DNA from: Halomicrobium urmianum
Lineage (GTDB): Archaea; Halobacteriota; Halobacteria; Halobacteriales; Haloarculaceae
DNA: 64,000 nucleotides
NCBI RefSeq assembly: GCF_020217425.1
Contig: NZ_CP084090.1
Span: 310,001-374,000, forward strand
Direction: 5' to 3'
Part shown: positions 1 through 64,000 of the stretch, one piece after another
Layout of the letters: every line of letters starts with the position of its first letter
Position numbering within the stretch: position 1 is the stretch's first letter
Notes under the pieces: model-generated
Seen by the model: only the letters and a program-made list of their open reading frames with translations
The model's database searches: none
What the model was told of the DNA's origin: nothing
Program-made: the position numbers and the translations under genes

Positions 1-101
1 TATCGGCGAGTCTCAGTCGGCGGCGGGACGAGCCGACGACTAGTCAGCGAGGCGTTTCATCGCCGAACCGTAGTCAGCCGCAGAACGCGTTCGTCCCGTT
101 T

Positions 102-365
102 TCAGGGTCGCGTCTCGGGGACGGTCGGCGCCTGGTCGCTGGGCGGCATCGGCTTCCGGCCGGCCGTAGTGTCCTTGCCGATCAGGCCGTTGACCATGCA
201 GTAGCCGGTGACGGTGTTGAACGCGAAGCTGGCCGCACCCATACTCGCCAGTTGGGCGATCCTCCGGTGGTTCGATCGGTTCGCACGACGGGCCAGCGCC
301 AAGAGGCCCAGTGCCATTCCGGCGCGCATCAGACGCTGCTTCCCGCCGACGTTCTTCGCCTTCAT
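102..365 (-). CDS. DUF2892-like small membrane protein
   Basis: An 87-residue protein. The start MKAKNVGG followed by an R-rich stretch and small hydrophobic segments, with a conserved G-Y-C-x-V-N-G-L-I-G region near residues 54-63, matches the YgaP-like DUF2892 membrane family (usually 60-80 residues). Members are small inner-membrane proteins without an established reaction. It is encoded just downstream of the nitric oxide reductase on the same strand, about 90 bases after its stop, so they could be cotranscribed. Family assignment is by eye. Confidence 0.7.
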   Translation of the reverse strand: MKAKNVGGKQRLMRAGMALGLLALARRANRSNHRRIAQLASMGAASFAFNTVTGYCMVNGLIGKDTTAGRKPMPPSDQAPTVPETRP

Positions 366-458
366 GTGGTCGCGTTCGACCGCCGTCGGGAAGTGTCCTC
401 ACCCGGGCACCTGCAGGGGGTATAAACCGGCGGAGGAAAACGGCGGACCGCGTCGCCC

Positions 459-2744
459 TCAGTCGTCGCTGAGGACGCCCTCGGCGACGGCCATGTCCTC
501 GGGGCTGGGGTCGTCGGCCGTCCGGCGGAGGACGAACCGCTTGCGGACCAGATCGGCCGCGAACAGCACCGTACCGAGGATCAGCAGGGTGTCGCCGGGC
601 ATGCGCGCCCAGAACAGGTCCTGGATGATCGGCTGGCTGTAGAACTCCAGGCTGCGCGCGAAGGCGTAGTTCTGCGTGAACGCGGCCTCCAGCTGGAGGA
701 AGCCGACCGGGAGCAGGGAGACGAACACCATCAGCGCGAGGCCGACGTTCCACAGCCAGAACGCCCCGCGGAGCCAGGAGCCGTCCCAGCGCTCCGGATC
801 GATCGACAGCTGGAGCATGTAGGTGACCATGCCCAGCGCCAGGAAGCCGAACGCGCCGAACATCGCGGCGTGGGCGTGGCCGACGGTGAGGTACGTGCCG
901 TGCTCGTAGTAGTTGATCAGCGGCAGGTTGATGAAGAACCCGAGCACGCCGGCCCCGACGAAGTTCCAGACGCCGGAGGCGACGATGAACATGAACGGGA
1001 GCTTGTAGGGGAAGTCCCCGGACTCCGTCATCGCGCTGTACTGACCCAGCGCCTCGTAGAGGATGAAGACGAGGGGGATCAGCTCCAGCGTCGAGAAGAC
1101 GCTCCCGATGGGGATCCACATGTCGGGCATGCCGATCCACCAGTAGTGGTGGGAGACGCCGATGACGCCGGTGCCCATCACCAGCAGGGCCTGCAGCATG
1201 ACGGCCTTCTCGGCGCTGCGGCGCTTCAGCAGGTTCATCGACACCAGCGTCAGGCCGACGATGGCGACGATGAAGAACTCGAAGGCTCCCTCGACCCACA
1301 TGTGGACGACCCACCAGCGCCAGAACTCCGTGACGGCGAGGTTGGTCTCGGGGGTGAACAGGAAGCCGGCGGTAAAGAGCAGCGCGATCGAGCCGCCGGC
1401 GTAGAGGATCATGTGCGCGAGGCCGTAGGGCGGCTCGCGGTCCAGCAGCGGCTTCAGGCCGCGGATCGACAGCACGGCCCAGATCAGGAAGCCGGCGAGG
1501 ATGCCGAACTGCCAGACCTTGCCGACCTCGAGGTACTCCAGGCCCTCGTTGCCGACGAGCCACCACAGCGCGCCGTCGAGGTAGCCCTGCGCGCCCAGCC
1601 AGATGCCGACCATGCCGCCGACGGTGACGAAGACGAGCGCGCCCAGCAGGCCGTTGACGTAGGTCGACTGGCGCTTCGGTTCATGGCCGGTCAGCAGCGG
1701 CGGGAGGAAGAGTCCGGCGCCGAGCCACGTCGCGGCGATCCACAGGACCCCGAGGTCGATGTGCCAGGTCTTGGCGAGCGCGAAGGGAGCCCACTGGAGG
1801 ATGTTGACGCCGATCAGTTCCTCCAGCCCGAAGAAGCTCGCCCGCTCGACGTAGTAGTGGGCCAGCAGGCCGCCGAGGAGCACCTGTGCGAGGAACAGTC
1901 CGGCGGCGACGGGGATGAACCGCAACGCCGCCCGCTGGCTGGGGAAGATCTCGACGTCCTCGGGATCGGGGATGGACACGCCCTCGCCGGACGGCTCGGG
2001 CAGGCTGACGGACTTGTACAGCCAGACGCCGGCGCCGGCCCCGGCGACCAGCAGCACCATCGCGATGACGCTCCAGGTCATCGCGGCCGCGGTGGCGTCG
2101 TTACCCGCGCCGGGCTGGTAGGGCCAGTCGTTCGTGTAAGAGTGCTCGCCGCCGGGGCGGTCGACGTGGGAGAACCACGCCGTCCACAGCGCGAAGTCGG
2201 CGAACTGCTGGGCCTCCTCCTCGGAGTCGATCATGTCGACGGGGACGCCCCGCTCGGCCTCGCCCTCGTGGTAGCGCTCGACGTACGTCTGGCGCACCTG
2301 CTCGTGGGCGTACGCCTCGGCGGCGGTGTACTGGACGGGCCCGCCGTCGTACTCGCGGTCGAGGTCGGACTGGACGGCGGTGTCGATCGCGGCCTGCTGC
2401 TCGGCTGACAGCGCCCCGTAGTCGCTCCCGTGGCGCTGGTCGGCGTAGTACTCCCGCATGTGCTCGACCTTCAGATCGAGCGAATCTGCGGTGTAGTCCT
2501 GGCCGAAGTAGGCTCCGTTGCCCAGGATCGACCCGTGGTTCATCAGCGCGTCGCGCTGGAACGTCTCCTTCCCGGTCTGGACGTCGGCGCCGGTGGCGAC
2601 CGTCTCGCCGTCCGGTCCGACGATCCGATCGGGGATCGGCGGTGCCTCCTCGTAGGCCATCCACGCGCCAGCGCCCATGACGACCAGATTCAGGACGAAC
2701 ACGGCCGCGAGCGCCTTGGCGATAGTCGCGCGTCGCAGTTCCAT
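459..2744 (-). CDS. norB: Quinol-dependent nitric oxide reductase (qNOR)
   Basis: A single-chain, 761-residue membrane enzyme of the heme-copper oxidase superfamily that reduces two NO to N2O with electrons from quinol. The N-terminal periplasmic-type domain (about residues 30-220) contains the qNOR signature TGKETFQRDALMNHGS and a GQDYT element. It is followed by about 13 membrane segments with the heme/non-heme-iron histidines (GVSHHYWWIG and HAHAAMFG regions) and the HMWVEGAFEFF glutamate motif that separates NO reductases from oxygen reductases. The length is typical for qNOR. An HTH gene diverges from it 148 bases away, and a multicopper oxidase lies 2 kb away on the same strand. Confidence 0.93.
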   Translation of the reverse strand: MELRRATIAKALAAVFVLNLVVMGAGAWMAYEEAPPIPDRIVGPDGETVATGADVQTGKETFQRDALMNHGSILGNGAYFGQDYTADSLDLKVEHMREYYADQRHGSDYGALSAEQQAAIDTAVQSDLDREYDGGPVQYTAAEAYAHEQVRQTYVERYHEGEAERGVPVDMIDSEEEAQQFADFALWTAWFSHVDRPGGEHSYTNDWPYQPGAGNDATAAAMTWSVIAMVLLVAGAGAGVWLYKSVSLPEPSGEGVSIPDPEDVEIFPSQRAALRFIPVAAGLFLAQVLLGGLLAHYYVERASFFGLEELIGVNILQWAPFALAKTWHIDLGVLWIAATWLGAGLFLPPLLTGHEPKRQSTYVNGLLGALVFVTVGGMVGIWLGAQGYLDGALWWLVGNEGLEYLEVGKVWQFGILAGFLIWAVLSIRGLKPLLDREPPYGLAHMILYAGGSIALLFTAGFLFTPETNLAVTEFWRWWVVHMWVEGAFEFFIVAIVGLTLVSMNLLKRRSAEKAVMLQALLVMGTGVIGVSHHYWWIGMPDMWIPIGSVFSTLELIPLVFILYEALGQYSAMTESGDFPYKLPFMFIVASGVWNFVGAGVLGFFINLPLINYYEHGTYLTVGHAHAAMFGAFGFLALGMVTYMLQLSIDPERWDGSWLRGAFWLWNVGLALMVFVSLLPVGFLQLEAAFTQNYAFARSLEFYSQPIIQDLFWARMPGDTLLILGTVLFAADLVRKRFVLRRTADDPSPEDMAVAEGVLSDD

Positions 2745-2892
2745 GACAGTCGATCCTTTACCCCCCTCTCATAACGTACTCTCGCCGATTCCCGTACGAC
2801 GGCAACCCGGCCGAACAGATTCGGCCACTCCGGTATCGGCGAGTGCGTGTCGGTGCCGTTATGTTCGTCGGGTAGTGAGCATCTTCCCACGG

Positions 2893-3270
2893 ATGGTGCG
2901 GGACCCGTTCGCCGACGACGACTCACCGGCGCTAGAGGACGTCCTCGACGCACTCGACGACGAAGACTGTCGAGCCATCGTCAGCGCCCTCGACGAGCCG
3001 ATGACGGCCAGCGAGATCTCCGACGAGAGCGGCGTCCCGCTGTCGACGACGTATCGAAAGCTCGAACAACTGACGGAGGCGTCGCTCCTGTACGAGGGCG
3101 TCGAGCTACGGCCCGACGGGCAGCACGCCAGCCGCTACGCCATCGGCTTCGAGGACGTCGTCATCTCGCTGGACGAGGAGCGCGCGTTCGAGGTCGACAT
3201 CTCCCGGCGTCCGCGGACCCCGGACGAGCGCCTCGAGAACCTCTGGTCGGAGGTGCGCAAAGAAACATGA
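2893..3270 (+). CDS. Winged-helix HTH transcriptional regulator
   Basis: A 125-residue acidic protein. Residues about 15-75 form an ArsR/TrmB-like winged helix (LDALDDEDCRAIVSAL, then MTASEISDESGVPLSTTYRKLEQL, a clear HTH). The ATG at 2893 is chosen because upstream codons of the open frame run through the intergenic region and do not look coding. Its stop overlaps the start of the next gene by ATGA (3267-3270), so the two are translationally coupled. It diverges from the NO reductase and could regulate it, which is inference only. The pairing of this HTH type with a DUF7521 membrane protein recurs in haloarchaea. Confidence 0.85.
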   Translation: MVRDPFADDDSPALEDVLDALDDEDCRAIVSALDEPMTASEISDESGVPLSTTYRKLEQLTEASLLYEGVELRPDGQHASRYAIGFEDVVISLDEERAFEVDISRRPRTPDERLENLWSEVRKET

Positions 3271-3569
3271 GCCCACACATCCCCAGTTCGCAGGTCGGCA
3301 TCGTCGTCACCAAGACGCTCACGCTCATCCTCGGGAGCCTGATCACCTACTACTCCTACCGGGCCTACGCCCGGACGAAGGCCCCCGAGTTACGGGCGCT
3401 GACCTGGGGGTTCGGCATCATGACGTTCGGCGCCATACTGGCTGGGTTGATCGACATCGGAGTCTCGGCCTACCTCGGGCACAACCTCCTGCCAGTCAGC
3501 GTCTTCGCCCAGAGTGTCCTCACCACGATCGCCTTCGCGATCATCCTCTACTCGCTGTACGTGGAGTAG
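3267..3569 (+). CDS. DUF7521-like small membrane protein
   Basis: A 100-residue protein with three hydrophobic segments (about residues 12-28, 45-65 and 75-97) and a short basic loop YRAYARTKAPELRALTWGFG, as in the haloarchaeal family recalled as DUF7521. The start codon overlaps the stop of the HTH gene by four bases. The arrangement suggests a membrane partner or sensor for the regulator, but no function is established. Alternative starts further upstream lie inside the HTH gene and are not needed. Confidence 0.8.
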   Translation: MSPHIPSSQVGIVVTKTLTLILGSLITYYSYRAYARTKAPELRALTWGFGIMTFGAILAGLIDIGVSAYLGHNLLPVSVFAQSVLTTIAFAIILYSLYVE

Positions 3570-3631
3570 ATCGCTCAAACCTCGGCTGACCGTACACAAG
3601 GGCTTTTCTCCCGGCTCTCGCATCGGCGGGC

Positions 3632-4267
3632 ATGCGAACGCTTCCGCTGGTGGCCCTCCTCTCGCTCGCAGCGCTCGCGGGGTGTAGCGGTCTCGTCGAC
3701 GGGGCCGGACAGCCGGGCGACCCGACGGCCGAGACGCCCGCCGCGACGGCGACTCCCCCGCCCGGATCACCGGACGCCGACGGGAGCGCTGTCGCCTACG
3801 AGAGTCTGACCGACGAGCAGCAGGCGGCGGTCCGCGAGGCCGTGAACGGCTCGGTCCGGTTCGTCCCCGACTCCCCGTACGTGAACGACAGTGCGGGCTA
3901 CTCGAACGCGATCATCGATCCCTTCCGCGGGCACGACTACGTCCGCTACGACGGGACCGACTACGAGATACGGATCTCCAGCGGCCGGCTGTACGCCTCG
4001 TACGGGATCCACGCCGAGCGCGGATCGCCGGGGGAGAACGACACGGTCGTGCCGGTCGAGGACCTGCCGGAGAGCGTCCGTGAGGAGGTCCGCGAGGCCG
4101 TCGAGACCGGCGACTACCACGCTCCGATGGGCAGGTGGGACTCCCTTCCGGAACCGCTCGGGGAGACCCGGTACGTCCGCTACGACGACGAGACCTACCG
4201 ACTGATCTACGCCGTCGGCGACTACTGGGCGCCCGTGATGGAGTTGCGGGAGGTCCACGACCGCTGA
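3632..4267 (+). CDS. Secreted lipoprotein with two tandem repeat units
   Basis: A 211-residue predicted lipoprotein. A hydrophobic signal (MRTLPLVALLSLAALAGC) ends in a lipobox with Cys18, followed by a Thr/Pro/Ala-rich linker to about residue 48. Two homologous units follow: residues about 55-125 and 130-208 each have a helix rich in E/R (EQQAAVREAVNGS; ESVREEVREAVETG) and then a YVRYDGTDYE / YVRYDDETYR strand. This resembles a haloarchaeal lipoprotein domain (perhaps the one catalogued as DUF7979). The function is unknown, and the location is the outer face of the cell membrane. Confidence 0.85.
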   Translation: MRTLPLVALLSLAALAGCSGLVDGAGQPGDPTAETPAATATPPPGSPDADGSAVAYESLTDEQQAAVREAVNGSVRFVPDSPYVNDSAGYSNAIIDPFRGHDYVRYDGTDYEIRISSGRLYASYGIHAERGSPGENDTVVPVEDLPESVREEVREAVETGDYHAPMGRWDSLPEPLGETRYVRYDDETYRLIYAVGDYWAPVMELREVHDR

Positions 4268-4432
4268 TCCGTCAGGGACGAATTCGTTCGAGACGGCCGA
4301 TATCGGGCCCGATCACGTAGCCACTCCCGTGACCGACAGGACACAGAGCTGTCCGACCTCGCCGGGCGAAGCGCCGAGCGCGGGGGCGTACGGGACGCGT
4401 GGACGGCCAAGAGCTTCACCGATCGCATCGTC

Positions 4433-4636
4433 GTGGCGGAGGGACCGCCAGCCGCGGACCTCCCGGCGGACGCGGAGCGGGCGCTCCACGAGCACGACTA
4501 CCGGGGGGCCGACGTGGCGTACGACGTCGACGGGGGCGAGTCGGCGGCCTTCGCCGGCGAACTCGACGACGGCCGGCGCTACCGGTTCGTCGACACGCGC
4601 TCGCGGGGCGAGTTGCAGTCCTGCGTGGTAGACTGA
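4433..4636 (+). CDS. Unrecognised short acidic protein, possible gene remnant
   Basis: A 67-codon frame beginning with GTG. Almost every codon ends in G or C and the product is acidic (ADAERALHEHDYRGADVAYDV... RYRFVDTRSRGELQSCVVD), which is the composition of real haloarchaeal coding sequence. The frame stays open upstream to beyond 4320 with plausible residues (DAWTAKSFTDRIVV), but no ATG or GTG start with a promoter is visible there. It may be a small gene or the C-terminal remnant of a longer one. I do not recognise the family. Confidence 0.45.
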   Translation: MAEGPPAADLPADAERALHEHDYRGADVAYDVDGGESAAFAGELDDGRRYRFVDTRSRGELQSCVVD

Positions 4637-4746
4637 AGCCTCGGGGACTCGATCCGGAGCTGCAGAGAAACGGACCAGGCAGACGGTCTGGTTCAGTCGG
4701 ACGCAGTCACGACGGTCGGCGTGCGGTGGCTCGTTCGAGCGCGAAA

Positions 4747-5901
4747 TCAGCCTTCGTAGCCGGCGTAGTCCATCAGCTGGGCGAAGACGTCGGTGTCCAT
4801 CGCCTCCTCGTAGACGATGCCGCCGACCATACCGCCGGGGTAGGTGGTGCCGTTCATGGCGTGGTTGACCTTGTGGCAGTGCATGAGGTAGATGCCGGGG
4901 TCGGCGTCGGCCTCGAACTCGATGGTCTTGCGCTCGGCCGGGGCGACGTTGCAGATGTCCTCGTCGTGGCGCGCGGCCTCGGGGATGGTCCCGCCGTCCT
5001 TCTCGACCACCCGGAAGCGGTGGTTGTGCGTGTGCATGGGGTGGCTCATGTAGCCGGCGTTGACCATGTGGACGCGGACGGTGTCGCCCTGCGAGACGAT
5101 GATCGGCGAGCCGTCCTCGGGGTGGAGCGTCCGGGGCGCGCTCTTGCCGTTGATGGTGAACACGTCGGGGTTGCGGTTACGCGGGCTGTAGGAGGCGTCG
5201 CCGCCGGCCATCATCCGGTTGAGCCGGGAGTCCCAGTCCTTGAGCGTCATGAACACCTCCTGGTCGGCCGGCTCGTACCCCTCGGGGTCGACCCGGAAGA
5301 TGCCGTACATGCCCATGTCGACGTGGCGCTGCGTCTGGAAGTGGCAGTGGTAGAAGTGCGTCCCCGGGACGTTCGCGGGGATCTCGTAGGTGTGCTTCTC
5401 GCCCGGCTTGACGGTGATGCCCGTCGTCGTCGGGACGCCGTCGTTCTCCCAGGTCTTGCGGGCCCCGTGGAAGTGCAGCGTGTGGGGCATGTCGGCGTCC
5501 GTGTTGTCCAGCGTCACCTGCATGTCCTCACCCTCGGTCGTCCGGAGGATGGGACCGGGCACGCTGGGCTCGCGGTCGTCAGCCTGGAACGCCCACACCT
5601 TGGGGAGCTCGACGGGGCCGCCCATCTTCTCGCCGGGGTGAGCCTGGTGGCGGGCGTTGACGGTCGAGATGGTCACCTGGCCGCCCTGCTCGTCGACGTT
5701 GACGACCTCCGGCGGCGACGTGGTCGGGAGGTTGCTGTCGACCTGTTTGGGCGTCGAGTCGACGGCCGACTGCCCCTCCTGCTCGACGGTCGCGGCCGGC
5801 GCCTGGCACCCCGCGACGGCGGCGGTACCGGCGAGGCCAGTGGCTTTCACGAAATCGCGGCGACTCATGTCCGTTCCGGGGGCACCGATGTTATCGGTCA
5901 T
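4747..5901 (-). CDS. Tat-exported two-domain multicopper oxidase
   Basis: A 384-residue cupredoxin protein with a twin-arginine signal (SRRDFVKATGLAG, residues 13-25) and a lipobox-like VAGC at Cys32, so it is probably exported folded and lipid-anchored. Domain 1 holds HFH at 143-145 and YHCHFQTQRHVDMGM at 184-198. Domain 2 holds HPMHTH at 287-292 and HCHKVNH at 341-347. These HxH/HCH pairs are the copper ligands of laccase-type multicopper oxidases. The protein lacks the CAPxGMVPWH signature of classical NirK, so it is not a standard copper nitrite reductase despite lying near a NO reductase. The start is supported by a TATA-like box about 28 bases upstream. Confidence 0.85.
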   Translation of the reverse strand: MTDNIGAPGTDMSRRDFVKATGLAGTAAVAGCQAPAATVEQEGQSAVDSTPKQVDSNLPTTSPPEVVNVDEQGGQVTISTVNARHQAHPGEKMGGPVELPKVWAFQADDREPSVPGPILRTTEGEDMQVTLDNTDADMPHTLHFHGARKTWENDGVPTTTGITVKPGEKHTYEIPANVPGTHFYHCHFQTQRHVDMGMYGIFRVDPEGYEPADQEVFMTLKDWDSRLNRMMAGGDASYSPRNRNPDVFTINGKSAPRTLHPEDGSPIIVSQGDTVRVHMVNAGYMSHPMHTHNHRFRVVEKDGGTIPEAARHDEDICNVAPAERKTIEFEADADPGIYLMHCHKVNHAMNGTTYPGGMVGGIVYEEAMDTDVFAQLMDYAGYEG

Positions 5902-5928
5902 GTGCTCACTTCGGAGTTTGTAGTCGAC

Positions 5929-5937
5929 CCTTATAGC
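5929..5937 (-). promoter_or_regulatory. TATA-like box for the multicopper oxidase gene
   Basis: Reading the minus strand, CTATAAGG lies about 28 bases before the ATG at 5901. This is the spacing expected for a nearly leaderless haloarchaeal transcript, and it supports the chosen start. Confidence 0.55.
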
Positions 5938-6148
5938 CCGGCCAGGGGATTCCCAGCAACTGAAAAACCGCTAAACTGGGGGTAGCGGACGTGAACGGTG
6001 TGGCGAACATGTTCGACAAAGAGATATCGTCGCCGCGGCGACCGCGGCCGCGCCGGCGACGTCGGCCAGCGGGCGGTCCGGCGGCGCGCCCGTGCGCGTG
6101 TAGTTAGATTGGAAAGCGATTTAGCCGCCCGGTGGCGACGGAGAGGTA

Positions 6149-8320
6149 ATGAGCCTGTCCGATCGGGACCACGACCTCGTGGTCGAGGAACTCGGCCGGG
6201 AGCCCACCCCGGCCGAGGCGGCCCTCTTCGAGAACCTCTGGAGCGAGCACTGCGCCTATCGATCCTCGCGACCGCTGCTGGGCGCGTTCGACTCCGAAGG
6301 CGACCAGGTCGTCGTCGGGCCCGGCGACGACGCCGCCGTCGTCGCGCTGCCGACCCACGGCGACGGCGACGAGACCTACGTCACGATGGGCATCGAGAGC
6401 CACAACCACCCCTCGTACGTCGACCCGTTCGACGGCGCCGCGACCGGAGTCGGCGGCATCGTCCGGGACACGATGTCGATGGGCGCCTACCCCATCGCGC
6501 TGGCGGACTGCCTGTACTTCGGCGACTTCGACCGCGAGCACTCCCGGTACCTGCTGGATGGCGTAGTCGAGGGGATCAGCCACTACGGCAACTGCATCGG
6601 CGTCCCCACCGTCGCCGGCAGCACCGCCTTCCACGACGACTACGAGGGCAACCCGCTCGTGAACGTCTCCTGCGTCGGCCTCATCGACGACCCCGACCGG
6701 ATGATCACCGCCGAGGCCCAGGAGCCCGGTAACAAACTCGTGCTGGTCGGCAACGCCACCGGCCGCGACGGCCTGGGCGGGGCCTCTTTCGCCAGCGAGG
6801 ACCTCGCCGAGGACGCCGAGACCGAGGACCGCCCCGCGGTTCAGGTCGGGGACCCCTACGCCGAGAAGCTCCTGATCGAGTGCAACGAGGCGCTGCTGGA
6901 CGAGGACCTGATCGAGTCGGCCCGCGACCTCGGCGCGGCCGGCCTGGGCGGAGCCTCCTCCGAACTGGTCGCCAAGGGCGGACTGGGCGCCGAGATCGAG
7001 CTGACGAACGTCCACGAGCGCGAGCCCAACATGAACGCCGTGGAGTACCTGCTCGCCGAGAGCCAGGAGCGGATGTGCTACGAGGTCGCGCCGGAGAACG
7101 TGGATCGGGTCCGCGAGCTCGCCGAGCGCTTCGAGCTGGGCTGCTCGGTCATCGGCGAGGTCACCGACACGGGCCGGTACGTCTGCACGTTCGACGGCGA
7201 GACGGTCGTCGACGCCGACGCCGAGTTCCTCGGTGAGGGCGCGCCGATGAACGACCTGCCCGCCGAGGAACCGGTCGAGCCCGAGCGGGACCTGCCCGAT
7301 CCCGCACCCGATCTGGCGGAGGCCTTCGAGGCCGTCGTCGGGAGCCCGAACACCGCCTCGAAACGGTGGGTCTACCGCCAATACGACCACGAGGTCGGCG
7401 TCCGGACCTCGATGCGGCCGGGCGACGACGCCGCGATCGTGGCGGTCCGGGAGGCCGGCACGGGCCTAGCGTTCACGGCCGGTGCGGACCCCAACTGGAC
7501 CGACGCGGCCCCCTACGAGGGCGCCCGCGCCGTCGCGCTGGAGAACGCCACCAACGTCGCCGCCAAGGGCGCCGAGCCCCTGGCCGCCGTCGACTGCCTG
7601 AACGGCGGCAACCCCGAGAAGCCCGACGTCTACGGCGGGTTCAAGGGCGTCGTCGACGGCCTCGCGGACATGTGCTCGACGCTCGACGTGCCCGTCGTCG
7701 GCGGCAACGTCTCGCTGTACAACGACTCTCAGCACGGGCCTATCCCGCCGACGCCGACGCTCGCGCTCGTCGGCGCCAAGGAGGGCTACGACGCGCCGCC
7801 GATGTCGCTGTCCGGCGAGGGCGACCTCCTGCTGATCGGCGCGAAGGCCATCGAGGGCGACGCCGAGGCGCGGCTGGGCGGCTCCGAGTACCTCGCGCAG
7901 TTCGGCGGCACCGACCGCCTCCCCGAACTCCCGAAGGACCCGGACGGACTCGTCAGCACGGTCGCCGACGTCGCCGACGACGAGTCGACGCTGGCGACCC
8001 ACGACCTGAGCCACGGCGGCCTCGCCGTCGCGCTCGCCGAGATGATTCACGACGAGGCCGGCGCGACCGTCGAGGTGGATGCGCCGAGCAAGGGCAGCGC
8101 CGCCGAGCTCCTCTTCGGCGAGCAGCCCGGCCGCGTCGTCGTCGAGACGACCGACCCCGCCGCCGTGCGACAGGCCTTCGACGGCGTCGCCCCGGTGTAC
8201 GACCTGGGCAGCGCCGACGACAGCGGCCGCCTGAACCTGACGGTCAACGGCGAGTCGCTTTCCTACGACGCCGCGGACGTGGCCGACCTCCGCGACGTCA
8301 TCGAGCGAGAACTGGACTGA
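6149..8320 (+). CDS. purL: Phosphoribosylformylglycinamidine synthase subunit PurL
   Basis: A 723-residue large subunit of FGAM synthase, which converts FGAR to FGAM with ATP and ammonia in purine synthesis. It has the archaeal/Bacillus-type length. The N-terminal segment [16 protein letters not shown], the [24 protein letters not shown] motif spread over about residues 85-108, and two tandem AIRS-type halves (the second starting with the [18 protein letters not shown] region at about 425) identify it. A purine-rich GGAGAGG lies just upstream of the ATG. PurS and PurQ are not in this window. Confidence 0.96.
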
Positions 8321-8522
8321 CAGTCGTCGGTACCACGAGTCCTCTCTCGAATTCGAGAACTGCAGTGGATTCGCCCGAGATCGACGCGTCGCGTGTGCGA
8401 CTGTCGTTGGCTTCTGGGTAGTTTTACGAACGAGAGAGAGGGACTAGTGTGTCCGCAACGGGGGACACGTGAGCGCGAAGGGGTGCGAACGCTCTTCCCC
8501 GAGTAGTGTTATCGTACGGCGC

Positions 8523-8771
8523 ATGCCACTGTTCATGGACGTCCACAGGAACGTCGACGCGAGTCCCGAAGAAGTCGCCGCTGCCCACCAGAAGGATCTC
8601 GAAGCCCAGGACGAGTACGACGTAGATTTCAAGCAGTACTGGTTCGACGAGGACGAAGGCGCCGTGTTCTGCCTCTTCGAAGCTCCGGACAAAGAGGCGG
8701 GCGAGAAGGTCCACAGCGAGGCGACCGGACTGATCGCCGAGGAGATACACGAAGTGCAGCGAGGAACGTAA
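8523..8771 (+). CDS. DUF4242 (SCO4226-like, putative nickel-binding) protein
   Basis: An 82-residue ferredoxin-like-fold protein. MPLFMDVHRNVDASPEEVAA, then KQYWFDEDEGAVFCLFEAPD and HSEATGLIAEEIHEV, fit the DUF4242 family, whose Streptomyces member SCO4226 binds nickel. The ATG at 8523 gives the usual family length, while the frame upstream lacks family similarity. The opposite-strand frame over the same bases is a shadow. The physiological role is unknown. Confidence 0.85.
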   Translation: MPLFMDVHRNVDASPEEVAAAHQKDLEAQDEYDVDFKQYWFDEDEGAVFCLFEAPDKEAGEKVHSEATGLIAEEIHEVQRGT

Positions 8772-8889
8772 GGCAGTCGGGCGAGCCGGTTGCCCTCTCG
8801 GAAGCGGGCGAGCGACAGACGCTACAGTCGACCGTCACGGCGACCGGCGAAGAAAGCAACCGGGTTCCGCCCCGCTGAAAACCGACGTT

Positions 8890-9099
8890 TCAGACCAGAG
8901 CGACCGACAGACCGAACACCACAGCCAGGCCGACCGCGAGCACGACGAAGCCGGTCGCGACCTGACCCATCGTGAAGTCGCTCTGGGGCGCCGTCTCCCG
9001 CAGCGGGGGTTCACGGTCCGGGACCTCTGGGTGCTCCGGATCGTAGTCGGGGCGGTCCGCCTCGTGTTCGCCTTCGTGGCCCTCGTCGTTCTCGTCCAT
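8890..9099 (-). CDS. Small tail-anchored membrane protein (DUF7550-like)
   Basis: A 69-residue protein. The first 40 residues are highly acidic and His/Glu/Asp-rich (MDENDEGHEGEHEADRPDYD), followed by a single hydrophobic helix at about 48-68 after QSDFTMGQVATG. This layout is common in haloarchaea in a family I recall as DUF7550. It probably sits in the membrane with a cytoplasmic acidic head. The function is unknown. Confidence 0.75.
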   Translation of the reverse strand: MDENDEGHEGEHEADRPDYDPEHPEVPDREPPLRETAPQSDFTMGQVATGFVVLAVGLAVVFGLSVALV

Positions 9100-9338
9100 G
9101 TGCGGACGATTCCCCGCCTGCTACGAGTAGTTGTCGGAATTCGGCACGTCGCCTGGCGGGGCGCTCGACTCCGCCGTGCACACGGCCCGCAGCGCCCGTA
9201 GCAGGCGCGAGTAATCGGGGCGTAGGCCGTCACGGAAGAGTGGTAACGCGACCCAAAGGACCCCGTCGTCGCGCAAGGCCGTCCGTACTGCGAAAACGAT
9301 CACGCCGGTGTTTTCGGCGGCGCACCAACCGCTTCGTG

Positions 9339-10460
9339 ATGTCCTCGTCAGTACGATCGATAGCTATCGCGCTGGTCGCCGTCGTCGCGCTGAGCGGCGC
9401 GGCCGCGCCGGCGCTCGGGAGCACAGCCGCACAGGCGAACGCCCAGCAGCAGGCATCACCGGGAAGCTGCGACTACGTGTCGCTGTACGACGAGACGATC
9501 GGCTCCGTCGTCTCGATCCAGACCGACGCCGGCATCGGCTCCGGCTACGTCTACGAGACCGGGGGGAACGGCTCGGCGATCGTCGTCACCAACGCCCACG
9601 TCGTCGGCGAGTCCGACGAGGTGACGGTCCAGTTCACCCGCGGCGAGTCGGTGACGGGGACCGTCGTCGGGAGCGACACCGGCACCGACCTGGCCGCCGT
9701 CCGCATCAACGAGAGCCCGGAGTACGCCCAGGCGCTGCCCACGGCGGCGTCCCAGCCCAGCCACGGAACGCCCGTGGCCGCGCTCGGCAATCCCTTCGGC
9801 CTCGAGGGGACGATCACGCAGGGCATCGTCAGCGGCCTCAACCGCTCGCTGCCGACCCGGCAGGGCCCGCCGATCCCGGACACCGTCCAGACGGACGCCG
9901 CGATCAGTTCCGGCAACAGCGGCGGCCCGCTGGTCAACTGCCAGGGTGAGGTCGTCGGCGTCAACACGGCCGGCATCGCCGCGCCCGGCGCCGAGAACAT
10001 CGGCTTCGCCATCTCCTCGGAGATCGTCCAGCGGGTGGTCCCGAACCTCGTCGAGTCCGGCGAGTTCGACCAGCCGTACCTCGGCATCGGCGTCGCCCAG
10101 GTGACGCCGGCGGTCGCCGAGGCCAACGACCTGAACCGGACTACCGGCGTCTACGTCGCGTCGGTCGACGAGGGCGGTCCCTCCGCCGGTGCGCTCCAGG
10201 GGGCCGCGGAGCTCGCCGTCGTGGACGGCCAGCGCGTGCCCGTCGGAGGCGACGTCATCGTCGGCGTTGCGGGCCAGGAGGTCCGCGGCATAGAGGACCT
10301 CTCCTCGATCCTGCTGACCGAGACCGAACCGGGCGAGAACGTCTCGATCACCGTCGTTCGGGACGGCCAGCGGACCAACGTCACGGTGACGGCCGGCGAG
10401 CGTCCCGACCCGGACGCACGGAGGACGGGCGGCCTGCCCGCGGCGCCGTCCCAGAGCTGA
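9339..10460 (+). CDS. HtrA/DegP-like secreted serine protease with PDZ domain
   Basis: A 373-residue trypsin-fold protease. The signal peptide covers about residues 1-28 (RSIAIALVAVVALSGAAAPALG). The catalytic triad is visible: His87 in VTNAHVVG, Asp117 in GTDLAAV and Ser194 in SSGNSGGPL. One PDZ domain (about residues 235-345, PYLGIGVAQVTPAVAEAN to ITVVRDGQRTNVTV) follows. It acts outside the membrane in protein quality control. The ATG at 9339 places the signal peptide at the true N terminus; upstream codons of the frame are arginine-rich and non-coding in character. Confidence 0.92.
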   Translation: MSSSVRSIAIALVAVVALSGAAAPALGSTAAQANAQQQASPGSCDYVSLYDETIGSVVSIQTDAGIGSGYVYETGGNGSAIVVTNAHVVGESDEVTVQFTRGESVTGTVVGSDTGTDLAAVRINESPEYAQALPTAASQPSHGTPVAALGNPFGLEGTITQGIVSGLNRSLPTRQGPPIPDTVQTDAAISSGNSGGPLVNCQGEVVGVNTAGIAAPGAENIGFAISSEIVQRVVPNLVESGEFDQPYLGIGVAQVTPAVAEANDLNRTTGVYVASVDEGGPSAGALQGAAELAVVDGQRVPVGGDVIVGVAGQEVRGIEDLSSILLTETEPGENVSITVVRDGQRTNVTVTAGERPDPDARRTGGLPAAPSQS

Positions 10461-10544
10461 AGCGGAGGAGCGTCCGGCTCTCGTGACCGGGTGACGGCCG
10501 CGTCCGTCAGCCGGCCCCCGGAATCCCTATTCGCTACGCTCAGC

Positions 10545-10640
10545 CGGACGCCGCTGGAGCACGACTCCAGCGAGCCCTGACTCGCTTCGCTCGTCAGGAC
10601 GCCGAAAGGCTCACTTCGTTCGCCTTTCGAGCCCGACTTC
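10545..10640. repeat. Cluster of short hairpins upstream of hisF
   Basis: Three adjacent inverted repeats with haloarchaeal TCGCTTCGCTCG-like loops: GCTGGAG/CTCCAGC, CCTGAC/GTCAGG (10576-10598) and GAAAGGC/GCCTTTC. The middle one has a sister copy downstream of hisF at 11577-11599. This could be a terminator-like structure for htrA or an intergenic repeat. The rest of the 234-base gap holds no recognisable gene. Confidence 0.6.
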
Positions 10641-10694
10641 ACTGGGTTCAGTCGGACCCCTTTTGACCCCGCGCGCCCGACAGTCGCCTATCAG

Positions 10695-11510
10695 ATGACG
10701 CTCACCAAGCGAATCATCCCCTGTATCGATGTCGACGTCGACGAGGAGGGGAACGCCGCCGTCTACACGGGTGTCAACTTCGAGAACCTGCAGTACACGG
10801 GCGATCCGGTGGAGATGGCACGGAAGTACAACGAGTCCGGGGCCGACGAGTTCGTCTTCCTCGACATCACCGCCAGCGCCGACGGCCGGGAGACGATGCT
10901 GGGCGTCGTCGAGGCCGTCGCCGACGAGGTGTTCATCCCGCTGACCGTCGGCGGCGGCATCCGCACCCGCGAAGACGTCAAGGAGACCCTGCGGGCCGGC
11001 GCCGACAAGGTGTCGATCAACTCCGGCGCCATCGCCAACCCCGACCTGATCACCGAGGGCGCCCGCGCGTTCGGTAGCCAGTGCATGGTCGTCTCCGTCG
11101 ACGCCAAGCGCCGCTTCGACGAGCGCGGCGAGTACTACGCCGAGGTCGACGGCGAGTCCTGCTGGTTCGAGTGCACCGTCAAGGGCGGCCGCGAGGGCAC
11201 CGGCCTCGACGTGATCGAGTGGGTGACCGAGGCCGAGGAGCGGGGCGCCGGCGAGCTGTTCGTCAACTCCATCGACGCCGACGGCACCGAGGACGGCTAC
11301 GACATCCCGCTGACCTCGGCCGTCTGCGACGCTGTCTCCACGCCCGTCATCGCCTCCTCCGGCTGCGGGGGCCCCGAGGACGCCCGTGAGGTCCTCCAGG
11401 ACGCCGGTGCCGACGCCGCGCTCGCCGCCTCCATCTTCCACTTCGACGAGTACTCGATCCGCGAGGTCAAGGAGTACCTGGACGACCACGGCGTGCCGGT
11501 TCGTCTATAG
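10695..11510 (+). CDS. hisF: Imidazole glycerol phosphate synthase subunit HisF
   Basis: A 271-residue (beta/alpha)8-barrel cyclase of histidine synthesis. With HisH it turns PRFAR and ammonia into imidazole glycerol phosphate and AICAR. It has the N-terminal KRIIPCIDVDVDEEG (catalytic Asp11 region), the phosphate loop PLTVGGGIRTREDV, VSVDAKRRF with the second catalytic Asp, and the second phosphate site IASSGCGG. The length is slightly above bacterial HisF, as usual for halophiles. The last 33 bases of the gene are repeated about 190 bases downstream. Confidence 0.96.
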   Translation: MTLTKRIIPCIDVDVDEEGNAAVYTGVNFENLQYTGDPVEMARKYNESGADEFVFLDITASADGRETMLGVVEAVADEVFIPLTVGGGIRTREDVKETLRAGADKVSINSGAIANPDLITEGARAFGSQCMVVSVDAKRRFDERGEYYAEVDGESCWFECTVKGGREGTGLDVIEWVTEAEERGAGELFVNSIDADGTEDGYDIPLTSAVCDAVSTPVIASSGCGGPEDAREVLQDAGADAALAASIFHFDEYSIREVKEYLDDHGVPVRL

Positions 11511-11713
11511 TTACCGCGAGCGACCGGCGGGAGCGAGCGGCTTTTTCGCCACCGGGAGAGCAAAGCTCTCCCGAGCCCTGTCTCGCTACGCTCGACAGGA
11601 CCACGTTTTTCGAGGAGTGGTTGCGAACGGAGTAAGCAACCCGACGAGAAAAAGGCGATAGCGGAGTACCTGGACGACCACGGCGTGCCGGTTCGGTTGT
11701 AGTCACCGCGAGT
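11471..11713 (+). repeat. Partial tandem copy of the hisF 3' end
   Basis: The hisF tail at 11471-11521 reappears at 11663-11713. The first 33 bases are identical, and the match continues imperfectly through the stop codon and the following ACCGCGAG. Between the copies are GC-rich hairpins (GAGAGC/GCTCTC at about 11556-11570 and CCTGTC/GACAGG at 11577-11599) and no gene. This looks like a past duplication of the gene end, or an insertion next to it that carried a copy of the tail. It accounts for much of the 305-base gap before the next gene. Confidence 0.75.
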
Positions 11714-11815
11714 GACGCGAGGGCCGCTCGCTGAGCGGGCCTCGGGACGTGCGAACGGCACCTCCTTGCAGATTCCTGCCCGTCCCTTTTGTCGCCCAGC
11801 CCCGGAGGTACGGGC

Positions 11816-12052
11816 ATGGCGACCAACCGCCCCAGCGAGGAGGACGTCCGGCGCGGGATGACGGTCAAAGTCGTCCAGAACCAGGAGAACAACGACGGCG
11901 AGCCCCTGATCGGCGACGTCCTGCACGTCGTCGGCGACGACGATCCCGGCGGCGTGGTCGTCGAACTCGAATCCGGCGTGACGGGCGAGGTCGTCGAGAT
12001 ACACCCCGACGAGGGCGGCGGCGACGTCCCACAGGGCGGCCAGGGGACCTGA
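11816..12052 (+). CDS. YwbE family protein (DUF2196)
   Basis: A 78-residue protein. RPSEEDVRRGMTVKVVQNQ followed by LIGDVLHVVGDD and GVTGEVVEIHPDEGG match the YwbE/DUF2196 family of small SH3-like basic/acidic proteins. The ATG at 11816 is preceded by GGAGGT at 11805-11810 at good Shine-Dalgarno spacing, which decides the start. The function is unknown. Confidence 0.85.
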   Translation: MATNRPSEEDVRRGMTVKVVQNQENNDGEPLIGDVLHVVGDDDPGGVVVELESGVTGEVVEIHPDEGGGDVPQGGQGT

Positions 12053-12134
12053 TCGGCCGCGGACCGGCCGCGGCGACCCGTCCACCGGGCCGCTGTCGAA
12101 ACCCCTTTCTCCGCAGGTCGACGACTTCGACGGC

Positions 12135-12938
12135 ATGGAGTGGCGGTGTGCCCGGTGCGGGGCGATCCAGGACGAGGACGACCCGCCCTGCGACGACTGT
12201 GGCTTCCACGGGTTCGAGCGGGCGCCCAGCGACGGCGAGACCGGCCCAAGCGACCCCGTCTGGGTGTGTCCCGAGTGCGGCCGCCAGCACCAGAAGAACT
12301 CCCCGCCGTGCAAGCGCTGCGGCCACGTCCACCTCGAACAGCGTGATCCCGACTACCGGGAGTTCGACGACATCGGCGGGACGTCCTACCGCGACGTCCT
12401 GGAGCCGCGCTACGTCGCCGGGTTCGTCTTCGCCGGCCTCCTCGGCGCGGTCCTCGTCCTCGGCGTCGCGGGCGTCATAACGATTCCCGGGACCGGACCG
12501 CCAGAACCGCCGGAGGCGCCCGCCGGCGACGCGGCCGGACTGAACCTCTCCGGCGTCGAGTCGCAGTACGTGGCCGAGCTGAACGCCCAGCGGTCGGCTA
12601 CCGGCGTCGACGAGGTGTCACCGGCCGATGACGTCGACGCGATAGCGACCTACTACAACAGGCGCGTCGTCGAGGCGCGGTACGGCGACGCCGAGACGCC
12701 CAGCCAGGAGGAGATGCAGCAGTTCGACGTCCGCTGCGGCGAGGCCGCCGCGTTCGTTCCCTACTCGGTCGAGCCCGCGCAGCCGCTCGCCGAGTACGAC
12801 GAACGGGGACTCGCGAGCGAACTGGTCGGCGCGCTGGAGAACCCGGACCGAGTCACCGCCGAGAGTCAGTCGCGCGTCGGCGTCGACGTCCACGTCGCGC
12901 CCGACCAGCGCGTCTTCGTGACCGCCGTCGTCTGCTAA
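12135..12938 (+). CDS. Double zinc-ribbon membrane protein with CAP/SCP-like outer domain
   Basis: A 267-residue protein. Two zinc ribbons at the N terminus (CARC...CDDC at about 5-22 and CPEC...CKRC at about 47-64) precede a membrane helix at about 95-115 (AGFVFAGLLGAVLVLGVAGVI), a Pro-rich linker, and an outer domain. ESQYVAELNAQRSATGV at about 143-159 resembles the first helix of CAP/SCP (allergen V5-like) domains, although key histidines are not obvious. An acidic, exported C-terminal domain is likely. The function is unknown. Confidence 0.75.
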   Translation: MEWRCARCGAIQDEDDPPCDDCGFHGFERAPSDGETGPSDPVWVCPECGRQHQKNSPPCKRCGHVHLEQRDPDYREFDDIGGTSYRDVLEPRYVAGFVFAGLLGAVLVLGVAGVITIPGTGPPEPPEAPAGDAAGLNLSGVESQYVAELNAQRSATGVDEVSPADDVDAIATYYNRRVVEARYGDAETPSQEEMQQFDVRCGEAAAFVPYSVEPAQPLAEYDERGLASELVGALENPDRVTAESQSRVGVDVHVAPDQRVFVTAVVC

Positions 12939-12965
12939 GCGGGACCGGCAACGCGTCCGTGACCG

Positions 12966-13589
12966 TCAGCGACTGATTCTATCGTAACCCCAGTAGAGCG
13001 CGGGGACGCCGAGCGGGAGCGAGAGCAGGCCGAACGAGGCGGCGAGCCACCCGCTCCCGCGAGCGTCCGCTCGGGTAGCGAGCCACGCACCGAACCCCAG
13101 CAGCCCGACTGTCAGCGTCGCGAGCCCCCACGTCGGGTCACCGGTCGCGCAGTACGCCCAGCACACGCCCGTCGCCGCGGGCCCCAGCGGCGTCGGCGTC
13201 ACGTTTGGGAGGTAGTGGAACCGACAGTACAGGTACAGCGCGAGCATGTAGGCCACCGGCAGGCCGAGCAGTAGTCCCCGGTTCGCGCGCGCCGTCGTTC
13301 CCCACCGCCGGGCCGCCGCGAGGACGACGAACGGGAACGTGAACTCCCAGAGCCACATTCCGACGAGGTAACTGGCCGCGGAGTGTCCCCAGTGCGGTTG
13401 CGTGACCGGCGCGGTGGCCGGGAGCCCGACGCCAGGCAGATCCTGCGTCGGCGTCGGGTTCGTCAGGAACGCGATGACGACCAGTGCGACCGCGACGGCG
13501 AACAGCCGCGTTCCGATCGCGGTCGCCGTCGACAGCGGTTCCGGGTACCGCGTCCGCGATTCGCTCGAAGACAGGTTCGCCTCCGTCAT
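12966..13589 (-). CDS. Polytopic membrane protein, unknown function
   Basis: A 207-residue protein with about six hydrophobic segments (for example LFAVAVALVVIAFLTNP, GLLLGLPVAYMLALYLYCRF and WLAASFGLLSLPLGVPALYW). The ATG at 13589 (MTEANLSSSE) is preferred because the 23 codons upstream lack membrane or acidic character; the alternative start is 13658. No family is recognised. It is convergent with the zinc-ribbon gene. Confidence 0.7.
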   Translation of the reverse strand: MTEANLSSSESRTRYPEPLSTATAIGTRLFAVAVALVVIAFLTNPTPTQDLPGVGLPATAPVTQPHWGHSAASYLVGMWLWEFTFPFVVLAAARRWGTTARANRGLLLGLPVAYMLALYLYCRFHYLPNVTPTPLGPAATGVCWAYCATGDPTWGLATLTVGLLGFGAWLATRADARGSGWLAASFGLLSLPLGVPALYWGYDRISR

Positions 13590-13778
13590 CCCACGCTGAA
13601 AGACGGGTACATCCGTTTCCTCGATTTCGGTTACGCCAGCAAACCTCGGAGAGAACACTGCTACCCGTAGATTGTAGCGATTGCGTGAGAACGGATCCCG
13701 TCGTGACTCGACGGCGATTCGGGATCGAAAGCGAGCGCCGACAGGAGCGATGGATGCGTAGCGGCGGTCCCTATAAAA

Positions 13779-14063
13779 TCAGGCCGCGGCCTCGAACGCG
13801 TCCTCGAAGTCCTCCGTCTTCTCGATGACCCGGTCTGTCCCCGCCTCCAGCGCGTCCAGCGCGTCGACGTCGGCGTCCGTCTTGATCGTCAGCACCGGAT
13901 CCGTCTGGCCGCCGGACTGCTCGGGGTTCATGTCGTACGTCGCGGCCTGTACCCCCTCTGTCTCCAGCAGCGCGCCCTTGAGGACGTTCATGAACGTGTG
14001 GTCCTCGCCGGCGATCTCGATAGAGAGCTCCGTGTCAGACTTGTCGATGACGCGCAGGTCCAT
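13779..14063 (-). CDS. rpoL: DNA-directed RNA polymerase subunit L
   Basis: A 94-residue RNA polymerase subunit of the Rpb11/RpoL type that pairs with subunit D during polymerase assembly. [33 protein letters not shown] and the [21 protein letters not shown] region are characteristic. The ATG at 14063 gives the family length; codons upstream to 14117 do not fit. The 5' side faces the structured element at 14167-14483, about 100 bases away. Confidence 0.93.
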
Positions 14064-14166
14064 GCCCCCTCGTATAGCCGTAGCGGGGATGAAAGCTTCG
14101 CTTCGCGATAACAGCACCGTAGACGGCGACTACGGGGACGCCAGCGACGGAGCGGAGTACGAGAAC

Positions 14167-14483
14167 CAGAAAGCCCCGGCTGGCTGCGGTCCCGTGAGTC
14201 GCTGTCGTCCGAAAATCTTCGATTTTCGTGATGACGAGAGACGCCGAAGGCGTCTCTCGAACCACGCGCGCTCCCTTCGGTCGCGTGCTTACGTCGTCAG
14301 GGTTCCCGCAGCCAGCCGCCCCTTTCAGTCCCGCCCAGCGTCGTTTGACCAACCGGGTACGGGCGGGACTGAAAGGGGCCGGGCGCTCAACCAGCCCGGA
14401 CGACGCAAGCACCACAGGAGCGAACGGAGTGAGTGACGAGGAGCGCAGCGAGGCCCGGCGGTTGAGCGCCCGGGGGCTTTCTG
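14167..14483. other. Cloverleaf-like structured intergenic element, copy 1
   Basis: Four helices abut with almost no unpaired bases between them. P1 is 14167-14177 with 14473-14483 (11 bp). P2 is 14178-14189 with 14306-14317 (12 bp). P3 is 14318-14336 with 14361-14379 (19 bp). P4 is 14379-14392 with 14460-14473 (about 13 bp; its outermost bases compete with the ends of P3 and P1). Base pairing is perfect in each. The P2 loop is long (14190-14305) and carries smaller hairpins. The same architecture recurs at 51269-51501 with different P2 and P4 sequences. It fills most of the 467-base gap between rpoL and the zinc-finger gene. It could be a structured RNA or a small mobile element; no protein is encoded. 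Confidence 0.8.
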
Positions 14484-14530
14484 TTTCTGCACAACGACGA
14501 CAGCAGCAAAAACAGCGGTTTCTAGCGGTC

Positions 14531-14857
14531 CTAGAGCACCGCGTAGACCATCAGGAGGCCGAAGTAGATCAGGATCAGCGCGCCCAGGGCCTTCAGTCTG
14601 AACCGTCGGATTTCGGCCTGTTCGTCGGCGAAGGCGTCGCGATAGGTCTCGACCTCCTCGTCGTCGAGGGCGTCTGGGTGGTCGATCCCGCGGTGGAGGC
14701 GGAGCCAGTCCTCGCGGGCGAACGGGCGGCCGCAGCGGTCGCAGCGATAGACCGGTTCGTCGGTGGGGACGTCGTAGTCGTGGGCGTCGGTCGCGGCGCG
14801 GTCGACGTCGGCCGGGACGTCGCGTCCACGGACGTCGGACTCGTGTGCGTCGCTCAT
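14531..14857 (-). CDS. C2H2 zinc-finger, C-terminally membrane-anchored protein
   Basis: A 108-residue protein. An acidic N terminus is followed by one classical C2H2 finger (YRCDRCGRPF...LRLHRGIDH, about residues 37-60), an acidic helical linker, and one C-terminal hydrophobic helix (ALGALILIYFGLLMVYAVL). The start codon overlaps the stop of the upstream membrane gene by ATGA (14854-14857), so translation is coupled. Related small finger-plus-helix proteins occur in haloarchaea. The role is unknown. Confidence 0.85.
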   Translation of the reverse strand: MSDAHESDVRGRDVPADVDRAATDAHDYDVPTDEPVYRCDRCGRPFAREDWLRLHRGIDHPDALDDEEVETYRDAFADEQAEIRRFRLKALGALILIYFGLLMVYAVL

Positions 14858-16233
14858 AGGTAGGGGACGGTCACCTCCGGCTGTGAGACGACCCAGAGGC
14901 TGATCATGGTATACAGCACCATCGCGGCGGTGAAGGGGTACTGCGAGCGGATCGCCTGCAGGCGGCCGGCGAAGAGGTCGTAGGCGGTGGCGTGGGCCAC
15001 CCAGATGGCCAGCAGGTGGCCCAAGAGGACGGCGGCCAGCGCGACGCCGCCGAACCAGCCGGGGAGGTCCAGGACGAGCACGGCGGCGGGCGCGGAGAAG
15101 GGCGTCAGCGCGGCCTCCGCGAGCGCGGGCGCGAGGTTCAGGAAGTATCCCAGATAGTGCGCGAGGTGGTAGCCGGCAGCGATGGCCAGCAGCGGCGGCG
15201 CGAACCGGCGGGCCAGTTCCTCGGCCGCGACGAACGTCCGGGCCGTCCGGCGGCTCGCGTAGACGGCCAGCCAGTAGGCGGCCAGGAAGAAGACGTACCC
15301 GAAGAGCATGCCCGCCAGGTAGGCCGCCAGCGGCGGGACGCCGGCGGTGACGACCGGCAGGAGGAGGTCGCGCCAGGCCGGCGTGGTCACGAGGCCGTCG
15401 TAGGTGGTCACCCACAGCAGCGCGACGACGAATGCCACCTCGTCGACGCCGTCGACGAGTTTCGCCTCCGAGAGGGCCGTGCCGGGCAGGCGTACCCGGA
15501 GGCCGCCCTCGTCGGCGGCGACCGGGGCGACGCGGCCGTAGTACCGGAACACGCGCGCGGGCGGGTCAACTCGCCGGAACCACGTCGCCGGGCCGAAGAC
15601 GGCGGCCCCGACGAGCGTGACCGCGGTGTAAGCGGCCACGGTCGTCGCGAGCAGCGGCGGGTCGTCGGCCAGCGGGCTGATCACCTCCAGCCACACCAGC
15701 CCCAGCAGGCCGGCGACGCTCGGCCAGGCGCCGAACCGATCCGGGTAGGACCGATCGAGGGACGGCAGCAGCCACGCGAGCGTCCGCCAGGGGTTGAGCA
15801 CCGGCCAGGCGTTGCCCAGCAGGTACGCGCTCATCGACAGTCCGGCCCACCAGCCGACCCACACGAGCAGAACGGCGAGGTTCGCGGTCGGCTCCTCGGG
15901 GCCCAGGAATCCCACGACCAGCACCGCGGCGAGGCCGGCGACGCCGACGACTCGGGCGGCGGCGACGGCGACTCTCCGGGCCGGCACGCGGGCGCGGCGG
16001 TGCCACGCGTGAATCGCCTCGATCAGCGATCGGTCGGTGACGAAGCTGGCCAGCAGGAACGAGGCCCCGACGGCGGCCCCGCCCGTCGTCAGGAACAGCC
16101 ACGTCGGGACGGTGACCGTCCGGCGGGCGCTTTCGCCCAGACTGCCGCCGTGAGCGCTCGCCCGTCCGACCAGCGCCAGCGCGGCGACGGTGACTGCGAC
16201 CGCGATTGCCGCGAATCGCCGACGTCGAGCCAT
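14854..16233 (-). CDS. Large polytopic membrane protein beside cox genes
   Basis: A 459-residue protein. A signal-like N terminus ends in RASAHGGS, followed by roughly ten hydrophobic segments. The HGG after the signal, the LLVWVGWWAGLSMSAYLLGNAWPVLNPWRTLAW block (a W/P-rich loop in the middle) and the rest resemble membrane proteins that databases often label fenitrothion hydrolase-like; that label is not a reliable function. It is divergent from coxC (135 bases between starts) and translationally coupled to the zinc-finger gene downstream. A link to respiration is inferred only from its position. Confidence 0.75.
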   Translation of the reverse strand: MARRRRFAAIAVAVTVAALALVGRASAHGGSLGESARRTVTVPTWLFLTTGGAAVGASFLLASFVTDRSLIEAIHAWHRRARVPARRVAVAAARVVGVAGLAAVLVVGFLGPEEPTANLAVLLVWVGWWAGLSMSAYLLGNAWPVLNPWRTLAWLLPSLDRSYPDRFGAWPSVAGLLGLVWLEVISPLADDPPLLATTVAAYTAVTLVGAAVFGPATWFRRVDPPARVFRYYGRVAPVAADEGGLRVRLPGTALSEAKLVDGVDEVAFVVALLWVTTYDGLVTTPAWRDLLLPVVTAGVPPLAAYLAGMLFGYVFFLAAYWLAVYASRRTARTFVAAEELARRFAPPLLAIAAGYHLAHYLGYFLNLAPALAEAALTPFSAPAAVLVLDLPGWFGGVALAAVLLGHLLAIWVAHATAYDLFAGRLQAIRSQYPFTAAMVLYTMISLWVVSQPEVTVPYL

Positions 16234-16367
16234 TTGCGCCGGATTCGCACCGGCCGGCCGTCAAGCCGTCGATTCCCTCCGCGCCGTCGACGAACACGTT
16301 CGCCTAGCGGTCGAGCTGGCGCGCACACTTGGATGGGTTTTTGGTAGTCCGTTCGCAAGAGCCGCAC

Positions 16368-17237
16368 ATGACCGTTGCCGAAGACTCATCGGAGGACCAC
16401 GGCGGCCACCACCTCCCCGCCCCGGAGGACTGGCCTCGCGGCTTCGGCGAGGCCAGCTGGTGGCCCTTCATCACCGCCGCGGGCGCGGCGGGCATCTACG
16501 TCGCCGCCGGCCTGTTCGTCCTCTCCATGGGAGACGAGCCGTTCGTGCCGTCCATGTACGGGGCCGTCGCCGCCGTCGGGAGCGTCGGGCTGTTCCTGTT
16601 CGGCCTCTACGGCTGGCTGTACCACGCCTTCGTGGTCAACTTCTGGGAGCGTGGGACCGACAAGTACTCCGGAAGCGCACTGCGCTTCGCCATGGTACTG
16701 TTCCTGGGAAGCGAGATCGGCACGTTCGGCGCCGGCTTCGCCTACTACTTCATCCTCCGCGGGAGCGAGGTCTGGAGCGCCGACCTGCTGCCCGGCCACG
16801 GGAGCGTCCTCGGACCGCTGGTGATCGCCAACACCATCATCCTGGTGATCAGTTCGATCACGCTCCACTGGTCCCACCACAAGCTCCTGGAGGGCGATCG
16901 CGGGAGCTTCGTCCGCTGGCTCGGCATCACGCTCCTGCTCGGTATCATCTTCATCGGCGGCCAGGTGTACGAGTACTACGAGTTCATCGTCGCCGAGGGC
17001 TTCACCATCGCCGAGGGCGCCTACGCCAGCGCGTTCTACGGCCTGACCGGCCTCCACGGCCTCCACGTCTCGCTGGGTGCCGTCCTCCTCGGAATCGTGT
17101 TCGTCCGCGCCGTCTACGGCCAGTACTCCCCCGAGCGGCACACCTCCGTCTCGACGGCCTCAATGTACTGGCACTTCGTCGACGCCGTCTGGATCTTCCT
17201 CGTCGTCGTCCTCTACGTCGGCGCGACCGCGCTGTGA
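16368..17237 (+). CDS. coxC: Cytochrome c oxidase subunit III
   Basis: A 289-residue subunit III of a heme-copper oxygen reductase. Seven membrane segments follow an acidic, His-containing N terminus (EDHGGHHLPAPEDW). The subunit III hallmarks are FLGSEIGTFGAGFAYYFI, the ITLHWSHH region, FIGGQVYEYYEF, and GLTGLHGLHVSLG followed by MYWHFVDAVWIFLVVVLY. The ATG at 16368 is chosen because the codons before it (MDGFLVVRSQEP) lie across the promoter region. Subunit I is about 44 kb away in this window at 60225. Confidence 0.95.
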   Translation: MTVAEDSSEDHGGHHLPAPEDWPRGFGEASWWPFITAAGAAGIYVAAGLFVLSMGDEPFVPSMYGAVAAVGSVGLFLFGLYGWLYHAFVVNFWERGTDKYSGSALRFAMVLFLGSEIGTFGAGFAYYFILRGSEVWSADLLPGHGSVLGPLVIANTIILVISSITLHWSHHKLLEGDRGSFVRWLGITLLLGIIFIGGQVYEYYEFIVAEGFTIAEGAYASAFYGLTGLHGLHVSLGAVLLGIVFVRAVYGQYSPERHTSVSTASMYWHFVDAVWIFLVVVLYVGATAL

Positions 17238-17275
17238 GCGCTCACTGTTAAGTCGGTCGTTCGCGTTCTCCGGGT

Positions 17276-17518
17276 ATGGACCGGCTGGACGTCTCCAACG
17301 GCTTCGACGTCCACGAGTACCGTCACGGGCTGAAGCTGATCAAGGAGGAACGGGACACGATGCACCTCGCAAACCGCGAGGGCTTCGCCTGTCCGGCCTG
17401 CGGCGAGCCCTTCGACCGCCTGTTCGTCTCCGAACGACGCGAGAACACGTTCGGCGACCCCGGCAGCCCGTTCTGCCTCGTCCGTACCGACGAGGCGGTC
17501 CTGCTGTTGACCCACTGA
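17276..17518 (+). CDS. Small CxxC protein (DUF7385 / 'flagella cluster protein' type)
   Basis: An 80-residue protein. FDVHEYRHGLKLIKEERDT, a single CPACGEPFDRLF motif at about residues 39-50, and SPFCLVRTDEAVLLLTH at the end match a haloarchaeal family often labelled flagella cluster protein (recalled as DUF7385). No archaellum genes are nearby here. The CxxC and later Cys may bind a metal. It starts 38 bases after coxC on the same strand. Confidence 0.75.
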   Translation: MDRLDVSNGFDVHEYRHGLKLIKEERDTMHLANREGFACPACGEPFDRLFVSERRENTFGDPGSPFCLVRTDEAVLLLTH

Positions 17519-17572
17519 TCTAATAGTCGGTGGTTCATATCACTGGTCCGACTTTCGGGCCGATCCGGAGCT

Positions 17573-17655
17573 ACAGTAGAAATTGAACGCACTGACACAC
17601 TCGAAGGGCACCCGTGATGCCCCTCGATGTGTAAATAGTTCCAATTTCTACTATA
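17573..17655. mobile_element. MITE-like imperfect inverted repeat
   Basis: An 83-base palindrome-like block. Perfect 11-base arms lie at 17575-17585 and 17642-17652, and the inner arms are imperfect (ACACACTCGAAGGGCA against TGCCCCTCGATGTGT). It lies in the 310-base gap between the DUF7385-like gene and the repeat-rich membrane protein. The gap is noticeably more AT-rich than its surroundings, and about 130 further bases up to 17790 contain no convincing gene. This is a likely non-autonomous insertion remnant; the parent IS is not identified. Confidence 0.5.
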
Positions 17656-17828
17656 ATCGCATTACTGCGACCCATCACCACTCGCCCGCCCGGTCTTCAA
17701 TCCGAGCTTTCGCCAAACGCGTTCCAGTCGTTCGATCGGTGTTTTACGCTGTTTTACCGCGAGCGTTCCGATTCGGCGATGAAGCGTCACTATAGTTTAT
17801 CACCGGGTGGGTGGATACCTCCCATGGC

Positions 17829-20648
17829 ATGGCGACAGAGACTGGCACGCGGGAAGGGGCATACGACGGGCGGTTGTTCGAGTTGTACACGAAGTACGTC
17901 AGCGAACCGGAGTCGAGGAAGGACGTCTACGGGTACACGCTGCTGGTGGTGGGGTACGTGCTGGCCATCGGCGGTATGCTGGTGTACCTCCTCGGGCCGA
18001 CCGGGGCGGAAGTTCAGCAGTCGACGCTGTTTCTGGTCAGGGAGGTCGCGGCGGTCCCCTCGGCGCTGGGGCTGGCGTTCTCGCTGCTGGGCATCGTCCT
18101 CCTGCTTCCGGTGACGCGACGGAGTCTCCTGGGGGCCGTCGTCGGCGCGATCGTCTCGGTGGCGGCCGTCGGGCTTTTCGTCTGGTACTATCCGAACCAC
18201 TGGCACGTCGGGACGCCGGCCTACAGCGGGATGATCATCGCGCTGTACACGGCCGGCATCGCGCTGGTCGCGGGCGTCGTCATCATGGTGCCCGTGATCA
18301 CTGGCGAGCGCAGCTACTTCTCGGAGACGACCGAGGGACACGAGTACGAACACCCGGAGATCATGATCGGCGACGCGGACCGCGGCGGCCTGTTCACCCT
18401 GTTCAAGCGCGGGCAGGGGTGGAGCTGGCGGTTCATCGACCAGAGCGCGGTCGCGGCCAGCCGAACGGACTTCTTCTCCCGGCTCGAGGCCGAGGAGTCC
18501 GTCGAGGCCGTCAAGGACGGCATCGCCGACGCGGGCCTGCTCGAGATAAAGAACGCCGCCTTCCGGCTCTACGAGTCCGGCGACGGGGCCTGGCAGTGGT
18601 ACCTGATGCGCGACGACGGCACCGCGGTCGCCGAGGGCGGCAGCGACTTCGGCTCCCGCGACGACGCCGACGCCTCGATCAACCTCGTGAAGGACCACGG
18701 TCCCGACGCGGACACCGTCGTCCTCGACGAGGCCACCTACGACTGCTACCGCACCAACGGGGAGTGGGGCTGGCACCTCGTCGACGAGGACCGGAACCGG
18801 CTCGCCGTCGGTACGGAGACCCACACCGACCGCGCGGACGCGACGACCGGTCTCGAGACGTTCCGCGACCTCTCCGGCGACGCCACCGACCTCGTCGTCG
18901 AGTCCTACGGCGTCGAACTGCTGGCGGACGACGACCGCTGGCACTGGCGCATGCGCGACAGCGCCCACCGGCGCGTCGCCGCCAGTGTTCCCGACTACGA
19001 GTCCAAGGGCGTCGCGGAGAACGCGGTGTACGACCTGCTCGAGCGTCTGGAAGCCGCCAGTGTGCTCGACGGCGACCAGCCGACCTACGACGTCTACCAG
19101 TCCGGGAGCAACTGGGCGTGGCGCCTCGTCGACGAGAACGGCCGCCCCGTCGCCCGCGGTCGCGACGAGATGGGCGCGGCCGAACCGGCGACCCAGGCGG
19201 CCCGCACGATGCGCTCGCTGGCCGGCGACGCCGACGTGGTCGAGATCGAGGACATGGAGTTCGAGACCTACCGGACCGCCGACGGCTGGCGCTGGCGACT
19301 GGTCACGGCCGACCGCGAGGTCCACGCGGAGAGCACCGACACCTACGAGTCCGAGGAAGCGGCCTCCCGCGTCGTCGACCGCGTCCGCGAGGAGGCGCCC
19401 GACGCCGACCTCATCGAGTTCGACACCGCGGCGTTCCAGGTCTACGAGGCCGAGGACGGCGCGTGGCGCTGGCGGCTCATCGACGAGGACGGCAACGTCA
19501 TGGCCGACAGCGGTCAGGGCGAGTACGACTCCAAGACCGACGCGATGAGCGCCATGACGACTCTCCAGGAGAACGCGCCCGACGCCGAACACCTCGAGAT
19601 CGAGACCGCGGCCTTCGAGATCTTCCAGGACGACCGCGGCTGGGGCTGGCGGCTCGTCGACGACATCGGCGACACCATCGCCGACGGCGCCACCCGCCAC
19701 GACTCCGAGGAGGGCGCCCGGCAGGCCATGGAGAGCCTCGTCGACTCCGTCGGCGACGTCGACGAACGTCGCATGGCCGACGGCATCTTCCAGGTCTACG
19801 CCGACGACGACGACGAGTGGTGGTGGCAGTTCGTCCGCCCCAACGGCACCGTCCACGCCGAGGCGGCCCGCAGTTTCGGCACGCGACACGAGGTCGAGTC
19901 CGCCGTGGAGGACGTCAAGCCGGCCGCTGCGAGCGCTCCCGTCGAGACGATCGGCCGCCTGGCCGTCCTGCTCGATCCGGAGGACTGGTCCTGGGAGCTC
20001 GTCGACGAGGACCGCGACCGCGTCGCCGTCGGGACGGTCACCTACGACGACCGCGACGCCGCCGTCGACGCCGTCACGGACCTCCAGCGCCACGCGGCCG
20101 ACACGACCGTCTACGAGATCCGGGACGCCGCCTTCGACTGCTACCGCTCCGACGACGGCTGGACCTGGCGGCTGATCGACGACGACCACGACGCGATCGC
20201 CCGCGCGCCCGAGACGTACGGCGACCTGGCCGCCGTCGAGGACGCCATCGACGCCGTGGCCCGGGCCGCGCCCGACGCCGAGTTCGTGGACTACGACGAC
20301 GCCGCCTTCGAGCTCTACGACGACGAGGACGGCTGGACCTGGCGGCTCGTCGACGAGGACCGGGCCGTCATCGCCGCCGCCGCGAGCCACTACGAGGACC
20401 GCCAGGCGGCCGAGGACGACCTCGACGAGGTGCACGAGGAAATCACCGGCGCCAGCGTGATCGAGATCGACTCCGCCGCCTTCGAGTTCCACAACACCGA
20501 CGACGGCTGGCGCTGGCGGCTCGTCGACGAGCAGGGCAACGAACTCGGCGAGAGCGTCGAAACCTTCGAAACCCGTGCCGAGGCACAGGAGCAACTCCAG
20601 ACGGTCAAGGACCTCGGTCCCGACGCCTGGGTCTCCATCGCCGAGTGA
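17829..20648 (+). CDS. Membrane protein with 13 tandem DUF1508-like repeats
   Basis: A protein of about 939 residues. Residues about 1-165 contain four hydrophobic helices (YTLLVVGYVLAIGGMLVYLL and others). From about 200 to the end are 13 consecutive units of about 58 residues, each with a W-x-W-R-L-V/I-D-E/D-x turn, an acidic helix and an aromatic strand, for example GWRWRLVDEQGNELGESVE. This is the pattern of DUF1508 (HVO_2922/YegP-like) domains, which normally occur as one or two copies. The ATG at 17829 lies about 30 bases after a TATA-like TATAGTTTA at 17791, whereas the GTG at 17811 is less well placed. The gene is convergent with the rRNA operon. The function is unknown. Confidence 0.88.
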   Translation: MATETGTREGAYDGRLFELYTKYVSEPESRKDVYGYTLLVVGYVLAIGGMLVYLLGPTGAEVQQSTLFLVREVAAVPSALGLAFSLLGIVLLLPVTRRSLLGAVVGAIVSVAAVGLFVWYYPNHWHVGTPAYSGMIIALYTAGIALVAGVVIMVPVITGERSYFSETTEGHEYEHPEIMIGDADRGGLFTLFKRGQGWSWRFIDQSAVAASRTDFFSRLEAEESVEAVKDGIADAGLLEIKNAAFRLYESGDGAWQWYLMRDDGTAVAEGGSDFGSRDDADASINLVKDHGPDADTVVLDEATYDCYRTNGEWGWHLVDEDRNRLAVGTETHTDRADATTGLETFRDLSGDATDLVVESYGVELLADDDRWHWRMRDSAHRRVAASVPDYESKGVAENAVYDLLERLEAASVLDGDQPTYDVYQSGSNWAWRLVDENGRPVARGRDEMGAAEPATQAARTMRSLAGDADVVEIEDMEFETYRTADGWRWRLVTADREVHAESTDTYESEEAASRVVDRVREEAPDADLIEFDTAAFQVYEAEDGAWRWRLIDEDGNVMADSGQGEYDSKTDAMSAMTTLQENAPDAEHLEIETAAFEIFQDDRGWGWRLVDDIGDTIADGATRHDSEEGARQAMESLVDSVGDVDERRMADGIFQVYADDDDEWWWQFVRPNGTVHAEAARSFGTRHEVESAVEDVKPAAASAPVETIGRLAVLLDPEDWSWELVDEDRDRVAVGTVTYDDRDAAVDAVTDLQRHAADTTVYEIRDAAFDCYRSDDGWTWRLIDDDHDAIARAPETYGDLAAVEDAIDAVARAAPDAEFVDYDDAAFELYDDEDGWTWRLVDEDRAVIAAAASHYEDRQAAEDDLDEVHEEITGASVIEIDSAAFEFHNTDDGWRWRLVDEQGNELGESVETFETRAEAQEQLQTVKDLGPDAWVSIAE

Positions 20649-20834
20649 TACGAGGCGACGGCAGTCCACCTGCCGCCGATCGATAGCCCGTCTGCACTCT
20701 TTTCTTCGCGTCGAGAATGGATCCCGAAGCAGCGGCTGCTCTCCCGCGAGAGTCGTGACGGGTGCCGCTGCTGGCCGGCTTCGATGGGTGACCCCGACCA
20801 GCGCTGTTGCTGGCCGGGGTTCGAAATGCGAAAC

Positions 20835-20864
20835 CCCCCGAACAGCAGCGGCGCTGTTCGGGGG
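20835..20864 (-). terminator. Strong hairpin downstream of 5S rRNA
   Basis: A 12-bp perfect stem (20835-20846 with 20853-20864) and a 6-base loop lie about 40 bases past the 5S 3' end on the minus strand. A weaker hairpin precedes it. This may terminate or be processed from the rRNA transcript. No gene is seen in 20649-20903. Confidence 0.5.
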
Positions 20865-20903
20865 TGAACGATGAGCCCGACGCGAAATGCGCCGGGTATG
20901 AAT

Positions 20904-21026
20904 GGTAGGCGGCGAACCGGATTTCCCAGAGGTTCGCACACTCCAGTACTCGCCGGAACGCAGGCGGGCTTAACTTCCGTGTTCGGGATGGGTACGGGTG
21001 TTGCCCCGCCGCTATGGCCGCCTGAA
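20904..21026 (-). rRNA. rrf: 5S ribosomal RNA
   Basis: The minus strand reads a 123-nt archaeal 5S RNA with terminal helix GGCGGCC / GCCGCC-like ends, the conserved CCCGTACCCATCCCGAACAC loop region and CTCTGGGAAA near the 3' end. It is the last gene of the rRNA operon, separated from 23S by about 125 bases that contain one arm of the 23S processing stem. No distal tRNA-Cys is visible, unlike in many haloarchaea. Confidence 0.93.
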
Positions 21027-21082
21027 CGCCGATCCGCGGAATCGAACCGCGATGTGGTACGGACCACCATCGGTGGTAGATC

Positions 21083-21120
21083 ACCGTGTGTACGTGCAAT
21101 CCAAGTTCCGCCTGGACCCG
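21083..21120 (-). other. 23S pre-rRNA processing stem, 3' arm
   Basis: This arm is complementary to 24121-24156 across the 23S gene (shared core CCGTGTGTACGTGCAATCCA and CTGGACCCG, with a mismatched middle). In archaea such stems contain the bulge-helix-bulge cut by the splicing endonuclease. It brackets the mature 23S ends. Confidence 0.8.
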
Positions 21121-21151
21121 CTTCAACGGGTCAGTGCGTCCGGATGAGTGG

Positions 21152-24064
<2,913 letters not shown>

Positions 24065-24120
24065 TGATAGATTCGCTGTGATGAATCACAGCAATGTCGG
24101 ACACACGTTCCACGATGAAA

Positions 24121-24156
24121 CGGGTCCAGTTGACGTCTGGATTGCACGTACACACG
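24121..24156 (-). other. 23S pre-rRNA processing stem, 5' arm
   Basis: Partner of 21083-21120. It lies between the spacer tRNA-like gene and the start of 23S. Confidence 0.8.
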
Positions 24157-24265
24157 GCGTCATCGTACACTCCCGTGGTGAACGGGAGCGACGGTCTACC
24201 CTTCCCAGCCGCGCTTTCACGGGCTGGTGCATCGGTTCGCCTGACGGCGTCAGCCGCCGGCGGTA

Positions 24266-24334
24266 GTAGCCGACCCGGAATCGAACCGAGGTCGCCTCCG
24301 GAATGGAGGTGCTCTTCCACTGAGCTATCGGCCC
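24266..24334 (-). tRNA. Degenerate tRNA-like gene in the 16S-23S spacer
   Basis: It occupies the place of the usual haloarchaeal spacer tRNA-Ala. The D arm (GCTC/GAGC), T arm (CTCGG TTCGATT CCGGG) and six of seven acceptor pairs are good, but the first acceptor pair is G-A. The anticodon arm is a perfect 5-bp stem (CCTCC/GGAGG) with only a five-base loop ATTCC, two bases short of the universal seven. The whole is 69 nt. No anticodon can be assigned with confidence. It is either a tRNA pseudogene or a sequence error, and it may persist because it aids pre-rRNA processing. Confidence 0.55.
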
Positions 24335-24360
24335 GTCCCTCGAAGAGGGACGAACTGTAA

Positions 24361-24406
24361 AGCCCTGACAGTTCGGTGCCCGATCGGCGCGATCGGAGTG
24401 TCACCG
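24361..24406 (-). other. 16S pre-rRNA processing stem, 3' arm
   Basis: Complementary to 26003-26052 upstream of 16S, with matching blocks AGCCCTGA, AGTTCGGTG, CCCGATCGG and GTGTCACCG broken by short bulges. This is the archaeal bulge-helix-bulge processing stem for 16S. Confidence 0.85.
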
Positions 24407-24468
24407 GTGCCTGCCGCGAGGGCAGGACTTGCAGGTGGGCCTGGCCCGAAGGCCAGGTCCCGGTCAGT

Positions 24469-25939
<1,471 letters not shown>

Positions 25940-26002
25940 GGTGTCCCTGGCAGAGCCAGGGATCTGGCGGAGACACGCATTGTCTCTCTGGTCCGTCGAA
26001 GT

Positions 26003-26052
26003 CGGTGACACCGTCGGACGCACCGATCGGGTATCACCGAACTATCAGGGCT
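26003..26052 (-). other. 16S pre-rRNA processing stem, 5' arm
   Basis: Partner of 24361-24406. A three-base bulge at about 26033-26035 is consistent with a bulge-helix-bulge cleavage site. Confidence 0.85.
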
Positions 26053-26212
26053 TACATCACATCCCATCTGTACGGCGGACCGCAGGGGTGAGATGCTCAT
26101 GGGTGTTCGTACTCATCATCGACGGGGAAACCCCGTCTAGAGCGGGACGGCGGAACGAGCAGGACTCGTACCCCGCAGCCCCTCGAACGGATATCATCGT
26201 AGGGCAGAACCC

Positions 26213-26223
26213 TACTTAAGGAT
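26213..26223 (-). promoter_or_regulatory. rRNA promoter TATA box, proximal (P4)
   Basis: The minus strand reads CCTTAAGTAG, about 275 bases before 16S. It is one of four similar A/T boxes in an otherwise GC-rich leader. Confidence 0.6.
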
Positions 26224-26290
26224 TCCGTTTTCCCCGGCCGTGCGTCGAAGAACCACGCGACGTCACCGGTACGGCGTGAGACGCCGTACC

Positions 26291-26300
26291 AAGTTTAAGT
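26291..26300 (-). promoter_or_regulatory. rRNA promoter TATA box P3
   Basis: The minus strand reads ACTTAAACTT, 77 bases upstream of P4. Confidence 0.6.
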
Positions 26301-26413
26301 GCGGTCCCACGACGCCGGTCAGGGCATCGGAATCGCTCCGTCGAACGGGGCAGCGGTGCGAACCCATCCGGGTTCCCGCCATCCCTCGAACGTATTTCTT
26401 CAGATGGGAGGGG

Positions 26414-26424
26414 AATATAAAAGG
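26414..26424 (-). promoter_or_regulatory. rRNA promoter TATA box P2
   Basis: The minus strand reads CCTTTTATATT, about 124 bases upstream of P3. It is the closest of the four to the archaeal TATA consensus. Confidence 0.65.
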
Positions 26425-26498
26425 CCGTCGTTTCTGGGACCTACGTGCCAGAGAAAACCACACGACGGCGACGGGGGGCCCTGATCGGTGGAAGACCT

Positions 26499-26509
26499 CT
26501 TTAAGTATT
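26499..26509 (-). promoter_or_regulatory. rRNA promoter TATA box, distal (P1)
   Basis: The minus strand reads AATACTTAAAG, about 85 bases upstream of P2. Confidence 0.6.
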
Positions 26510-26529
26510 CGATCGCCAACCGATGACGG

Positions 26530-27159
26530 CGACGAGTCGACGAAAGTAGATGCGGGCTGCCCCGTGCAATTGTGCTGGAATCGTGCGGAGAACTGACGGG
26601 AGTAGCTGTTCCGATCCGGTTCGATCATCAGTCGTCGGCGGCCCGGCCACTGCTCCACAGTAGTCGTCTACCGCGGCGATGATGACTGGTTCGTCACCTC
26701 GGAAAGGACGTACTCGTCGACGGACCCCCGCGAACGCGCCGAGGCGGAGCCCATGAGCCCGTCCAGGTAGTTCTTCAGACGTCGGCGACGGTATGCCGGC
26801 CGGCGAGTGCGCTGTGGCCGGCGGCACTGACAGCCTGCCCGCTTCAGTCGGTCACCAGCGACGCGACGTACAGCCCTCGACCGGTGTCCGGCCGTCGGAG
26901 TCCCCGTACTCGCGGTCGAATGCTCCTCGTCCTGTCCGTCACGCCGGTGACTGACGAACAGCTCCCCGTCGCGAGCGGACTCCTCGGCGCGTTCGCACCC
27001 GACAGCTGCCGCATGGTCGTGCGAGGGCGTCGAAGGTCTCGACGTCGATTCCCACCGGAGGATTGAACCGTCGAAGGCGTTCTCGGGATCAGGTACCCGT
27101 GCTCGGAAGGCGCAACCACACCCAGCGCGGTACACACTGACTTGGTCGCAGCAGAAGAG
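26530..27159. other. Gene-free stretch between rRNA promoters and tRNA-Thr
   Basis: About 630 bases. Open frames here (for example on the minus strand 26668-27135) give arginine/serine-rich, non-acidic products without the codon bias of neighbouring genes, so I do not call them. No RNA gene or clear repeat is seen. Confidence 0.6.
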
Positions 27160-27234
27160 AGCCGGTGGAGGGATTTGAACCCTCGACCTAATCCTTACGA
27201 AGGATTCGCTCTAGCCAGTCTGAGCTACACCGGC
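27160..27234 (-). tRNA. tRNA-Thr (anticodon CGT)
   Basis: The minus strand from 27234 folds as a full cloverleaf: acceptor GCCGGTG/CACCGGC, discriminator U, D arm GCTC...GAGC, anticodon stem AATCC/GGATT with loop TTCGTAA (anticodon CGT), and T arm GAGGG TTCAAAT CCCTC. CCA is not encoded, as is usual in haloarchaea. It lies upstream of the rRNA promoters on the same strand. Confidence 0.95.
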
Positions 27235-27347
27235 AGGCTTCGCTTTGCTCGCCTGCCGAGCCCATCGTCGTTGCACTCCGATGGACACCGGCGGGCTCAC
27301 TTCTTACTGGGCGGATAACCGCAATAAGGATTGCGGATCAAAGCAGG

Positions 27348-28340
27348 TTAGCGAGTGAGTCGCACGTCCAGCACCACGTTCAGTTCGTGGGGGGCGTACG
27401 ACCGGACGGTGTGACGTGTCTCGACCGTCACGTCGTACTCGGGTTCCGCCGCTGCCCGGACCGCCCGCTCGCCGGGGCCGTAGGGGTCGTCCTCGTGCTG
27501 GATGTCGTAGTAGTGGAGCGTGCAGTCGTCGCCGGCCAGTCGGACGGCCGCGTCGAGGAACTCGTCAGCGCTGTGGGGCAGGTTCATCACCAGTCGGTCG
27601 GCCCAGTCCTCGTAGTCGTCGGCCACCTCCCTGACGTCCGCGTTGATGGCCGTGACTCGCTCCTCGACGCCGTTGCGGCGCGCGTTCTCCCGGAGGTACT
27701 TGACAGCCGCCTCGTTGACGTCGACGCCGACCGCCTCCGCGCCGCGCTTGGCGGCGGGAATGACGAAGGGTCCGACGCCGGCGAACATGTCGAAGGTCCG
27801 CTCGTTCTCCGCGACCTGCTCGACGACGCGGTGGCGCTCGGTCGCCAGCCGCGGCGAGAAGTACATCTCAGCGAGGTCGAGTGCGAACTCGCAGCCGTAC
27901 TCGCGGTGGACGACCTCCGTGGGGTTCGTCTCGTCCTCGGTGGCCAGCACCTCCCAGTCCCGGACGCGCGTCTCGCCCTTGACCTTCGAGGCGCGGTTCA
28001 GGACCGTCCGCGCCGGCAGGTCCGACGCCATGATCGCGTCGGCTAGCGCGCGCGCCCGCTCGGAGTCGTCCTCGTCGATCACGATCACGTCCCCGATGCG
28101 CTCGTAGGACGGTTCGAACGACACCTCGTCGGACGGCATCGTCTGCGTCTCGCGCGCGGGCGCGTCGTACTCCACGACGTCGAGGTCGGCGGGCACCTCG
28201 GCCGGGTCCGTCACCGGGAGGTAGATAGCCGCTTCGTCGACGACGATCTCGTAGCCCCCGGCCACCAGGTCCGCCTCGGCGAGGCGGCTTCGGGTCTCCT
28301 CGCCGGCCTCGCGCTCGACGCGCACGCAGGGAACGCCCAT
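27348..28340 (-). CDS. trm5: tRNA (guanine-37-N1)-methyltransferase Trm5
   Basis: A 330-residue class I SAM-dependent enzyme making m1G37 next to the anticodon, which prevents frameshifting. Visible features are the N-terminal domain (MGVPCVRVEREAGEETR), the RASKVKGETRVRDWEVLA segment, FSPRLATERHRV at about 190, the SAM motif FDMFAGVGPF at about 207-216, VDVNEAAVKYLREN, and the catalytic-type NLPHSADEFL. The length suits archaeal Trm5. The ATG at 28340 is used; an upstream extension overlaps the divergent dphB promoter. Confidence 0.93.
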   Translation of the reverse strand: MGVPCVRVEREAGEETRSRLAEADLVAGGYEIVVDEAAIYLPVTDPAEVPADLDVVEYDAPARETQTMPSDEVSFEPSYERIGDVIVIDEDDSERARALADAIMASDLPARTVLNRASKVKGETRVRDWEVLATEDETNPTEVVHREYGCEFALDLAEMYFSPRLATERHRVVEQVAENERTFDMFAGVGPFVIPAAKRGAEAVGVDVNEAAVKYLRENARRNGVEERVTAINADVREVADDYEDWADRLVMNLPHSADEFLDAAVRLAGDDCTLHYYDIQHEDDPYGPGERAVRAAAEPEYDVTVETRHTVRSYAPHELNVVLDVRLTR

Positions 28341-28415
28341 ACCTCGACTGGCCGGCGACCGGCGGTAAGCCTGACGCTTCGCGTCCTTTATGGCCCGCCG
28401 CCGTCCAGTGAGTCC

Positions 28416-29198
28416 ATGCTCACGTTCGTCGGGTTCGGGCTGTACGACGAGCGCTCGATCACCGTCGAGGGCAAGGAGGCCCTTCAGGCGGCCGACCGGG
28501 CGTTCGCGGAGTTCTACACGAGCCAGCTCGTCGGTACCGACCACCAGCGGCTGGAGTATTACCTCGGTACCGACCTCGAAGTGCTCGACCGGGAGACAGT
28601 CGAACAGGACCCCGAACGCGTCCTCGCAGCGGCGGAAGAGGAGGACGTCGTCTTCGCCACCGCCGGCGACACGATGGTGTCGACGACCCACGTCGACCTC
28701 CGCCTCCGCGCGCGCGAGCGGGGGATCCACACCAGAGTCGTCCACGGGACGACCGCCCAGACCGCCGCCTCCTCGCTGACCGGACTCCAGAACTACCGCT
28801 TCGGAAAGGCCACCACGCTGCCCTTCGAGGCCGCCCACGGCGCCGACGGCGTCCCCGACAGCGTCGTCGAGACAATCGAGGCCAACCGCGAGCGCGACCT
28901 CCACACGCTGGTCTACCTGGACATCAAGGTCGACGACCCCCACTGGGAGGGCGAGGAGGAGTTCATGACCGCCGACCGCGCCGCCGACCTCCTGCGCGAA
29001 CCGCTGGGCGATCCCCTGGGCGTCGTCGTCGCCCGCGCCGGCAGCGCGACGCCGGTCGTCGAGGCCGACAGGCTCTCCGAGCTCGCCGACGACGACTTCG
29101 GCGGCCCACTACACCTGCTCGTCGTCCCGGGCGACCTCCACGACATGGAGCGAGACGCACTGAGAGAACTGGCCGGCGCGCCGGAAGACGCGCTGTAG
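28416..29198 (+). CDS. dphB: Diphthine synthase DphB
   Basis: A 260-residue SAM-dependent methyltransferase (tetrapyrrole-methylase fold) that methylates the modified histidine of elongation factor 2 in diphthamide synthesis. The start MLTFVGFGLYDERSITVEG, then DVVFATAGDTMVSTTHVDL, HGTTAQTAASSLTGLQNYRFG and LDIKVDD are family hallmarks. A TATA-like CCTTTATGG lies about 28 bases before the ATG, so the transcript is probably leaderless. It is divergent from trm5. Confidence 0.95.
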   Translation: MLTFVGFGLYDERSITVEGKEALQAADRAFAEFYTSQLVGTDHQRLEYYLGTDLEVLDRETVEQDPERVLAAAEEEDVVFATAGDTMVSTTHVDLRLRARERGIHTRVVHGTTAQTAASSLTGLQNYRFGKATTLPFEAAHGADGVPDSVVETIEANRERDLHTLVYLDIKVDDPHWEGEEEFMTADRAADLLREPLGDPLGVVVARAGSATPVVEADRLSELADDDFGGPLHLLVVPGDLHDMERDALRELAGAPEDAL

Positions 29199-29199
29199 T

Positions 29200-30177
29200 T
29201 CACTCCTCGCCGCCGTCGGCCCGGACCGTCGACGACCCGAGCGCCCCTTCGAGGTCGTACTCGCTCCCGGTCAGCAGGTACAGCAGGTCCTCGATGGGCG
29301 TCACGACCTCCGGGAGCTCCCGGACGACCAGCCAGGTGATGGCGACCAGCGCGATCACCGACCCGAACTGCGCCAGCAGGCGGTCCGCGATGTAGTAGGA
29401 GACCATCTGCTCGTCGGTCGTCCCGAAGACGGACGTCACCAGTCCCGGGAACCACTGCATCCGCTGCTGGCCGAAGGCCGTCGCGATGAAGACGTTCCTG
29501 ACGAGGTTCAGTCCGTAGATCACGGGAATCGAGACCGCCAGGGCCCGTAGCTTCCGGCGGAGCGGCGCGCGAACGGCCAGGATGGCGCCACCCAGTATCG
29601 CCATGCTCCCGATCCCCGTGCAGGCGACGATGATCGTGTACGTGATCGGTCGCTCGTTCCCGGGGAACACGAACGTGCTGCGGTAGGTGTAGTCGACCCC
29701 CCGGTCCTGGCCGAAGTACTCCACGCCCCGGACCATCTCCGGGTCGACGCCGATAGCGTTCAGCAGGAGGTGCGTCTGCGCGGCGACCGTCTCCACCAGG
29801 AACCGGCGGGCCGGATTGGCCTCCAGAAACGGTACGTAGGCGAACGGGAGGTAGATCAGTCCCATGATCCCGATAGCGCGCGTCAGCACGAACAGCGAGT
29901 CCCGGCCGTTCCACAGTCGATACCCCGCGTACGCGGACAGCGGCGCGGCCAGCACGCTCCCGATCCCCTCCACGATCGACTTCTGCTCCAGGACGAAGTG
30001 GGGCACCAGGACCAGCCAGAAGAGGCCGAAGAGCAACCAGGCGCCGACGGCGACGCCGCGCGCCCGGTCCTCGTCGCGCCGCTCCAGCAGCGCCGCCGCC
30101 AGAAACGCTCCGACGACGATCCACGACAGCGGCCGCGCGATAGCGAGCGGCGCCGCGGTCAAACCCTCGGCCGTCAT
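29200..30177 (-). CDS. artA: Archaeosortase A
   Basis: A 325-residue polytopic membrane transpeptidase-like enzyme that removes the PGF-CTERM tail of surface proteins and links them to an archaeal lipid. Eight or so hydrophobic segments are visible. The catalytic Cys186 (ACTGIGS), Arg227 (NLVRNVF) and Arg266 (YYIADR) keep the same spacing as Cys173, Arg214 and Arg253 of Haloferax ArtA. The next three genes upstream on this strand encode PGF-CTERM S-layer glycoproteins, its expected substrates. Confidence 0.95.
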   Translation of the reverse strand: MTAEGLTAAPLAIARPLSWIVVGAFLAAALLERRDEDRARGVAVGAWLLFGLFWLVLVPHFVLEQKSIVEGIGSVLAAPLSAYAGYRLWNGRDSLFVLTRAIGIMGLIYLPFAYVPFLEANPARRFLVETVAAQTHLLLNAIGVDPEMVRGVEYFGQDRGVDYTYRSTFVFPGNERPITYTIIVACTGIGSMAILGGAILAVRAPLRRKLRALAVSIPVIYGLNLVRNVFIATAFGQQRMQWFPGLVTSVFGTTDEQMVSYYIADRLLAQFGSVIALVAITWLVVRELPEVVTPIEDLLYLLTGSEYDLEGALGSSTVRADGGEE

Positions 30178-30309
30178 GCTCTGGCCGTGCCTTGGCCGAT
30201 GGTCGGCATATGCTTTCCCATCCGTGCAGAACCGGAACGGTGCGTCCGATCGGCAACGCGTCGCGAGTGAGGGTGAACAGTGCGGCCGCTACTCGGTGGA
30301 GCGGGCCAA

Positions 30310-30346
30310 GAAAAAGCGAACGTCGAAGACCGGACGAGGTCCGGTT
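30310..30346 (-). terminator. Hairpin and T tract after S-layer gene 1
   Basis: On the minus strand an ACCGGAC/GTCCGGT hairpin (30329-30345) is followed by a TTTTT run, about 90 bases after the stop of the first S-layer gene. It is duplicated after S-layer gene 2 at about 33872-33910. Confidence 0.6.
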
Positions 30347-30437
30347 CAGTCGGGACCGGAAGCAGTGGCGCACTCGATGGGCGTCCACCGTCCATCATGA
30401 TGCGAACCGGTTCGATGCCGACTGTGGTTAGCGGGCG

Positions 30438-33338
30438 TTAGTTGTCGCGGCGGACCGCGAGCAGCGCAGCAGCGACCAGCGCGACCAGCGCGAGGACGGC
30501 CGTGAAGCCGGGGCCCTCACCGGTGGTCGTCTCGGTCGGCGTCTCGTCGCCGCCGTTACCAGGCGTCGCGGTCTCGGTCGGAGTCGCCGTCTCCGTCTCC
30601 GTCGGGGTCGGCGTGCCTTCCGTCGGCGTCTCCGTCGTCTCGTTGCCGCCAGCGTCACCGACAGTGACCTCGGCGCTGTCCGTCACCGGTTCGCCGTCCT
30701 CGGTGTACGGAGCGTCCGTGTCGCTGCCGTTGAAGTCGAACTCCTCGTTGCCGTTGGTGTCCATGTGCGGCATGGCCACGAGGGTTGCGCTCTCGTTGAG
30801 CTCCTCGTCGAGGGTGACCTCGACGTCCTCCTGGCTGCCGGATTCGAGGTAGTCGCTGACGCCGACGACCGAACCGCTGGCGTTGTCAGCGTGGATGGCG
30901 ATGAAGCCACCGGCACCCAGGTCAGCGGAGTCGACCGTGACCGTGGAGCCGTCGGACTCCTGATCGCTGAAGGTCACGTTGGCGCCTGCGGCCTCGGTGA
31001 CCTGTCCGTCGATGGAGTCACCGATCGAGTCACCATTGATGCGGGCCTGGGCCGTGAAGTTCGTGTCGGGGTTCACGTCGCTGAAGTCACCTTCGACCGT
31101 GAAGGTGCCGTTCTCCGTGACTTCCGTCTCCGGAGTCAGCTGGAACGGCTCGTCCGTGTCCGTCGACCGCATGCGGACAGTCACTTCCGTGCCCGGCGCA
31201 ACGGAGGTTTCGCCGGTGACCTGCTGACCGGCCTGGGCGCGCACCGTCACGTCGTCGCCGTCGTTGAGCGTAGCGTCACGCTCGACGATCTCGTAGGAGT
31301 TCTCCATCGACTCGTCGTCGTCGGACAGCTGGCTGTCGTCTTCGTCGATCGAGAAGTTGGCAGTCAGCTCGTCACCGTCCTCGAGGTCGTTACCGTTGAG
31401 CTGAATCTCGTCAGTGTCCACCGCGAGGAAGTACGTGTTGTTCGCGGGGTCCGGGATGAGCTCACTGGCGTCCAGAAGGTTGTCCACGTTGTCCGGATCG
31501 GCGTTCGGACCGGGATCGCCCTCCTCGAGCGTGAACTCGAACTGGCTGTTATCGTCGTTGGCTTCGTTGATCAGAGAGGAAGCCTGATCGCTGCCACCGC
31601 TGGCGTTGAGGACGCCCTCGATGCCGCTGACCTCGATGGCGTGGATCGCGTAGTCCTCCTGAGCGACCTCGTTGGTCTGGGTCAGGTTGGAACCGATCCG
31701 TGCGTGGATGTCAGCTGCATCGACGTCACTGAAGTCGTCACCGCTCGGTGCCGTCCAGATGCTCAGCGTCCCGGTGCTGCGCTCCTGGAGCGAGAGTCCA
31801 CCGACTGCGTCGGGATCGCTGTACTCGTCGCGGTCCTCGTCACCCAGCTGGTAGGCACCAGCCGTGACGTTCATGTCGTAGTCCGCGACCGCGAGGAGGT
31901 CGTCGGACGGGTCGGTGTTGTCCTCAGTGAAGTCACCAGACTGCTGCTCGAGCGAAACATCGTCGTCGCTGTCCATGGCGGTGGCGATGACGTCACTGCT
32001 CACGTCAGATGCGCCGGCCGCGTAGGAGTTGAACAGGACGGTGGCTTCGCCGTCGTCGTCGCCGTCCTCGACGTGGACGTTGGCGATGTAGTTCTGGTCC
32101 TCGCTACCGATGAGCAGCGTCGCCTCGTCGGTGTTGGAGAACTCGACCGGGATGCGAGCGACATCACCGATCTCCTCGGTCACGAAGCCGTCACCGGCGA
32201 AGGTGACCTCTTCGTCGCCGGCTTCTGAGACCTCGATCGTGTCGGTCTCGGTGACAATACCGGTGTCGTCGTGTTCGACCTCGATCGTGTAGTTACCGGT
32301 GCCGTAGTCTTCGTCCTCGGCGGCCGGGAAGCTGACCTCGGCCTCACCCGTCCCGTCGAGGGTCGTGGTGAACTCCTGATCCTCACCGTCACTCTCGACG
32401 ACGTCACCGTCGCTGTCGAGCAGGCGGTAGGTGATGTCAGTACTCGAGGCGGCCGCGCTGACCTGAGCCTCGATCTCGTCCGACTCCGTAATCGATGTGT
32501 CCGAGGCGTTCGCGGTCAGGTCCAGACCGGTGACGCGGAGGGGATCGACCTCGTTAGTGCCGTCACCACCGATGCTGACGACGTACGACTCACCGGAGTC
32601 GAGTCCGGAGGTGTCGTAGTCGAGAGCCTCGTCCAGATTACCGGCGTCGAGACTGCGGACGCTAGTGCCGCGGTTGTTGCCGTCGTCCGTATCCCGCTCG
32701 TAGATCTGGATGGACGTGTCACCGTCCGTGTCCTCATCAGTGACGAACCGGAGCGTCTCGCCGCGGTAGACCGTCAGGTCCTCGTTCGTCTGGTCAGCAG
32801 AGATGACGGCGCCCTCACGCACGTCCGTCAGGATGCGGTATTCGACGTTGGCGCTGTAGTCACCGTCGACCTGCTCGAACTCGTGGGTCGCAGAGGCTTC
32901 AGACTCGGCGTCCGTCGTGTCCCACTGAAGTTGGAGTTCGGCTTCTCCACTTTCGGTAACCGTGAACTCGACCTCGTCGTCGTCGAAGTCATTCACCTCT
33001 CCATCGCCGGTCGCTTGTACGAGGGCAGCATTGTCGAGTTCGAGGCCTGCGTCTTCGGCGTCACTGGTATCAACAGTGAACGTCGCCGAATCAGCGCCGT
33101 CCAGATTGACGGTGAACCCGATTTGCTGCGTCACTGTGCCATCTTCCTGATCCTGATACGCGTCGATCGACTCGATGTTATCAGACGCGCTTGACAACTC
33201 CTCGTCGAACTGAAGGATGTCGTCGTTGGCTGTCTGCGCAGCGGCTGCTCCACTGAGCGACACACCCATGGCCACGACGGACGTGACCATCAGGGCCGCG
33301 AGGAACAGGCTGCGAAGTTTGTCGGTAGTTCCTGTCAT
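30438..33338 (-). CDS. csg: S-layer glycoprotein 1 (PGF-CTERM)
   Basis: A 966-residue major cell-surface glycoprotein. It has a haloarchaeal surface-glycoprotein signal (MTGTTDKLRSLFLAALMV..., cleavage near residue 34), a long very acidic ectodomain with many N-x-S/T sites, a DUF7282-like domain at about 786-894 (FSDQESDGSTVTVDSADLG...MPHMDTNGNE), a Thr/Pro/Glu stalk at about 896-941, then GPGF and a terminal helix ending RRDN. The tail is a PGF-CTERM signal for ArtA. The ATG at 33338 is set by the signal peptide and by the overlap with an upstream ORF. It is closely related to the two following genes. Confidence 0.95.
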   Translation of the reverse strand: MTGTTDKLRSLFLAALMVTSVVAMGVSLSGAAAAQTANDDILQFDEELSSASDNIESIDAYQDQEDGTVTQQIGFTVNLDGADSATFTVDTSDAEDAGLELDNAALVQATGDGEVNDFDDDEVEFTVTESGEAELQLQWDTTDAESEASATHEFEQVDGDYSANVEYRILTDVREGAVISADQTNEDLTVYRGETLRFVTDEDTDGDTSIQIYERDTDDGNNRGTSVRSLDAGNLDEALDYDTSGLDSGESYVVSIGGDGTNEVDPLRVTGLDLTANASDTSITESDEIEAQVSAAASSTDITYRLLDSDGDVVESDGEDQEFTTTLDGTGEAEVSFPAAEDEDYGTGNYTIEVEHDDTGIVTETDTIEVSEAGDEEVTFAGDGFVTEEIGDVARIPVEFSNTDEATLLIGSEDQNYIANVHVEDGDDDGEATVLFNSYAAGASDVSSDVIATAMDSDDDVSLEQQSGDFTEDNTDPSDDLLAVADYDMNVTAGAYQLGDEDRDEYSDPDAVGGLSLQERSTGTLSIWTAPSGDDFSDVDAADIHARIGSNLTQTNEVAQEDYAIHAIEVSGIEGVLNASGGSDQASSLINEANDDNSQFEFTLEEGDPGPNADPDNVDNLLDASELIPDPANNTYFLAVDTDEIQLNGNDLEDGDELTANFSIDEDDSQLSDDDESMENSYEIVERDATLNDGDDVTVRAQAGQQVTGETSVAPGTEVTVRMRSTDTDEPFQLTPETEVTENGTFTVEGDFSDVNPDTNFTAQARINGDSIGDSIDGQVTEAAGANVTFSDQESDGSTVTVDSADLGAGGFIAIHADNASGSVVGVSDYLESGSQEDVEVTLDEELNESATLVAMPHMDTNGNEEFDFNGSDTDAPYTEDGEPVTDSAEVTVGDAGGNETTETPTEGTPTPTETETATPTETATPGNGGDETPTETTTGEGPGFTAVLALVALVAAALLAVRRDN

Positions 33339-33442
33339 AGTTTGTTGGATCGCTTCGGCGGCGCCAGCGACTTTCCCCCTGTCCGGACGCGACCACCGCA
33401 GTCGCGTACAGACCGAACCGGCGTACTCGTTGCTGACACCAT
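33335..33442 (-). CDS. Upstream ORF in S-layer gene 1 leader
   Basis: A 35-codon ORF starting MVSATSTPVRSVRDCGG and ending SNKL. Its TGA overlaps the S-layer ATG (ATGA). The ATG sits roughly 10-13 bases after the expected transcription start, so it should be the first start codon met. The same ORF occurs before S-layer genes 2 and 3. Whether the peptide matters or only its translation is unknown. Confidence 0.55.
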   Translation of the reverse strand: MVSATSTPVRSVRDCGGRVRTGGKSLAPPKRSNKL

Positions 33443-33473
33443 GGGTAGGGGTACGATTGAGAGGTCTGGTGGG

Positions 33474-33494
33474 TGTTATAAGTGTTTTGTGGTT
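33474..33494 (-). promoter_or_regulatory. S-layer gene 1 promoter
   Basis: The minus strand reads CCACAAAACACTTATAAC: a TATA box preceded by a CCACAAA element shared by all three S-layer promoters. Confidence 0.7.
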
Positions 33495-34001
33495 TAACAG
33501 TCTGATTGACATGCATCGACAAACCCTGAGGCTGTGGATTACACCAATATTAGGCTAGGGGCCGAAACAATTTACAGAGGTAGATATCGCAGACATCAGC
33601 GTTCAGTTTGCAAGTATCGACGTCACTGCTAAATTCCAGGCCACCAGCCAGTACTAGAATCTGCCAGTGGTATAATCGACAGAGAACGTTGTTCGAGAAC
33701 TGATTCGGCCGATGCAGTGAGCGACACGCCGTAGGCACTATGGAAACAGTAGTCGCTTCACAATCTGAAGCGCCACGGCTCGACCGCCTGAAGGGAGCCG
33801 TCGAAGATCGACGAGAAGCAGCTCGAGTCGTCGAACGACGCCATTGCCGCTGCTATCAGACGTAGCGCACCAAAAGAAAGCGAACGTCGAAGACCGGACG
33901 AAGTCCGGTTCAGTCGGGATCGGAAGCAGTGGCGCACTCGATGGGCGTCCGTCTCCCATCGCGGTGCGAACCGGTTCGATGCCGACTGTGGTTAGCGGGC
34001 G
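33495..34001. other. Intergenic region between S-layer genes 1 and 2
   Basis: AT-richer spacer without a recognised gene from about 33500 to 33870. From about 33870 to 34005 it is a near copy of 30306-30440, the 3' flank of S-layer gene 1, including the terminator-like hairpin at 33893-33910. Confidence 0.7.
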
Positions 34002-36656
34002 TTAGTTGTCGCGGCGGACCGCGAGCAGCGCAGCAGCGACCAGCGCGACCAGTGCGAGGACGGCCGTGAAGCCGGGACCCTCGCCCTCGGTCGGCGTCGG
34101 CGTCTCGTCGCCGCCGTCGCCGCCTTCGGTCGCGGTCGGCGTGGCCGTCTCAGTCGGCGTGGCCGTCTCAGTCGGCGTGGCCGTCTCGTTCGTCTCAGTC
34201 GGCGTGGCCGTCTCGTTCGTCTCAGTCGGCGTGGCCGTCTCCGTCTCGTTCGTCGCCGTCTCGTTCGCTTCGAGGACCTGACCGTCGACGGAGTCGCCGA
34301 GCGAGTCACCGTCGATGCGGGTCTGGGCCGTGAAGTTCGTACCGGGGTTCACGTCACTGAAGTCACCTTCGACCATGAAGGTGCCGTTCTCCGTGACTTC
34401 CGTCTCCGGAGTCAGCTGGAACGGCTCGTCCGTGTCCGTCGAGCGGATGCGGACAGTGACCTCAGAGCCGGGTGCGACCGAGGTCTCGCCGGTAATCTGC
34501 TGACCGTCCTGCGCACGAACGGTCACGTCCTCGTCGTCGTTGATCGAGGCGTCGCGCTCGACGACCTCGTAGCCGTTTTCGACCGACTCGAAGTCCTCGG
34601 CCAGTTCACTGTCGTCAGTGACCGAGAAGTTCGCGGTCAGCTCGTCGCCGTCCTCCAGGCCACCATTACCGAATCCGGCCGCCCCGGTGTCGACGACAAC
34701 GAAGTAAGTGTCGTTCACGGGGTCCGAAATCAGGTTAGTGTTGGAGGAGTTGAGTTCGACGCTAGCCGGGTCGGCGTTCGGACCAGGGTCAGCCTGCTCG
34801 ACAGTGAGGTTGAACTGGTCGTGGTAGGCATTATTGTCCTCGCGGTCGATGATGGAATCGACGTCATCGTTGCCTTCAGTGGCATTGAGGACGCCCTCGA
34901 TGCCGCTGGCCTCGATAGCGTGGACAACGTAGTCGTCAGCTGCGACCTCGTTGGTCTGGGTCAGGTTGGAGCCGATCCGCGCGTGGACGTCAGCGGCTTC
35001 GAGGTCGCTGTAGTCGTCCGCGTCAGGACCCGTCCAGATGCTGACCTGATCCGTGCTACGTTCCTGAAGGGAGAGCCCACCGACCGCGTCGGGATCGGTG
35101 TACTCGTCGTCATCGGACAGGGTATAGGTCCCAGCCGTGACGTTCATGTCGTAGTCCGCAACAGCCAGGAGATTGTTCTCCGGACCAGTTTCACCTTCCT
35201 CTACGCCCTCAATATCCGTACTATCGTGGACGAAGTCACCCCGCTGTTCGTCAAGGGTGACCTCGTCATCACTATCGAGGGTCTCAACGATGGCGTCCGA
35301 GTTCGACCCAGCCGCGTAGGAGTTGAACAGGACGGTGGCTTCGCCGTCGTCGTCGCCGTCCTCGACGTGGACGTTGGCGATGTAGTTCTGGTCCTCGCTA
35401 CCGATGAGCAGCGTCGCCTCGTCGGTGTTGGAGAACTCGACCGGGATGCGAGCGACGTCACCGATCTCCTCGGTCACGAAGCCATCACCGGCGAAGGTGG
35501 CTTCCTCGTCGCCGGCTTCGGAGACTTCGATCGTGTCGGTCTGAGCGGTAATGCTGGTGTCGTCGTGTTCGACCTCGATCGTGTAGTTACCGGTGCCGTA
35601 GTCTTCGTCCTCGGCGGCCGGGAAGCTGACCTCGGCCTCACCCGTCCCGTCGAGGGACGTGGTGAACTCCTGGTCCTGACCGTTGCTCTCGACGACGTCA
35701 CCGTCGCTGTCGAGCAGACGGTAGGTGATGTCCGTACTCGAGGCAGCTGCGCTGACCTGGGCCTCGATCTCGTCCGACTCCGTGACCGACGTGTCCGAGG
35801 CGTTCGCGGTCAGGTCCAGACCGGTGACGCGGAGAGGGTTAACTTCGTTGCTGTCGTCGCTACCGATAGCCACGACGTAGTTCGTACCAGTGTCCAGGTT
35901 CGACGTACTGAAGTCGATGGCGTTGTCCAGATCGCCACCAGCATCGAGCGTGCGCACGGTGGTCCCGCGCTCATTGGTACTGTCGTCCGTGTCCCGCTCG
36001 TAGATCGAGACCTCCGTATCGGTCCCGTCAGTCACGAACCGGAGCGTCTCGCCGTGGTAGACCGTCAGGTCACGAGCGCCATCCGTGTCGTCGTCGTACG
36101 AGATAACGGCAGCGTCATCACGCACGTCGGAGAGGATCCGGTAGTTAACGTCGGCCGTGTACGGGGCGTCGTCCCCATCACCGCTGGCCTCGAACTCGTG
36201 CGTGGCCTGCGCGTCGGACTCCGCGTCCGACACGTCGTAGGAGATGGTGAGCGTAACCTCCTCGTTGTCGACGTCACCCTCGAGATCAACCTCAATCTCA
36301 TCGTCACTCACGTCAGTGACGGTAGCGGCGTCCGAGTTAGCCGAAATCTCGGTTCCCTCTTCAAGGATCTCTAGACCAGCGTCCTCAGCATCAGACGTGT
36401 CGATGGTGAGGGTCTCGCTGGTGCCGTCACTCGTGTCGACATTGAATGAGATCGTCTGGGTGTCTCTACTGTTTTCCGAGTCGCTCGGATCCTGTGCGTC
36501 GACTGCAGTTACACTATCGGGAACGCTATAGATGGTATCGTTCCCTGAATCAGTGTTGTCCGCTGCTGCTGCTCCACTGAATCCGATGGCCACAACCGAC
36601 ATGACCATCAGAGCCGTGAGGAACAGGCTGCGGAGTTTCGCGTTAGTTCCTGTCAT
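34002..36656 (-). CDS. S-layer glycoprotein 2 (PGF-CTERM, lacks DUF7282 domain)
   Basis: An 884-residue paralogue with the same signal (MTGTNAKLRSLFLTALMV), acidic N-glycosylation-rich ectodomain, stalk and PGF-CTERM tail (EGEGPGFTAVLALVALV...RRDN). Unlike genes 1 and 3, it passes directly from the SLGDSVDGQVLEANE region into an ET/NETATPTE repeat stalk of about 60 residues, without the DUF7282-like domain. Its middle is nearly identical to gene 1 at DNA level (146 identical bases at 35311-35456), while its N-terminal 200 residues are diverged. The start is again set by ATGA overlap with an upstream ORF. Confidence 0.94.
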   Translation of the reverse strand: MTGTNAKLRSLFLTALMVMSVVAIGFSGAAAADNTDSGNDTIYSVPDSVTAVDAQDPSDSENSRDTQTISFNVDTSDGTSETLTIDTSDAEDAGLEILEEGTEISANSDAATVTDVSDDEIEVDLEGDVDNEEVTLTISYDVSDAESDAQATHEFEASGDGDDAPYTADVNYRILSDVRDDAAVISYDDDTDGARDLTVYHGETLRFVTDGTDTEVSIYERDTDDSTNERGTTVRTLDAGGDLDNAIDFSTSNLDTGTNYVVAIGSDDSNEVNPLRVTGLDLTANASDTSVTESDEIEAQVSAAASSTDITYRLLDSDGDVVESNGQDQEFTTSLDGTGEAEVSFPAAEDEDYGTGNYTIEVEHDDTSITAQTDTIEVSEAGDEEATFAGDGFVTEEIGDVARIPVEFSNTDEATLLIGSEDQNYIANVHVEDGDDDGEATVLFNSYAAGSNSDAIVETLDSDDEVTLDEQRGDFVHDSTDIEGVEEGETGPENNLLAVADYDMNVTAGTYTLSDDDEYTDPDAVGGLSLQERSTDQVSIWTGPDADDYSDLEAADVHARIGSNLTQTNEVAADDYVVHAIEASGIEGVLNATEGNDDVDSIIDREDNNAYHDQFNLTVEQADPGPNADPASVELNSSNTNLISDPVNDTYFVVVDTGAAGFGNGGLEDGDELTANFSVTDDSELAEDFESVENGYEVVERDASINDDEDVTVRAQDGQQITGETSVAPGSEVTVRIRSTDTDEPFQLTPETEVTENGTFMVEGDFSDVNPGTNFTAQTRIDGDSLGDSVDGQVLEANETATNETETATPTETNETATPTETNETATPTETATPTETATPTATEGGDGGDETPTPTEGEGPGFTAVLALVALVAAALLAVRRDN

Positions 36657-36760
36657 AGTTTGTTGGATCGCTTCGGCGGCGCCAGCGACTTTCCCCCTGT
36701 CCGGACGCGACCACCGCGGTCGCGTACAGACCAGACCGGCGTACTCGTTGCTGACACCAT
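36653..36760 (-). CDS. Upstream ORF in S-layer gene 2 leader
   Basis: 35 codons, MVSATSTPVWSVRDRGG to SNKL, nearly identical to the gene 1 copy. The TGA overlaps the S-layer ATG, and the start lies about 10 bases after the predicted transcription start. Confidence 0.55.
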   Translation of the reverse strand: MVSATSTPVWSVRDRGGRVRTGGKSLAPPKRSNKL

Positions 36761-36790
36761 GGGTAGGGGTACACTTGTGAGGTATGACCA

Positions 36791-36811
36791 TCTATATAAA
36801 TGCTTTGTGGT
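36791..36811 (-). promoter_or_regulatory. S-layer gene 2 promoter
   Basis: The minus strand reads CCACAAAGCATTTATATAGA: the shared CCACAAA element and a strong TATA box. Confidence 0.7.
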
Positions 36812-37151
36812 CCATTATGTAGATTGAGAAATCAGTTCGGGGAGAAGGATTGTATTTCACGCTCTGTACTGCGTGAGAAACAGCCCCTATGGGAGGAATA
36901 GTTGTATCGCTAACAATAAAGAAGAGTATATAAATGATAGCCAGTTCACACGACTGGGGTCGACTGGTGTGTGGAAAAAGCAGTTACTCGGTGTACCATC
37001 ATCAGGGGCTCTACGCGTCGAGGACTGGCGTACCGAATGCAGTGATTCGCCACGGACGCGTGTGCCTGGCTCGTGGATTGATCGAAGGTCCGCATACGCG
37101 CGTTTAAAATAAGTAATCGAAGACCGGTCAAAAACCGGTAGTGAGCGAGCG
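36812..37151. other. Intergenic region between S-layer genes 2 and 3
   Basis: AT-rich spacer with no recognised gene. An ACCGGT/ACCGGT hairpin (37123-37139) near the end of gene 3 is probably its terminator. Confidence 0.6.
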
Positions 37152-40100
37152 TTAATCGTCGCGGCGGACCGCGAGCAGCGCAGCAGCGACGAGTGCGACC
37201 AGTGCGAGCACGGCCGTAAAGCCGGGGCCCTCACCTTCCGTGGTGGCGGTCGGCGTGTCGCCGCCGGTGTCGTCCTCGGGCGTCGGCGTGGCCGTCGGAG
37301 TCACCGTCTCCGTCTCCTCAGGAGTGGCGGTCGCCGTCGGCGTCGCCGTCTCCGTGCCGGTGTCGCCGACAGTGATCTCGGCGCTGTCCGTCACCGGCAC
37401 ACCGCTTTCGGTGTACGGAGCGTCGGTGTCACTGCCGTTGTAGTCGAACGCCTCGTCGTCGTTCGTGTCCATGTGCGGCATGGCCACGAGGGTGGCGCTC
37501 TCGTCGAGCTCCTCGTCGAGGGAGATCTCGACGTCTTGCTGACTACCGGATTCGAGGTAGTCGCTGACGCCGACGATGTCGCCGCTAGCGTCACCAGCGT
37601 GGACGGCGATGAAGCCACCGGTACCCAGGTTTGCCGAGTCCACCGTGACAGTGGAACCGTCGGACTCCTGGTCGCTGAAGGTTACGTCAGCGCCCTCGGC
37701 CTCACGGACGACGCCGTCGACGGAGTCGCCGGTTTCGTCACCGTTGACGCGGGTCTGGGCCGTGAAGTTAGTGCCGGGGTTCACGTCGCTGAAGTCGCCT
37801 CCGACCGTGAAGGTGCCGTCTTCGTCGACCTCCGTCTCGGGAGTCAGCTGGAACGGCTCGTCGGTGTCCGTCGAGCGGATGCGGACGGTGACCTCGGAGC
37901 CGGGCGCGACCGACGTCTCGCCGGAGATCTGCTGACCGGACTGCGCACGGACGGTCACGTCGTCGCCGTCGTTGAGCGTGGCGTCGCGTTCGACGGTCTC
38001 GTAGTCGGCGTAGACCATCTCGGAGTCGTCATCGGAGAGGACGCTCTGACCGCGCACCGTGAAGTTCGCGGTCAATTCGTCGCCATCAGTGACGTCACCA
38101 GTGGGTTCCGAGTTGCCACCCCACTTGTTGGCGTCCACGTACTCGAGTTCCTCCATGTCGACCGCGACGTAGTACGTGTCATTCTCAGGATCCGAGACGA
38201 GGTAACTATTGCCCTCGTGTAGGTTAATTCGGTCAGCATCGGCGTTCGGACCGGGATCGGCCTGCTCGATCTTGAAGTGGACCTGATAATCGGCGTTGTC
38301 GTAAAGTAGCGATCTCACATCGTCGCTACCACGGGCGACTTCGAGAGCGCCCTCGATACCGGTAGCCTCGATAGCGTGGACAGCATAGTCCCCTTCGGCG
38401 ACTTCGTCAGTTTGAGTGAGGTTGGAACCGATCCTTACGTTGATATCCTCGGTCTCAAGGTCACTGTAGTCGTCACCGTCGGGACTAATCCAGAGACTGA
38501 CCTGATCGGTGCTACGCTCCTGCAGCGATAGGCCGCCGACTGCGTCCGGATCGGTGTACTCGTCGTCATCGGACAGGGAGTAGGTCCCCGCCGTGACGTT
38601 CATATCGTAGTCCGCAACGGCGAGCAGATTACCCGACGGAGCCTTCGTACCGGTGTAGGGATCGTAGTTAGCCGTAGGATAGTTTTCGCGGAAATCACCT
38701 GTCTGTGTCTGGAGCGAGGCCTCGTCGTCATCAGCCTCTGCCTCGACGATGTTGTACTGGTCAGACTGGTCGGCACCAGCGGCGTAGGAGTTGAACAGGA
38801 CGGTAACTTCACCGTCGTCGTCGCCGTCCTCGACGTGGACGTTGGCGATGTAGTTCTGGTCCTCGCTACCGATGACCAGCGTCGCCTCGTCGGTGTTGGA
38901 CAGTTCGACCGGGATGCGAGCGACGTCACCAACCTCCTCGGTCACGAAGCCGTTGCCCGCGAAGGTGGCTTCCTCGTCGCCGGCTTCGGTGACTTCGATC
39001 GTGTCGGTCTGAGCCGTGATGCCGGTACTGGTGTCCTCGACCTCGATGGTGTAGTTACCGGTACCGAGGTCCTCGTCAGCGGCCGGGTTGAAGCTGATCT
39101 CAGCTGCACCGGACCCGTCGTAGGTCTCGGTGAATTCGGCGTCGTCGCCATTCGCGAGTTCGACGACGTCACCGTCGCTGTTGAGCAGACGGTAGGTGAA
39201 CTCCTCGTTGGGCGCGTCGGCGCTGACGTCCGCCTCGAACTCGTCCTCAGTGGTGATGGACGTGTCAGTCGCATTCGCGCTCAGGCCGAGCTCGGTGACC
39301 CGCAGCGGGTTGACCTCGTTCGTTACACCATCGCTGTCCTCGTTGATGGCGACGACGTACTTCTGACCGGTGTCGAGCTGCGACGTGTCGAAGTCGATGG
39401 CGTCCGCGAGCGTCCCCGTGTTCAGGGACTTGACGCGGGTGCCACGAGTGTCGTCGCTATCGTACTCGAAGATCTCGATCTGGACGTTGTCGTACTGGGT
39501 GCTCTGAGTATCAGCACTGTGCTCGAACCGAACGGTCTCACCGTGGAAGACCGTCTGGTCGTAGGTGTTGCCCGACTTGAAGATGGCGTCACTGCGGACA
39601 TCCTGCAGGATGCGGTAATCGACTTCCGCAGTGTACGGGGTGTCGTCTGCATCACCAGTTGCGGTGACCTCGTGGGTCGCACTGGCGTCGGACTCGGCGT
39701 TATCGACGTTATCGTACTTGATCTGGGGGACGAAGTAGCCACCCTTGACGCCACCATCAACGCTGACTGAGAGGACGACTTCCTCGTCGTCTGCTTCTTC
39801 GACGGTAACGTCGGACTTGAAGAGACCCTCGCCGGCTCCGATGATTTCAACTGAGTCGGTGCCGGAGATTTCCAGTCCGGCATCAGCCGCGTCAGAGGTA
39901 TCGATGGTGATAGTTTCGGTTTCACCATCCTCCAGATATATGCCAGCAATGGCGAAGGAGTGTGAGTCTGTACTACCGGCCTCTCCGTCCACCGGAGTTG
40001 CGTCTGTAGCAGCACTGATAGTACCGTAAGTACCAGTGTCGTTTGCCACGTCCGCGGCTGCTGCTCCAGTGAACGAGACGCCGACGGCCACGACGGACGT

Positions 40101-40154
40101 GACCATCAGGGCTGTCAGGAACAGGCTGCGGAGCTTGTCGTTGGTGTCTGTCAT
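37152..40154 (-). CDS. S-layer glycoprotein 3 (PGF-CTERM)
   Basis: A 1000-residue paralogue, the most diverged of the three. It has the signal MTDTNDKLRSLFLTALMV, an acidic ectodomain, a DUF7282-like domain at about 822-930, a short Thr/Pro/Glu stalk and the PGF-CTERM tail ending RRDD. Conserved blocks with genes 1 and 2 include FAGNGFVTEEVGDVARIPVE and EDQNYIANVHVEDGDDDGE. It has its own promoter and upstream ORF, so it need not be cotranscribed with the others. Confidence 0.95.
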   Translation of the reverse strand: MTDTNDKLRSLFLTALMVTSVVAVGVSFTGAAAADVANDTGTYGTISAATDATPVDGEAGSTDSHSFAIAGIYLEDGETETITIDTSDAADAGLEISGTDSVEIIGAGEGLFKSDVTVEEADDEEVVLSVSVDGGVKGGYFVPQIKYDNVDNAESDASATHEVTATGDADDTPYTAEVDYRILQDVRSDAIFKSGNTYDQTVFHGETVRFEHSADTQSTQYDNVQIEIFEYDSDDTRGTRVKSLNTGTLADAIDFDTSQLDTGQKYVVAINEDSDGVTNEVNPLRVTELGLSANATDTSITTEDEFEADVSADAPNEEFTYRLLNSDGDVVELANGDDAEFTETYDGSGAAEISFNPAADEDLGTGNYTIEVEDTSTGITAQTDTIEVTEAGDEEATFAGNGFVTEEVGDVARIPVELSNTDEATLVIGSEDQNYIANVHVEDGDDDGEVTVLFNSYAAGADQSDQYNIVEAEADDDEASLQTQTGDFRENYPTANYDPYTGTKAPSGNLLAVADYDMNVTAGTYSLSDDDEYTDPDAVGGLSLQERSTDQVSLWISPDGDDYSDLETEDINVRIGSNLTQTDEVAEGDYAVHAIEATGIEGALEVARGSDDVRSLLYDNADYQVHFKIEQADPGPNADADRINLHEGNSYLVSDPENDTYYVAVDMEELEYVDANKWGGNSEPTGDVTDGDELTANFTVRGQSVLSDDDSEMVYADYETVERDATLNDGDDVTVRAQSGQQISGETSVAPGSEVTVRIRSTDTDEPFQLTPETEVDEDGTFTVGGDFSDVNPGTNFTAQTRVNGDETGDSVDGVVREAEGADVTFSDQESDGSTVTVDSANLGTGGFIAVHAGDASGDIVGVSDYLESGSQQDVEISLDEELDESATLVAMPHMDTNDDEAFDYNGSDTDAPYTESGVPVTDSAEITVGDTGTETATPTATATPEETETVTPTATPTPEDDTGGDTPTATTEGEGPGFTAVLALVALVAAALLAVRRDD

Positions 40155-40261
40155 AGTTTGGTGTTGTGCCGCATCTGCGGTGCCAGCGACTTTCTCCCTT
40201 CCCAGACGCGACCGTCATGGCCGCGCACAGACCGAATCAGCGTACTCGTTGCTGACACCAT
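40151..40261 (-). CDS. Upstream ORF in S-layer gene 3 leader
   Basis: 36 codons, starting MVSATSTLIRSVRGHDG and ending NTKL. It is one codon longer than the other two copies, so the length change kept the frame. The TGA overlaps the S-layer ATG. The nucleotide sequence is clearly diverged from copies 1 and 2 in its second half. Confidence 0.55.
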   Translation of the reverse strand: MVSATSTLIRSVRGHDGRVWEGRKSLAPQMRHNTKL

Positions 40262-40291
40262 GGGTAGGGGTACGCCTGATAGATACTGATG

Positions 40292-40311
40292 TCTATATAA
40301 ATTGTTTGTGG
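40292..40311 (-). promoter_or_regulatory. S-layer gene 3 promoter
   Basis: The minus strand reads CCACAAACAATTTATATAGA: the same CCACAAA plus TATA layout as genes 1 and 2. Confidence 0.7.
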
Positions 40312-40572
40312 CTATTATGTGATGTGAAAACCCCCGTTCGTCCTGAAAAGTAGTAGTTTAGACCACAAGATGCGAGAAAATCAGTCCTGCCAAACTGTTG
40401 TTCATTCAATAATAGCATAGGCCATAGATTTAAAGTGGCGCTGTCTCTACAGGATTGGGAATATCATCACTAGTGCACTGGGTACCTCCACGGTAGCCTC
40501 CTCATGCTGGCGGCGTTACCGGCACCCGGTTACAGCGTCCACTAACTCACTGACGCGGTGAGAACGATACGG

Positions 40573-40647
40573 GCTGTCCCGAAACAGACCTGCTCGAACG
40601 TGAAACTGAACGCCAGTTCAGCAACCAGTCTTGCTCGAGGGGACAGC
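40573..40647. mobile_element. MITE-like element with GCTGTCCC ends
   Basis: About 75 bases with 8-base terminal inverted repeats (GCTGTCCC at 40573-40580, GGGACAGC at 40640-40647), an internal CTGAAC/GTTCAG hairpin and two TGCTCGA copies. It lies in an AT-rich gene-free gap (40312-40656). The ends resemble IS5-type termini, but the parent element is not identified. Confidence 0.45.
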
Positions 40648-40656
40648 AATCAGAAC

Positions 40657-41091
40657 TCACTCCGGCGCTCCGACTATCGCCCGCAACGCCGGCCACTCGT
40701 ACCACCAGACGACGGCGAACAGCGCCACCGCTCCGACGGGGACGGCGTACCGCCCGGGTTGCCGAGAGAACCCCCAGGCGAAGGACAGTTGCGTCAGCCC
40801 GGCGAGGACGAGCAGCCCGGCCGTGATGCGATGGTCCTCGCGGCCGGTCAGGTGCCCGACGGCGGCGCTGGCCAGGGCGCCGAGGTACAGGCAGACGCCG
40901 ACGGGCCACGCCAGGAGGTACTCCGGGAGCCCACGCGTATACGCGAAGACATAGTGGTAGAGCGTCGTCAGCGAGAAGGGGTCTGGATCGACCAGTCCGA
41001 AGGCGAACACCAGAGTCGCTTCGCCTCCGGAGACGACCAGCGACCAGGGAAGGAGGCCGACCGCGGCGAGGGCGGCCAGCCTGCGAGTCAT
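40657..41091 (-). CDS. TIGR04206-like membrane protein
   Basis: A 144-residue protein with four or five hydrophobic helices. LLPWSLVVSGGEATLVFAFGL, YTRGLPEYLLAWPVGVCLY and VGAVALFAVVWWYEWPAL match a haloarchaeal family recalled as TIGR04206. The ATG overlaps the stop of the upstream GTPase gene (ATGA at 41088-41091), so the pair is coupled. The function is unknown. Confidence 0.8.
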   Translation of the reverse strand: MTRRLAALAAVGLLPWSLVVSGGEATLVFAFGLVDPDPFSLTTLYHYVFAYTRGLPEYLLAWPVGVCLYLGALASAAVGHLTGREDHRITAGLLVLAGLTQLSFAWGFSRQPGRYAVPVGAVALFAVVWWYEWPALRAIVGAPE

Positions 41092-42197
41092 TCCGTCAGA
41101 ATGCGCAGCACGTCCTCGTCGGCCAGTTCGTGGTCGCGGCCGACCTGCTGCTCGTCGTGCTTGGCGCTGGGGCCGGAGACGCGGGCGAATCGGAACCGCT
41201 CCTCGAAGTCGCCGCCGAGCTTCTCGCAGGCGTCGTCGACGGTCTGGCCCTCTCGGAGGATCAGCGGCTCCTCGTAGTCGACGCCGCGGCCGGGCTTGTC
41301 CATGTAGATCCGGATCAGGCCCAGTTCGTCCCAGATCCGCTCCCTGAGCGCGTCGAGGCCCTTCTCCTCCTCGGCGCTGATGAACACGGCGTCCTCGGGG
41401 TCGACGCCGTACTCGCGCAGCTGCTCGTCGACGGTCTCCTTGTAGTCGGGCTCGATGAGGTCGGCCTTGTTGACGGCGACGGCGGAGGGGAGGTACTCGC
41501 GGTTGTCCATCACGCCGTCGATCAGGCGGTCGATGTCGACGTGCTCGCCGACGGTGACGTCGGCGTTGACGTAGCCGTGCTCGCGGAGGACGGACTTGAT
41601 CGTCTCCTCGTCGAGGTCCAGATCGACGCTGGCGTTGACGGAGATGCCGTCCTTGGCCTTCCGGCGGACGGAGATCCGCGGAGGCTCCTGGTCGATCCTG
41701 ACCTTGTTCTCGTACAGCTCCGTGCTGAGCCGCTCGTACTGGTCGATCTCGAACACGGAGAGGACGAACACGACGAGGTCGGCCGTCCGGACCACGGAGA
41801 GGACGGCCTGGCCGTCGCCCTTGCCGCTGGCGGCGCCCTCGATCAGCCCGGGGACGTCGAGCATCTGGATGTTGGCGCCCCGGTACTGGAGCATGCCGGG
41901 GTTGACGTCCAGCGTGGTGAACTCGTAGGCGCCCGTCTCGCTGTCGGCGTTGGTGAGGGCGTTCAGGAGCGTCGACTTCCCGACGCTGGGGAACCCGACC
42001 AGCGCCACCGTGGCGTCGCCGTGCTTCTCGACGGCGTAGCCGCCGCTCCCGCCGGACGAGGACTGGCGTTTCTCGAGTTCCTCCTTCTTCTCCGCGAGCT
42101 TGGACTTCAGCCGGCCGATGTGCGCCTCCGTCGACTTGTTGTAGGGCGTCTCGGCGATCTCCTCTTCGAGCTCGCGGATCTCCTCTTCGAGCCCCAT
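41088..42197 (-). CDS. DRG-type GTP-binding protein with TGS domain
   Basis: A 369-residue OBG/DRG-family GTPase. The N-terminal coiled helix (LEEEIRELEEEIAETPYNK) precedes the G domain with G1 GFPSVGKST at about 67-75, G3 DVPGLIEGA, and G4 NKAD at about 242-245. The C-terminal TGS domain (IRIYMDKPGRGVDYEEPLIL to the end) is complete. Archaeal DRG proteins associate with ribosomes or translation factors. The start at 42197 agrees with the family N terminus. Confidence 0.95.
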   Translation of the reverse strand: MGLEEEIRELEEEIAETPYNKSTEAHIGRLKSKLAEKKEELEKRQSSSGGSGGYAVEKHGDATVALVGFPSVGKSTLLNALTNADSETGAYEFTTLDVNPGMLQYRGANIQMLDVPGLIEGAASGKGDGQAVLSVVRTADLVVFVLSVFEIDQYERLSTELYENKVRIDQEPPRISVRRKAKDGISVNASVDLDLDEETIKSVLREHGYVNADVTVGEHVDIDRLIDGVMDNREYLPSAVAVNKADLIEPDYKETVDEQLREYGVDPEDAVFISAEEEKGLDALRERIWDELGLIRIYMDKPGRGVDYEEPLILREGQTVDDACEKLGGDFEERFRFARVSGPSAKHDEQQVGRDHELADEDVLRILTE

Positions 42198-42388
42198 CGT
42201 TTGTACGTCCGCCGTCCCCGCCGAATAAGGCTTTCCTCACGGCCGTCACTCGGGCCGCGACTGTTGGGGATCCATCAGTCGAGTCGCGACGGAGTCCGGT
42301 TTCACCGGCGATAGCGCCGCGAAGCGGCGAATCGCGCGGGAGTGAGACTTCGATACACTAATACGAAAGCCGACACGATTCTTCGATA

Positions 42389-42589
42389 ATGGCAAGTGCG
42401 GATCGGTTTCGCGACAGCACGCAGATCCTCCTGCCGGCCGCGGCGCTGGACGGCGTCCGCGAGGAGCTCGAAGAGCGGTTCACGCTGACGGTCCACCGGG
42501 AGGGGTCGCAGGTCCGCATCATCGGTTCGCCCGTGGAGATCAAGCGGGCCTCGGACTTCCTGGCGATGAACGGCGTCAACCTCGCCTGA
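42389..42589 (+). CDS. VNG_1110C family small protein
   Basis: A 66-residue protein: DRFRDSTQILLPAAALDGV, then REELEERFTLTVHREG and IKRASDFLAMNGVNLA. It is conserved in haloarchaea next to ribosomal protein genes, and its VRIIGSPVEIK strand suggests a small alpha/beta fold. No known function. It is transcribed toward rpl11. Confidence 0.85.
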   Translation: MASADRFRDSTQILLPAAALDGVREELEERFTLTVHREGSQVRIIGSPVEIKRASDFLAMNGVNLA

Positions 42590-42785
42590 CGCCGGTGGGC
42601 GTCCCGAGAGTCCCGGCCCGTACGCTCCGGTCGTCGCGCGTCTCGTCGCCTGTTCTGCGTCGCTCGTGCGCTGTCCTCCGAACCGAACACCGGCACGTGA
42701 TCACCCGGGCGCGCCGCCTCGGGGCGGGTACCGACCGCCTCTCGGCGTCGTGTGGCCGATTCACACGCGATTCGGGAAAAGCAAT

Positions 42786-42794
42786 CCTTAAAAC
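42786..42794 (+). promoter_or_regulatory. TATA box of rpl11
   Basis: CCTTAAAAC lies about 27 bases before the ATG at 42817, which implies a leaderless transcript for L11, as in Halobacterium. Confidence 0.6.
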
Positions 42795-42816
42795 TGCCGC
42801 GCGGGTTCGATAGAGT

Positions 42817-43296
42817 ATGGCTGGAACTATCGAAGTGCTCGTGCCCGGCGGCCAGGCCGATCCCGGCCCGCCGCTCGGTCCCGAGCTCGGTCCGACGCCC
42901 GTCGACGTGCAGGCAGTCGTCGGTGAGATCAACGACCAGACGGAGGCCTTCGACGGCACCGAAGTCCCCGTCACCGTCGACTACGAGGACGACGGCTCCT
43001 TCTCCATCGAGGTCGGCGTCCCGCCGACGGCGGAACTGATCAAGGACGAGGCCGGCTTCGACACCGGCTCCGGCGAGCCCCACGAGGAGTTCGTCGCGGA
43101 CCTCTCGGTCGATCAGGTCCGACAGATCGCCGAGCAGAAGGCGCCGGACCTGCTGGCCTACGACACGAAGAACGCCGCCAAGGAAGTCGTCGGCACCTGC
43201 GTCTCGCTGGGCGTCACCATCGAAGGTGAAAACCCCCGCGAGTTCAAGGAGAAGGTCGACGCCGGCGAGTACGACGACCAGCTCGCGGAAGCGTAA
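42817..43296 (+). CDS. rpl11: 50S ribosomal protein L11
   Basis: A 159-residue protein of the GTPase-associated center of the large subunit. The N-terminal domain has MAGTIEVLVPGGQADPGPPLG, and the PTAELIKDEAGF linker and C-terminal rRNA-binding domain (TKNAAKEVVGTCVSLGVTIEG) follow. Length and acidity are normal for halophiles. It has its own promoter and is followed by a separately promoted L1-L10-L12 unit. Confidence 0.97.
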   Translation: MAGTIEVLVPGGQADPGPPLGPELGPTPVDVQAVVGEINDQTEAFDGTEVPVTVDYEDDGSFSIEVGVPPTAELIKDEAGFDTGSGEPHEEFVADLSVDQVRQIAEQKAPDLLAYDTKNAAKEVVGTCVSLGVTIEGENPREFKEKVDAGEYDDQLAEA

Positions 43297-43362
43297 CTCG
43301 CGGTTCTTCTCTCCCGTTCACACCCGTGTGAGAGCGGTGCGTCCGCGGATGGGGTTCGACGG

Positions 43363-43371
43363 GTTTAAGTG
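43363..43371 (+). promoter_or_regulatory. TATA box of the L1-L10-L12 operon
   Basis: GTTTAAGTG, about 25-30 bases before the predicted start of an 80-90-base leader. Confidence 0.55.
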
Positions 43372-43396
43372 TCGCATTGGCCACGTTCCGGACGAG

Positions 43397-43432
43397 ACAG
43401 GCGATCGTACTGGCACTCGTCAGTACCCCTGT
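43397..43432 (+). promoter_or_regulatory. Putative L1-binding leader hairpin
   Basis: The leader folds as ACAGG/CCTGT (43397-43401 with 43428-43432) and GTACTG/CAGTAC (43407-43412 with 43421-43426), separated by an asymmetric internal loop (five bases against one). L1 is known to repress its own operon in haloarchaea by binding a leader structure that mimics its 23S site. This helix, at the very 5' end of the transcript, is the likely site. Confidence 0.55.
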
Positions 43433-43477
43433 TTCACTGACCCGTAGCAGCCTTCGGGCGTACTACGGAGGTGAACA

Positions 43478-44116
43478 ATGGCAGATCAGGACATAGAGCA
43501 AGCAGTGTCTCGCGCACTCGAGGACTCGCCGGATCGGAACTTCACCGAGACGGTCGACCTCGCGATCAACCTGCGCGACCTCGATCTTAACGACCCATCG
43601 AATCGTGTCGACGAGATGGTCGTGCTCCCGGCCGGGACAGGCCAGGAGACGACCATTGTCGTCTTCGCGGAGGGCGAGACCGCCCTGCGCGCGGAGGACG
43701 TCGCAGACGACGTCCTCGACGGTGACGACCTTGCCGACCTCGGCGACGACGACGACGAGGCCAAGGACCTGGCCGACGAGGTGGACTTCTTCCTCGCGGA
43801 AGAGGCCATGATGCAGGACGTCGGTCGGTACCTCGGTACCGTCCTGGGGCCGCGGGGCAAGATGCCCGACCCCATCAGTCCCGACGACGACGTCGTCGAG
43901 ATGGTCGAACGACTCAAGAACTCCGTGCAGCTCCGGAGCGGCGAACGGCGCACATTCCACACGCGCGTGGGCGCCGAGAGCATGTCCGCCGACGAGATCG
44001 CGGACAACATCGACGTCATCGTCCGGCGCCTGCACGCGGACCTCGAGAAGGGCCCCATGAACGTCGACTCCGTCTACGTCAAGACGACCATGGGCCCCGC
44101 CGTGGAGGTGGCCTGA
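43478..44116 (+). CDS. rpl1: 50S ribosomal protein L1
   Basis: A 212-residue L1-stalk protein. [36 protein letters not shown] is the N terminus, and [19 protein letters not shown] and the [18 protein letters not shown] end are the family signatures. GGAGGTG at 43468-43474 is a clear Shine-Dalgarno site, and an 80-90-base leader precedes it. It is the first gene of the L1-L10-L12 operon, and one base separates its stop from the next ATG. Confidence 0.97.
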
Positions 44117-44117
44117 T

Positions 44118-45161
44118 ATGAGCGCCGACGTCCGCAAGACCGAGACCATTCCGGAGTGGAAGCAGGAGGAGGTCGACGAGATCGTCGAGATCCTCGACTC
44201 CTACGAGAGCGTGGGTGTCGTCGACATTACCGGCATCCCGTCGCGCCAGCTGCAGGACATGCGCCGCGACCTGCACGGTACCGCGCAACTGCGCGTCTCG
44301 CGGAACACCCTGCTCAAGCGCGCGCTCGACGAGGCCGAGGCCGACATCCAGGAGCTCTCGGAGTACGTCTCCGGGCAGGTCGGCCTCATCGGGACCGACG
44401 ACAACCCGTTCGGCCTCTACAAGGAGCTGGAGGCCTCGAAGACCCCCGCGCCGATCAACGCGGGCGAGGTCGCGCCCAACGACATCGTCATCCCCGAGGG
44501 TGACACGGGCGTCGACCCCGGCCCGTTCGTGGGCGAACTCCAGAACGTGGGCGCCGCGGCCCGCATCGACGAGGGTTCGATCAAGGTCACCGAGGACTCG
44601 ACCGTCCTGGAGACCGGCGAGGAGGTCTCCGACGACCTCGCCAACGTCCTCAACGAGCTGGGCATCGAGCCCAAGGAGGTCGGTCTCGACCTGCGCGCCG
44701 TCCACGCCGACGGCGTGCTCTTCGAGCCCGAGGAGCTGGAACTGGACGTCGAGGAGTACCGGTCGGACATCTCCGCGGCCGCCTCGCGGGCGTTGAACCT
44801 CTCGGTCAACGCCGAGTACCCGACCGAGCAGAACGCCTCGACCCTGCTCCAGACGGCCCGCGGCGAGGCCAAGGCCGTCGCGCTGCAGGGCGCCATCGAG
44901 GAGCCCGACGTCATGCCTGACCTCGTGAGCAAGGCCGACGCGCAGGTCCGCGCGCTGGCCTCGCAGATCGACGACGAGGAGGCACTCCCCGAGGAACTCC
45001 AGGGCGTCGAGGCCCAGCCCGCAGCCGCTGAATCGACCGACGAACAGACCGACGCCGAGGACGAAGCCGAAGCCGAACCCGAGGAGTCCGAGGACGCCGC
45101 CGACGATGGCGGCGACGACGAGGACGACGACGCAGGCGACGCGCTCGGTGAGATGTTCTAA
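44118..45161 (+). CDS. rpl10: 50S ribosomal protein L10 (acidic P0)
   Basis: A 347-residue archaeal P0. The rRNA-binding and P1-anchoring parts run through [30 protein letters not shown] and [13 protein letters not shown]. The C-terminal tail is an extremely acidic linker ending in DALGEMF, the variant of the conserved P-protein end that recruits elongation factors. It lies between L1 and L12 with minimal spacing. Confidence 0.97.
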
Positions 45162-45178
45162 CCCACACGATTACAACA

Positions 45179-45526
45179 ATGGAATACGTTTACGCCGCAC
45201 TCATCCTGAACGAATCGGGCGAAGAGATCAACGAAGACAACCTGACCGACGTGCTCGACGCCGCGGGCGTCGACGTCGAGGAGTCCCGCGTCAAGGCCCT
45301 CGTCGCCGCGCTCGAGGACGTCGACATCGAGGAGGCCGTCGAGGAGGCCGCCGCAGCGCCCGTCGCCGCGGGCGGCGCGGCCGCCGCGCCGGCCGAGGGC
45401 GGTGCCGAGGAAGAGGCCGCCGAGGAAGAGGAAGCCGCAGAAGAGGAAGCCGCCGAAGAAGAAGCGGGCGACGACGACGAGGACGAAGGCGACGGCGGCG
45501 AAGGCCTCGGCGAGCTGTTCGGCTGA
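45179..45526 (+). CDS. rpl12: 50S ribosomal protein L12 (P1)
   Basis: A 115-residue stalk protein. The N-terminal dimerisation domain [22 protein letters not shown] is followed by an Ala/Gly hinge, a run of Glu/Ala repeats, and the GEGLGELFG end. A short palindrome (CGCCGACCCCGGGTCGGCG at about 45556-45574) lies just downstream and may end the operon transcript. Confidence 0.97.
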
Positions 45527-45540
45527 TACGGCCTGTCGCA

Positions 45541-45898
45541 AGTCACCCCCGGACGTCGCCGACCCCGGGTCGGCGATCGCCGGGAGACAGTGACGCCAGT
45601 CCGTACACGCCGGACGACTCAGCCCAGTACTCGCATTTCTTTCGCACGGTCGCTCGTGAGCGGCTGCGCTCGCTGCCGGTAGCGAGCCGTCGCGGGGGCC
45701 GTCGTAACCAGAGTTCGACCCGGACGCTGCAACGAACGACCGCGCGTACGTCTGCGAACGGGGAGTGCTATCGGTCGCTCGGAGAGCCGCTATGACGTCG
45801 TTGCGGTCGCTGCACTGGGTGGTGCGACGGCGGAGTCGCCACCGCGTTCGAGGAGGCCGCCGCGACCAGCGTGCTCGAGCGACCGGACGGAGCGGAAC
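45541..45898. other. Intergenic region after rpl12
   Basis: About 360 bases with GC-rich hairpins (CGCCGACCC/GGGTCGGCG near 45565 and GAGCGG/GCTCGC-type repeats near 45655-45700). No supported gene; open frames here are arginine-rich shadows. Confidence 0.6.
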
Positions 45899-46495
45899 TC
45901 AAGCGCCGTGGGAACCGTACTCGGCGTCCTGATCGATTTCGCGGACGACCTCGGCTGGATTACCTCGAACGAGTGCGTCCGCCGGGACGTCGTCCGTGAC
46001 GACGGCACCGGAAGCGACGACGGCGCGATCACCGATCGTCACACCGGGGTTGATCGTCGCCTGCCCGCCGATCCAGACGTCGTCACCGATCGTGACGGGC
46101 CTGGCGTACTCTTCGTAGTCCTCGTCGAGCCGGCGGCCCTCGGCGGGAAGCGGATGCGTCGAGGTGTAGATGTGTACGCCCGGTGCGATCAGGACGTTCG
46201 ATCCGACCTCGACCGGACAGGCGTCGAGGATCACGCAGTCGTAGTTCGCGTAAAAGTCCGCTCCGACGTGGACGTTGTAGCCGTAATCGCACTGGAAGGG
46301 CGGGTTGACGTGCGCGGAGTCGTCGACGGTTCCGAATAACTCCGACAGTAGTTCTGTGCGGCGTTCGGACTCGTCGTCGGTCGTCTGATTGTACTCGCTG
46401 GTGAGCTCCCGCGCCCTGGCCCGCTCCTCGACGAGCGTTTCGTCGTCTGGATCGTACATCTCTCCGTTCTGCTTCTTCTGACGTTCGCTCGCCAT
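45899..46495 (-). CDS. Sugar O-acetyltransferase, maltose/galactoside type
   Basis: A 198-residue left-handed beta-helix acetyltransferase of the Maa/LacA/NodL group. The N-terminal helical cap (NGEMYDPDDETLVEERARARELTSEYN) and FGTVDDSAHVNPPFQCDYGYNVHVGADFYANYDC are followed by hexapeptide turns, the catalytic-type His in IYTSTHPL, and VWIGGQATINPGVTIGDRAVVASGAVV. It transfers acetyl from acetyl-CoA to a sugar hydroxyl; the true substrate is unknown. The ATG at 46495 fits the family N terminus. Confidence 0.92.
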   Translation of the reverse strand: MASERQKKQNGEMYDPDDETLVEERARARELTSEYNQTTDDESERRTELLSELFGTVDDSAHVNPPFQCDYGYNVHVGADFYANYDCVILDACPVEVGSNVLIAPGVHIYTSTHPLPAEGRRLDEDYEEYARPVTIGDDVWIGGQATINPGVTIGDRAVVASGAVVTDDVPADALVRGNPAEVVREIDQDAEYGSHGA

Positions 46496-46636
46496 ACAGC
46501 AGCCACCCGCCCGTCCGACATAAGGATGAACGTCTCTGACTCGCTCTCGGTCGCTGGTCGACAGACGGCCTGTGGCGTTACATCGGCTCCCCGACGCCCG
46601 GCCGTTTATACGGAATGACGGTGCCATTTCGCCGCG

Positions 46637-47865
46637 ATGGAGGTCCCCATTCGCCTGATCGTGTCGCCGGCGTCGACCGCAGCGACGCTCGCGGCGATAC
46701 TGATCGGCGTGGCGCTGGGGACAGCCAGCGGCCTGACACCGGGGCTGCACGCCAACGCGTTCGCGCTCGGGCTAGCGAGCCTCGCGGCCGCCGTGCCCGG
46801 ACCGCCGCGTCTCGTCGGGGCGGCAATGCTGGCCGCGGGGACGACCCACACCTTCCTCGACGTCGTCCCGGCACTGGCGCTGGGCGTGCCGGACCCGTCG
46901 ATGGCCGCCGGTGCAGTGCCGGGCCATCGGCTGGTGATCGCCGGGCGGGGGCGGGAGGCGCTACGGCTGTCCGCGCTGGGCAGCGGGCTGGCGGTAGCGG
47001 CTGCGGTCCCGCTTGCGGTTCCGGTCACGCTGGTCATGGAACGCGCCTGGCCGGTCCTGCGGGCGCACCTGACGCTGGTGATGGCCGCCATCGCGGCGCT
47101 GCTCGTCCTCGGCGAGCGGGGTCGGCGGGCGATGGTCGGCGCGGCGCTGTCGCTGGGAGCCAGCGGCGCCCTCGGAATTGCGACGCTCGACCTCTCCCCG
47201 GCGGCGCCGCTGTCGGTCGGCGGGATGCTCGCCCCGCTGTTCGCCGGCCTGTTCGGCGCCCCCGTGCTGCTTGAGAGCATCGGCGGGGCCGGGGTCCCGC
47301 CGCAGGACGACGCGACGGTCGCGCTCCCGAAGCGCCGCGTCGCCGTCGTCGCCCTCGTGGGCACCGCCTGCGGCGCGGTCGTCGGGTACGTCCCCGGCGT
47401 GTCGGCAGCCGTCGCCGCGTCGGGCGCGCTGGCCGTCCTCTCGGGTCGGGCCCGCGGGCGTACGTGGTCGCGACCAGCGGCGTCAACACGGCGACCGCCG
47501 TGTTCGCCCTGTTCGCGCTCGTCTCGCTGGGCACGCCCCGTACCGGCGTCCTCGTCGCGCTGGAGAGCGCGAACGCGCCGCTGGACCTCCCCGTGCTACT
47601 CGCGAGCGTCGCAGTAGCCGCCGCCGCGTCGTTCGCGCTCGTCCCCGCCGTCGGCGACCGGTACCTCGAACGGATCCGCCGGTTCGATCCGACGCGACTG
47701 GCCGTCGCCGTCCTCTGTCTGCTGGTCGTCCTCTCGGGCCTGTTCGCCGGCGGGATCGGCGTCGGGACGTTCGCCGCCGCGACCGCCGTCGGCCTGGTCC
47801 CGGCGCGGTTCGGGGCCAAGCGATCGAACCTGATGGGCGTGCTCGTCGTCCCGCTGGCGCTGTAG
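46637..47865 (+). pseudogene. TctA/DUF112-like permease broken by a frameshift
   Basis: Two overlapping frames together give one polytopic membrane protein of about 409 residues. Frame 1 (from ATG 46637 to about 47456) starts with LIGVALGTASGLTPGLHANAF, which contains the G-L-x-P-G-L-H motif of TctA-like (DUF112) permeases. The sequence continues in another frame from about 47458 (AYVVATSGVNTATAVFALFAL) to the stop at 47865. A single missing base in the GC run around 47450-47460 explains the break. Composition is normal on both sides, so this is a recent mutation or a sequencing error. Confidence 0.8.
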
Positions 47866-47910
47866 CCGGACGCACGGCGTCACGCGTCTCTCCGTGCGAG
47901 AGCCCTACAC

Positions 47911-48894
47911 TCAGAGGTATCCCCGCCGCCGGAAGTGGACGAGCATGATGGCGCCCATCAGCGCCATCCCGACCATCACCGCGGGGTAGCCGAGTGACCA
48001 CCCCAGTTCGGGCATGTTGTACGGGCTCGCGCCGGGGTCGAAGTTCATCCCGTAGACGCCGGCGACGAAGGTCAACGGGATGAAGATGGTCGCGACGACG
48101 GTCAGCGTCTTCATCACCTCGTTGGTGGACTGCGAGAGGGCGTTGAGGTAGATGTCCCGTGACCCGACGACGAGGTCACGGTAGGTCTCGGTGAGGTCGA
48201 CGAGCTGGACCAGCTGGTCGTAGACGTCGCGGTAGTACTTCTCCGTCTCCTCGCGGACCTGGTCGGGGTCGCCGCGGGCGAGAACGCCCACGGCCTCGCG
48301 GGCCGGCCAGATCTGCTTCCGGATCGAGAGCAATTCCCGTCGCGTACTGTTGATCCGGTCGAGCGTCTCGCGGTCGGGCGACTCGACGACCTCCTCCTCG
48401 ATCCGCTCGATCCCCTCCTCGATGGCGTCCAGCAGCGTGAAATACTCGCCGACGACGGCGTCGAGGATCCGGTACGCGGTGAAGTCGGGGCCGCGCTGGA
48501 GGAACCGCTCGTCGCCGGCGTGGACCGCCTGCCACGCCCTGTCGACCGGCGCCGCCTCGCCGGGCGAGGCCGAGACGACCCAGTCGTCCCCGAGGAACAG
48601 GCCGACCGGCGTCGTGACGACCTCCTCGGCGAAGGTGGTCTCCCCGCGGGCCAGCGCGGCGATCTGCACGAGCAGGAAGGTGTAGTCCTCGAACGACTCG
48701 GTCTTCGCGCGGACGTCGTTGCGGACGTCCTCGATCGTCAGCGGGTGGACGTCGAAGACCTCGGCGATGGCCTCGAGCTCCGTCCGGGTGGCGTCGGTCG
48801 CGTGGACCCACGTCGTCCCGTCGGCGGCGCAGGCCGCGCCGAGGTCGTCGTACTCGACGACCCCGTCGCCCCCGTACACGACCGCGGAGATCAC
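47911..48894 (-). CDS. corA: CorA family magnesium/cobalt transporter
   Basis: A 327-residue pentameric divalent-cation channel. A long cytoplasmic alpha/beta domain (HPLTIEDVRNDVRAKTESFEDY) is followed by the stalk helix and two C-terminal membrane helices, with the signature GMNF in TFVAGVYGMNFDP at about 280. The start is GTG at 48894, overlapping the stop of the upstream small gene (GTGA), so the two are coupled. The C terminus HFRRRGYL is basic, as usual. Confidence 0.95.
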   Translation of the reverse strand: MISAVVYGGDGVVEYDDLGAACAADGTTWVHATDATRTELEAIAEVFDVHPLTIEDVRNDVRAKTESFEDYTFLLVQIAALARGETTFAEEVVTTPVGLFLGDDWVVSASPGEAAPVDRAWQAVHAGDERFLQRGPDFTAYRILDAVVGEYFTLLDAIEEGIERIEEEVVESPDRETLDRINSTRRELLSIRKQIWPAREAVGVLARGDPDQVREETEKYYRDVYDQLVQLVDLTETYRDLVVGSRDIYLNALSQSTNEVMKTLTVVATIFIPLTFVAGVYGMNFDPGASPYNMPELGWSLGYPAVMVGMALMGAIMLVHFRRRGYL

Positions 48895-49052
48895 GTCTCT
48901 CCCTCCCTGCGCCCGACGAGCGCGAGCGTCACCCCGGCCATCAGCGCCGTCAGGGAGAGCGCCCGACCCGGGTAGACGACGTGGACGCCGGCGACGTAGC
49001 CGCCGATCCCGGCCAGCGCCAGGCCGACGCCGATCGCGAACGTCAGATGCAT
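48891..49052 (-). CDS. Small two-helix membrane protein upstream of corA
   Basis: A 53-residue protein (MHLTFAIGVGLALAGIGGYV... then ALSLTALMAGVTLALVGRR) with two hydrophobic helices. A longer start at 49079 is possible. The stop overlaps the corA GTG. No family is recognised; coupling suggests a link to CorA. Confidence 0.65.
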   Translation of the reverse strand: MHLTFAIGVGLALAGIGGYVAGVHVVYPGRALSLTALMAGVTLALVGRREGET

Positions 49053-49123
49053 GCCCGCGTCAACAGCGCGGACCAGCAAAAGGATTCGTCCGGGAAGGGC
49101 GGCCCGACAGCGGATTTCGAGTG

Positions 49124-50608
49124 CTACTCGAACCGGAAGGTCGGTCCATCGTCGGTGTCCTGCACCTCAACGCCGAGCGCCGCCAGTTCGTCGCGCAGTT
49201 CGTCGGCCCGCTCGTAGTTGCCGGCCTCGCGCTCCTCCTCGCGGACCTCCAGCACGAGTTCGATCAGGTCCTCCGCGACGGCGACGTCGCCCCCATCGCT
49301 CCCGCCGAAGGAGAGTCCGAACACGCCGCCGCCGAGGTCCTCGAAGGCCTCGACGGCGTCTTTCAGCGCGGCGAAGTCGTACTCCTCGCGGTCGTCGACG
49401 TAGGCGTTGACTTCGGAGGCCAGGTCCAGCAGCGCGGCCATCGCCTCCCGGGTGTTGAAGTCGTCGTTCATCGCCGCCTCGAACTCCGCCCGGGCGCCCG
49501 CGACGGCCTCGCGGAGCTCGGGATGTTCGACCCGGGCGTAGGCGTCGACGCTGTCGCAGGCCTCGACCGCCCGCTCGTAGCCCCGATCCAGGCGCTCCCA
49601 GCGCTCCTCGGCCTCGGCGACGGTCTGCTCGGAGAAGGTCGGGTCGGCGGAGTAGACCGTCGACAGGAAGAACGTCCGGAGGACATCGGCGCCGAACTCC
49701 TCGACGGCGTCCGCGGCGGTCGTGAAGTTCCGCAGGCTGGAGGACATCTTCTCGTCCTCGACCTGGACCATCCCCGTGTGGAGCCAGTACCTGGCGAACT
49801 CGACGCCCGTCGCGCACTCGCTCTGGGCGATCTCGTTCTCGTTGTGGGGGAAGACGAGGTCGGAGCCGGCGACGTGGATGTCGAACGTCTCGCCGAGGTG
49901 AGCCGTGCTCATCGCAGAGCACTCGATGTGCCAGCCCGGGCGGCCCTCGCCCCACGGCGAGTCCCAGGTCTGTGCGGTCTCGGCCGCTTCCTCCGGCGGC
50001 GCGGCACCCCCGTGCTGGTGGTCGGCGATCTCCGCCGGGTCGACGCCGCCGGCCTTCCACAGCGCGAAGTCCGCGGGGTTGCGCTTCTCGGAGCGCTCGT
50101 CGGGGTTCCCCTGGGACTCCATCTCGTCGAGGTCCTGATTCGAGAGCTTCCCGTAGCCGTCGAAGGCCTCGACGTCGAAGTACACCGACCCCTCTGACTC
50201 GTAGGCGTAGCCCTTCTCGATCAGCGTTTCCACCATCTCGACGATCACGTCGATGTGCTCGGAGACCCGCGGGTAGACGTCGGCTCGCTTGAGGTTCAGG
50301 TCCCGCATCACCTCGAGGAACTGGGAGATGTAGTGGCGGGCGACCTCGCGCTCGTCGTCGCCGACCTCGCCGACGCGGGCGACGATCTTCTCGTTGACGT
50401 CCGTGAAGTTCTCCACGTGGCGGACGTCGTAGCCCAGGTACTCCAGCCAGCGGTGGATCACGTCCGTGTGCGTCCACGTGCGGGCGTGACCGACGTGCGC
50501 GGGGTCCGACGTCGTCAGCCCACAGAGATAGAGGAGTACCTCGTCGTCGTTGGCCGGCTCGAACGCCTCGCGCTCGCCCGTGAGCGTGTCGGTCACGTGA
50601 AGCGTCAT
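49124..50608 (-). CDS. cysS: Cysteinyl-tRNA synthetase
   Basis: A 494-residue class I aminoacyl-tRNA synthetase. YLCGLTTSDPAHVGHART holds the zinc Cys and the HIGH-like motif (HVGH, about residues 38-41). PGWHIECSAMS and FPHNENEIAQSE carry further zinc ligands, and EKMSSS is the KMSKS-type loop at about 288-293. The C-terminal helical anticodon region is complete, ending EVQDTDDGPTFRFE. The length is normal. Confidence 0.97.
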   Translation of the reverse strand: MTLHVTDTLTGEREAFEPANDDEVLLYLCGLTTSDPAHVGHARTWTHTDVIHRWLEYLGYDVRHVENFTDVNEKIVARVGEVGDDEREVARHYISQFLEVMRDLNLKRADVYPRVSEHIDVIVEMVETLIEKGYAYESEGSVYFDVEAFDGYGKLSNQDLDEMESQGNPDERSEKRNPADFALWKAGGVDPAEIADHQHGGAAPPEEAAETAQTWDSPWGEGRPGWHIECSAMSTAHLGETFDIHVAGSDLVFPHNENEIAQSECATGVEFARYWLHTGMVQVEDEKMSSSLRNFTTAADAVEEFGADVLRTFFLSTVYSADPTFSEQTVAEAEERWERLDRGYERAVEACDSVDAYARVEHPELREAVAGARAEFEAAMNDDFNTREAMAALLDLASEVNAYVDDREEYDFAALKDAVEAFEDLGGGVFGLSFGGSDGGDVAVAEDLIELVLEVREEEREAGNYERADELRDELAALGVEVQDTDDGPTFRFE

Positions 50609-50701
50609 TACCAGGAATCTGCGCGGCTTGGCGTTTCAATCCGTCGGTGACGGGCCGGCCCGGGGAGCGCGTCGGGTCGGAGTGAGTGGCGCTATCGTCC
50701 G

Positions 50702-51184
50702 TCAGGATCGATCCCGGCCGACTGTCTCCTCCAGAACCCGGAGCGCGTCGGGCCCGTCCCGGCGGCCGACGACCGCCGCGATCGTCCCGCCCCCGACCGC
50801 GGCGGCCTCGACGTCGACGTCCGCTGCGTCGAGCGCCCCCAGCGCGGCACGGAGGTGCTCGGGTCCCGCGTCGCCCCGCGCCACGAGCGCCGTCAGCGAC
50901 CCGGCGTCCGGGACGAGCGCGAGGTCGCCCACCACGAGCAGGGCGTCCCCGGGGTCGCCCTCGCCGAACCCGCTCTCCATCGAGACGGGGGCCGACGTGG
51001 TCGGGGCCTCGTACTCGCCCAGTTCCTCGGCGTAGCGCCGCAGCGCCGCGACGACCGCCTCCGTCTCTCCGTCGACGTCCAGAAAGCGGGCCGCCGCCGC
51101 GTAGTTGACCACGCCCGCCCGCAGCGCCTCGACCAGAAACGGGTCCCGCCGGGCCGCCGCTCTCGTCCGCTCCGCGACTGTCAT
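50702..51184 (-). CDS. DUF7523-like haloarchaeal protein
   Basis: A 160-residue protein. RDPFLVEALRAGVVNYAAAARFLD followed by VVAALRRYAEEL forms a helical N-terminal part. The C-terminal half (ALLVVGDLALVPDAGSLTALVARGD... GGGTIAAVVGRRDGPDALRVLEE) looks like an ACT-like alpha/beta domain. It matches a haloarchaeal family recalled as DUF7523. The role is unknown. It diverges from cbiX across a gap containing the second cloverleaf element. Confidence 0.8.
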   Translation of the reverse strand: MTVAERTRAAARRDPFLVEALRAGVVNYAAAARFLDVDGETEAVVAALRRYAEELGEYEAPTTSAPVSMESGFGEGDPGDALLVVGDLALVPDAGSLTALVARGDAGPEHLRAALGALDAADVDVEAAAVGGGTIAAVVGRRDGPDALRVLEETVGRDRS

Positions 51185-51268
51185 ACGAGTCCTCTGGTGT
51201 GGTCACGTCCAAAAGCTTGCGCTAGGAATGACTGGCGAGTGACGTCTCTGGACGAGAGCAACAGTCGA

Positions 51269-51501
51269 GAACAGCCAGAAAGTCCCAGCGTGCTACGCTC
51301 GCGTGCTTGCGTCGCCGGGGTTCGCGTAGCACGCTGCCCCTTTCAGTCCCGCCCAATGCCGGTTGACCAATCAGCGCTGGGCGGGACTGAAAGGGGCGGC
51401 CTGTTCGACGACGGCTGGCGAAGCAAGGACCGCAACGAACCAGTGAGTGAGGACCGCAGCGAGCCACCCGAGTCGAACAGGCCGGGGCTTTCTGGCTGTT
51501 C
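51269..51501. other. Cloverleaf-like structured intergenic element, copy 2
   Basis: The same four-helix arrangement as 14167-14483. P1 is 51269-51286 with 51484-51501 (18 bp, one G-T). P2 is 51287-51298 with 51324-51335 (12 bp). P3 is 51336-51354 with 51379-51397 (19 bp). P4 is 51398-51409 with 51472-51483 (12 bp). All helices abut exactly, with zero bases between them. P3 and its 24-base loop length are conserved with copy 1, while P2 and P4 are different sequences that still pair. It fills most of the 436-base gap between two divergent genes. Confidence 0.85.
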
Positions 51502-51620
51502 ACCGAAGCGGTAGAGCTGCCGAACGAACAGCACACCGATCAAGTTAGAGTTGCTAGAACGACGTTCGGTTGGACATCGCTGACAGAACCCCTAAGGCCC
51601 GTTCGTCCTAACCCCGGGAC

Positions 51621-52499
51621 ATGACTCAGGCGCTCGTCATCGCGGCCCACGGGTCGCACCTCAACGCGGAGTCGTCGACGCCGACGTTCGATCACGCGGA
51701 CACCATCCGCGCGACGGGGGCGTTCGACGAGGTGCGGGAGGCCTTCTGGAAGGAAGAGCCCCACTTCCGGGAGGCCCTGCGGGTGGTCGACGCCGACGAG
51801 GTGTACCTCGTGCCGCTGTTCATCTCGGAGGGGTACTTCACGGAGCAGGTAATCCCGCGGGAGTTCCGCCTGGAGGAGTGGGAGCCGGAGCTGTGGGACT
51901 CCGACGGGACCAGCGCGACCCACGCGACGCTCCGGGCCGCGGACACCGGCCAGACCGTCCACTACTGCGGGCCGGTGGGCACGCACGACTCGATGAGCGA
52001 CGTCATCGTCCGGCGGGCGGAGTCGGTGACGGGCGACGACGACGTCGGCGACGGGTTCGGCCTGGCCGTGGTCGGCCACGGCACCGAGCGCAACGAGAAC
52101 TCGGCGAAGGCCATCGAGTACCACGCCGACCGGATCCGCGAGATGGACCGCTTCGACGAGGTCGAGGCGCTGTTCATGGACGAGGACCCGGAGGTCGACG
52201 ACGTCACCGACTTCTTCGAGAGCGACGATATCGTCGTGGTCCCGCTGTTCGTCGCGGACGGCTACCACACGCAGGAGGACATCCCCGAGGACATGGGGCT
52301 GACTGACGACTACCGGACGGGCTGGGACACGCCCGCGGCGGTCGACGGCCACCGCATCTGGTACTCCGGCGCGGTGGGGACCGAGCCGCTGATGGCCGAC
52401 GTGGTGCTGGAGCGGGCCGCCGACGCCGGGGCGGACGTCGAAGGGGCCATCGAGCGCGTGAAGGCGGAAACCGGCGGCTCGCCGGCGACGGGCGACTGA
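51621..52499 (+). CDS. cbiX: Sirohydrochlorin cobaltochelatase CbiX-like
   Basis: A 292-residue protein built of two CbiX-like halves: the start ALVIAAHGSHLNAES with the metal-binding His10, then VYLVPLFISEGYFTEQVIP in half one, and LAVVVGHGTERNENSAKAI plus VVVPLFVADGYHTQEDIP in half two. The enzyme inserts cobalt into sirohydrochlorin in anaerobic-type cobalamin synthesis. It is followed 30 bases later by the DR2241-family gene, a pairing that recurs in haloarchaea. Confidence 0.9.
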   Translation: MTQALVIAAHGSHLNAESSTPTFDHADTIRATGAFDEVREAFWKEEPHFREALRVVDADEVYLVPLFISEGYFTEQVIPREFRLEEWEPELWDSDGTSATHATLRAADTGQTVHYCGPVGTHDSMSDVIVRRAESVTGDDDVGDGFGLAVVGHGTERNENSAKAIEYHADRIREMDRFDEVEALFMDEDPEVDDVTDFFESDDIVVVPLFVADGYHTQEDIPEDMGLTDDYRTGWDTPAAVDGHRIWYSGAVGTEPLMADVVLERAADAGADVEGAIERVKAETGGSPATGD

Positions 52500-52529
52500 G
52501 AGAACGAGGCGTATTCGACACGACGACTC

Positions 52530-53621
52530 ATGACAACCATGCACGACTCGCAGGTGGCGGCGGTGACCGAGGCGGCCGCCGACGGGATCGACTTCGACGG
52601 ATTCGAAGTGCGGGCCGACGGCGACGAGTACCGCGTCGCCGCGAACGGGGCCGAGACGACCGTCGGCGAGGACGACCTCGACGCCGCCCTCGCCGAGCAC
52701 GTCGACTACGCGACGAACTGGTACTTCTGGCACGCGACCGCGCCGCAGGCTGAGCCCCGGTGGGCGTACCTGCGGTGGCTGGAGCGGTCCGACGAGCTGT
52801 CGGTCCCCGAGCGCTACGACGCGCTCCGGGAGGGCGTCACCCGCTCGTGGGGTCAGTTACGCATCACGGCGACGGTGGACGAGGGCGGTCAGCGCCGGTA
52901 CGCCCTCCGCAACGAGGAGGACGCGGACGTCCCCGACGAAGACCTGGCGACCTACGAGGACCCGCTGGAGGCGCGCTCGCTGGCCAAGCGGGACGACGAC
53001 GGGAAGTACCGCCCGCTGAAGACCGCCCCCACGCTCCGGACGGGCTGGCGCTTCGCCGGTCTCTCGGCTGAGGGGCTGGTCCAGGCGGTCGACTTCTTCT
53101 ACCCCGCGACGGTCGCCAACTGGTACGCCGAGCGGGAGGGCGAGCTGGACGTCGACCACTGGCGTGAGACGATGGAGCGCCAGACCGGCATGTTCGGGCT
53201 CGTCGAGACCTGGGACCGCGGCGAGGGCCACGAGCACGTGAACTGGGTCGCCGAGGCCTGCTGCGTCGACTCCCAGTGTCTGAAGCGCCGGGAGTGGCAG
53301 TACGACGACGAGACCGACCTCGACGTGGACGGCGGCGACGGCCGCTTCCCCTGCCGGGAGCCGTGCTCGGTGGTCATCTCGGCCGCCCGCCAGTGGACCA
53401 AGCTCGAGGCCGAGGAGCCGCGGACCTACGAGTTCGAGCTGACGCCCAGCGAGAAGGAGCAGATCGAGGCGATCGTCGACGCCGTCGCCGACGGCGAGGC
53501 CGAGGAGATCCGCGAGGCCGACGTCTACGAGGGGGCGAACCGCTATCGGGCGCGGTTCCTCCGGGCGAAGCTGTTCGACGAGGACGGCAACCTCGCCGGC
53601 GTCGAGACCGACCGGGAGTGA
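52530..53621 (+). CDS. DR2241 family protein (cobalamin-cluster partner)
   Basis: A 363-residue protein. A Cys-rich segment EACCVDSQCLKRREWQY at about 247-263 plus CREPCSVVISAARQW at about 280-294 suggests an Fe-S or metal site. A C-terminal ELTPSEKEQIEAIVDAV and ANRYRARFLRAKLFDE complete the match to the DR2241 family. It sits directly after cbiX and may act in cobalt-porphyrin or siroheme chemistry; this is inferred from context. Confidence 0.8.
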   Translation: MTTMHDSQVAAVTEAAADGIDFDGFEVRADGDEYRVAANGAETTVGEDDLDAALAEHVDYATNWYFWHATAPQAEPRWAYLRWLERSDELSVPERYDALREGVTRSWGQLRITATVDEGGQRRYALRNEEDADVPDEDLATYEDPLEARSLAKRDDDGKYRPLKTAPTLRTGWRFAGLSAEGLVQAVDFFYPATVANWYAEREGELDVDHWRETMERQTGMFGLVETWDRGEGHEHVNWVAEACCVDSQCLKRREWQYDDETDLDVDGGDGRFPCREPCSVVISAARQWTKLEAEEPRTYEFELTPSEKEQIEAIVDAVADGEAEEIREADVYEGANRYRARFLRAKLFDEDGNLAGVETDRE

Positions 53622-53640
53622 CGGGCGAACGGAGTTCCGT

Positions 53641-54216
53641 TCAGTCGTCGTCGCGGCGCGGGCCGGCGGCCGCGTAGAGACCGGTCAGGACGGTCAGCGC
53701 GACGACGGCGGCGCCGACCCGGACGGCCGTCGACTGGACGAGGGCGGCCGCGACGGCTGCGACGAGCAGCGCAAGCCCGCCGAGCAGGAAGACGGAACGC
53801 TCGCCGTCGAGCAGTGAGCCGGTCGACTCGTCGTCGGTCCCGGCGTCGGGCTGGGGCTGCGCGAGCGACTCGTCGACCCGGACTTCGTCCTGCTCCTCGG
53901 TCGGTTCGGTGATCCGGACGTCGACGTAGCGCGTCTCCGCGCCGTATCCCGTCGCTACCTTGAGCTTCCCGAGGACCGACCCCTCCTCCCGGAGGGTGAC
54001 GCCGACGGGCCGCTGGGAGTCGGCGTCCACGTAGTGGTTGGTCGCCTCGATGGTCGCGATCTCCGAGAGCGAGTCGTCCAGGTGGAGGTGGACGTGGACC
54101 GGTTCGCCGTGATTGATCAACCGGACGTCGAAGGAGTCGTCGGTCTCGAACGAGGCCGGCACCTCGAGCGAGTGCAGCGACTGCCGGTTGACGTGCACGG
54201 GGAGCGTGTCTGGCAC
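53641..54216 (-). CDS. DUF7524-like membrane-anchored protein
   Basis: A 191-residue protein. The N-terminal beta domain (MPDTLPVHVNRQSLHSLEVP, LINHGEPVHVHLHLDDSL) looks like an immunoglobulin-like fold. An acidic linker follows and two C-terminal hydrophobic helices (VFLLGGLALLVAAVAAALV; VGAAVVALTVLTGLYAAAG) anchor it. It matches a haloarchaeal family recalled as DUF7524. The function is unknown. It is convergent with the DR2241 gene, 19 bases apart. Confidence 0.75.
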   Translation of the reverse strand: MPDTLPVHVNRQSLHSLEVPASFETDDSFDVRLINHGEPVHVHLHLDDSLSEIATIEATNHYVDADSQRPVGVTLREEGSVLGKLKVATGYGAETRYVDVRITEPTEEQDEVRVDESLAQPQPDAGTDDESTGSLLDGERSVFLLGGLALLVAAVAAALVQSTAVRVGAAVVALTVLTGLYAAAGPRRDDD

Positions 54217-54311
54217 GGCCGGGTGTGGGTGACGCCGGCAGAAAAAGGTTCACACTGCCGTTTCAGACGTCCCCGGCAGGAATCAAGTATAATCCCACTG
54301 CCGTCCAGCGA

Positions 54312-54506
54312 TCAGGCCGGGCTCTCCTCGCGCATGTCCGGCGGCAGCAGGTTCGGGATGCCGTCCTCGATGGGGTAGGTCTCGCCGCACTCGGTACACA
54401 CGAGCCGCCCGGCGAGAATCTCGCCGTCCTCTTCCTCGTCGACCTCCAGCTCGAGTTCCTGCTTGTCCAGCGGACAGCAGACGATGTCCATCAGGTCCCG
54501 CTTCAT
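54312..54506 (-). CDS. Trm112-like methyltransferase activator
   Basis: A 64-residue zinc-ribbon protein: DLMDIVCCPLDKQELELE, LVCTECGETYPIEDGIPNLLPP. Trm112 proteins bind and stabilise several tRNA, rRNA and protein methyltransferases, and haloarchaeal Trm112 is known to have many partners. Cys10/11 and Cys37/40 are the likely zinc ligands. The length is typical. Confidence 0.9.
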   Translation of the reverse strand: MKRDLMDIVCCPLDKQELELEVDEEEDGEILAGRLVCTECGETYPIEDGIPNLLPPDMREESPA

Positions 54507-54596
54507 GTCTCGCCGTCCGGCCGGACCGGTGAAAAGCGTGCCGGGTCGCCGCAGCGATCAGGCGACGGCCGGGCTCGTCCGGCGTCACCCGGTGCG

Positions 54597-55958
54597 TCAG
54601 AACGGGCGCTCGCGGACGACCGTCTCGGACCGGCCGGGACCGATCCCGACGGCGTAGATGGGCACGTCGACCTCGTCGCTGACGTACTCGAGGTACGTCC
54701 TCGCTTCCTCGGGGAGGGCCTCGTAGCCCTCGTCGGCGACCTGCTCCCAGTCGACGTCCGACCAGCCGTCGAAGATGCGGTAGTCGGGCTCGCAGTCGCC
54801 CCACCGCTCGGTCGTCGCCGGCATGGTGAGAAGCTCCTCGCCGTCCAGCGTGTAGGAGTGGGCGGCCTTCACCTCGTCGAGGCCGGCGAGCGTGTCCACG
54901 TGGTTGACGGCCAGGCCGGTGAACTCGGACACCCGGCTGGCGTGGCGGAGCATGGGCACGTCGAGCCAGCCGACGCGGCGGGGACGGCCCGTGACGGTGC
55001 CGTACTCGTCGCCGGCCTCGCGGATGTAGGTGGCCAGCTCCTCCTCCTGTTCACCGGCGTCCCCGTCGTAGCCGGGCGTGTCGCCCTCGACGCCGGCGAG
55101 TTCGGTCGGCATCGGTCCGCTGCCCACCCGCGTGAGGTAGGCCTTGACGATGCCGATGACCTCGCCGTCGCCGACGACGCCCGGACCGAGGCCGGTCCCG
55201 GTACAGGCGCCCCCGGCCGTCGGGTTCGAGGACGTCACGTACGGGTAGTTGCCGTGGTCGATGTCGATGACGGTTCCCTGGGCGCCCTCCAGCATCACGT
55301 CGTCGCCGTCGTCGATCCGGTCGGACAGGTACTTCCCGGCGTTGACGAGCATGCCCTCGTTTGCCAGGCGCTGGCCGTACTCGCGGTACTCCTCGTACAG
55401 CGCGTCGACGTCGAACTCCTCGCCGACGTCGACCTCCAGAACGTCCTCGGCGAGCGCGCGCTTCAGCGGGACGACGTACTCCAGGCGCTCGCGGAGCACG
55501 TCGGGATCGGTGAGGTCGCCGATCCGGACGCCGCGCCGGCCGGCCTTGTCCTCGTAGGTCGGGCCGATGCCGCGGCCGGTGGTGCCGACCTCCTGGTCGT
55601 CCTCGCTCTTGACGTCCTCCTCGATGCCGTCGAGGACGCGGTGGTACGGGAAGATGACGTGGGCGCGTCGGGCGACGCGGACGTCGGGATCGAGCCCGCG
55701 GTCGCGCAGCGTGTCGATCTCGTCGAACAGCGTCCGCGGGTTGACGACGCACCCGTTGCCGAGCACGCCGGTCTTGCCGCGGATGGCCCCGCTCGGGACG
55801 AGGGAGAGCTTGTACTCCTGGCCCTCGTGGACGACGGTGTGGCCAGCGTTGTCGCCGCCCTGGTACCGGGCGACAACGTCCGCCGCGTCGCCGTACAGGT
55901 CGACGACGCCGCCCTTCCCCTCGTCGCCGAGCTGCGAGCCGACGATTGTTACGGTCAT
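54597..55958 (-). CDS. purA: Adenylosuccinate synthetase
   Basis: A 453-residue GTP-dependent enzyme joining IMP and aspartate on the way to AMP. MTVTIVGSQLGDEGKGG holds the P-loop, DNAGHTVV, GRGIGPTYEDKAGR, and TRVGSGPMPTEL with the later GRPRRVGWLD segment are family hallmarks. The ATG at 55958 is preferred over the GTG at 55961. It diverges from the HTH gene at 56165. Confidence 0.97.
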   Translation of the reverse strand: MTVTIVGSQLGDEGKGGVVDLYGDAADVVARYQGGDNAGHTVVHEGQEYKLSLVPSGAIRGKTGVLGNGCVVNPRTLFDEIDTLRDRGLDPDVRVARRAHVIFPYHRVLDGIEEDVKSEDDQEVGTTGRGIGPTYEDKAGRRGVRIGDLTDPDVLRERLEYVVPLKRALAEDVLEVDVGEEFDVDALYEEYREYGQRLANEGMLVNAGKYLSDRIDDGDDVMLEGAQGTVIDIDHGNYPYVTSSNPTAGGACTGTGLGPGVVGDGEVIGIVKAYLTRVGSGPMPTELAGVEGDTPGYDGDAGEQEEELATYIREAGDEYGTVTGRPRRVGWLDVPMLRHASRVSEFTGLAVNHVDTLAGLDEVKAAHSYTLDGEELLTMPATTERWGDCEPDYRIFDGWSDVDWEQVADEGYEALPEEARTYLEYVSDEVDVPIYAVGIGPGRSETVVRERPF

Positions 55959-56130
55959 CACGGGTGGATTCCGCCCATCGTGGTAAACAGATTACGGTCG
56001 CGCGCGACCGAACCGGGGACCAGTCGGGGAGCGCACGCGCCACGACACCTTTAAGCACACCTGCCGAGAATTCCCAAATCCAGCCCGAAACGAGGGGGTC
56101 CCGACCGACAGGACCCCGTTGGACAGCAAC

Positions 56131-56137
56131 TTTTAAA
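56131..56137 (+). promoter_or_regulatory. TATA box of the HTH gene at 56165
   Basis: TTTTAAA lies about 30 bases before the ATG, consistent with a leaderless transcript. Confidence 0.55.
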
Positions 56138-56164
56138 TCCCGCAAACACAAGTTAACAATTGCC

Positions 56165-56470
56165 ATGATAGACAGGCTTGAGAAGGAAGTGGACATGTTG
56201 GAGCGCCACCTCCAGGTGCTCCGGATGGTGATCGAGAACGAGCCGATCGGCATCGTGAAGATGTCCAACGAGACTGGCTACCCACACCACAAGGTACGGT
56301 ACTCCCTGCGCGTCCTCGAGGAGGAGAACCTCATCGAGCCCTCCAGCCAGGGCGCGATCACGACCGAGCAGACCAGCGAGTTCGTCAACGACCTCGACGA
56401 CAAGATCGACGAGATCATCGACAAGCTCGAGGGGATGAAGATCGAAGGCGCCGCGGAGATCGAAGGCTGA
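56165..56470 (+). CDS. Small winged-helix/coiled-coil transcription regulator
   Basis: A 101-residue protein. A leucine-rich first helix (MIDRLEKEVDMLERHLQVLRMVIENE) precedes a winged helix (IGIVKMSNETGYPHHKVRYSLRVLEEENLI) and a C-terminal coiled helix (DLDDKIDEIIDKLEGM), probably for dimerisation. It is conserved beside purA in haloarchaea. The target genes are unknown. The ATG at 56165 is supported by the TATA box. Confidence 0.85.
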   Translation: MIDRLEKEVDMLERHLQVLRMVIENEPIGIVKMSNETGYPHHKVRYSLRVLEEENLIEPSSQGAITTEQTSEFVNDLDDKIDEIIDKLEGMKIEGAAEIEG

Positions 56471-56482
56471 CTTCGTTCGGAG

Positions 56483-59218
56483 CTACAGTTCCGGCACGGC
56501 GAGGTGGAACTCGCGGTTTCTGGCCTCGACGAGACACAGGTGGAAGCCGCTCTTCCGCGAGAGGTTCACGAAGCTCTTGCGTTTGTCGCGGCTGAACAGT
56601 CCACTCGACGTCTCCTCTTCTGCGGTCTCCAGTGCGCCGGGCTCGAAGAAGCTCTCGGTCACCAGGAAGGCCCCGGCCAGCGAGTCGCTCGATCCGCCGA
56701 CCCGCTCGGACCGCGTGACGAGCTCGGTCATCATCGACTGCGTCGCCGGGTCCCGCGAGTCGTTGATGTTGGCGACGACCAGCGGGTTGCCCATCCGGTC
56801 GCGGACGACGACGTCGAACCCGACCTGGGTACGCTGGGTCTCGCCGTCCTCCGTGTACTCCACGCTGATCTGCCCGTTGAGCTCGGCGCGGTCGACCTTC
56901 GGGAGCGCGTCGTAGAGGTCGGTCATCGTGTCGGCGTTGCCCGTGTCCCGGATCTCGTAGATCAGGTTCCGGACCAGCCAGTCGACGAACCGATACCGGA
57001 CGGTCTCCTGGAGGAACTCGTCGAAGGACTGCTCGCCGACGGCGGTCGAATCGGCGTCGAACTGGGTGTGGTACTCAAGCCGGAGGTTCGAGTCGACCGT
57101 CGACCGGTCCGCGTCGCCGCCGTGAGCCGTCTCCAGCGTCGCCTCCCCCTTCGAGTCGTAGCGGACGAAGAGATTGGTCTGGTCGATGGCCTCGGCGGGG
57201 CCCAGGCGCGTCTCCGCGTCGGCCGTCGCGCTGTCCTCGGCGAGTTCCTCGACCCGCCGCTCCAGACGCTCGATCTCGTCGCGGGCCGCAGCCAGGTCGG
57301 CCTGAAGCTCGTCGCGCTCGGCCGCCAGGTCGTCGCGCTCCTCCCGCAACTGGTCGCGTTCGGACTCGACGCGGGCGAGTTCGCTCTCCAGGTCGTCGGC
57401 CCGCTCGTGGGCCTCCGCCAGGTCGGCCCGGAGGTCACCGTCCCCCCCGCCCGTTGACCGCCCGGCGTCGGCGGGGGCGTCAGCAGCCTGTGGATCGCCC
57501 GCGGTCGACGGCTCGCTCGCCCGCTCCGGACCGGCGCCGGCATTCCCGGTCGGTTCGACCGATTCGTCGCGGGCGGCGGTCCCGGTCGACTCGCCGCCCG
57601 CCGGCCGGCCGTCCGCCGACGAGGGTTCGGCGTCGACGTGCGCCGTCGCGTCGCCGCTCTCCCCGACTGGTTCCGGTCGGGCGCCGGGAACGCCGGCGCT
57701 CGCCGCCTCGGTCTGGGCCGGGTCCAGCGAGGGGATCGAACGGACCTCGAGGTCGGCGGCGCCGCCGGCGCTACCGGCCGCCGGTCCCGCCTGTTCGGAC
57801 GCGGCGGCCGCGTCGCCCGACGAACCTCCGGACGCCCCGTCCGCTGCCGAGGACGCGCCGGCAGTCGGCGATCGCGTCCTGTCCGCAGCGTCCGCACCGC
57901 GTCCCCGGTCGGCCGAGGACGGCGCCCGGCCGGCGTCGTCGGTCGCGCCCGATTGCGACCGCTCGGTGCGCCGCCGGTGCTCAGCCGCCTCGCTGCGCGC
58001 CTCGGACCCCGTTCGGTCCGCGCCGTCCCCGGCCGGACGCCGGTCGGCGCCGGACTGCTGGACGCCCGCGTCGTCGGTGCCCTGTTCACCGGTCCGCGCG
58101 TCGCCGTCCGCTCCTCGCTGCTGCCCCGCCTCGCGAGTGGTCGTCCCGTCCGTGGCTGATCGGTCGGCACCGGATTCGTCGGTCGCCGCGGACGAGTCCG
58201 TCGTTTCGCGGTCGCGCCGCTCCGGGCGGGACCCCGACCGTCCGCTCTCCGCGGTCGAGGCGTTCCTGGCGGACGCCCGTCCGTCGCTCGCGGCCGACTC
58301 GCGCGCCGACGTGTCGGTCGTCCCGCTCCCGGCGTCGGCACCGGCCTCGCGGTCCGCGGAGTCACCCGCCTCGCCGACGCCCGACCCGTCGCGGCCAGCG
58401 GAGCGGCCCCCGGCGGCTTTCGCGCCCGCGGGCGCACTGCCCGCGTCGATTCCCGTCGTCGTCCCCGCGTCGTCCGCGGGTTCGTCTGCGGCAGACCGGA
58501 CGGACTCGCCGGCGTCAGCCCCCGAGGCCGCGCCGGTCGGAGAATCGACGGACCCGTCCGTCCCTGCGGTCGCGTCCGGCGTGGAATCGCCGGCCGCACC
58601 CGCGGTCCCGTCCGGCGTGGAATCGCCGGCGGCCGCGTTGGCGGTCGACGATCCAGCCGAGCCGGCGTCGACCCCGCCGGAGTTGGGGATGTCGATCACG
58701 TCCACGTCGGCCGGTCGGACCTCGAAGATGCCGACCTCGTCGTTGGCCTGCTCGAAGGCGTCGTCGTCGGTAACCAGCCGCTCGGCGCTGCCGACCCACG
58801 CGACGCTCATCGACCGGCCCTGGTGATACACCTGGTAGTAGTCCCCCGAGAGGACGTTCTCGCTGAGCTCGACGTAGCCGGTGAACCCGCCGTCCGAGAG
58901 GGTCCGGTCGACCTCGGCGATGGAGGTGTCCTCCGTGTAGTACTTCGCGCGGACCTCGTCGGACCGCTCCTGCATCAGCGCCAGGAGCGGGAGCGCCCGG
59001 TGGGGCGCCCGCCGCGCCGTCCCGTCGGCGTCCTCGAAGGCCTCGATCGAGCCCTCGAGGACGCCGATGACGGACCCGCCGAGCATGAACAGCTTCGCGG
59101 GGCCGCTCGTGACGACGCCGGAAAAGTCGTCGTCCGCGAGGTCTCGCAGGCCGCCGTACCCGCCGGAGAAGGGCACCGTGTCCCAGTCGTCTACCTGCTC
59201 GACCGTGCGCATAACCAT
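56483..59218 (-). CDS. DUF7527-like haloarchaeal protein with disordered and coiled-coil middle
   Basis: About 911 residues in four parts. (1) A conserved N-terminal domain, about 1-185 (RTVEQVDDWDTVPFSGGYGGLRDL, KLFMLGGSVIGVLEGSIEAF, GYVELSENVLSGDYYQVYHQGRSM). (2) About 400 residues of low-complexity Ala/Gly/Asp/Ser/Thr. (3) A heptad coiled coil (ADDLESELARVESERDQLREE and on). (4) A C-terminal alpha/beta domain (SFDEFLQETVRYRFVDWLVRN, VVRDRMGNPLVVANINDSRD) ending FHLAVPEL. Ends and order match a family recalled as DUF7527. It is probably a scaffold; no reaction is known. The start could be six bases downstream. Confidence 0.85.
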   Translation of the reverse strand: MVMRTVEQVDDWDTVPFSGGYGGLRDLADDDFSGVVTSGPAKLFMLGGSVIGVLEGSIEAFEDADGTARRAPHRALPLLALMQERSDEVRAKYYTEDTSIAEVDRTLSDGGFTGYVELSENVLSGDYYQVYHQGRSMSVAWVGSAERLVTDDDAFEQANDEVGIFEVRPADVDVIDIPNSGGVDAGSAGSSTANAAAGDSTPDGTAGAAGDSTPDATAGTDGSVDSPTGAASGADAGESVRSAADEPADDAGTTTGIDAGSAPAGAKAAGGRSAGRDGSGVGEAGDSADREAGADAGSGTTDTSARESAASDGRASARNASTAESGRSGSRPERRDRETTDSSAATDESGADRSATDGTTTREAGQQRGADGDARTGEQGTDDAGVQQSGADRRPAGDGADRTGSEARSEAAEHRRRTERSQSGATDDAGRAPSSADRGRGADAADRTRSPTAGASSAADGASGGSSGDAAAASEQAGPAAGSAGGAADLEVRSIPSLDPAQTEAASAGVPGARPEPVGESGDATAHVDAEPSSADGRPAGGESTGTAARDESVEPTGNAGAGPERASEPSTAGDPQAADAPADAGRSTGGGDGDLRADLAEAHERADDLESELARVESERDQLREERDDLAAERDELQADLAAARDEIERLERRVEELAEDSATADAETRLGPAEAIDQTNLFVRYDSKGEATLETAHGGDADRSTVDSNLRLEYHTQFDADSTAVGEQSFDEFLQETVRYRFVDWLVRNLIYEIRDTGNADTMTDLYDALPKVDRAELNGQISVEYTEDGETQRTQVGFDVVVRDRMGNPLVVANINDSRDPATQSMMTELVTRSERVGGSSDSLAGAFLVTESFFEPGALETAEEETSSGLFSRDKRKSFVNLSRKSGFHLCLVEARNREFHLAVPEL

Positions 59219-59314
59219 TAGTTGCCACAAGCCGGATGCGGGACAAATACTTTGCGCCCGAACCGGCCACGACCATCCGACGGACCTTTGGGCCCCTGCG
59301 AAGTAGTCACGGAC

Positions 59315-59719
59315 ATGAACGAGGAGCGCGAGGAGCCGGGGTTGAGCGACCAGTACAGTCGGGCCAGCCCGTGGCCGCTGTTCGTCGCGCTGGGGCTGAC
59401 GCTCTCGGAGGTGGGCGTGTTCATCGACATCTTCCCGGTGGCGGTGTTCGGCCTGCTGCTGTTCGGGGGCAGCGTGGCGGGCATCCTCACCGAGTCGGGC
59501 TACGCCGAGCGGCCGTGGCCGGCGCTCGTGGCGCTGGGCGCCCTGCTCGGAGTCGCCGGCGTCGCGGTCGTCCTCTGGCAGGTGCCCCTCGCCGAGGTCA
59601 CGCTCGCGAACTTCGGGGAGAACGGAATCCTCTCGCGGGCGCTCGCGGTGGTCGCTGCGGGCCTCATCATGGCAGTCGCCGGCGGCGTCGCGTCGATCAT
59701 GGAGCAATCGGCCGCGTGA
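59315..59719 (+). CDS. Cox-cluster membrane protein (DUF7541-like)
   Basis: A 134-residue protein with four hydrophobic helices after a short charged N terminus (MNEEREEPGLSDQYSRASPWPLF). It matches a haloarchaeal family found upstream of cytochrome oxidase subunit I (recalled as DUF7541). The ATG at 59315 removes a non-coding-looking 31-codon extension. It may assist oxidase assembly; this is inferred from position. Confidence 0.8.
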   Translation: MNEEREEPGLSDQYSRASPWPLFVALGLTLSEVGVFIDIFPVAVFGLLLFGGSVAGILTESGYAERPWPALVALGALLGVAGVAVVLWQVPLAEVTLANFGENGILSRALAVVAAGLIMAVAGGVASIMEQSAA

Positions 59720-59796
59720 GGCGGGCGTCGGGCGTCGCACTCGGCGGCACCGGAAAACCGACATTCTATTAGTCCGCGCGGGCCCAACCGTCGACC

Positions 59797-60036
59797 ATGA
59801 CACTCCTGGGCTTCGAGAAGGACACCCTGCTCGACCTGACGGTGAACTTCATCCCGCTGGCGATCATCGCCTTCTTCATCGCCGCGTTCGCTATCTTCCC
59901 GGCCTTCAGCTTCGATCCGGTGTTCAGTACGATCCAGTTCCTGCTGATGATCGGGATGTTCGCGGCCCTCGCGATCCTGACCTACTACGCCGGCCGGGCC
60001 GTCGAGGACGCCGAGAAAGGCACCGAGCGGGAGTAG
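59797..60036 (+). CDS. Cox-cluster membrane protein (DUF6684-like)
   Basis: A 79-residue protein with two hydrophobic helices. TLLGFEKDTLLDLTVNFIPLAI and IQFLLMIGMFAALAILTYYAGR match a haloarchaeal family recalled as DUF6684, which sits beside coxA. It may be a small oxidase subunit or assembly factor. Confidence 0.85.
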   Translation: MTLLGFEKDTLLDLTVNFIPLAIIAFFIAAFAIFPAFSFDPVFSTIQFLLMIGMFAALAILTYYAGRAVEDAEKGTERE

Positions 60037-60224
60037 CGACACTCCGCCGACGCGCCGAACGGGGCGTCCCCCGAGACGCGCCGCCCGGCCCCGGTTCTGC
60101 GGCTCGCTAACCGGCAACCGGTAGCAGTCCGTGCCCGCACCGTCCATCGCTTCTCGAACGTGTTCGAACGACCATTCACGTAGGAATCGACCCTTTCATT
60201 ACGGGCCAAGCCACAGACACACCC

Positions 60225-62018
60225 ATGGCAGCAGAACAGCTGGCCCTGACCGCGTTAATGGCCATCCTTCTTGTCGGTATCATCGCAATTCTGACCCGGC
60301 TGGAGGACTGGCGGTCGTACACGCCGCTGGCCGGTGGTGGTGCCGGCTACGGCGACGAGACCGTCGGCCACCACGAGAAACCCGGCGGACTGATCCGCTG
60401 GCTGACGACCGTCGACCACAAGGACATCGGCTTACTGTACGGAACCTTCGCCGTCATCGCGTTCGCCGTGGGCGGGATCATGGCGTTCCTGATCCGCGTC
60501 CAGCTGATCGTGCCGAGCGGCGCCATCGTGGGCAACAACTTCTACAACTCGATCATGACGAGCCACGGGATCACCATGCTGTTCCTCTTCGGGACACCGA
60601 TCCTGTCGGCATTCGGTAACTACTTCGTGCCGCTACTGATCGGGGCCGACGACATGGCGTTCCCGCGGATCAACGCCATCGCCTTCTGGTTGCTCCCGCC
60701 GGCGGCACTGCTGATCTGGGCCGGGTTCTTCACCGCGCCGCTGACCGGCAACGAGATCGAACCCGCCCAGACCGCCTGGACGATGTACACGCCGCTGTCG
60801 ACCAGCCAGCCCAACCCCGGCGTCGACTTCATGCTGCTGGGGCTGCACCTCTCCGGAGTCTCCGCGACGATGGGCGCGGTCAACTTCATCGCGACCGTCT
60901 TCACCGAGCGGGGGGCCGAGGTCAACTGGGCGAACCTCGACATCTTCTCGTGGACCATCCTCACCCAGTCGGGACTGATCCTCTTCTCGTTCCCGCTGCT
61001 GGGCAGCGTCCTCGTGATGCTCCTGCTCGACCGGAACGTCGGGACGACGTTCTTCGCCGTGGAGGGCGGCGGCGCGCTGCTGTACCAGCACCTGTTCTGG
61101 TTCTTCGGCCACCCCGAGGTGTACATCCTCGTGCTCCCGCCGATGGGGCTGGTCAGCTACATCCTCCCGAAGTTCGCGGGCCGCGAGCTGTTCGGCTTCA
61201 AGTTCGTCGTCTACTCGACGCTGGCCATCGGCGTCCTCTCGTTCGGCGTGTGGGCCCACCACATGTTCGCGACGGGGATGGACCCGCGCCTGCGGGCGAG
61301 CTTCATGGCCGTCTCGCTGGCCATCGCGATCCCCAGCGCCGTCAAGACGTTCAACTGGATCACGACGCTGTGGAACGGCCGCCTGCGGCTGACGACGCCG
61401 ATGCTGTTCTGCATCGGCTTCGTCTCGAACTTTATCATCGGCGGCGTCACGGGCGTCTTCCTCGCCTCCATTCCCGTCGACCTGATACTCCACGACACCT
61501 ACTACGTCGTCGGCCACTTCCACTACATCGTGATGGGTGCCATCGGCTTCGCCGTCTTCGCCGGCATCTACTACTGGTTCCCGCTCTACACCAAGCGGAT
61601 GTACCAGCGCACGCTGGGCAAGTGGCACTTCTGGCTGTCGATGGTCGGGACGAACGTCACGTTCTTCGCCATGCTGGCGCTGGGCTACCTCGGCATGCCG
61701 CGTCGGTACGCCACCTACGAGTTCGATCCGGGACTGGCGCCGCTGGCCCAGGACGCGCTCTGGCACCAGATCGCTTCGATCGGCGCCCTCCTGCTGCTGA
61801 TCGGCCAGATCATCTTCGTCTGGAACATCGTGACCTCCTGGCTCGAAGGACGGCGCGTCCGTGACCCCGACCCGTGGAACCTCGAGCGCGACGACATGTT
61901 CGGCCGCGACTTCGCCTGGTTCGAGCGCCAGTTCGAGGACACCCTCGCCACCGACGGCGGCGAGGACGAGGAGTCCGTGGCGACCGACGGGGGTCAGCCC
62001 GTGGACGACGAGGAGTAA
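60225..62018 (+). CDS. coxA: Cytochrome c oxidase subunit I
   Basis: A 597-residue catalytic subunit of an oxygen-reducing, proton-pumping heme-copper oxidase. The low-spin heme His114 (MTSHGITM), the HPEVY motif at 296-300 with the crosslinked His-Tyr, CuB histidines HH at 345-346, and the heme pair HFH at 431-433 are all present, so the active site is intact. There are twelve or more membrane helices and an acidic C-terminal tail. Subunit II is not in the window, and subunit III is at 16368. Confidence 0.97.
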   Translation: MAAEQLALTALMAILLVGIIAILTRLEDWRSYTPLAGGGAGYGDETVGHHEKPGGLIRWLTTVDHKDIGLLYGTFAVIAFAVGGIMAFLIRVQLIVPSGAIVGNNFYNSIMTSHGITMLFLFGTPILSAFGNYFVPLLIGADDMAFPRINAIAFWLLPPAALLIWAGFFTAPLTGNEIEPAQTAWTMYTPLSTSQPNPGVDFMLLGLHLSGVSATMGAVNFIATVFTERGAEVNWANLDIFSWTILTQSGLILFSFPLLGSVLVMLLLDRNVGTTFFAVEGGGALLYQHLFWFFGHPEVYILVLPPMGLVSYILPKFAGRELFGFKFVVYSTLAIGVLSFGVWAHHMFATGMDPRLRASFMAVSLAIAIPSAVKTFNWITTLWNGRLRLTTPMLFCIGFVSNFIIGGVTGVFLASIPVDLILHDTYYVVGHFHYIVMGAIGFAVFAGIYYWFPLYTKRMYQRTLGKWHFWLSMVGTNVTFFAMLALGYLGMPRRYATYEFDPGLAPLAQDALWHQIASIGALLLLIGQIIFVWNIVTSWLEGRRVRDPDPWNLERDDMFGRDFAWFERQFEDTLATDGGEDEESVATDGGQPVDDEE

Positions 62019-62186
62019 CGCGGACGATACCGACGGCCTCTTTTCCCGGCGTTCGCGGCTGCAGTCGCGTTCCGGTCGACGGCGAGCCGCGCCGACGATT
62101 CGGGACCACACACTGCCGGCTGTAACCGTACGAGGATAGTGCCACCCAAAGTGGCGAACCGCGTCGCGGGCGTCCAGCCGGCGGCG

Positions 62187-62279
62187 TCAGAGCCCGCCGC
62201 CGACGAGCACGATACCCGTCGTGAACATCATCAGTGCGATGCCCGCCAGCACCAGGAACAGCAGATCCTTCTCGGCCAT
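62187..62279 (-). CDS. 30-residue membrane peptide between cox genes
   Basis: A short minus-strand frame encoding MAEKDLLFLVLAGIALMMFT and then TGIVLVGGGL: one charged residue pair followed by a single hydrophobic helix, with an ATG start and all high-GC codons. It is the size and type of small haloarchaeal cox-associated membrane peptides and is below usual gene-calling limits. It lies between coxA and the DUF7520-like gene on the opposite strand. Expression is unproven. Confidence 0.6.
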   Translation of the reverse strand: MAEKDLLFLVLAGIALMMFTTGIVLVGGGL

Positions 62280-62336
62280 ACCGGGTGTTCGTCGCGGAGT
62301 GAAAAAGGCTAATCGACTACGGATCCAACGGCCGCT

Positions 62337-62597
62337 GTGAGCGAGCGCGTACAGTCACGGGCCGGGAGCCGGGTCGTCGTCACCATCTACCTGATCATCG
62401 TCGGGCTGGCGGGCGTGATGGGGTTCATACTCGGCTACATCCGGCCGGAGAACCTCGATCCCCGGCTGTTCGGCGTCGTCGAGTTGCCGCCGACGCCGTT
62501 CGGCGTGGCGGTGTACGGTCTCGTAACGGTCGCCGTCGTGCTGGGCGTCTTCCTGGCACTGGTCTCGTACGTCTCAGAGAAGTACCCGAACGCGTGA
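62337..62597 (+). CDS. Cox cluster protein (DUF7520-like)
   Basis: An 86-residue protein with two hydrophobic helices: VVVTIYLIIVGLAGVMGFILGY, then VYGLVTVAVVLGVFLALVSYV, joined by IRPENLDPRLFGVVELPPTP. It matches a haloarchaeal cox-associated family recalled as DUF7520. It starts with GTG. Transcribed like coxA, with about 320 bases between. Confidence 0.8.
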   Translation: MSERVQSRAGSRVVVTIYLIIVGLAGVMGFILGYIRPENLDPRLFGVVELPPTPFGVAVYGLVTVAVVLGVFLALVSYVSEKYPNA

Positions 62598-62655
62598 GAC
62601 GATCGCGTCGAGAATAGGGCCGACGCGGCGCTACGGCGGCGACCGGACGGGGTGT

Positions 62656-64000
<1,345 letters not shown>

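Follow-up and report, generated by a model that had tools for sequence, protein, structure and literature searches.

The window analysed here, a stretch of 64,000 nucleotides from Halomicrobium urmianum, carries three S-layer glycoprotein genes in tandem together with artA, the gene for archaeosortase A (ArtA), all on the minus strand. Read along that strand the order is S3, S2, S1 and artA, with artA last in the direction of transcription. S3 (37152-40154, 1000 aa) and S1 (30438-33338), the copy nearest artA, each combine a DUF7282 domain with a PGF-CTERM sorting domain, S2 (34002-36656) has PGF-CTERM and no DUF7282, and artA (29200-30177) encodes a protein of 325 aa. The long open reading frames of S1 and S2 extend further, to 33512 and 36791, and take in the leader that precedes each gene; the true starts, 33338 and 36656, were set by the match to the signal peptide. 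An initial annotation of this DNA had artA followed by the S-layer genes, of which the adjacency stands and the direction is reversed, artA lying downstream of them.

Ahead of each S-layer gene, on the same strand, is a leader of about 120 nt, found at 40155-40273 for S3 (119 nt), at 36657-36772 for S2 (116 nt) and at 33339-33454 for S1 (116 nt). A BRE/TATA promoter of the CCACAAA...TTATA-like form precedes each leader, at 40293-40311 (S3), 36793-36810 (S2) and 33475-33492 (S1), with the TATA box starting 29 nt before the leader begins. The boxes, which we read directly from the sequence, differ from one another, and each paralogue does have the promoter of its own that had been attributed to it.

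The protein assignments are equally direct. ArtA matches TIGR04125 with an E-value of 1.7e-108 and 362.2 bits (curated cut-off 75) over model positions 1-270 of 271, and the active site previously called intact, Cys186, Arg227 and Arg266, can be read directly in its sequence. When 88 ArtA-like proteins from 81 loci are aligned, the cysteine and the first arginine are present in all 88 and the second arginine in 79, being missing from the other nine; in several relatives (L113, L114, L119, L120, L141-L143) two artA-like genes stand in tandem, about 1-2 kb apart. S1, S2 and S3 each score above the cut-offs for the TIGR04207 signal, the BGTF domain NF045517 and the PGF-CTERM model TIGR04126, which confirms the tandem set of three PGF-CTERM paralogues; TIGR04126 finds nine proteins in the genome, and these are its three top scores. 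By their sorting domain they are predicted substrates of ArtA. In signal, BGTF domain, PGF-CTERM and adjacent ArtA the locus resembles the haloarchaeal csg genes (HVO_2072 family, TIGR04216 / NF041335) and their sortase, but it has three tandem copies, and its proteins match NF041335, the model for ArtA-dependent S-layer glycoproteins, at E <= 1e-78 and 266-303 bits, far under the curated cut-off of 1100, which is passed by none of the 146 genomes of the family.

The strand that carries artA also has, about 2-8 kb downstream of that gene, a complete rRNA operon (16S, tRNA, 23S, 5S; 20904-25939) and a further tRNA (27160-27234). The end of dph5, for diphthine synthase (28416-29198, plus strand), adjoins the end of artA in convergent orientation, with a Trm5-type tRNA methyltransferase gene (27348-28943, minus strand) beyond it. 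Two COX1-type proteins are encoded towards the edges of the window, at 459-2744 (minus strand) and 60225-62018 (plus strand); one is nitric-oxide-reductase-like, with a NorB cytochrome domain, and the other is an ordinary oxidase subunit I.

Synteny and history of the S-layer copies

We found artA in 139 of the 146 family genomes, and took up to 20 kb around it from 80 of them, two of these pieces being shortened by contig ends. In 59 of these 80 loci, and in 11 of 15 genera, a csg homologue on the strand of artA ends no more than 400 nt upstream of it. The initial annotation held such closeness of enzyme and substrate to be uncommon, a view that these counts do not support; it would have called the arrangement ordinary if every relative shared it, and 59 syntenic loci among 80 come close to that. 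A further 40 csg stretches, drawn in 36 cases from other families, have artA close by in 15. Counting the csg homologues near artA in all 81 loci, the window included, there are none in 17, one in 46, two in 17 and three in the window only, and within the genus Haloarcula two csg genes stand ahead of artA in 13 of 29 loci. The synteny of artA and csg is thus ordinary and tandem pairs are common, while a triplet is seen once in 81 loci. A congener, G064, has csg copies at two contig ends, a pair on one (G064:C1, L216) and a single one on the other (G064:C3, L074), which may be a tandem array broken in assembly, possibly also of three copies. More than one S-layer gene is described, in passages of PMC8640222 and PMC9943897, for Haloarcula hispanica (csg1/csg2) and for other two-S-layer strains. 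The H. hispanica set is a pair, whereas the window holds a triplet from a separate, lineage-specific expansion. This array goes only modestly beyond the tandem pairs and two-S-layer strains already known.

The three copies form a single clade (SH-aLRT 100), and its sister group consists of the lone csg genes of three congeners. A central block of 64 aa is 92-100% identical between the copies and only about 50% identical to sister species in the genus, and within it the third codon positions at conserved residues are 86-94% identical between copies. S1 and S2 also share an identical run of 146 nt, while the N-terminal regions of the three are only 52-66% identical. Judged from the sequences, the pattern is that of a centre subject to gene conversion and a diverging N-terminus: recombination between the copies would homogenise the central part, and the N-terminal part, which is probably exposed, would be left to diverge. 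One account of such an array is dosage and recombination, in which unequal crossing-over gave rise to the copies, and they increase the output of S-layer protein and act as donors for one another in gene conversion. The monophyly of the triplet, its homogenised central block with the 146-nt run, and the csg pairs in 17 of 81 loci all speak for it, but N-terminal domains that have fallen to 52-66% identity imply that the copies are more than dosage duplicates. We regard this account, which is compatible with the explanation favoured below, as a serious contender that stops somewhat short of probable.

The earlier reading of the triplet was that of a switchable or condition-specific coat, with the paralogues used in alternation by way of promoters that differ, as might happen when viruses attack or salinity changes. 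The promoters do differ even though the leaders are conserved, which makes condition-specific use possible, and the N-terminal identity between the copies is low. Strains with two S-layers and S-layer virus receptors have been published, and according to parts of PMC10544981 and PMC9973310 escape from viruses can depend on a second S-layer protein, so that the idea is reasonable and not new in kind. However, a search of 29000-41200 gave no long near-perfect inverted repeat, and a Pfam scan of 20 large ORFs on the flanks gave no recombinase, for which reason we reject an invertible switch. Promoter and leader have been kept intact in every copy, so all three look expressible. Nor is the N-terminal divergence special to the array, since the single-copy orthologues of the congeners diverge just as strongly there (46% identity, against 87% later in the protein), and no switching is needed to account for it. 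Alternate coats therefore seem to us an unlikely use of the three copies.

The leader and its structure

The leader begins with a near-invariant 5' tail, GUACCCCUACC, which is followed by a hairpin and then by an A-rich stretch that leads to the AUG. A covariance model built from 15 sequences (R1) finds exactly three leaders genome-wide, each belonging to one of the S-layer copies, with 109.7 bits (E 1.3e-24) for S3, where the match at 40152-40273 takes in the ATG, 128.1 bits (E 2.4e-29) for S2 and 127.3 bits (E 4e-29) for S1. In the 81 artA loci the same model finds 73 leaders, a 74th match being the reverse strand of a hairpin (E 0.41). Three alignments were used, of 15 of 66 sequences (A1), of 49 of 73 (A3) and of 34, one per genus (A6).

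The pairing of the hairpin is kept through change. In A1, aligned with MAFFT only, 11 of the 23 pairs have changed on both sides with pairing retained, and the alignment reaches a covariation score of 0.371, compared with 0.241 when shuffled (0 of 500 shuffles reach it) and a slid maximum of 0.171. Across the 34 genera of A6, also aligned with MAFFT only, the score of the basal stem is 0.344, compared with 0.207 when shuffled (again 0 of 500) and a slid maximum of 0.170, and 8 of its 11 pairs show two-sided changes. RNAalifold, unprompted, returns six pairs of the same basal stem, and alignments fitted to the model, which are biased toward it, agree with the covariation. What speaks against the structure is that single sequences fold only modestly below dinucleotide shuffles in energy (mean z -0.98, n=67 leaders), although the basal stem is present in 61 of the 67 minimum-free-energy folds. 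Within the stem an internal loop has AGUA on one side in 32 of 34 genera and GAA on the other in 28 of 34, the tail is nearly invariant, the TATA box stands 28-30 nt ahead of the leader in 102 of 111 cases, and conservation runs on to the start codon.

The 67 folded leaders derive from 83 csg genes in the 81 loci, of which 12 have no leader by text pattern. Among those 12, L074 is cut by a contig end, L146 has a broken or misassigned start and a leader that the model finds, and in L080 and L089 the leader stands before the preceding gene. From the 71 genes positive by pattern, three were skipped (two for N runs, one for a misassigned start), which left 67 distinct sequences; one of these, from L140, goes undetected by the model and is unlikely to be a leader.

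A conserved stretch at a fixed distance from a TATA box could in principle be a promoter or start-site element that acts as DNA, and the unpaired, near-invariant 5' tail would suit that role. It would leave unexplained the compensatory changes between far-apart arms of the stem, which appear in alignments made with MAFFT only, and the conservation that reaches the start codon, and we consider it highly improbable. The start-proximal tail may nonetheless have some role as DNA. What the comparison shows, at the level of sequence, is a conserved element of RNA that is specific to the S-layer genes of haloarchaea. It opens with the single-stranded 5' tail, continues in a basal stem whose pairs covary, an internal loop of AGUA/GAA and an apical stem that varies, and ends in an unpaired, A-rich run up to the AUG.

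In sequence the loop bears a likeness to the bulged-G (loop E) motif of the sarcin-ricin loop, whose consensus we take to have AGUA opposite GAA, as 28 of 34 genera have here; the loop of the leader differs in sitting in an mRNA leader.

Occurrence across the order

A second covariance model (R2), built from 49 matches and applied to the whole order under strict filters, finds the leader in 195 of 392 genomes and 52 of 95 genera, about half of the genomes having no match under those filters. We examined 45 downstream proteins, 42 among the R2 matches listed and three added, with four of the 42 and two of the three belonging to the family of the window. The TIGR04207 signal is present in 44 of these proteins, PGF-CTERM in 37 and BGTF in 34; the eight that have no PGF-CTERM are four cut sequences (by contig end, N run or stretch end) and four that end in another type of tail. 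In a sample of the phylum 15 of 196 genomes match, 14 of them within the order, and the lone outsider, a marginal match of 60 nt (E 0.0028), is taken as chance. Four plasmid-borne BGTF homologues, examined out of 32 matching records, have no leader, and no IMG/VR stretch has the exact leader pattern. Rfam 15 gives no match at E <= 1 on 36600-36850 and none at the leaders within 20000-46000.

Some S-layer genes do without the leader: those of one genus (g4, five of five), one of the two copies in G053 and in G055, and G091. The leader is thus not needed everywhere. In L116 and L117 the artA-distal, shorter S-layer paralogue (571-578 aa) has no leader and the artA-proximal copy has one. In two loci of the genus Haloarcula the leader stands ahead of a large gene (L080:6518-10231 and L089:8422-13176) that is the direct upstream neighbour of the csg homologue next to artA; the product of this gene has the signal and, as judged by eye, a dockerin-like tail, and no PGF-CTERM. 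Duplicated leader fragments flank an N ahead of both csg copies in L075 (G007), probably an assembly artefact of repeated leaders.

A proposed role for the leader

The leader also has an upstream AUG of its own, 12 nt in from where it begins, and might act through the short reading frame opened there, for example by termination and reinitiation where its stop overlaps the csg start as ATGA. Such an overlap exists in all three copies in the window and in 13 of 42 other loci. The upstream AUG is missing, however, in 9 of the 42 loci and changed in 6 of 34 genera, the frame ends before csg in the genus Haloarcula, and third codon positions, compared by eye and not by computation, are no freer than first ones. 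Since the AUG is lost in several loci and genera, a peptide or a coupling role is not the common denominator, and we hold this mechanism to be quite improbable. A conserved peptide as such is likewise not favoured, because the frames shift between relatives as well. What the leaders do have in common is the tail, the stem, the loop and the unpaired approach to the AUG.

In archaeal promoters the distance from the TATA box places the start of the transcript, and with the box 28-30 nt before the leader this would put the first base of the message at the first base of the leader. From there, we propose, the leader acts in cis on the S-layer mRNA, protecting its 5' end, aiding efficient ribosome loading, or both. 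The AUG would be presented in an unpaired approach, the stability or translation of the mRNA would be set, and the outcome would be the very high output that an S-layer requires. In a Haloferax volcanii data set csg has the top transcript level after rRNA depletion, as given in part of PMC10448506, and a cis-acting role in 5' protection would suit so abundant a message. Each copy in the window would then be a complete expression unit of TATA promoter, leader RNA and coding sequence, and the three might be co-expressed or might differ in level through their diverged promoters. As a whole, the explanation that we favour, and judge to be probable rather than secure, is that of an ordinary artA-linked S-layer locus in which tandem triplication has given three copies of the S-layer gene, all of them headed by a cis-acting RNA that sets the stability or translation of its mRNA.

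More tentatively, the leader could be a sensor of S-layer supply or of the state of the envelope, with a protein that binds the AGUA/GAA loop and the 5' tail and so tunes how stable, or how well translated, one of the most abundant messages of the cell is, for all paralogues together across the order; this we offer as a possibility only, doubtful as it stands. Were it true, all S-layer paralogues of a cell would be under joint control throughout the order. Pairing of the 5' tail with rRNA was considered and rejected, the longest perfect complement in the rRNA operon of the window being 8 nt, which falls midway among 200 random controls.

The surface of haloarchaea consists mainly of S-layer proteins, and the control of their output is poorly known. 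A leader RNA in 52 of 95 sampled genera would give a testable handle on that control in genetically tractable species, and it is a candidate RNA family for a domain with few known cis-acting RNAs. A description of the leader was not found in the open literature, and a conserved, covarying leader structure across the order appears to be undescribed; older papers on the cloning of csg genes may have noted a long leader. Bacterial S-layer mRNAs are reported to have long leaders that stabilise the message, and they share with the window the combination of a highly abundant message for a surface protein and a leader of some length; the window differs in being archaeal and in its covarying stem with the AGUA/GAA loop, and a relation in sequence is not expected. 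The presence of the leader ahead of so many csg genes also suggests that vectors built on a csg promoter may carry an RNA element too.

Follow-up and report, generated by a model that had tools for sequence, protein, structure and literature searches.

The window, the whole 64,000-nt stretch of the Halomicrobium urmianum genome that was analysed, contains three S-layer glycoprotein genes in tandem on its minus strand (Table 1). They carry the halo signal peptide, BGTF surface domain and PGF-CTERM characteristic of haloarchaeal S-layer glycoproteins, and no other gene of this genome has the halo surface-glycoprotein signal peptide TIGR04207. Each is preceded by a short upstream open reading frame (uORF). 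The initial annotation had placed here uORFs of 35, 35 and 36 codons whose TGA overlaps the S-layer ATG, and all three were confirmed in the sequence; their stops lie in the position known from termination-reinitiation pairs, where the upstream stop overlaps the downstream start or lies within ~20 nt of it. The remark that the S-layer ATG has no Shine-Dalgarno (SD) motif holds equally: no SD-like motif was found before the ATG of the three window genes, and just 6 of the 178 leaders in the compared set have one.

Table 1. S-layer genes, uORFs, leaders and TATA boxes in the window
Feature	Position	Strand	Description
S-layer glycoprotein gene 1	30438..33338	-	966 aa; TIGR04207 signal peptide, PGF-CTERM
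S-layer glycoprotein gene 2	34002..36656	-	884 aa
S-layer glycoprotein gene 3	37152..40154	-	1000 aa
uORF copy 1	33335..33442	-	35 codons + TGA; overlaps S-layer gene 1 by ATGA; peptide MVSATSTPVRSVRDCGGRVRTGGKSLAPPKRSNKL
uORF copy 2	36653..36760	-	35 codons + TGA; overlaps S-layer gene 2 by ATGA; peptide MVSATSTPVWSVRDRGGRVRTGGKSLAPPKRSNKL
uORF copy 3	40151..40261	-	36 codons + TGA; overlaps S-layer gene 3 by ATGA; peptide MVSATSTLIRSVRGHDGRVWEGRKSLAPQMRHNTKL
Leader 1	33339..33453	-	115 nt; first bases TACCCCTACCCATGGTGTCAGCAACGAGTACG
Leader 2	36657..36771	-	115 nt; 112/115 identity with leader 1
Leader 3	40155..40272	-	118 nt; 96/118 identity with leader 1; +3 nt, frame kept
TATA box, copy 1	33476..33481	-	TTATAA
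TATA box, copy 2	36795..36800	-	TTTATA
TATA box, copy 3	40296..40301	-	TTTATA

Frame and overlap are kept in all three copies, which had been described as three conserved cases. Since leaders 1 and 2 are almost identical (112/115), the window counts as about two independent copies, and its treatment as three independent conserved copies was dropped. Despite this identity of the leaders, the 60 bases upstream of them match at only 35 of 60 positions. In copies 1 and 2, the S-layer frame is open across the leader as well. For a protein that starts with M-T, the ATGA is automatic as soon as the uORF frame is open, so the window alone cannot show selection. By themselves, the three copies would prove little, and the question of chance could be settled only by a comparison across genera.

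The leaders were found through a signal-peptide family search of whole genomes followed by reading upstream, and later through a TATA+motif pattern, because the whole S-layer protein as query against genome contigs gave two relatives only. Many haloarchaeal S-layer genes have a common start, consisting of CCACAAAGCATTTATAAC, ~25 bases, and then TACCCCTACCC-ATGG-TGACAGTAGCGAGTA. Of the 292 genomes sampled from the class, 105 contain the pattern TTTA-N20..40-GTACCCCTRCCC, compared with about five for its reversed form, used as a control. The usual archaeal promoter spacing sets the transcript start relative to the TATA box, and the motif follows at an almost constant distance: in 105 of 174 leaders, it lies 29 nt from where the box begins. 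Given this distance, the transcript can fairly be expected to start at, or 1-2 bases from, TACCCC, which would put the uORF ATG ~10 nt from the 5' end. For copy 1, the predicted mRNA 5' end would fall on, or 1-2 nt from, the first base of the leader, as judged from the TATA spacing.

The uORF ATG sits within the nucleotide motif TACCCCTACCCATGGTGACAGTAGCGAGTA, which persists where the ATG is lost: AAG, ACG or AGG is found in its place in several lineages, with the remaining motif intact. Conservation of the T of the ATG (0.75, genus-weighted) is lower than that of the adjacent positions (0.89); part of the sample was picked with a pattern ending in NNGG, which biases the G columns upward but not the T column. 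Since the motif outlives the ATG, it has a second role besides the uORF, probably in transcription initiation or in an mRNA 5'-end function.

Several clades are without the uORF ATG. The leaders most like those of Haloferax (L052, whose protein matches PDB 7ptp, which we take to be the Haloferax volcanii S-layer) read ATC and have no uORF, and the ATG is also absent from a Halobacterium-like leader (L057), its identity guessed from protein likeness. Because ATG-less clades such as the Haloferax-csg-like one express S-layers without a uORF, the uORF appears to be dispensable in principle. Its absence from these two leader types may be why the feature was missed in the usual models.

The comparison set comprised 178 S-layer leaders from 152 genomes and 49 genera, the sampling being partly conditioned on the 5' motif and the genus names being guesses from protein likeness. 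Leaders were grouped by genus and similarity into lineage units, which were formed without a species tree and are not fully independent. For each leader, the frame that begins at the ATG position was followed to its stop. The null model left the 5' motif and the final 8 nt untouched, shuffled the remaining bases at constant composition and trimmed 0-2 bases at random, over 20000 simulations.

The ATG is kept in 135 leaders, and the ATG-bearing set forms 58 lineage units in 39 genera. Exact ATGA overlap was found in 31.5 of these 58 units against 8.8 expected, the maximum reached in the 20000 simulations being 21. A stop within 16 nt of the S-layer start occurs in 49.5 units (15.7 expected), and in 44 units the leader length has the phase that fits (19.3 expected). 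When these leaders are read in frames +1 and +2, only 2.5 and 8.1 of the 58 units end near the S-layer start, so composition or shared ancestry of the whole leader is not the explanation. An internal control was provided by 17 units with neither the ATG nor GTG as the next codon. Here, exact ATGA was seen in 1.7 units against 2.1 expected and a stop within 16 nt in 4 of 17 against 3.5, which is no effect. The contrast between both sets is marked, by unit (Fisher P 9e-7) as well as with one vote per genus (31/39 versus 3/15, P 9e-5). Where the ATG is lost but the GTG kept, overlap occurs in 4 of 10 units against 1.3 expected; GTG was considered as a substitute start, which is not claimed on so weak an excess (P 0.03). 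Across the compared leaders, frame and stop placement are constrained in the presence of the uORF start codon; in its absence, no constraint is detectable. This constraint implies that the uORF frame would be translated.

The stop is not always at the overlap itself. In many relatives, the uORF stops 2-16 nt before the S-layer ATG, and in some it overlaps this ATG by 14 nt; the observed window runs from +14 to -16 relative to the S-layer start, with about 8 of the 58 ATG units outside it (-20 to -69, or +20 and +93). The initial annotation had pointed out that copy 3 is diverged and still keeps frame and overlap. Such strictness is found within the genus but not beyond it, where stops shift and, in several clades, the ATG is lost.

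Leaders out of phase with the ATGA occur in 20 ATG units, and an alternative stop within 16 nt is present in 14 of these, against 3.9 expected when the end composition is preserved. In a Haloarcula-like genus (g6), the uORF always has 30 codons, its TAG lies 11-16 nt before the gene, and the changes of leader length are downstream of this TAG. Four close sister pairs differ by a 1-nt indel inside the uORF, and the changed stops are found at -3, -7, -10 and -3; simulated indels place a stop within 16 nt in 16% of cases. Only frameshifted sister pairs were used. A count of indels in multiples of three is uninformative here, since two sisters whose stops both overlap can differ only by a net multiple of three, and single indels are compensated within the leader. 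It is the distance between stop and S-layer start that these cases show to be constrained, rather than the ATGA overlap itself.

In the best explanation, which we regard as probable, the uORF is translated and, whatever its peptide, supplies the S-layer gene with ribosomes by termination-reinitiation. The transcript would begin ~10 nt before the uORF ATG, and ribosomes would enter there almost as on a leaderless mRNA. They would translate 20-54 codons and terminate on, or within ~16 nt around, the S-layer ATG, at a stop position that the comparison shows to be selected. As reporter work on Haloferax gene pairs suggests, the same ribosome or subunit would then restart on the SD-less S-layer ATG, with a predicted effect on S-layer output. 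As to its origin, a start codon near the 5' end may capture ribosomes, and selection would then have placed the stop for their reuse.

Reporter studies on overlapping gene pairs of Haloferax and E. coli have revealed strict coupling in 13 of the 14 tested (PMC6728339). In Haloferax, reinitiation drops substantially at a distance of 13-14 nt and is near zero at 22-23 nt (PMC10666635). The observed stop window of the S-layer uORFs agrees with these limits, which supports the reinitiation reading. For SD-less leaders, scanning has been excluded, and SD motifs in 5' UTRs are unused (PMC3986360).

De novo translation of SD-less 5' UTRs does occur in Haloferax (PMC3986360), so ribosomes could also initiate directly at the S-layer ATG. 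It could be assumed that the AUG of the motif captures ribosomes and that selection merely keeps the stop where it is least harmful, in which case the uORF would restrain S-layer output and most initiation would be de novo. The survival of the motif after loss of the ATG (AAG, ACG, AGG) is in line with this assumption as well. However, one substitution would remove the ATG, yet 135 of the 178 leaders retain it, and stops far upstream would do equally well, whereas the actual stops cluster at no more than 16 nt from the S-layer ATG, a distance over which reinitiation works. We therefore regard this explanation as unlikely.

It is very unlikely that the leader acts as an untranslated nucleotide element only, be it an initiator, an RNA structure or a stability element, with a fortuitous ORF. 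The class-wide conservation of the 5' motif as nucleotides, its fixed TATA spacing and its persistence after ATG loss would fit such an element, but the frame-specific placement of stops in ATG leaders, together with the negative ATG-less control, would be left unexplained. Moreover, the window leaders lack the features of a structured RNA regulator of the Rfam type: they match no Rfam family, and their folds are not unusually stable, with no excess over shuffled sequences (z 0.01, -0.87 and 0.50).

The position of a short ORF just ahead of a highly expressed gene, and the similar opening codons (MV.A.ST), recall bacterial leader peptides of the TnaC and ErmCL type, in which the ribosome is stalled by a nascent peptide that responds to a signal. 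Control of this kind depends on peptide sequence and stalling, and a conserved peptide is the mark of a sequence-dependent leader peptide; the S-layer uORFs do not have one. Their lengths range from 20 to 54 codons and their sequences differ among leaders. In 44 disjoint close pairs, substitutions are flat over the codon positions (86/96/82), and synonymous changes counted in the three frames (56/55/50) reveal no excess in the uORF frame. The likeness near the start remains in leaders without the ATG, hence it lies at the nucleotide level. The peptides are basic on average, with a net charge of +3, unlike haloarchaeal proteins, which are typically acidic. Control by a leader peptide is highly improbable on these grounds, and it is the termination position that is selected, not the peptide. 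The initial annotation had left the choice between translational coupling and leader-peptide control, and had proposed to compare leaders of related genera for frame rather than sequence. That comparison gave a constrained stop position and a free peptide sequence; it favours coupling, through a frame and stop constraint tied to the uORF start codon, and speaks against the leader peptide.

Finally, an N-terminal extension of the S-layer protein, for which the S-layer frame is indeed open through leaders 1 and 2, can practically be dismissed, as copy 3 lacks a start codon further upstream in the S-layer frame, residue 7 of the MT-starting protein is where the match to the halo signal peptide begins, and the conserved ATG is in a different frame in most leaders.

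Termination-reinitiation as proposed here most resembles the TeRe gene pairs of Haloferax volcanii (Huber et al. 2019, PMC6728339; 2023, PMC10666635), which belong to the same domain, have an ATGA overlap or a stop within ~16 nt, and depend strongly on distance. Those pairs are ordinary protein genes of operons, often for subunits of one complex. Here, in contrast, the upstream frame is a uORF of 20-54 codons without conserved peptide at the 5' end of the S-layer message, the S-layer start lacks an SD, and the coupling is proposed from sequence comparison. Small ORFs have also been predicted inside mapped 5' UTRs of H. volcanii (Babski et al. 2016, PMC4983044). These are single-species predictions in UTRs of 150-250 nt, encoding peptides of 15-31 aa with low isoelectric points, and neither the S-layer nor csg is named among them; the present uORFs encode peptides that are basic on average, and the place of their stops has been maintained across many genera. 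Initiation on leaderless transcripts or those with a very short 5' UTR in haloarchaea (PMC4983044; PMC4574771) shares the start ~10 nt from the putative 5' end and the absence of an SD, with the difference that here the near-5' start would serve the uORF, not the main gene. No earlier report on S-layer uORFs or csg transcript starts was found in the open-access literature.

Whether this is a class-wide ribosome-loading device seems to us evenly balanced. In such a device, ribosomes would be taken in, as on leaderless mRNA, at a single start codon fixed ~10 nt from the mRNA 5' end and would pass along a uORF of any length and peptide sequence, to reinitiate at the SD-less start of the cell's most abundant protein; conservation would be limited to the start codon, the open reading frame and the position of the stop. 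The position of the stop offers a way to detect functional uORFs that tools based on peptide conservation would miss. The translation of haloarchaeal leaders that lack an SD and are not scanned still awaits an explanation (PMC3986360), and demand for the S-layer protein is very high. For the S-layer mRNA, a conserved stop with a free peptide would offer a directly testable answer.

A nucleotide motif, TACCCCTACCC..GGTGACAGTAGCGAGTA, marks the start of the S-layer leaders and persists where the ATG of the short upstream frame (uORF) has been lost. Its spacing from the TATA box is nearly fixed. This motif looks like an initiator or an mRNA 5'-end element of the S-layer genes.

Coordinates of the leader features in the window
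Feature	Position	Strand
Leader 1	33339-33453	minus
Leader 2	36657-36771	minus
Leader-start motif (example)	33442-33453	
Open upstream S-layer frame, copy 1	33339-33512	minus
Open upstream S-layer frame, copy 2	36657-36791	minus

Four sequences from genus g40 (L146, L149, L151 and L152) carry a similar TTTA-spacer-TACCCCTGCCCG block, followed by a different conserved sequence (CGCGAGGACCCTTCCCCGCAATCCGGGCCTG...); no S-layer start was found downstream of these elements in the four sequences. The leaders of genus g44 (L302-L307) read AGG-GTG where others have ATG-GTG. By eye, at least two of the g44 leaders listed have a frame from this GTG that ends ~2 nt ahead of the S-layer ATG, and the GTG may thus act as a start codon.

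In one leader of genus g38 (L190), the uORF shares the frame of the S-layer gene without an intervening stop, so that initiation there would add a 26-residue N-terminal extension. In copies 1 and 2, the S-layer frame stays open 5' of the true start, and automatic gene callers may therefore place the start of these genes too far upstream.

Leaders 1 and 2 are identical at 112 of 115 positions, while their immediate upstream flanks match at only 35 of 60 and the mature coding regions of the two genes have diverged far more than the leaders. This confined likeness suggests gene conversion, or a strong constraint limited to the leader.

Follow-up and report, generated by a model that had tools for sequence, protein, structure and literature searches.

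Does the cloverleaf-shaped DNA at the two sites listed in Table 1 belong to a fixed RNA gene, to a mobile element or to an assembly artefact? Both sites lie in the window, the 64,000-nucleotide stretch of the Halomicrobium urmianum genome analysed here (contig NZ_CP084090.1, positions 310,001 to 374,000). A sequence-only reading had described two copies of one element with abutting helices in the same order. Folding of copy 2 returned four abutting helices matching that description, with a minimum free energy of -157.9 against -96.3 +/- 5.2 for shuffled sequences (z -11.9; 0 out of 200 shuffles). Copy 1 has the same helix order (P2 GGCTGGCTGCGG, P4 CGGGCGCTCAACC), and its P2 loop, which contains nested hairpins, measures 116 nt compared with 25 nt in copy 2. 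The difference of about 91 nt agrees with the roughly 90 extra bases claimed earlier.

Examination of further copies showed that the true unit is a one-hairpin module of ~125 nt, not a four-way RNA. Each module consists of GGGYGGGACTGAAAGGGGC, a variable 12-bp stem, conserved inner loops, the second stem arm and GGGGCTTTCTGGCTGTTC, and the right end after the second arm reads GGGGCTTTC(TGGCTGTTC). Two modules placed head to head give the cloverleaf shape: P3 pairs their left ends, P1 pairs their right ends, and P2 and P4 are the homologous own stems of two oppositely oriented modules. We counted 90 head-to-head dimers, and the centre of copy 2 is similar in length to those of other dimers; in the window species, two modules usually face each other in this way. 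The module also occurs singly in many genomes, and two elements (L021 and L036) are deletion derivatives with one dimer half. In one dimer version (L243, in the genus-mate G148), the centre is swapped for ~230 nt carrying further hairpins. TnpB/IS605-like right ends, CATCCCCGCNCTGAAGNNNGGGGCTTTCTCCTTG (L033, L034, L046 and L050), share GGGGCTTTC with the module right end. Module loops at L015:1680-1790, L036, L025 and copy 1 (about 14200-14285) enclose members of a further family of small hairpins, built as GTCGTTCG - AAAGACGCC hairpin - CGTGATCACG - GAGAGAGC hairpin - CGAACGAC; in L036 it is nested in itself.

Table 1. Features of the two window copies (positions in the window; R1, covariance model)
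Feature	Position	Strand	Details
Copy 2, two modules as an inverted (head-to-head) dimer	51269..51501		fold z -11.9, inverted repeats
P1, copy 2	51269-51286/51484-51501		18 bp, one T-G
P2, copy 2	51287-51298/51324-51335		12 bp
P3, copy 2	51336-51354/51379-51397		19 bp; 24-base loop contains TTGACCAA
P4, copy 2	51398-51409/51472-51483		12 bp
Module 2A: P3 left arm, P2, minus-strand right end, short loop	51269..51354	-	R1, 68 bits, E 2e-12
Centre between both left ends (P3 loop), AATGCCGGTTGACCAATCAGCGCT	51355..51378		
Module 2B: right arm of P3, P4, inner loops and GGGGCTTTCTGGCTGTTC as right end	51379..51501	+	R1, 133 bits, E 9e-26; sequence among the 40 building R1
Module 2A variable tail	51222..51268	-	up to CTAG 51222-51225; distance 61, = 1 mod 3
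Module 2B variable tail	51502..51557	+	up to CTAG 51554-51557; distance 70 from GGGG, = 1 mod 3
Copy 1, inverted dimer	14160..14490		
Module 1A, nested hairpins in loop	14160..14336	-	R1, 84 bits, E 1e-15
Module 1B	14361..14490	+	R1, 106 bits, E 3e-20
Module 1B tail	14491..14525	+	up to CTAG 14522-14525; distance 49

The covariation of P2 and P4 first noticed between the two window copies extends to 40 diverse modules from many genera. In their alignment, 96.4% of cells were paired and 23 out of 31 pairs showed two-sided change. Double-changed cells numbered 272, against at most 56 when the alignment was slid, and the covariation score was 0.598, compared with 0.167 for shuffled and at most 0.081 for slid alignments. 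Across our collection of 257 non-redundant units, the stems conform loosely to a consensus, and almost all pair types turn up at almost all positions; at stem position 8, 195 out of 215 distinct stems have T-A. For 60 diverse units, RNAalifold predicted a single long hairpin in which the purine loops are conserved and additional pairs covary, among them an inner pair that switches between C-G and G-C and is formed in all 60 units. The inner loops are invariant over module families. By inspection, covariation between genera extends to the basal helix (GAAAG/CTTTC, CAAAG/CTTTG and CGAAG/CTTCG).

Mismatches within the stems were distributed unequally between the strands. Read in each module's own sense, the 215 distinct stems contained 82 G-U and 20 A-C pairs. 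The excess was seen both in dimer halves (65 to 18), whose two members occupy opposite strands, and in other units (23 to 2). More than half of the excess sits in the last two loop-side pairs, and the remaining ten pairs give 37 to 15. Since G-U exceeds A-C in the module's own sense, selection acts on one strand per unit, as RNA or single-stranded DNA, implying that its target would be neither a duplex cruciform nor a one-strand cloverleaf. The idea of a single cloverleaf RNA was rejected, as the excess follows each half's own sense.

The covariance model detected the module in 98 out of 146 Halobacteriales genomes, representing 40 out of 56 genera. When it was run on 148 genomes sampled across the phylum, the 19 positives were all Halobacteriales, with none outside the order. 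rRNA matches and named loci identify the order as Halobacteriales. An exact left-arm pattern was present in 66 of the 146 order genomes, and its reversed control in 0. The genome of the window species contains 22 modules at E <= 1e-6, copy 2 as a BLAST query against it matched 84 times, spread over several dozen places, and several genomes have at least 24 module candidates each. Because the own-genome model matches lie at many separate sites and homologues occur across the order, the two loci do not owe their similarity to an assembly artefact. Searches of viral contigs and of phages gave 0 matches each, and six haloarchaeal records matched in the plasmid search. No Rfam family matched at its gathering score, and the literature search found papers on PATE/SMR, IS6 and REPIN elements but none describing this module. 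The module family is real, order-wide, undescribed and structured. Of the earlier proposal of an undescribed system, the covariation and the recurrence stand, as does novelty with respect to Rfam; the single cloverleaf RNA does not. A different repeat, ~85 nt long (ATACGG..TGTAG..TTTACC / GGTAAA..CTACA..CCGTAT and ATACTRCCGGCTGTAA..), whose stems vary from copy to copy, was seen in genus-mates (L114, L115, L117 and L118) and at L032.

Comparison of orthologous sites bore on whether the element moves. For three own-genome copies traced by their right flank (L012, L006 and L016), the orthologous flanks in the genus-mates G148 and G149 show no module motifs, and most sites examined differ between species, with no empty site clean enough for exact insertion boundaries. 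At the L015 locus, G148 has a different, larger version. The divergent intergenic site of copy 2 carries an element in the own genome and in both genus-mates, where the stems are quite different, and none in G059 or G146. Near the L016 ortholog, both genus-mates have tandem repeats, GGCAACTGATCC.., right after a gene stop codon (L247 and L248).

In other species, eight dimers and a number of partial copies carry terminal inverted repeats that match an IS6 element. Perfect 8-bp duplications adjoin GGYNNTGTTYAG-type ends at L182, L190, L214, L063, L067 and L227, all in other species, and L186, L188 and L189 have 9-bp duplications. With shuffled flank pairings and an equally loose end criterion, 8-bp matches occurred in 7 out of 444 cases, against 6 out of 90 observed, and 9-bp matches in 0 out of 444, against 3 out of 90. 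Because 8-bp matches arise in shuffled flanks too, the evidential weight falls on the matched ends. IS6 elements generate 8-bp duplications, and halobacterial members measure 700-750 bp (PMC7986276). The own genome contains autonomous insertion sequences of IS6 type, PF13610 elements of ~690-697 bp (L263-L266) with perfect 8-bp duplications and terminal GGTCGTGTTTAGTTA, as in the copies with IS6-type ends; these ends differ from those of the own-genome module elements. We found no open reading frame inside copies having IS6-type ends, and no autonomous copy with a loop longer than 200 nt (loops of 11-200 nt, in a 550-nt search window). Scanning the window copies detected neither IS6-type ends nor a target duplication; their flanks end at CTAG, whose interpretation as a 4-bp target duplication was unsupported by the scan. 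An apparent preference of copies for one strand of the G074 chromosome was a counting artefact that vanished with the fuller set of copies. The family is mobile at least in part via IS6-type ends. Presence and absence within the genus, together with the 8-bp duplications in other species, favour a mobile element over a fixed RNA gene, although the module itself resembles a structured RNA in its behaviour.

Taking these results together, we consider it fairly probable that this is a haloarchaeal non-autonomous mobile element made from structured, RNA-like single-strand modules of ~125 nt. In this reading, every module is an extended hairpin with imperfections that runs outward from the middle of the element. 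Its base would be the invariant helix GAAAG/CTTTC; a G-rich internal loop comes next, then a helix of 12-13 bp that stays paired although its sequence is free to vary and, further in, covarying helices between conserved purine-rich loops, with the variable tail outside. IS6-family transposases may move such elements in trans, at least in the IS6-ended lineages, and the module would act as RNA, or as one strand of single-stranded DNA, on its own sense strand. Judged by sequence, it is probably active as RNA. In one genus (G004, G033, G044 and G052), solo modules follow a conserved left domain of ~110 nt (..GAGGCTGGGGAGGCGTGAGG..), and a TATA-like box starts 13-22 nt before this domain in about half of 20 anchorable copies; upstream TATA boxes are found mainly in one genus. 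Putative RNAs from these solo modules would have the orientation that the G-U excess predicts. An undescribed structured repeat with covariation this strong would add a major class of archaeal RNA or transposon, and our work contributes a covariance model and a strand test, together with species rich in copies, such as Haloarcula rara and Halonotius roseus, as candidates for RNA-seq.

The closest competitor, which we regard as rather unlikely, is a single-stranded-DNA hairpin element of the IS200/IS605, PATE or REPIN type, in which a Y1 (HUH) transposase would recognise the module as a hairpin on one DNA strand and inverted pairs would be REPIN-like. The one-strand asymmetry also fits single-stranded DNA, and head-to-head pairs do resemble REPINs. 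PATEs, as described in PMC3119063, are abundant in Haloquadratum, with near-terminal palindromes and no target duplication, and the own genome has TnpB-type right ends that contain GGGGCTTTC, as the module does. However, that common motif comprises nine bases only, the module has numerous covarying helices and is about four times as long as a REP, loops of 11-200 nt revealed no autonomous copy, and the copies with IS6-type ends and 8-bp duplications speak against such an element.

Two further explanations were weighed. Long palindromes without function could be kept perfect by template-switch repair of quasi-palindromes while their sequence drifts, which would account for stems whose sequences change freely without loss of pairing, including at a single orthologous site. 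Such repair predicts G-T and A-C to be equally rare on both strands, so the observed asymmetry counts against it; it should also erase conserved internal mismatches, and the inner loops are invariant over families. We therefore hold this explanation to be improbable. A fixed cloverleaf RNA gene working as one transcript agrees with the perfect folds of both copies and with the shared occupation of the copy 2 site by three genomes of the genus. It is nevertheless largely refuted and very improbable, given the many genomes with single modules only, the G-U excess tracking each half's own sense, the differences between species at most examined sites and the one-half deletion derivatives.

The tail outside each right end mostly differs between copies and has a triplet register. 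In 55 CTAG-ending tails, every third base is typically a pyrimidine (C 46, T 28, A 18 and G 7%). Among 189 tails without near-duplicates, 162 showed the pyrimidine excess and 19 the reverse; at 108-138 nt out, the counts were 91 to 88. CTAG stands at a distance of 1 mod 3 in 55 out of 72 cases, and the triplet pattern stops there. CTAG is the stop codon of the neighbouring gene in copy 1, L005, L006 and L025, among others, but this holds for some copies and not all, and as a general explanation it was rejected. Near copy 1, a long reading frame on the minus strand has its stop codon (CTC TAG) in a second CTAG (14531-14534). We also rejected a coding peptide, as no frame was kept through the loops and third-base G+C was not raised; synonymous fractions in the tails were only slightly raised in frame 0. 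As guides, the tails had no targets: the own genome gave self matches only (next best E 0.08), and phages gave none. Tandem right-end arrays of 2-6 units of 45-61 nt, often 45, 48, 54 or 57 nt and also 50, 53 or 56 nt, occur at L073, L076, L090, L092, L144, L233, L280 and L283 and look like tiny repeat-spacer arrays. No system known to us predicts the regularity of the tails. A bolder and doubtful possibility is that the module represents a new abundant class of haloarchaeal non-coding RNA, with a structured body and a copy-specific 3' tail whose triplet phase is fixed (every third base a pyrimidine and hardly ever G, up to CTAG) and which would show variable sequence to a partner; MITEs would only spread the module, and the tandem right-end arrays would add tails.

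Among known systems, IS6-family MITEs resemble copies of the module from several other species, which have the GGYNNTGTTYAG-type terminal inverted repeat and 8-bp duplications; no transposase gene was seen in module loops of 11-200 nt, and the own genome has IS6 copies with such ends, though not with the ends of its own module elements. MITEs of this family differ in that the window copies have no detected ends, the core is a covarying hairpin unrelated to IS6 sequence, and the module also occurs singly and with other flanks. For REPINs, or REP doublets with RAYT, two inverted hairpin units likewise form a mobile-looking unit, and singles occur. REPs are nearly uniform within a genome, whereas the module, at ~125 nt, has hypervariable stems. 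REPs are also shorter, at 20-40 bp (PMC3733652), and the REPIN foot GTAG/CGTC is absent from the module, where the consensus foot is GGGYGGGACTGAAAG / CTTTCTGGCTGTT. The PATEs and SMR-A of Haloquadratum are similarly short, abundant, non-coding, palindromic and often nested in one another, as described in PMC3119063. Compared by that description, PATEs and SMRs lack target duplications; this trait is violated in the IS6-ended copies of the module, whereas no duplication was detected for the window copies. Covariation, found in the module, is not mentioned in the passages compared. Finally, like the omega-RNA (reRNA) of TnpB, the module is a structured scaffold that ends in GGGGCTTTC and is followed by a variable 3' tail; unlike that RNA, it has no adjacent tnpB in the loops examined, and its tails match nothing elsewhere in the own genome or in phages.
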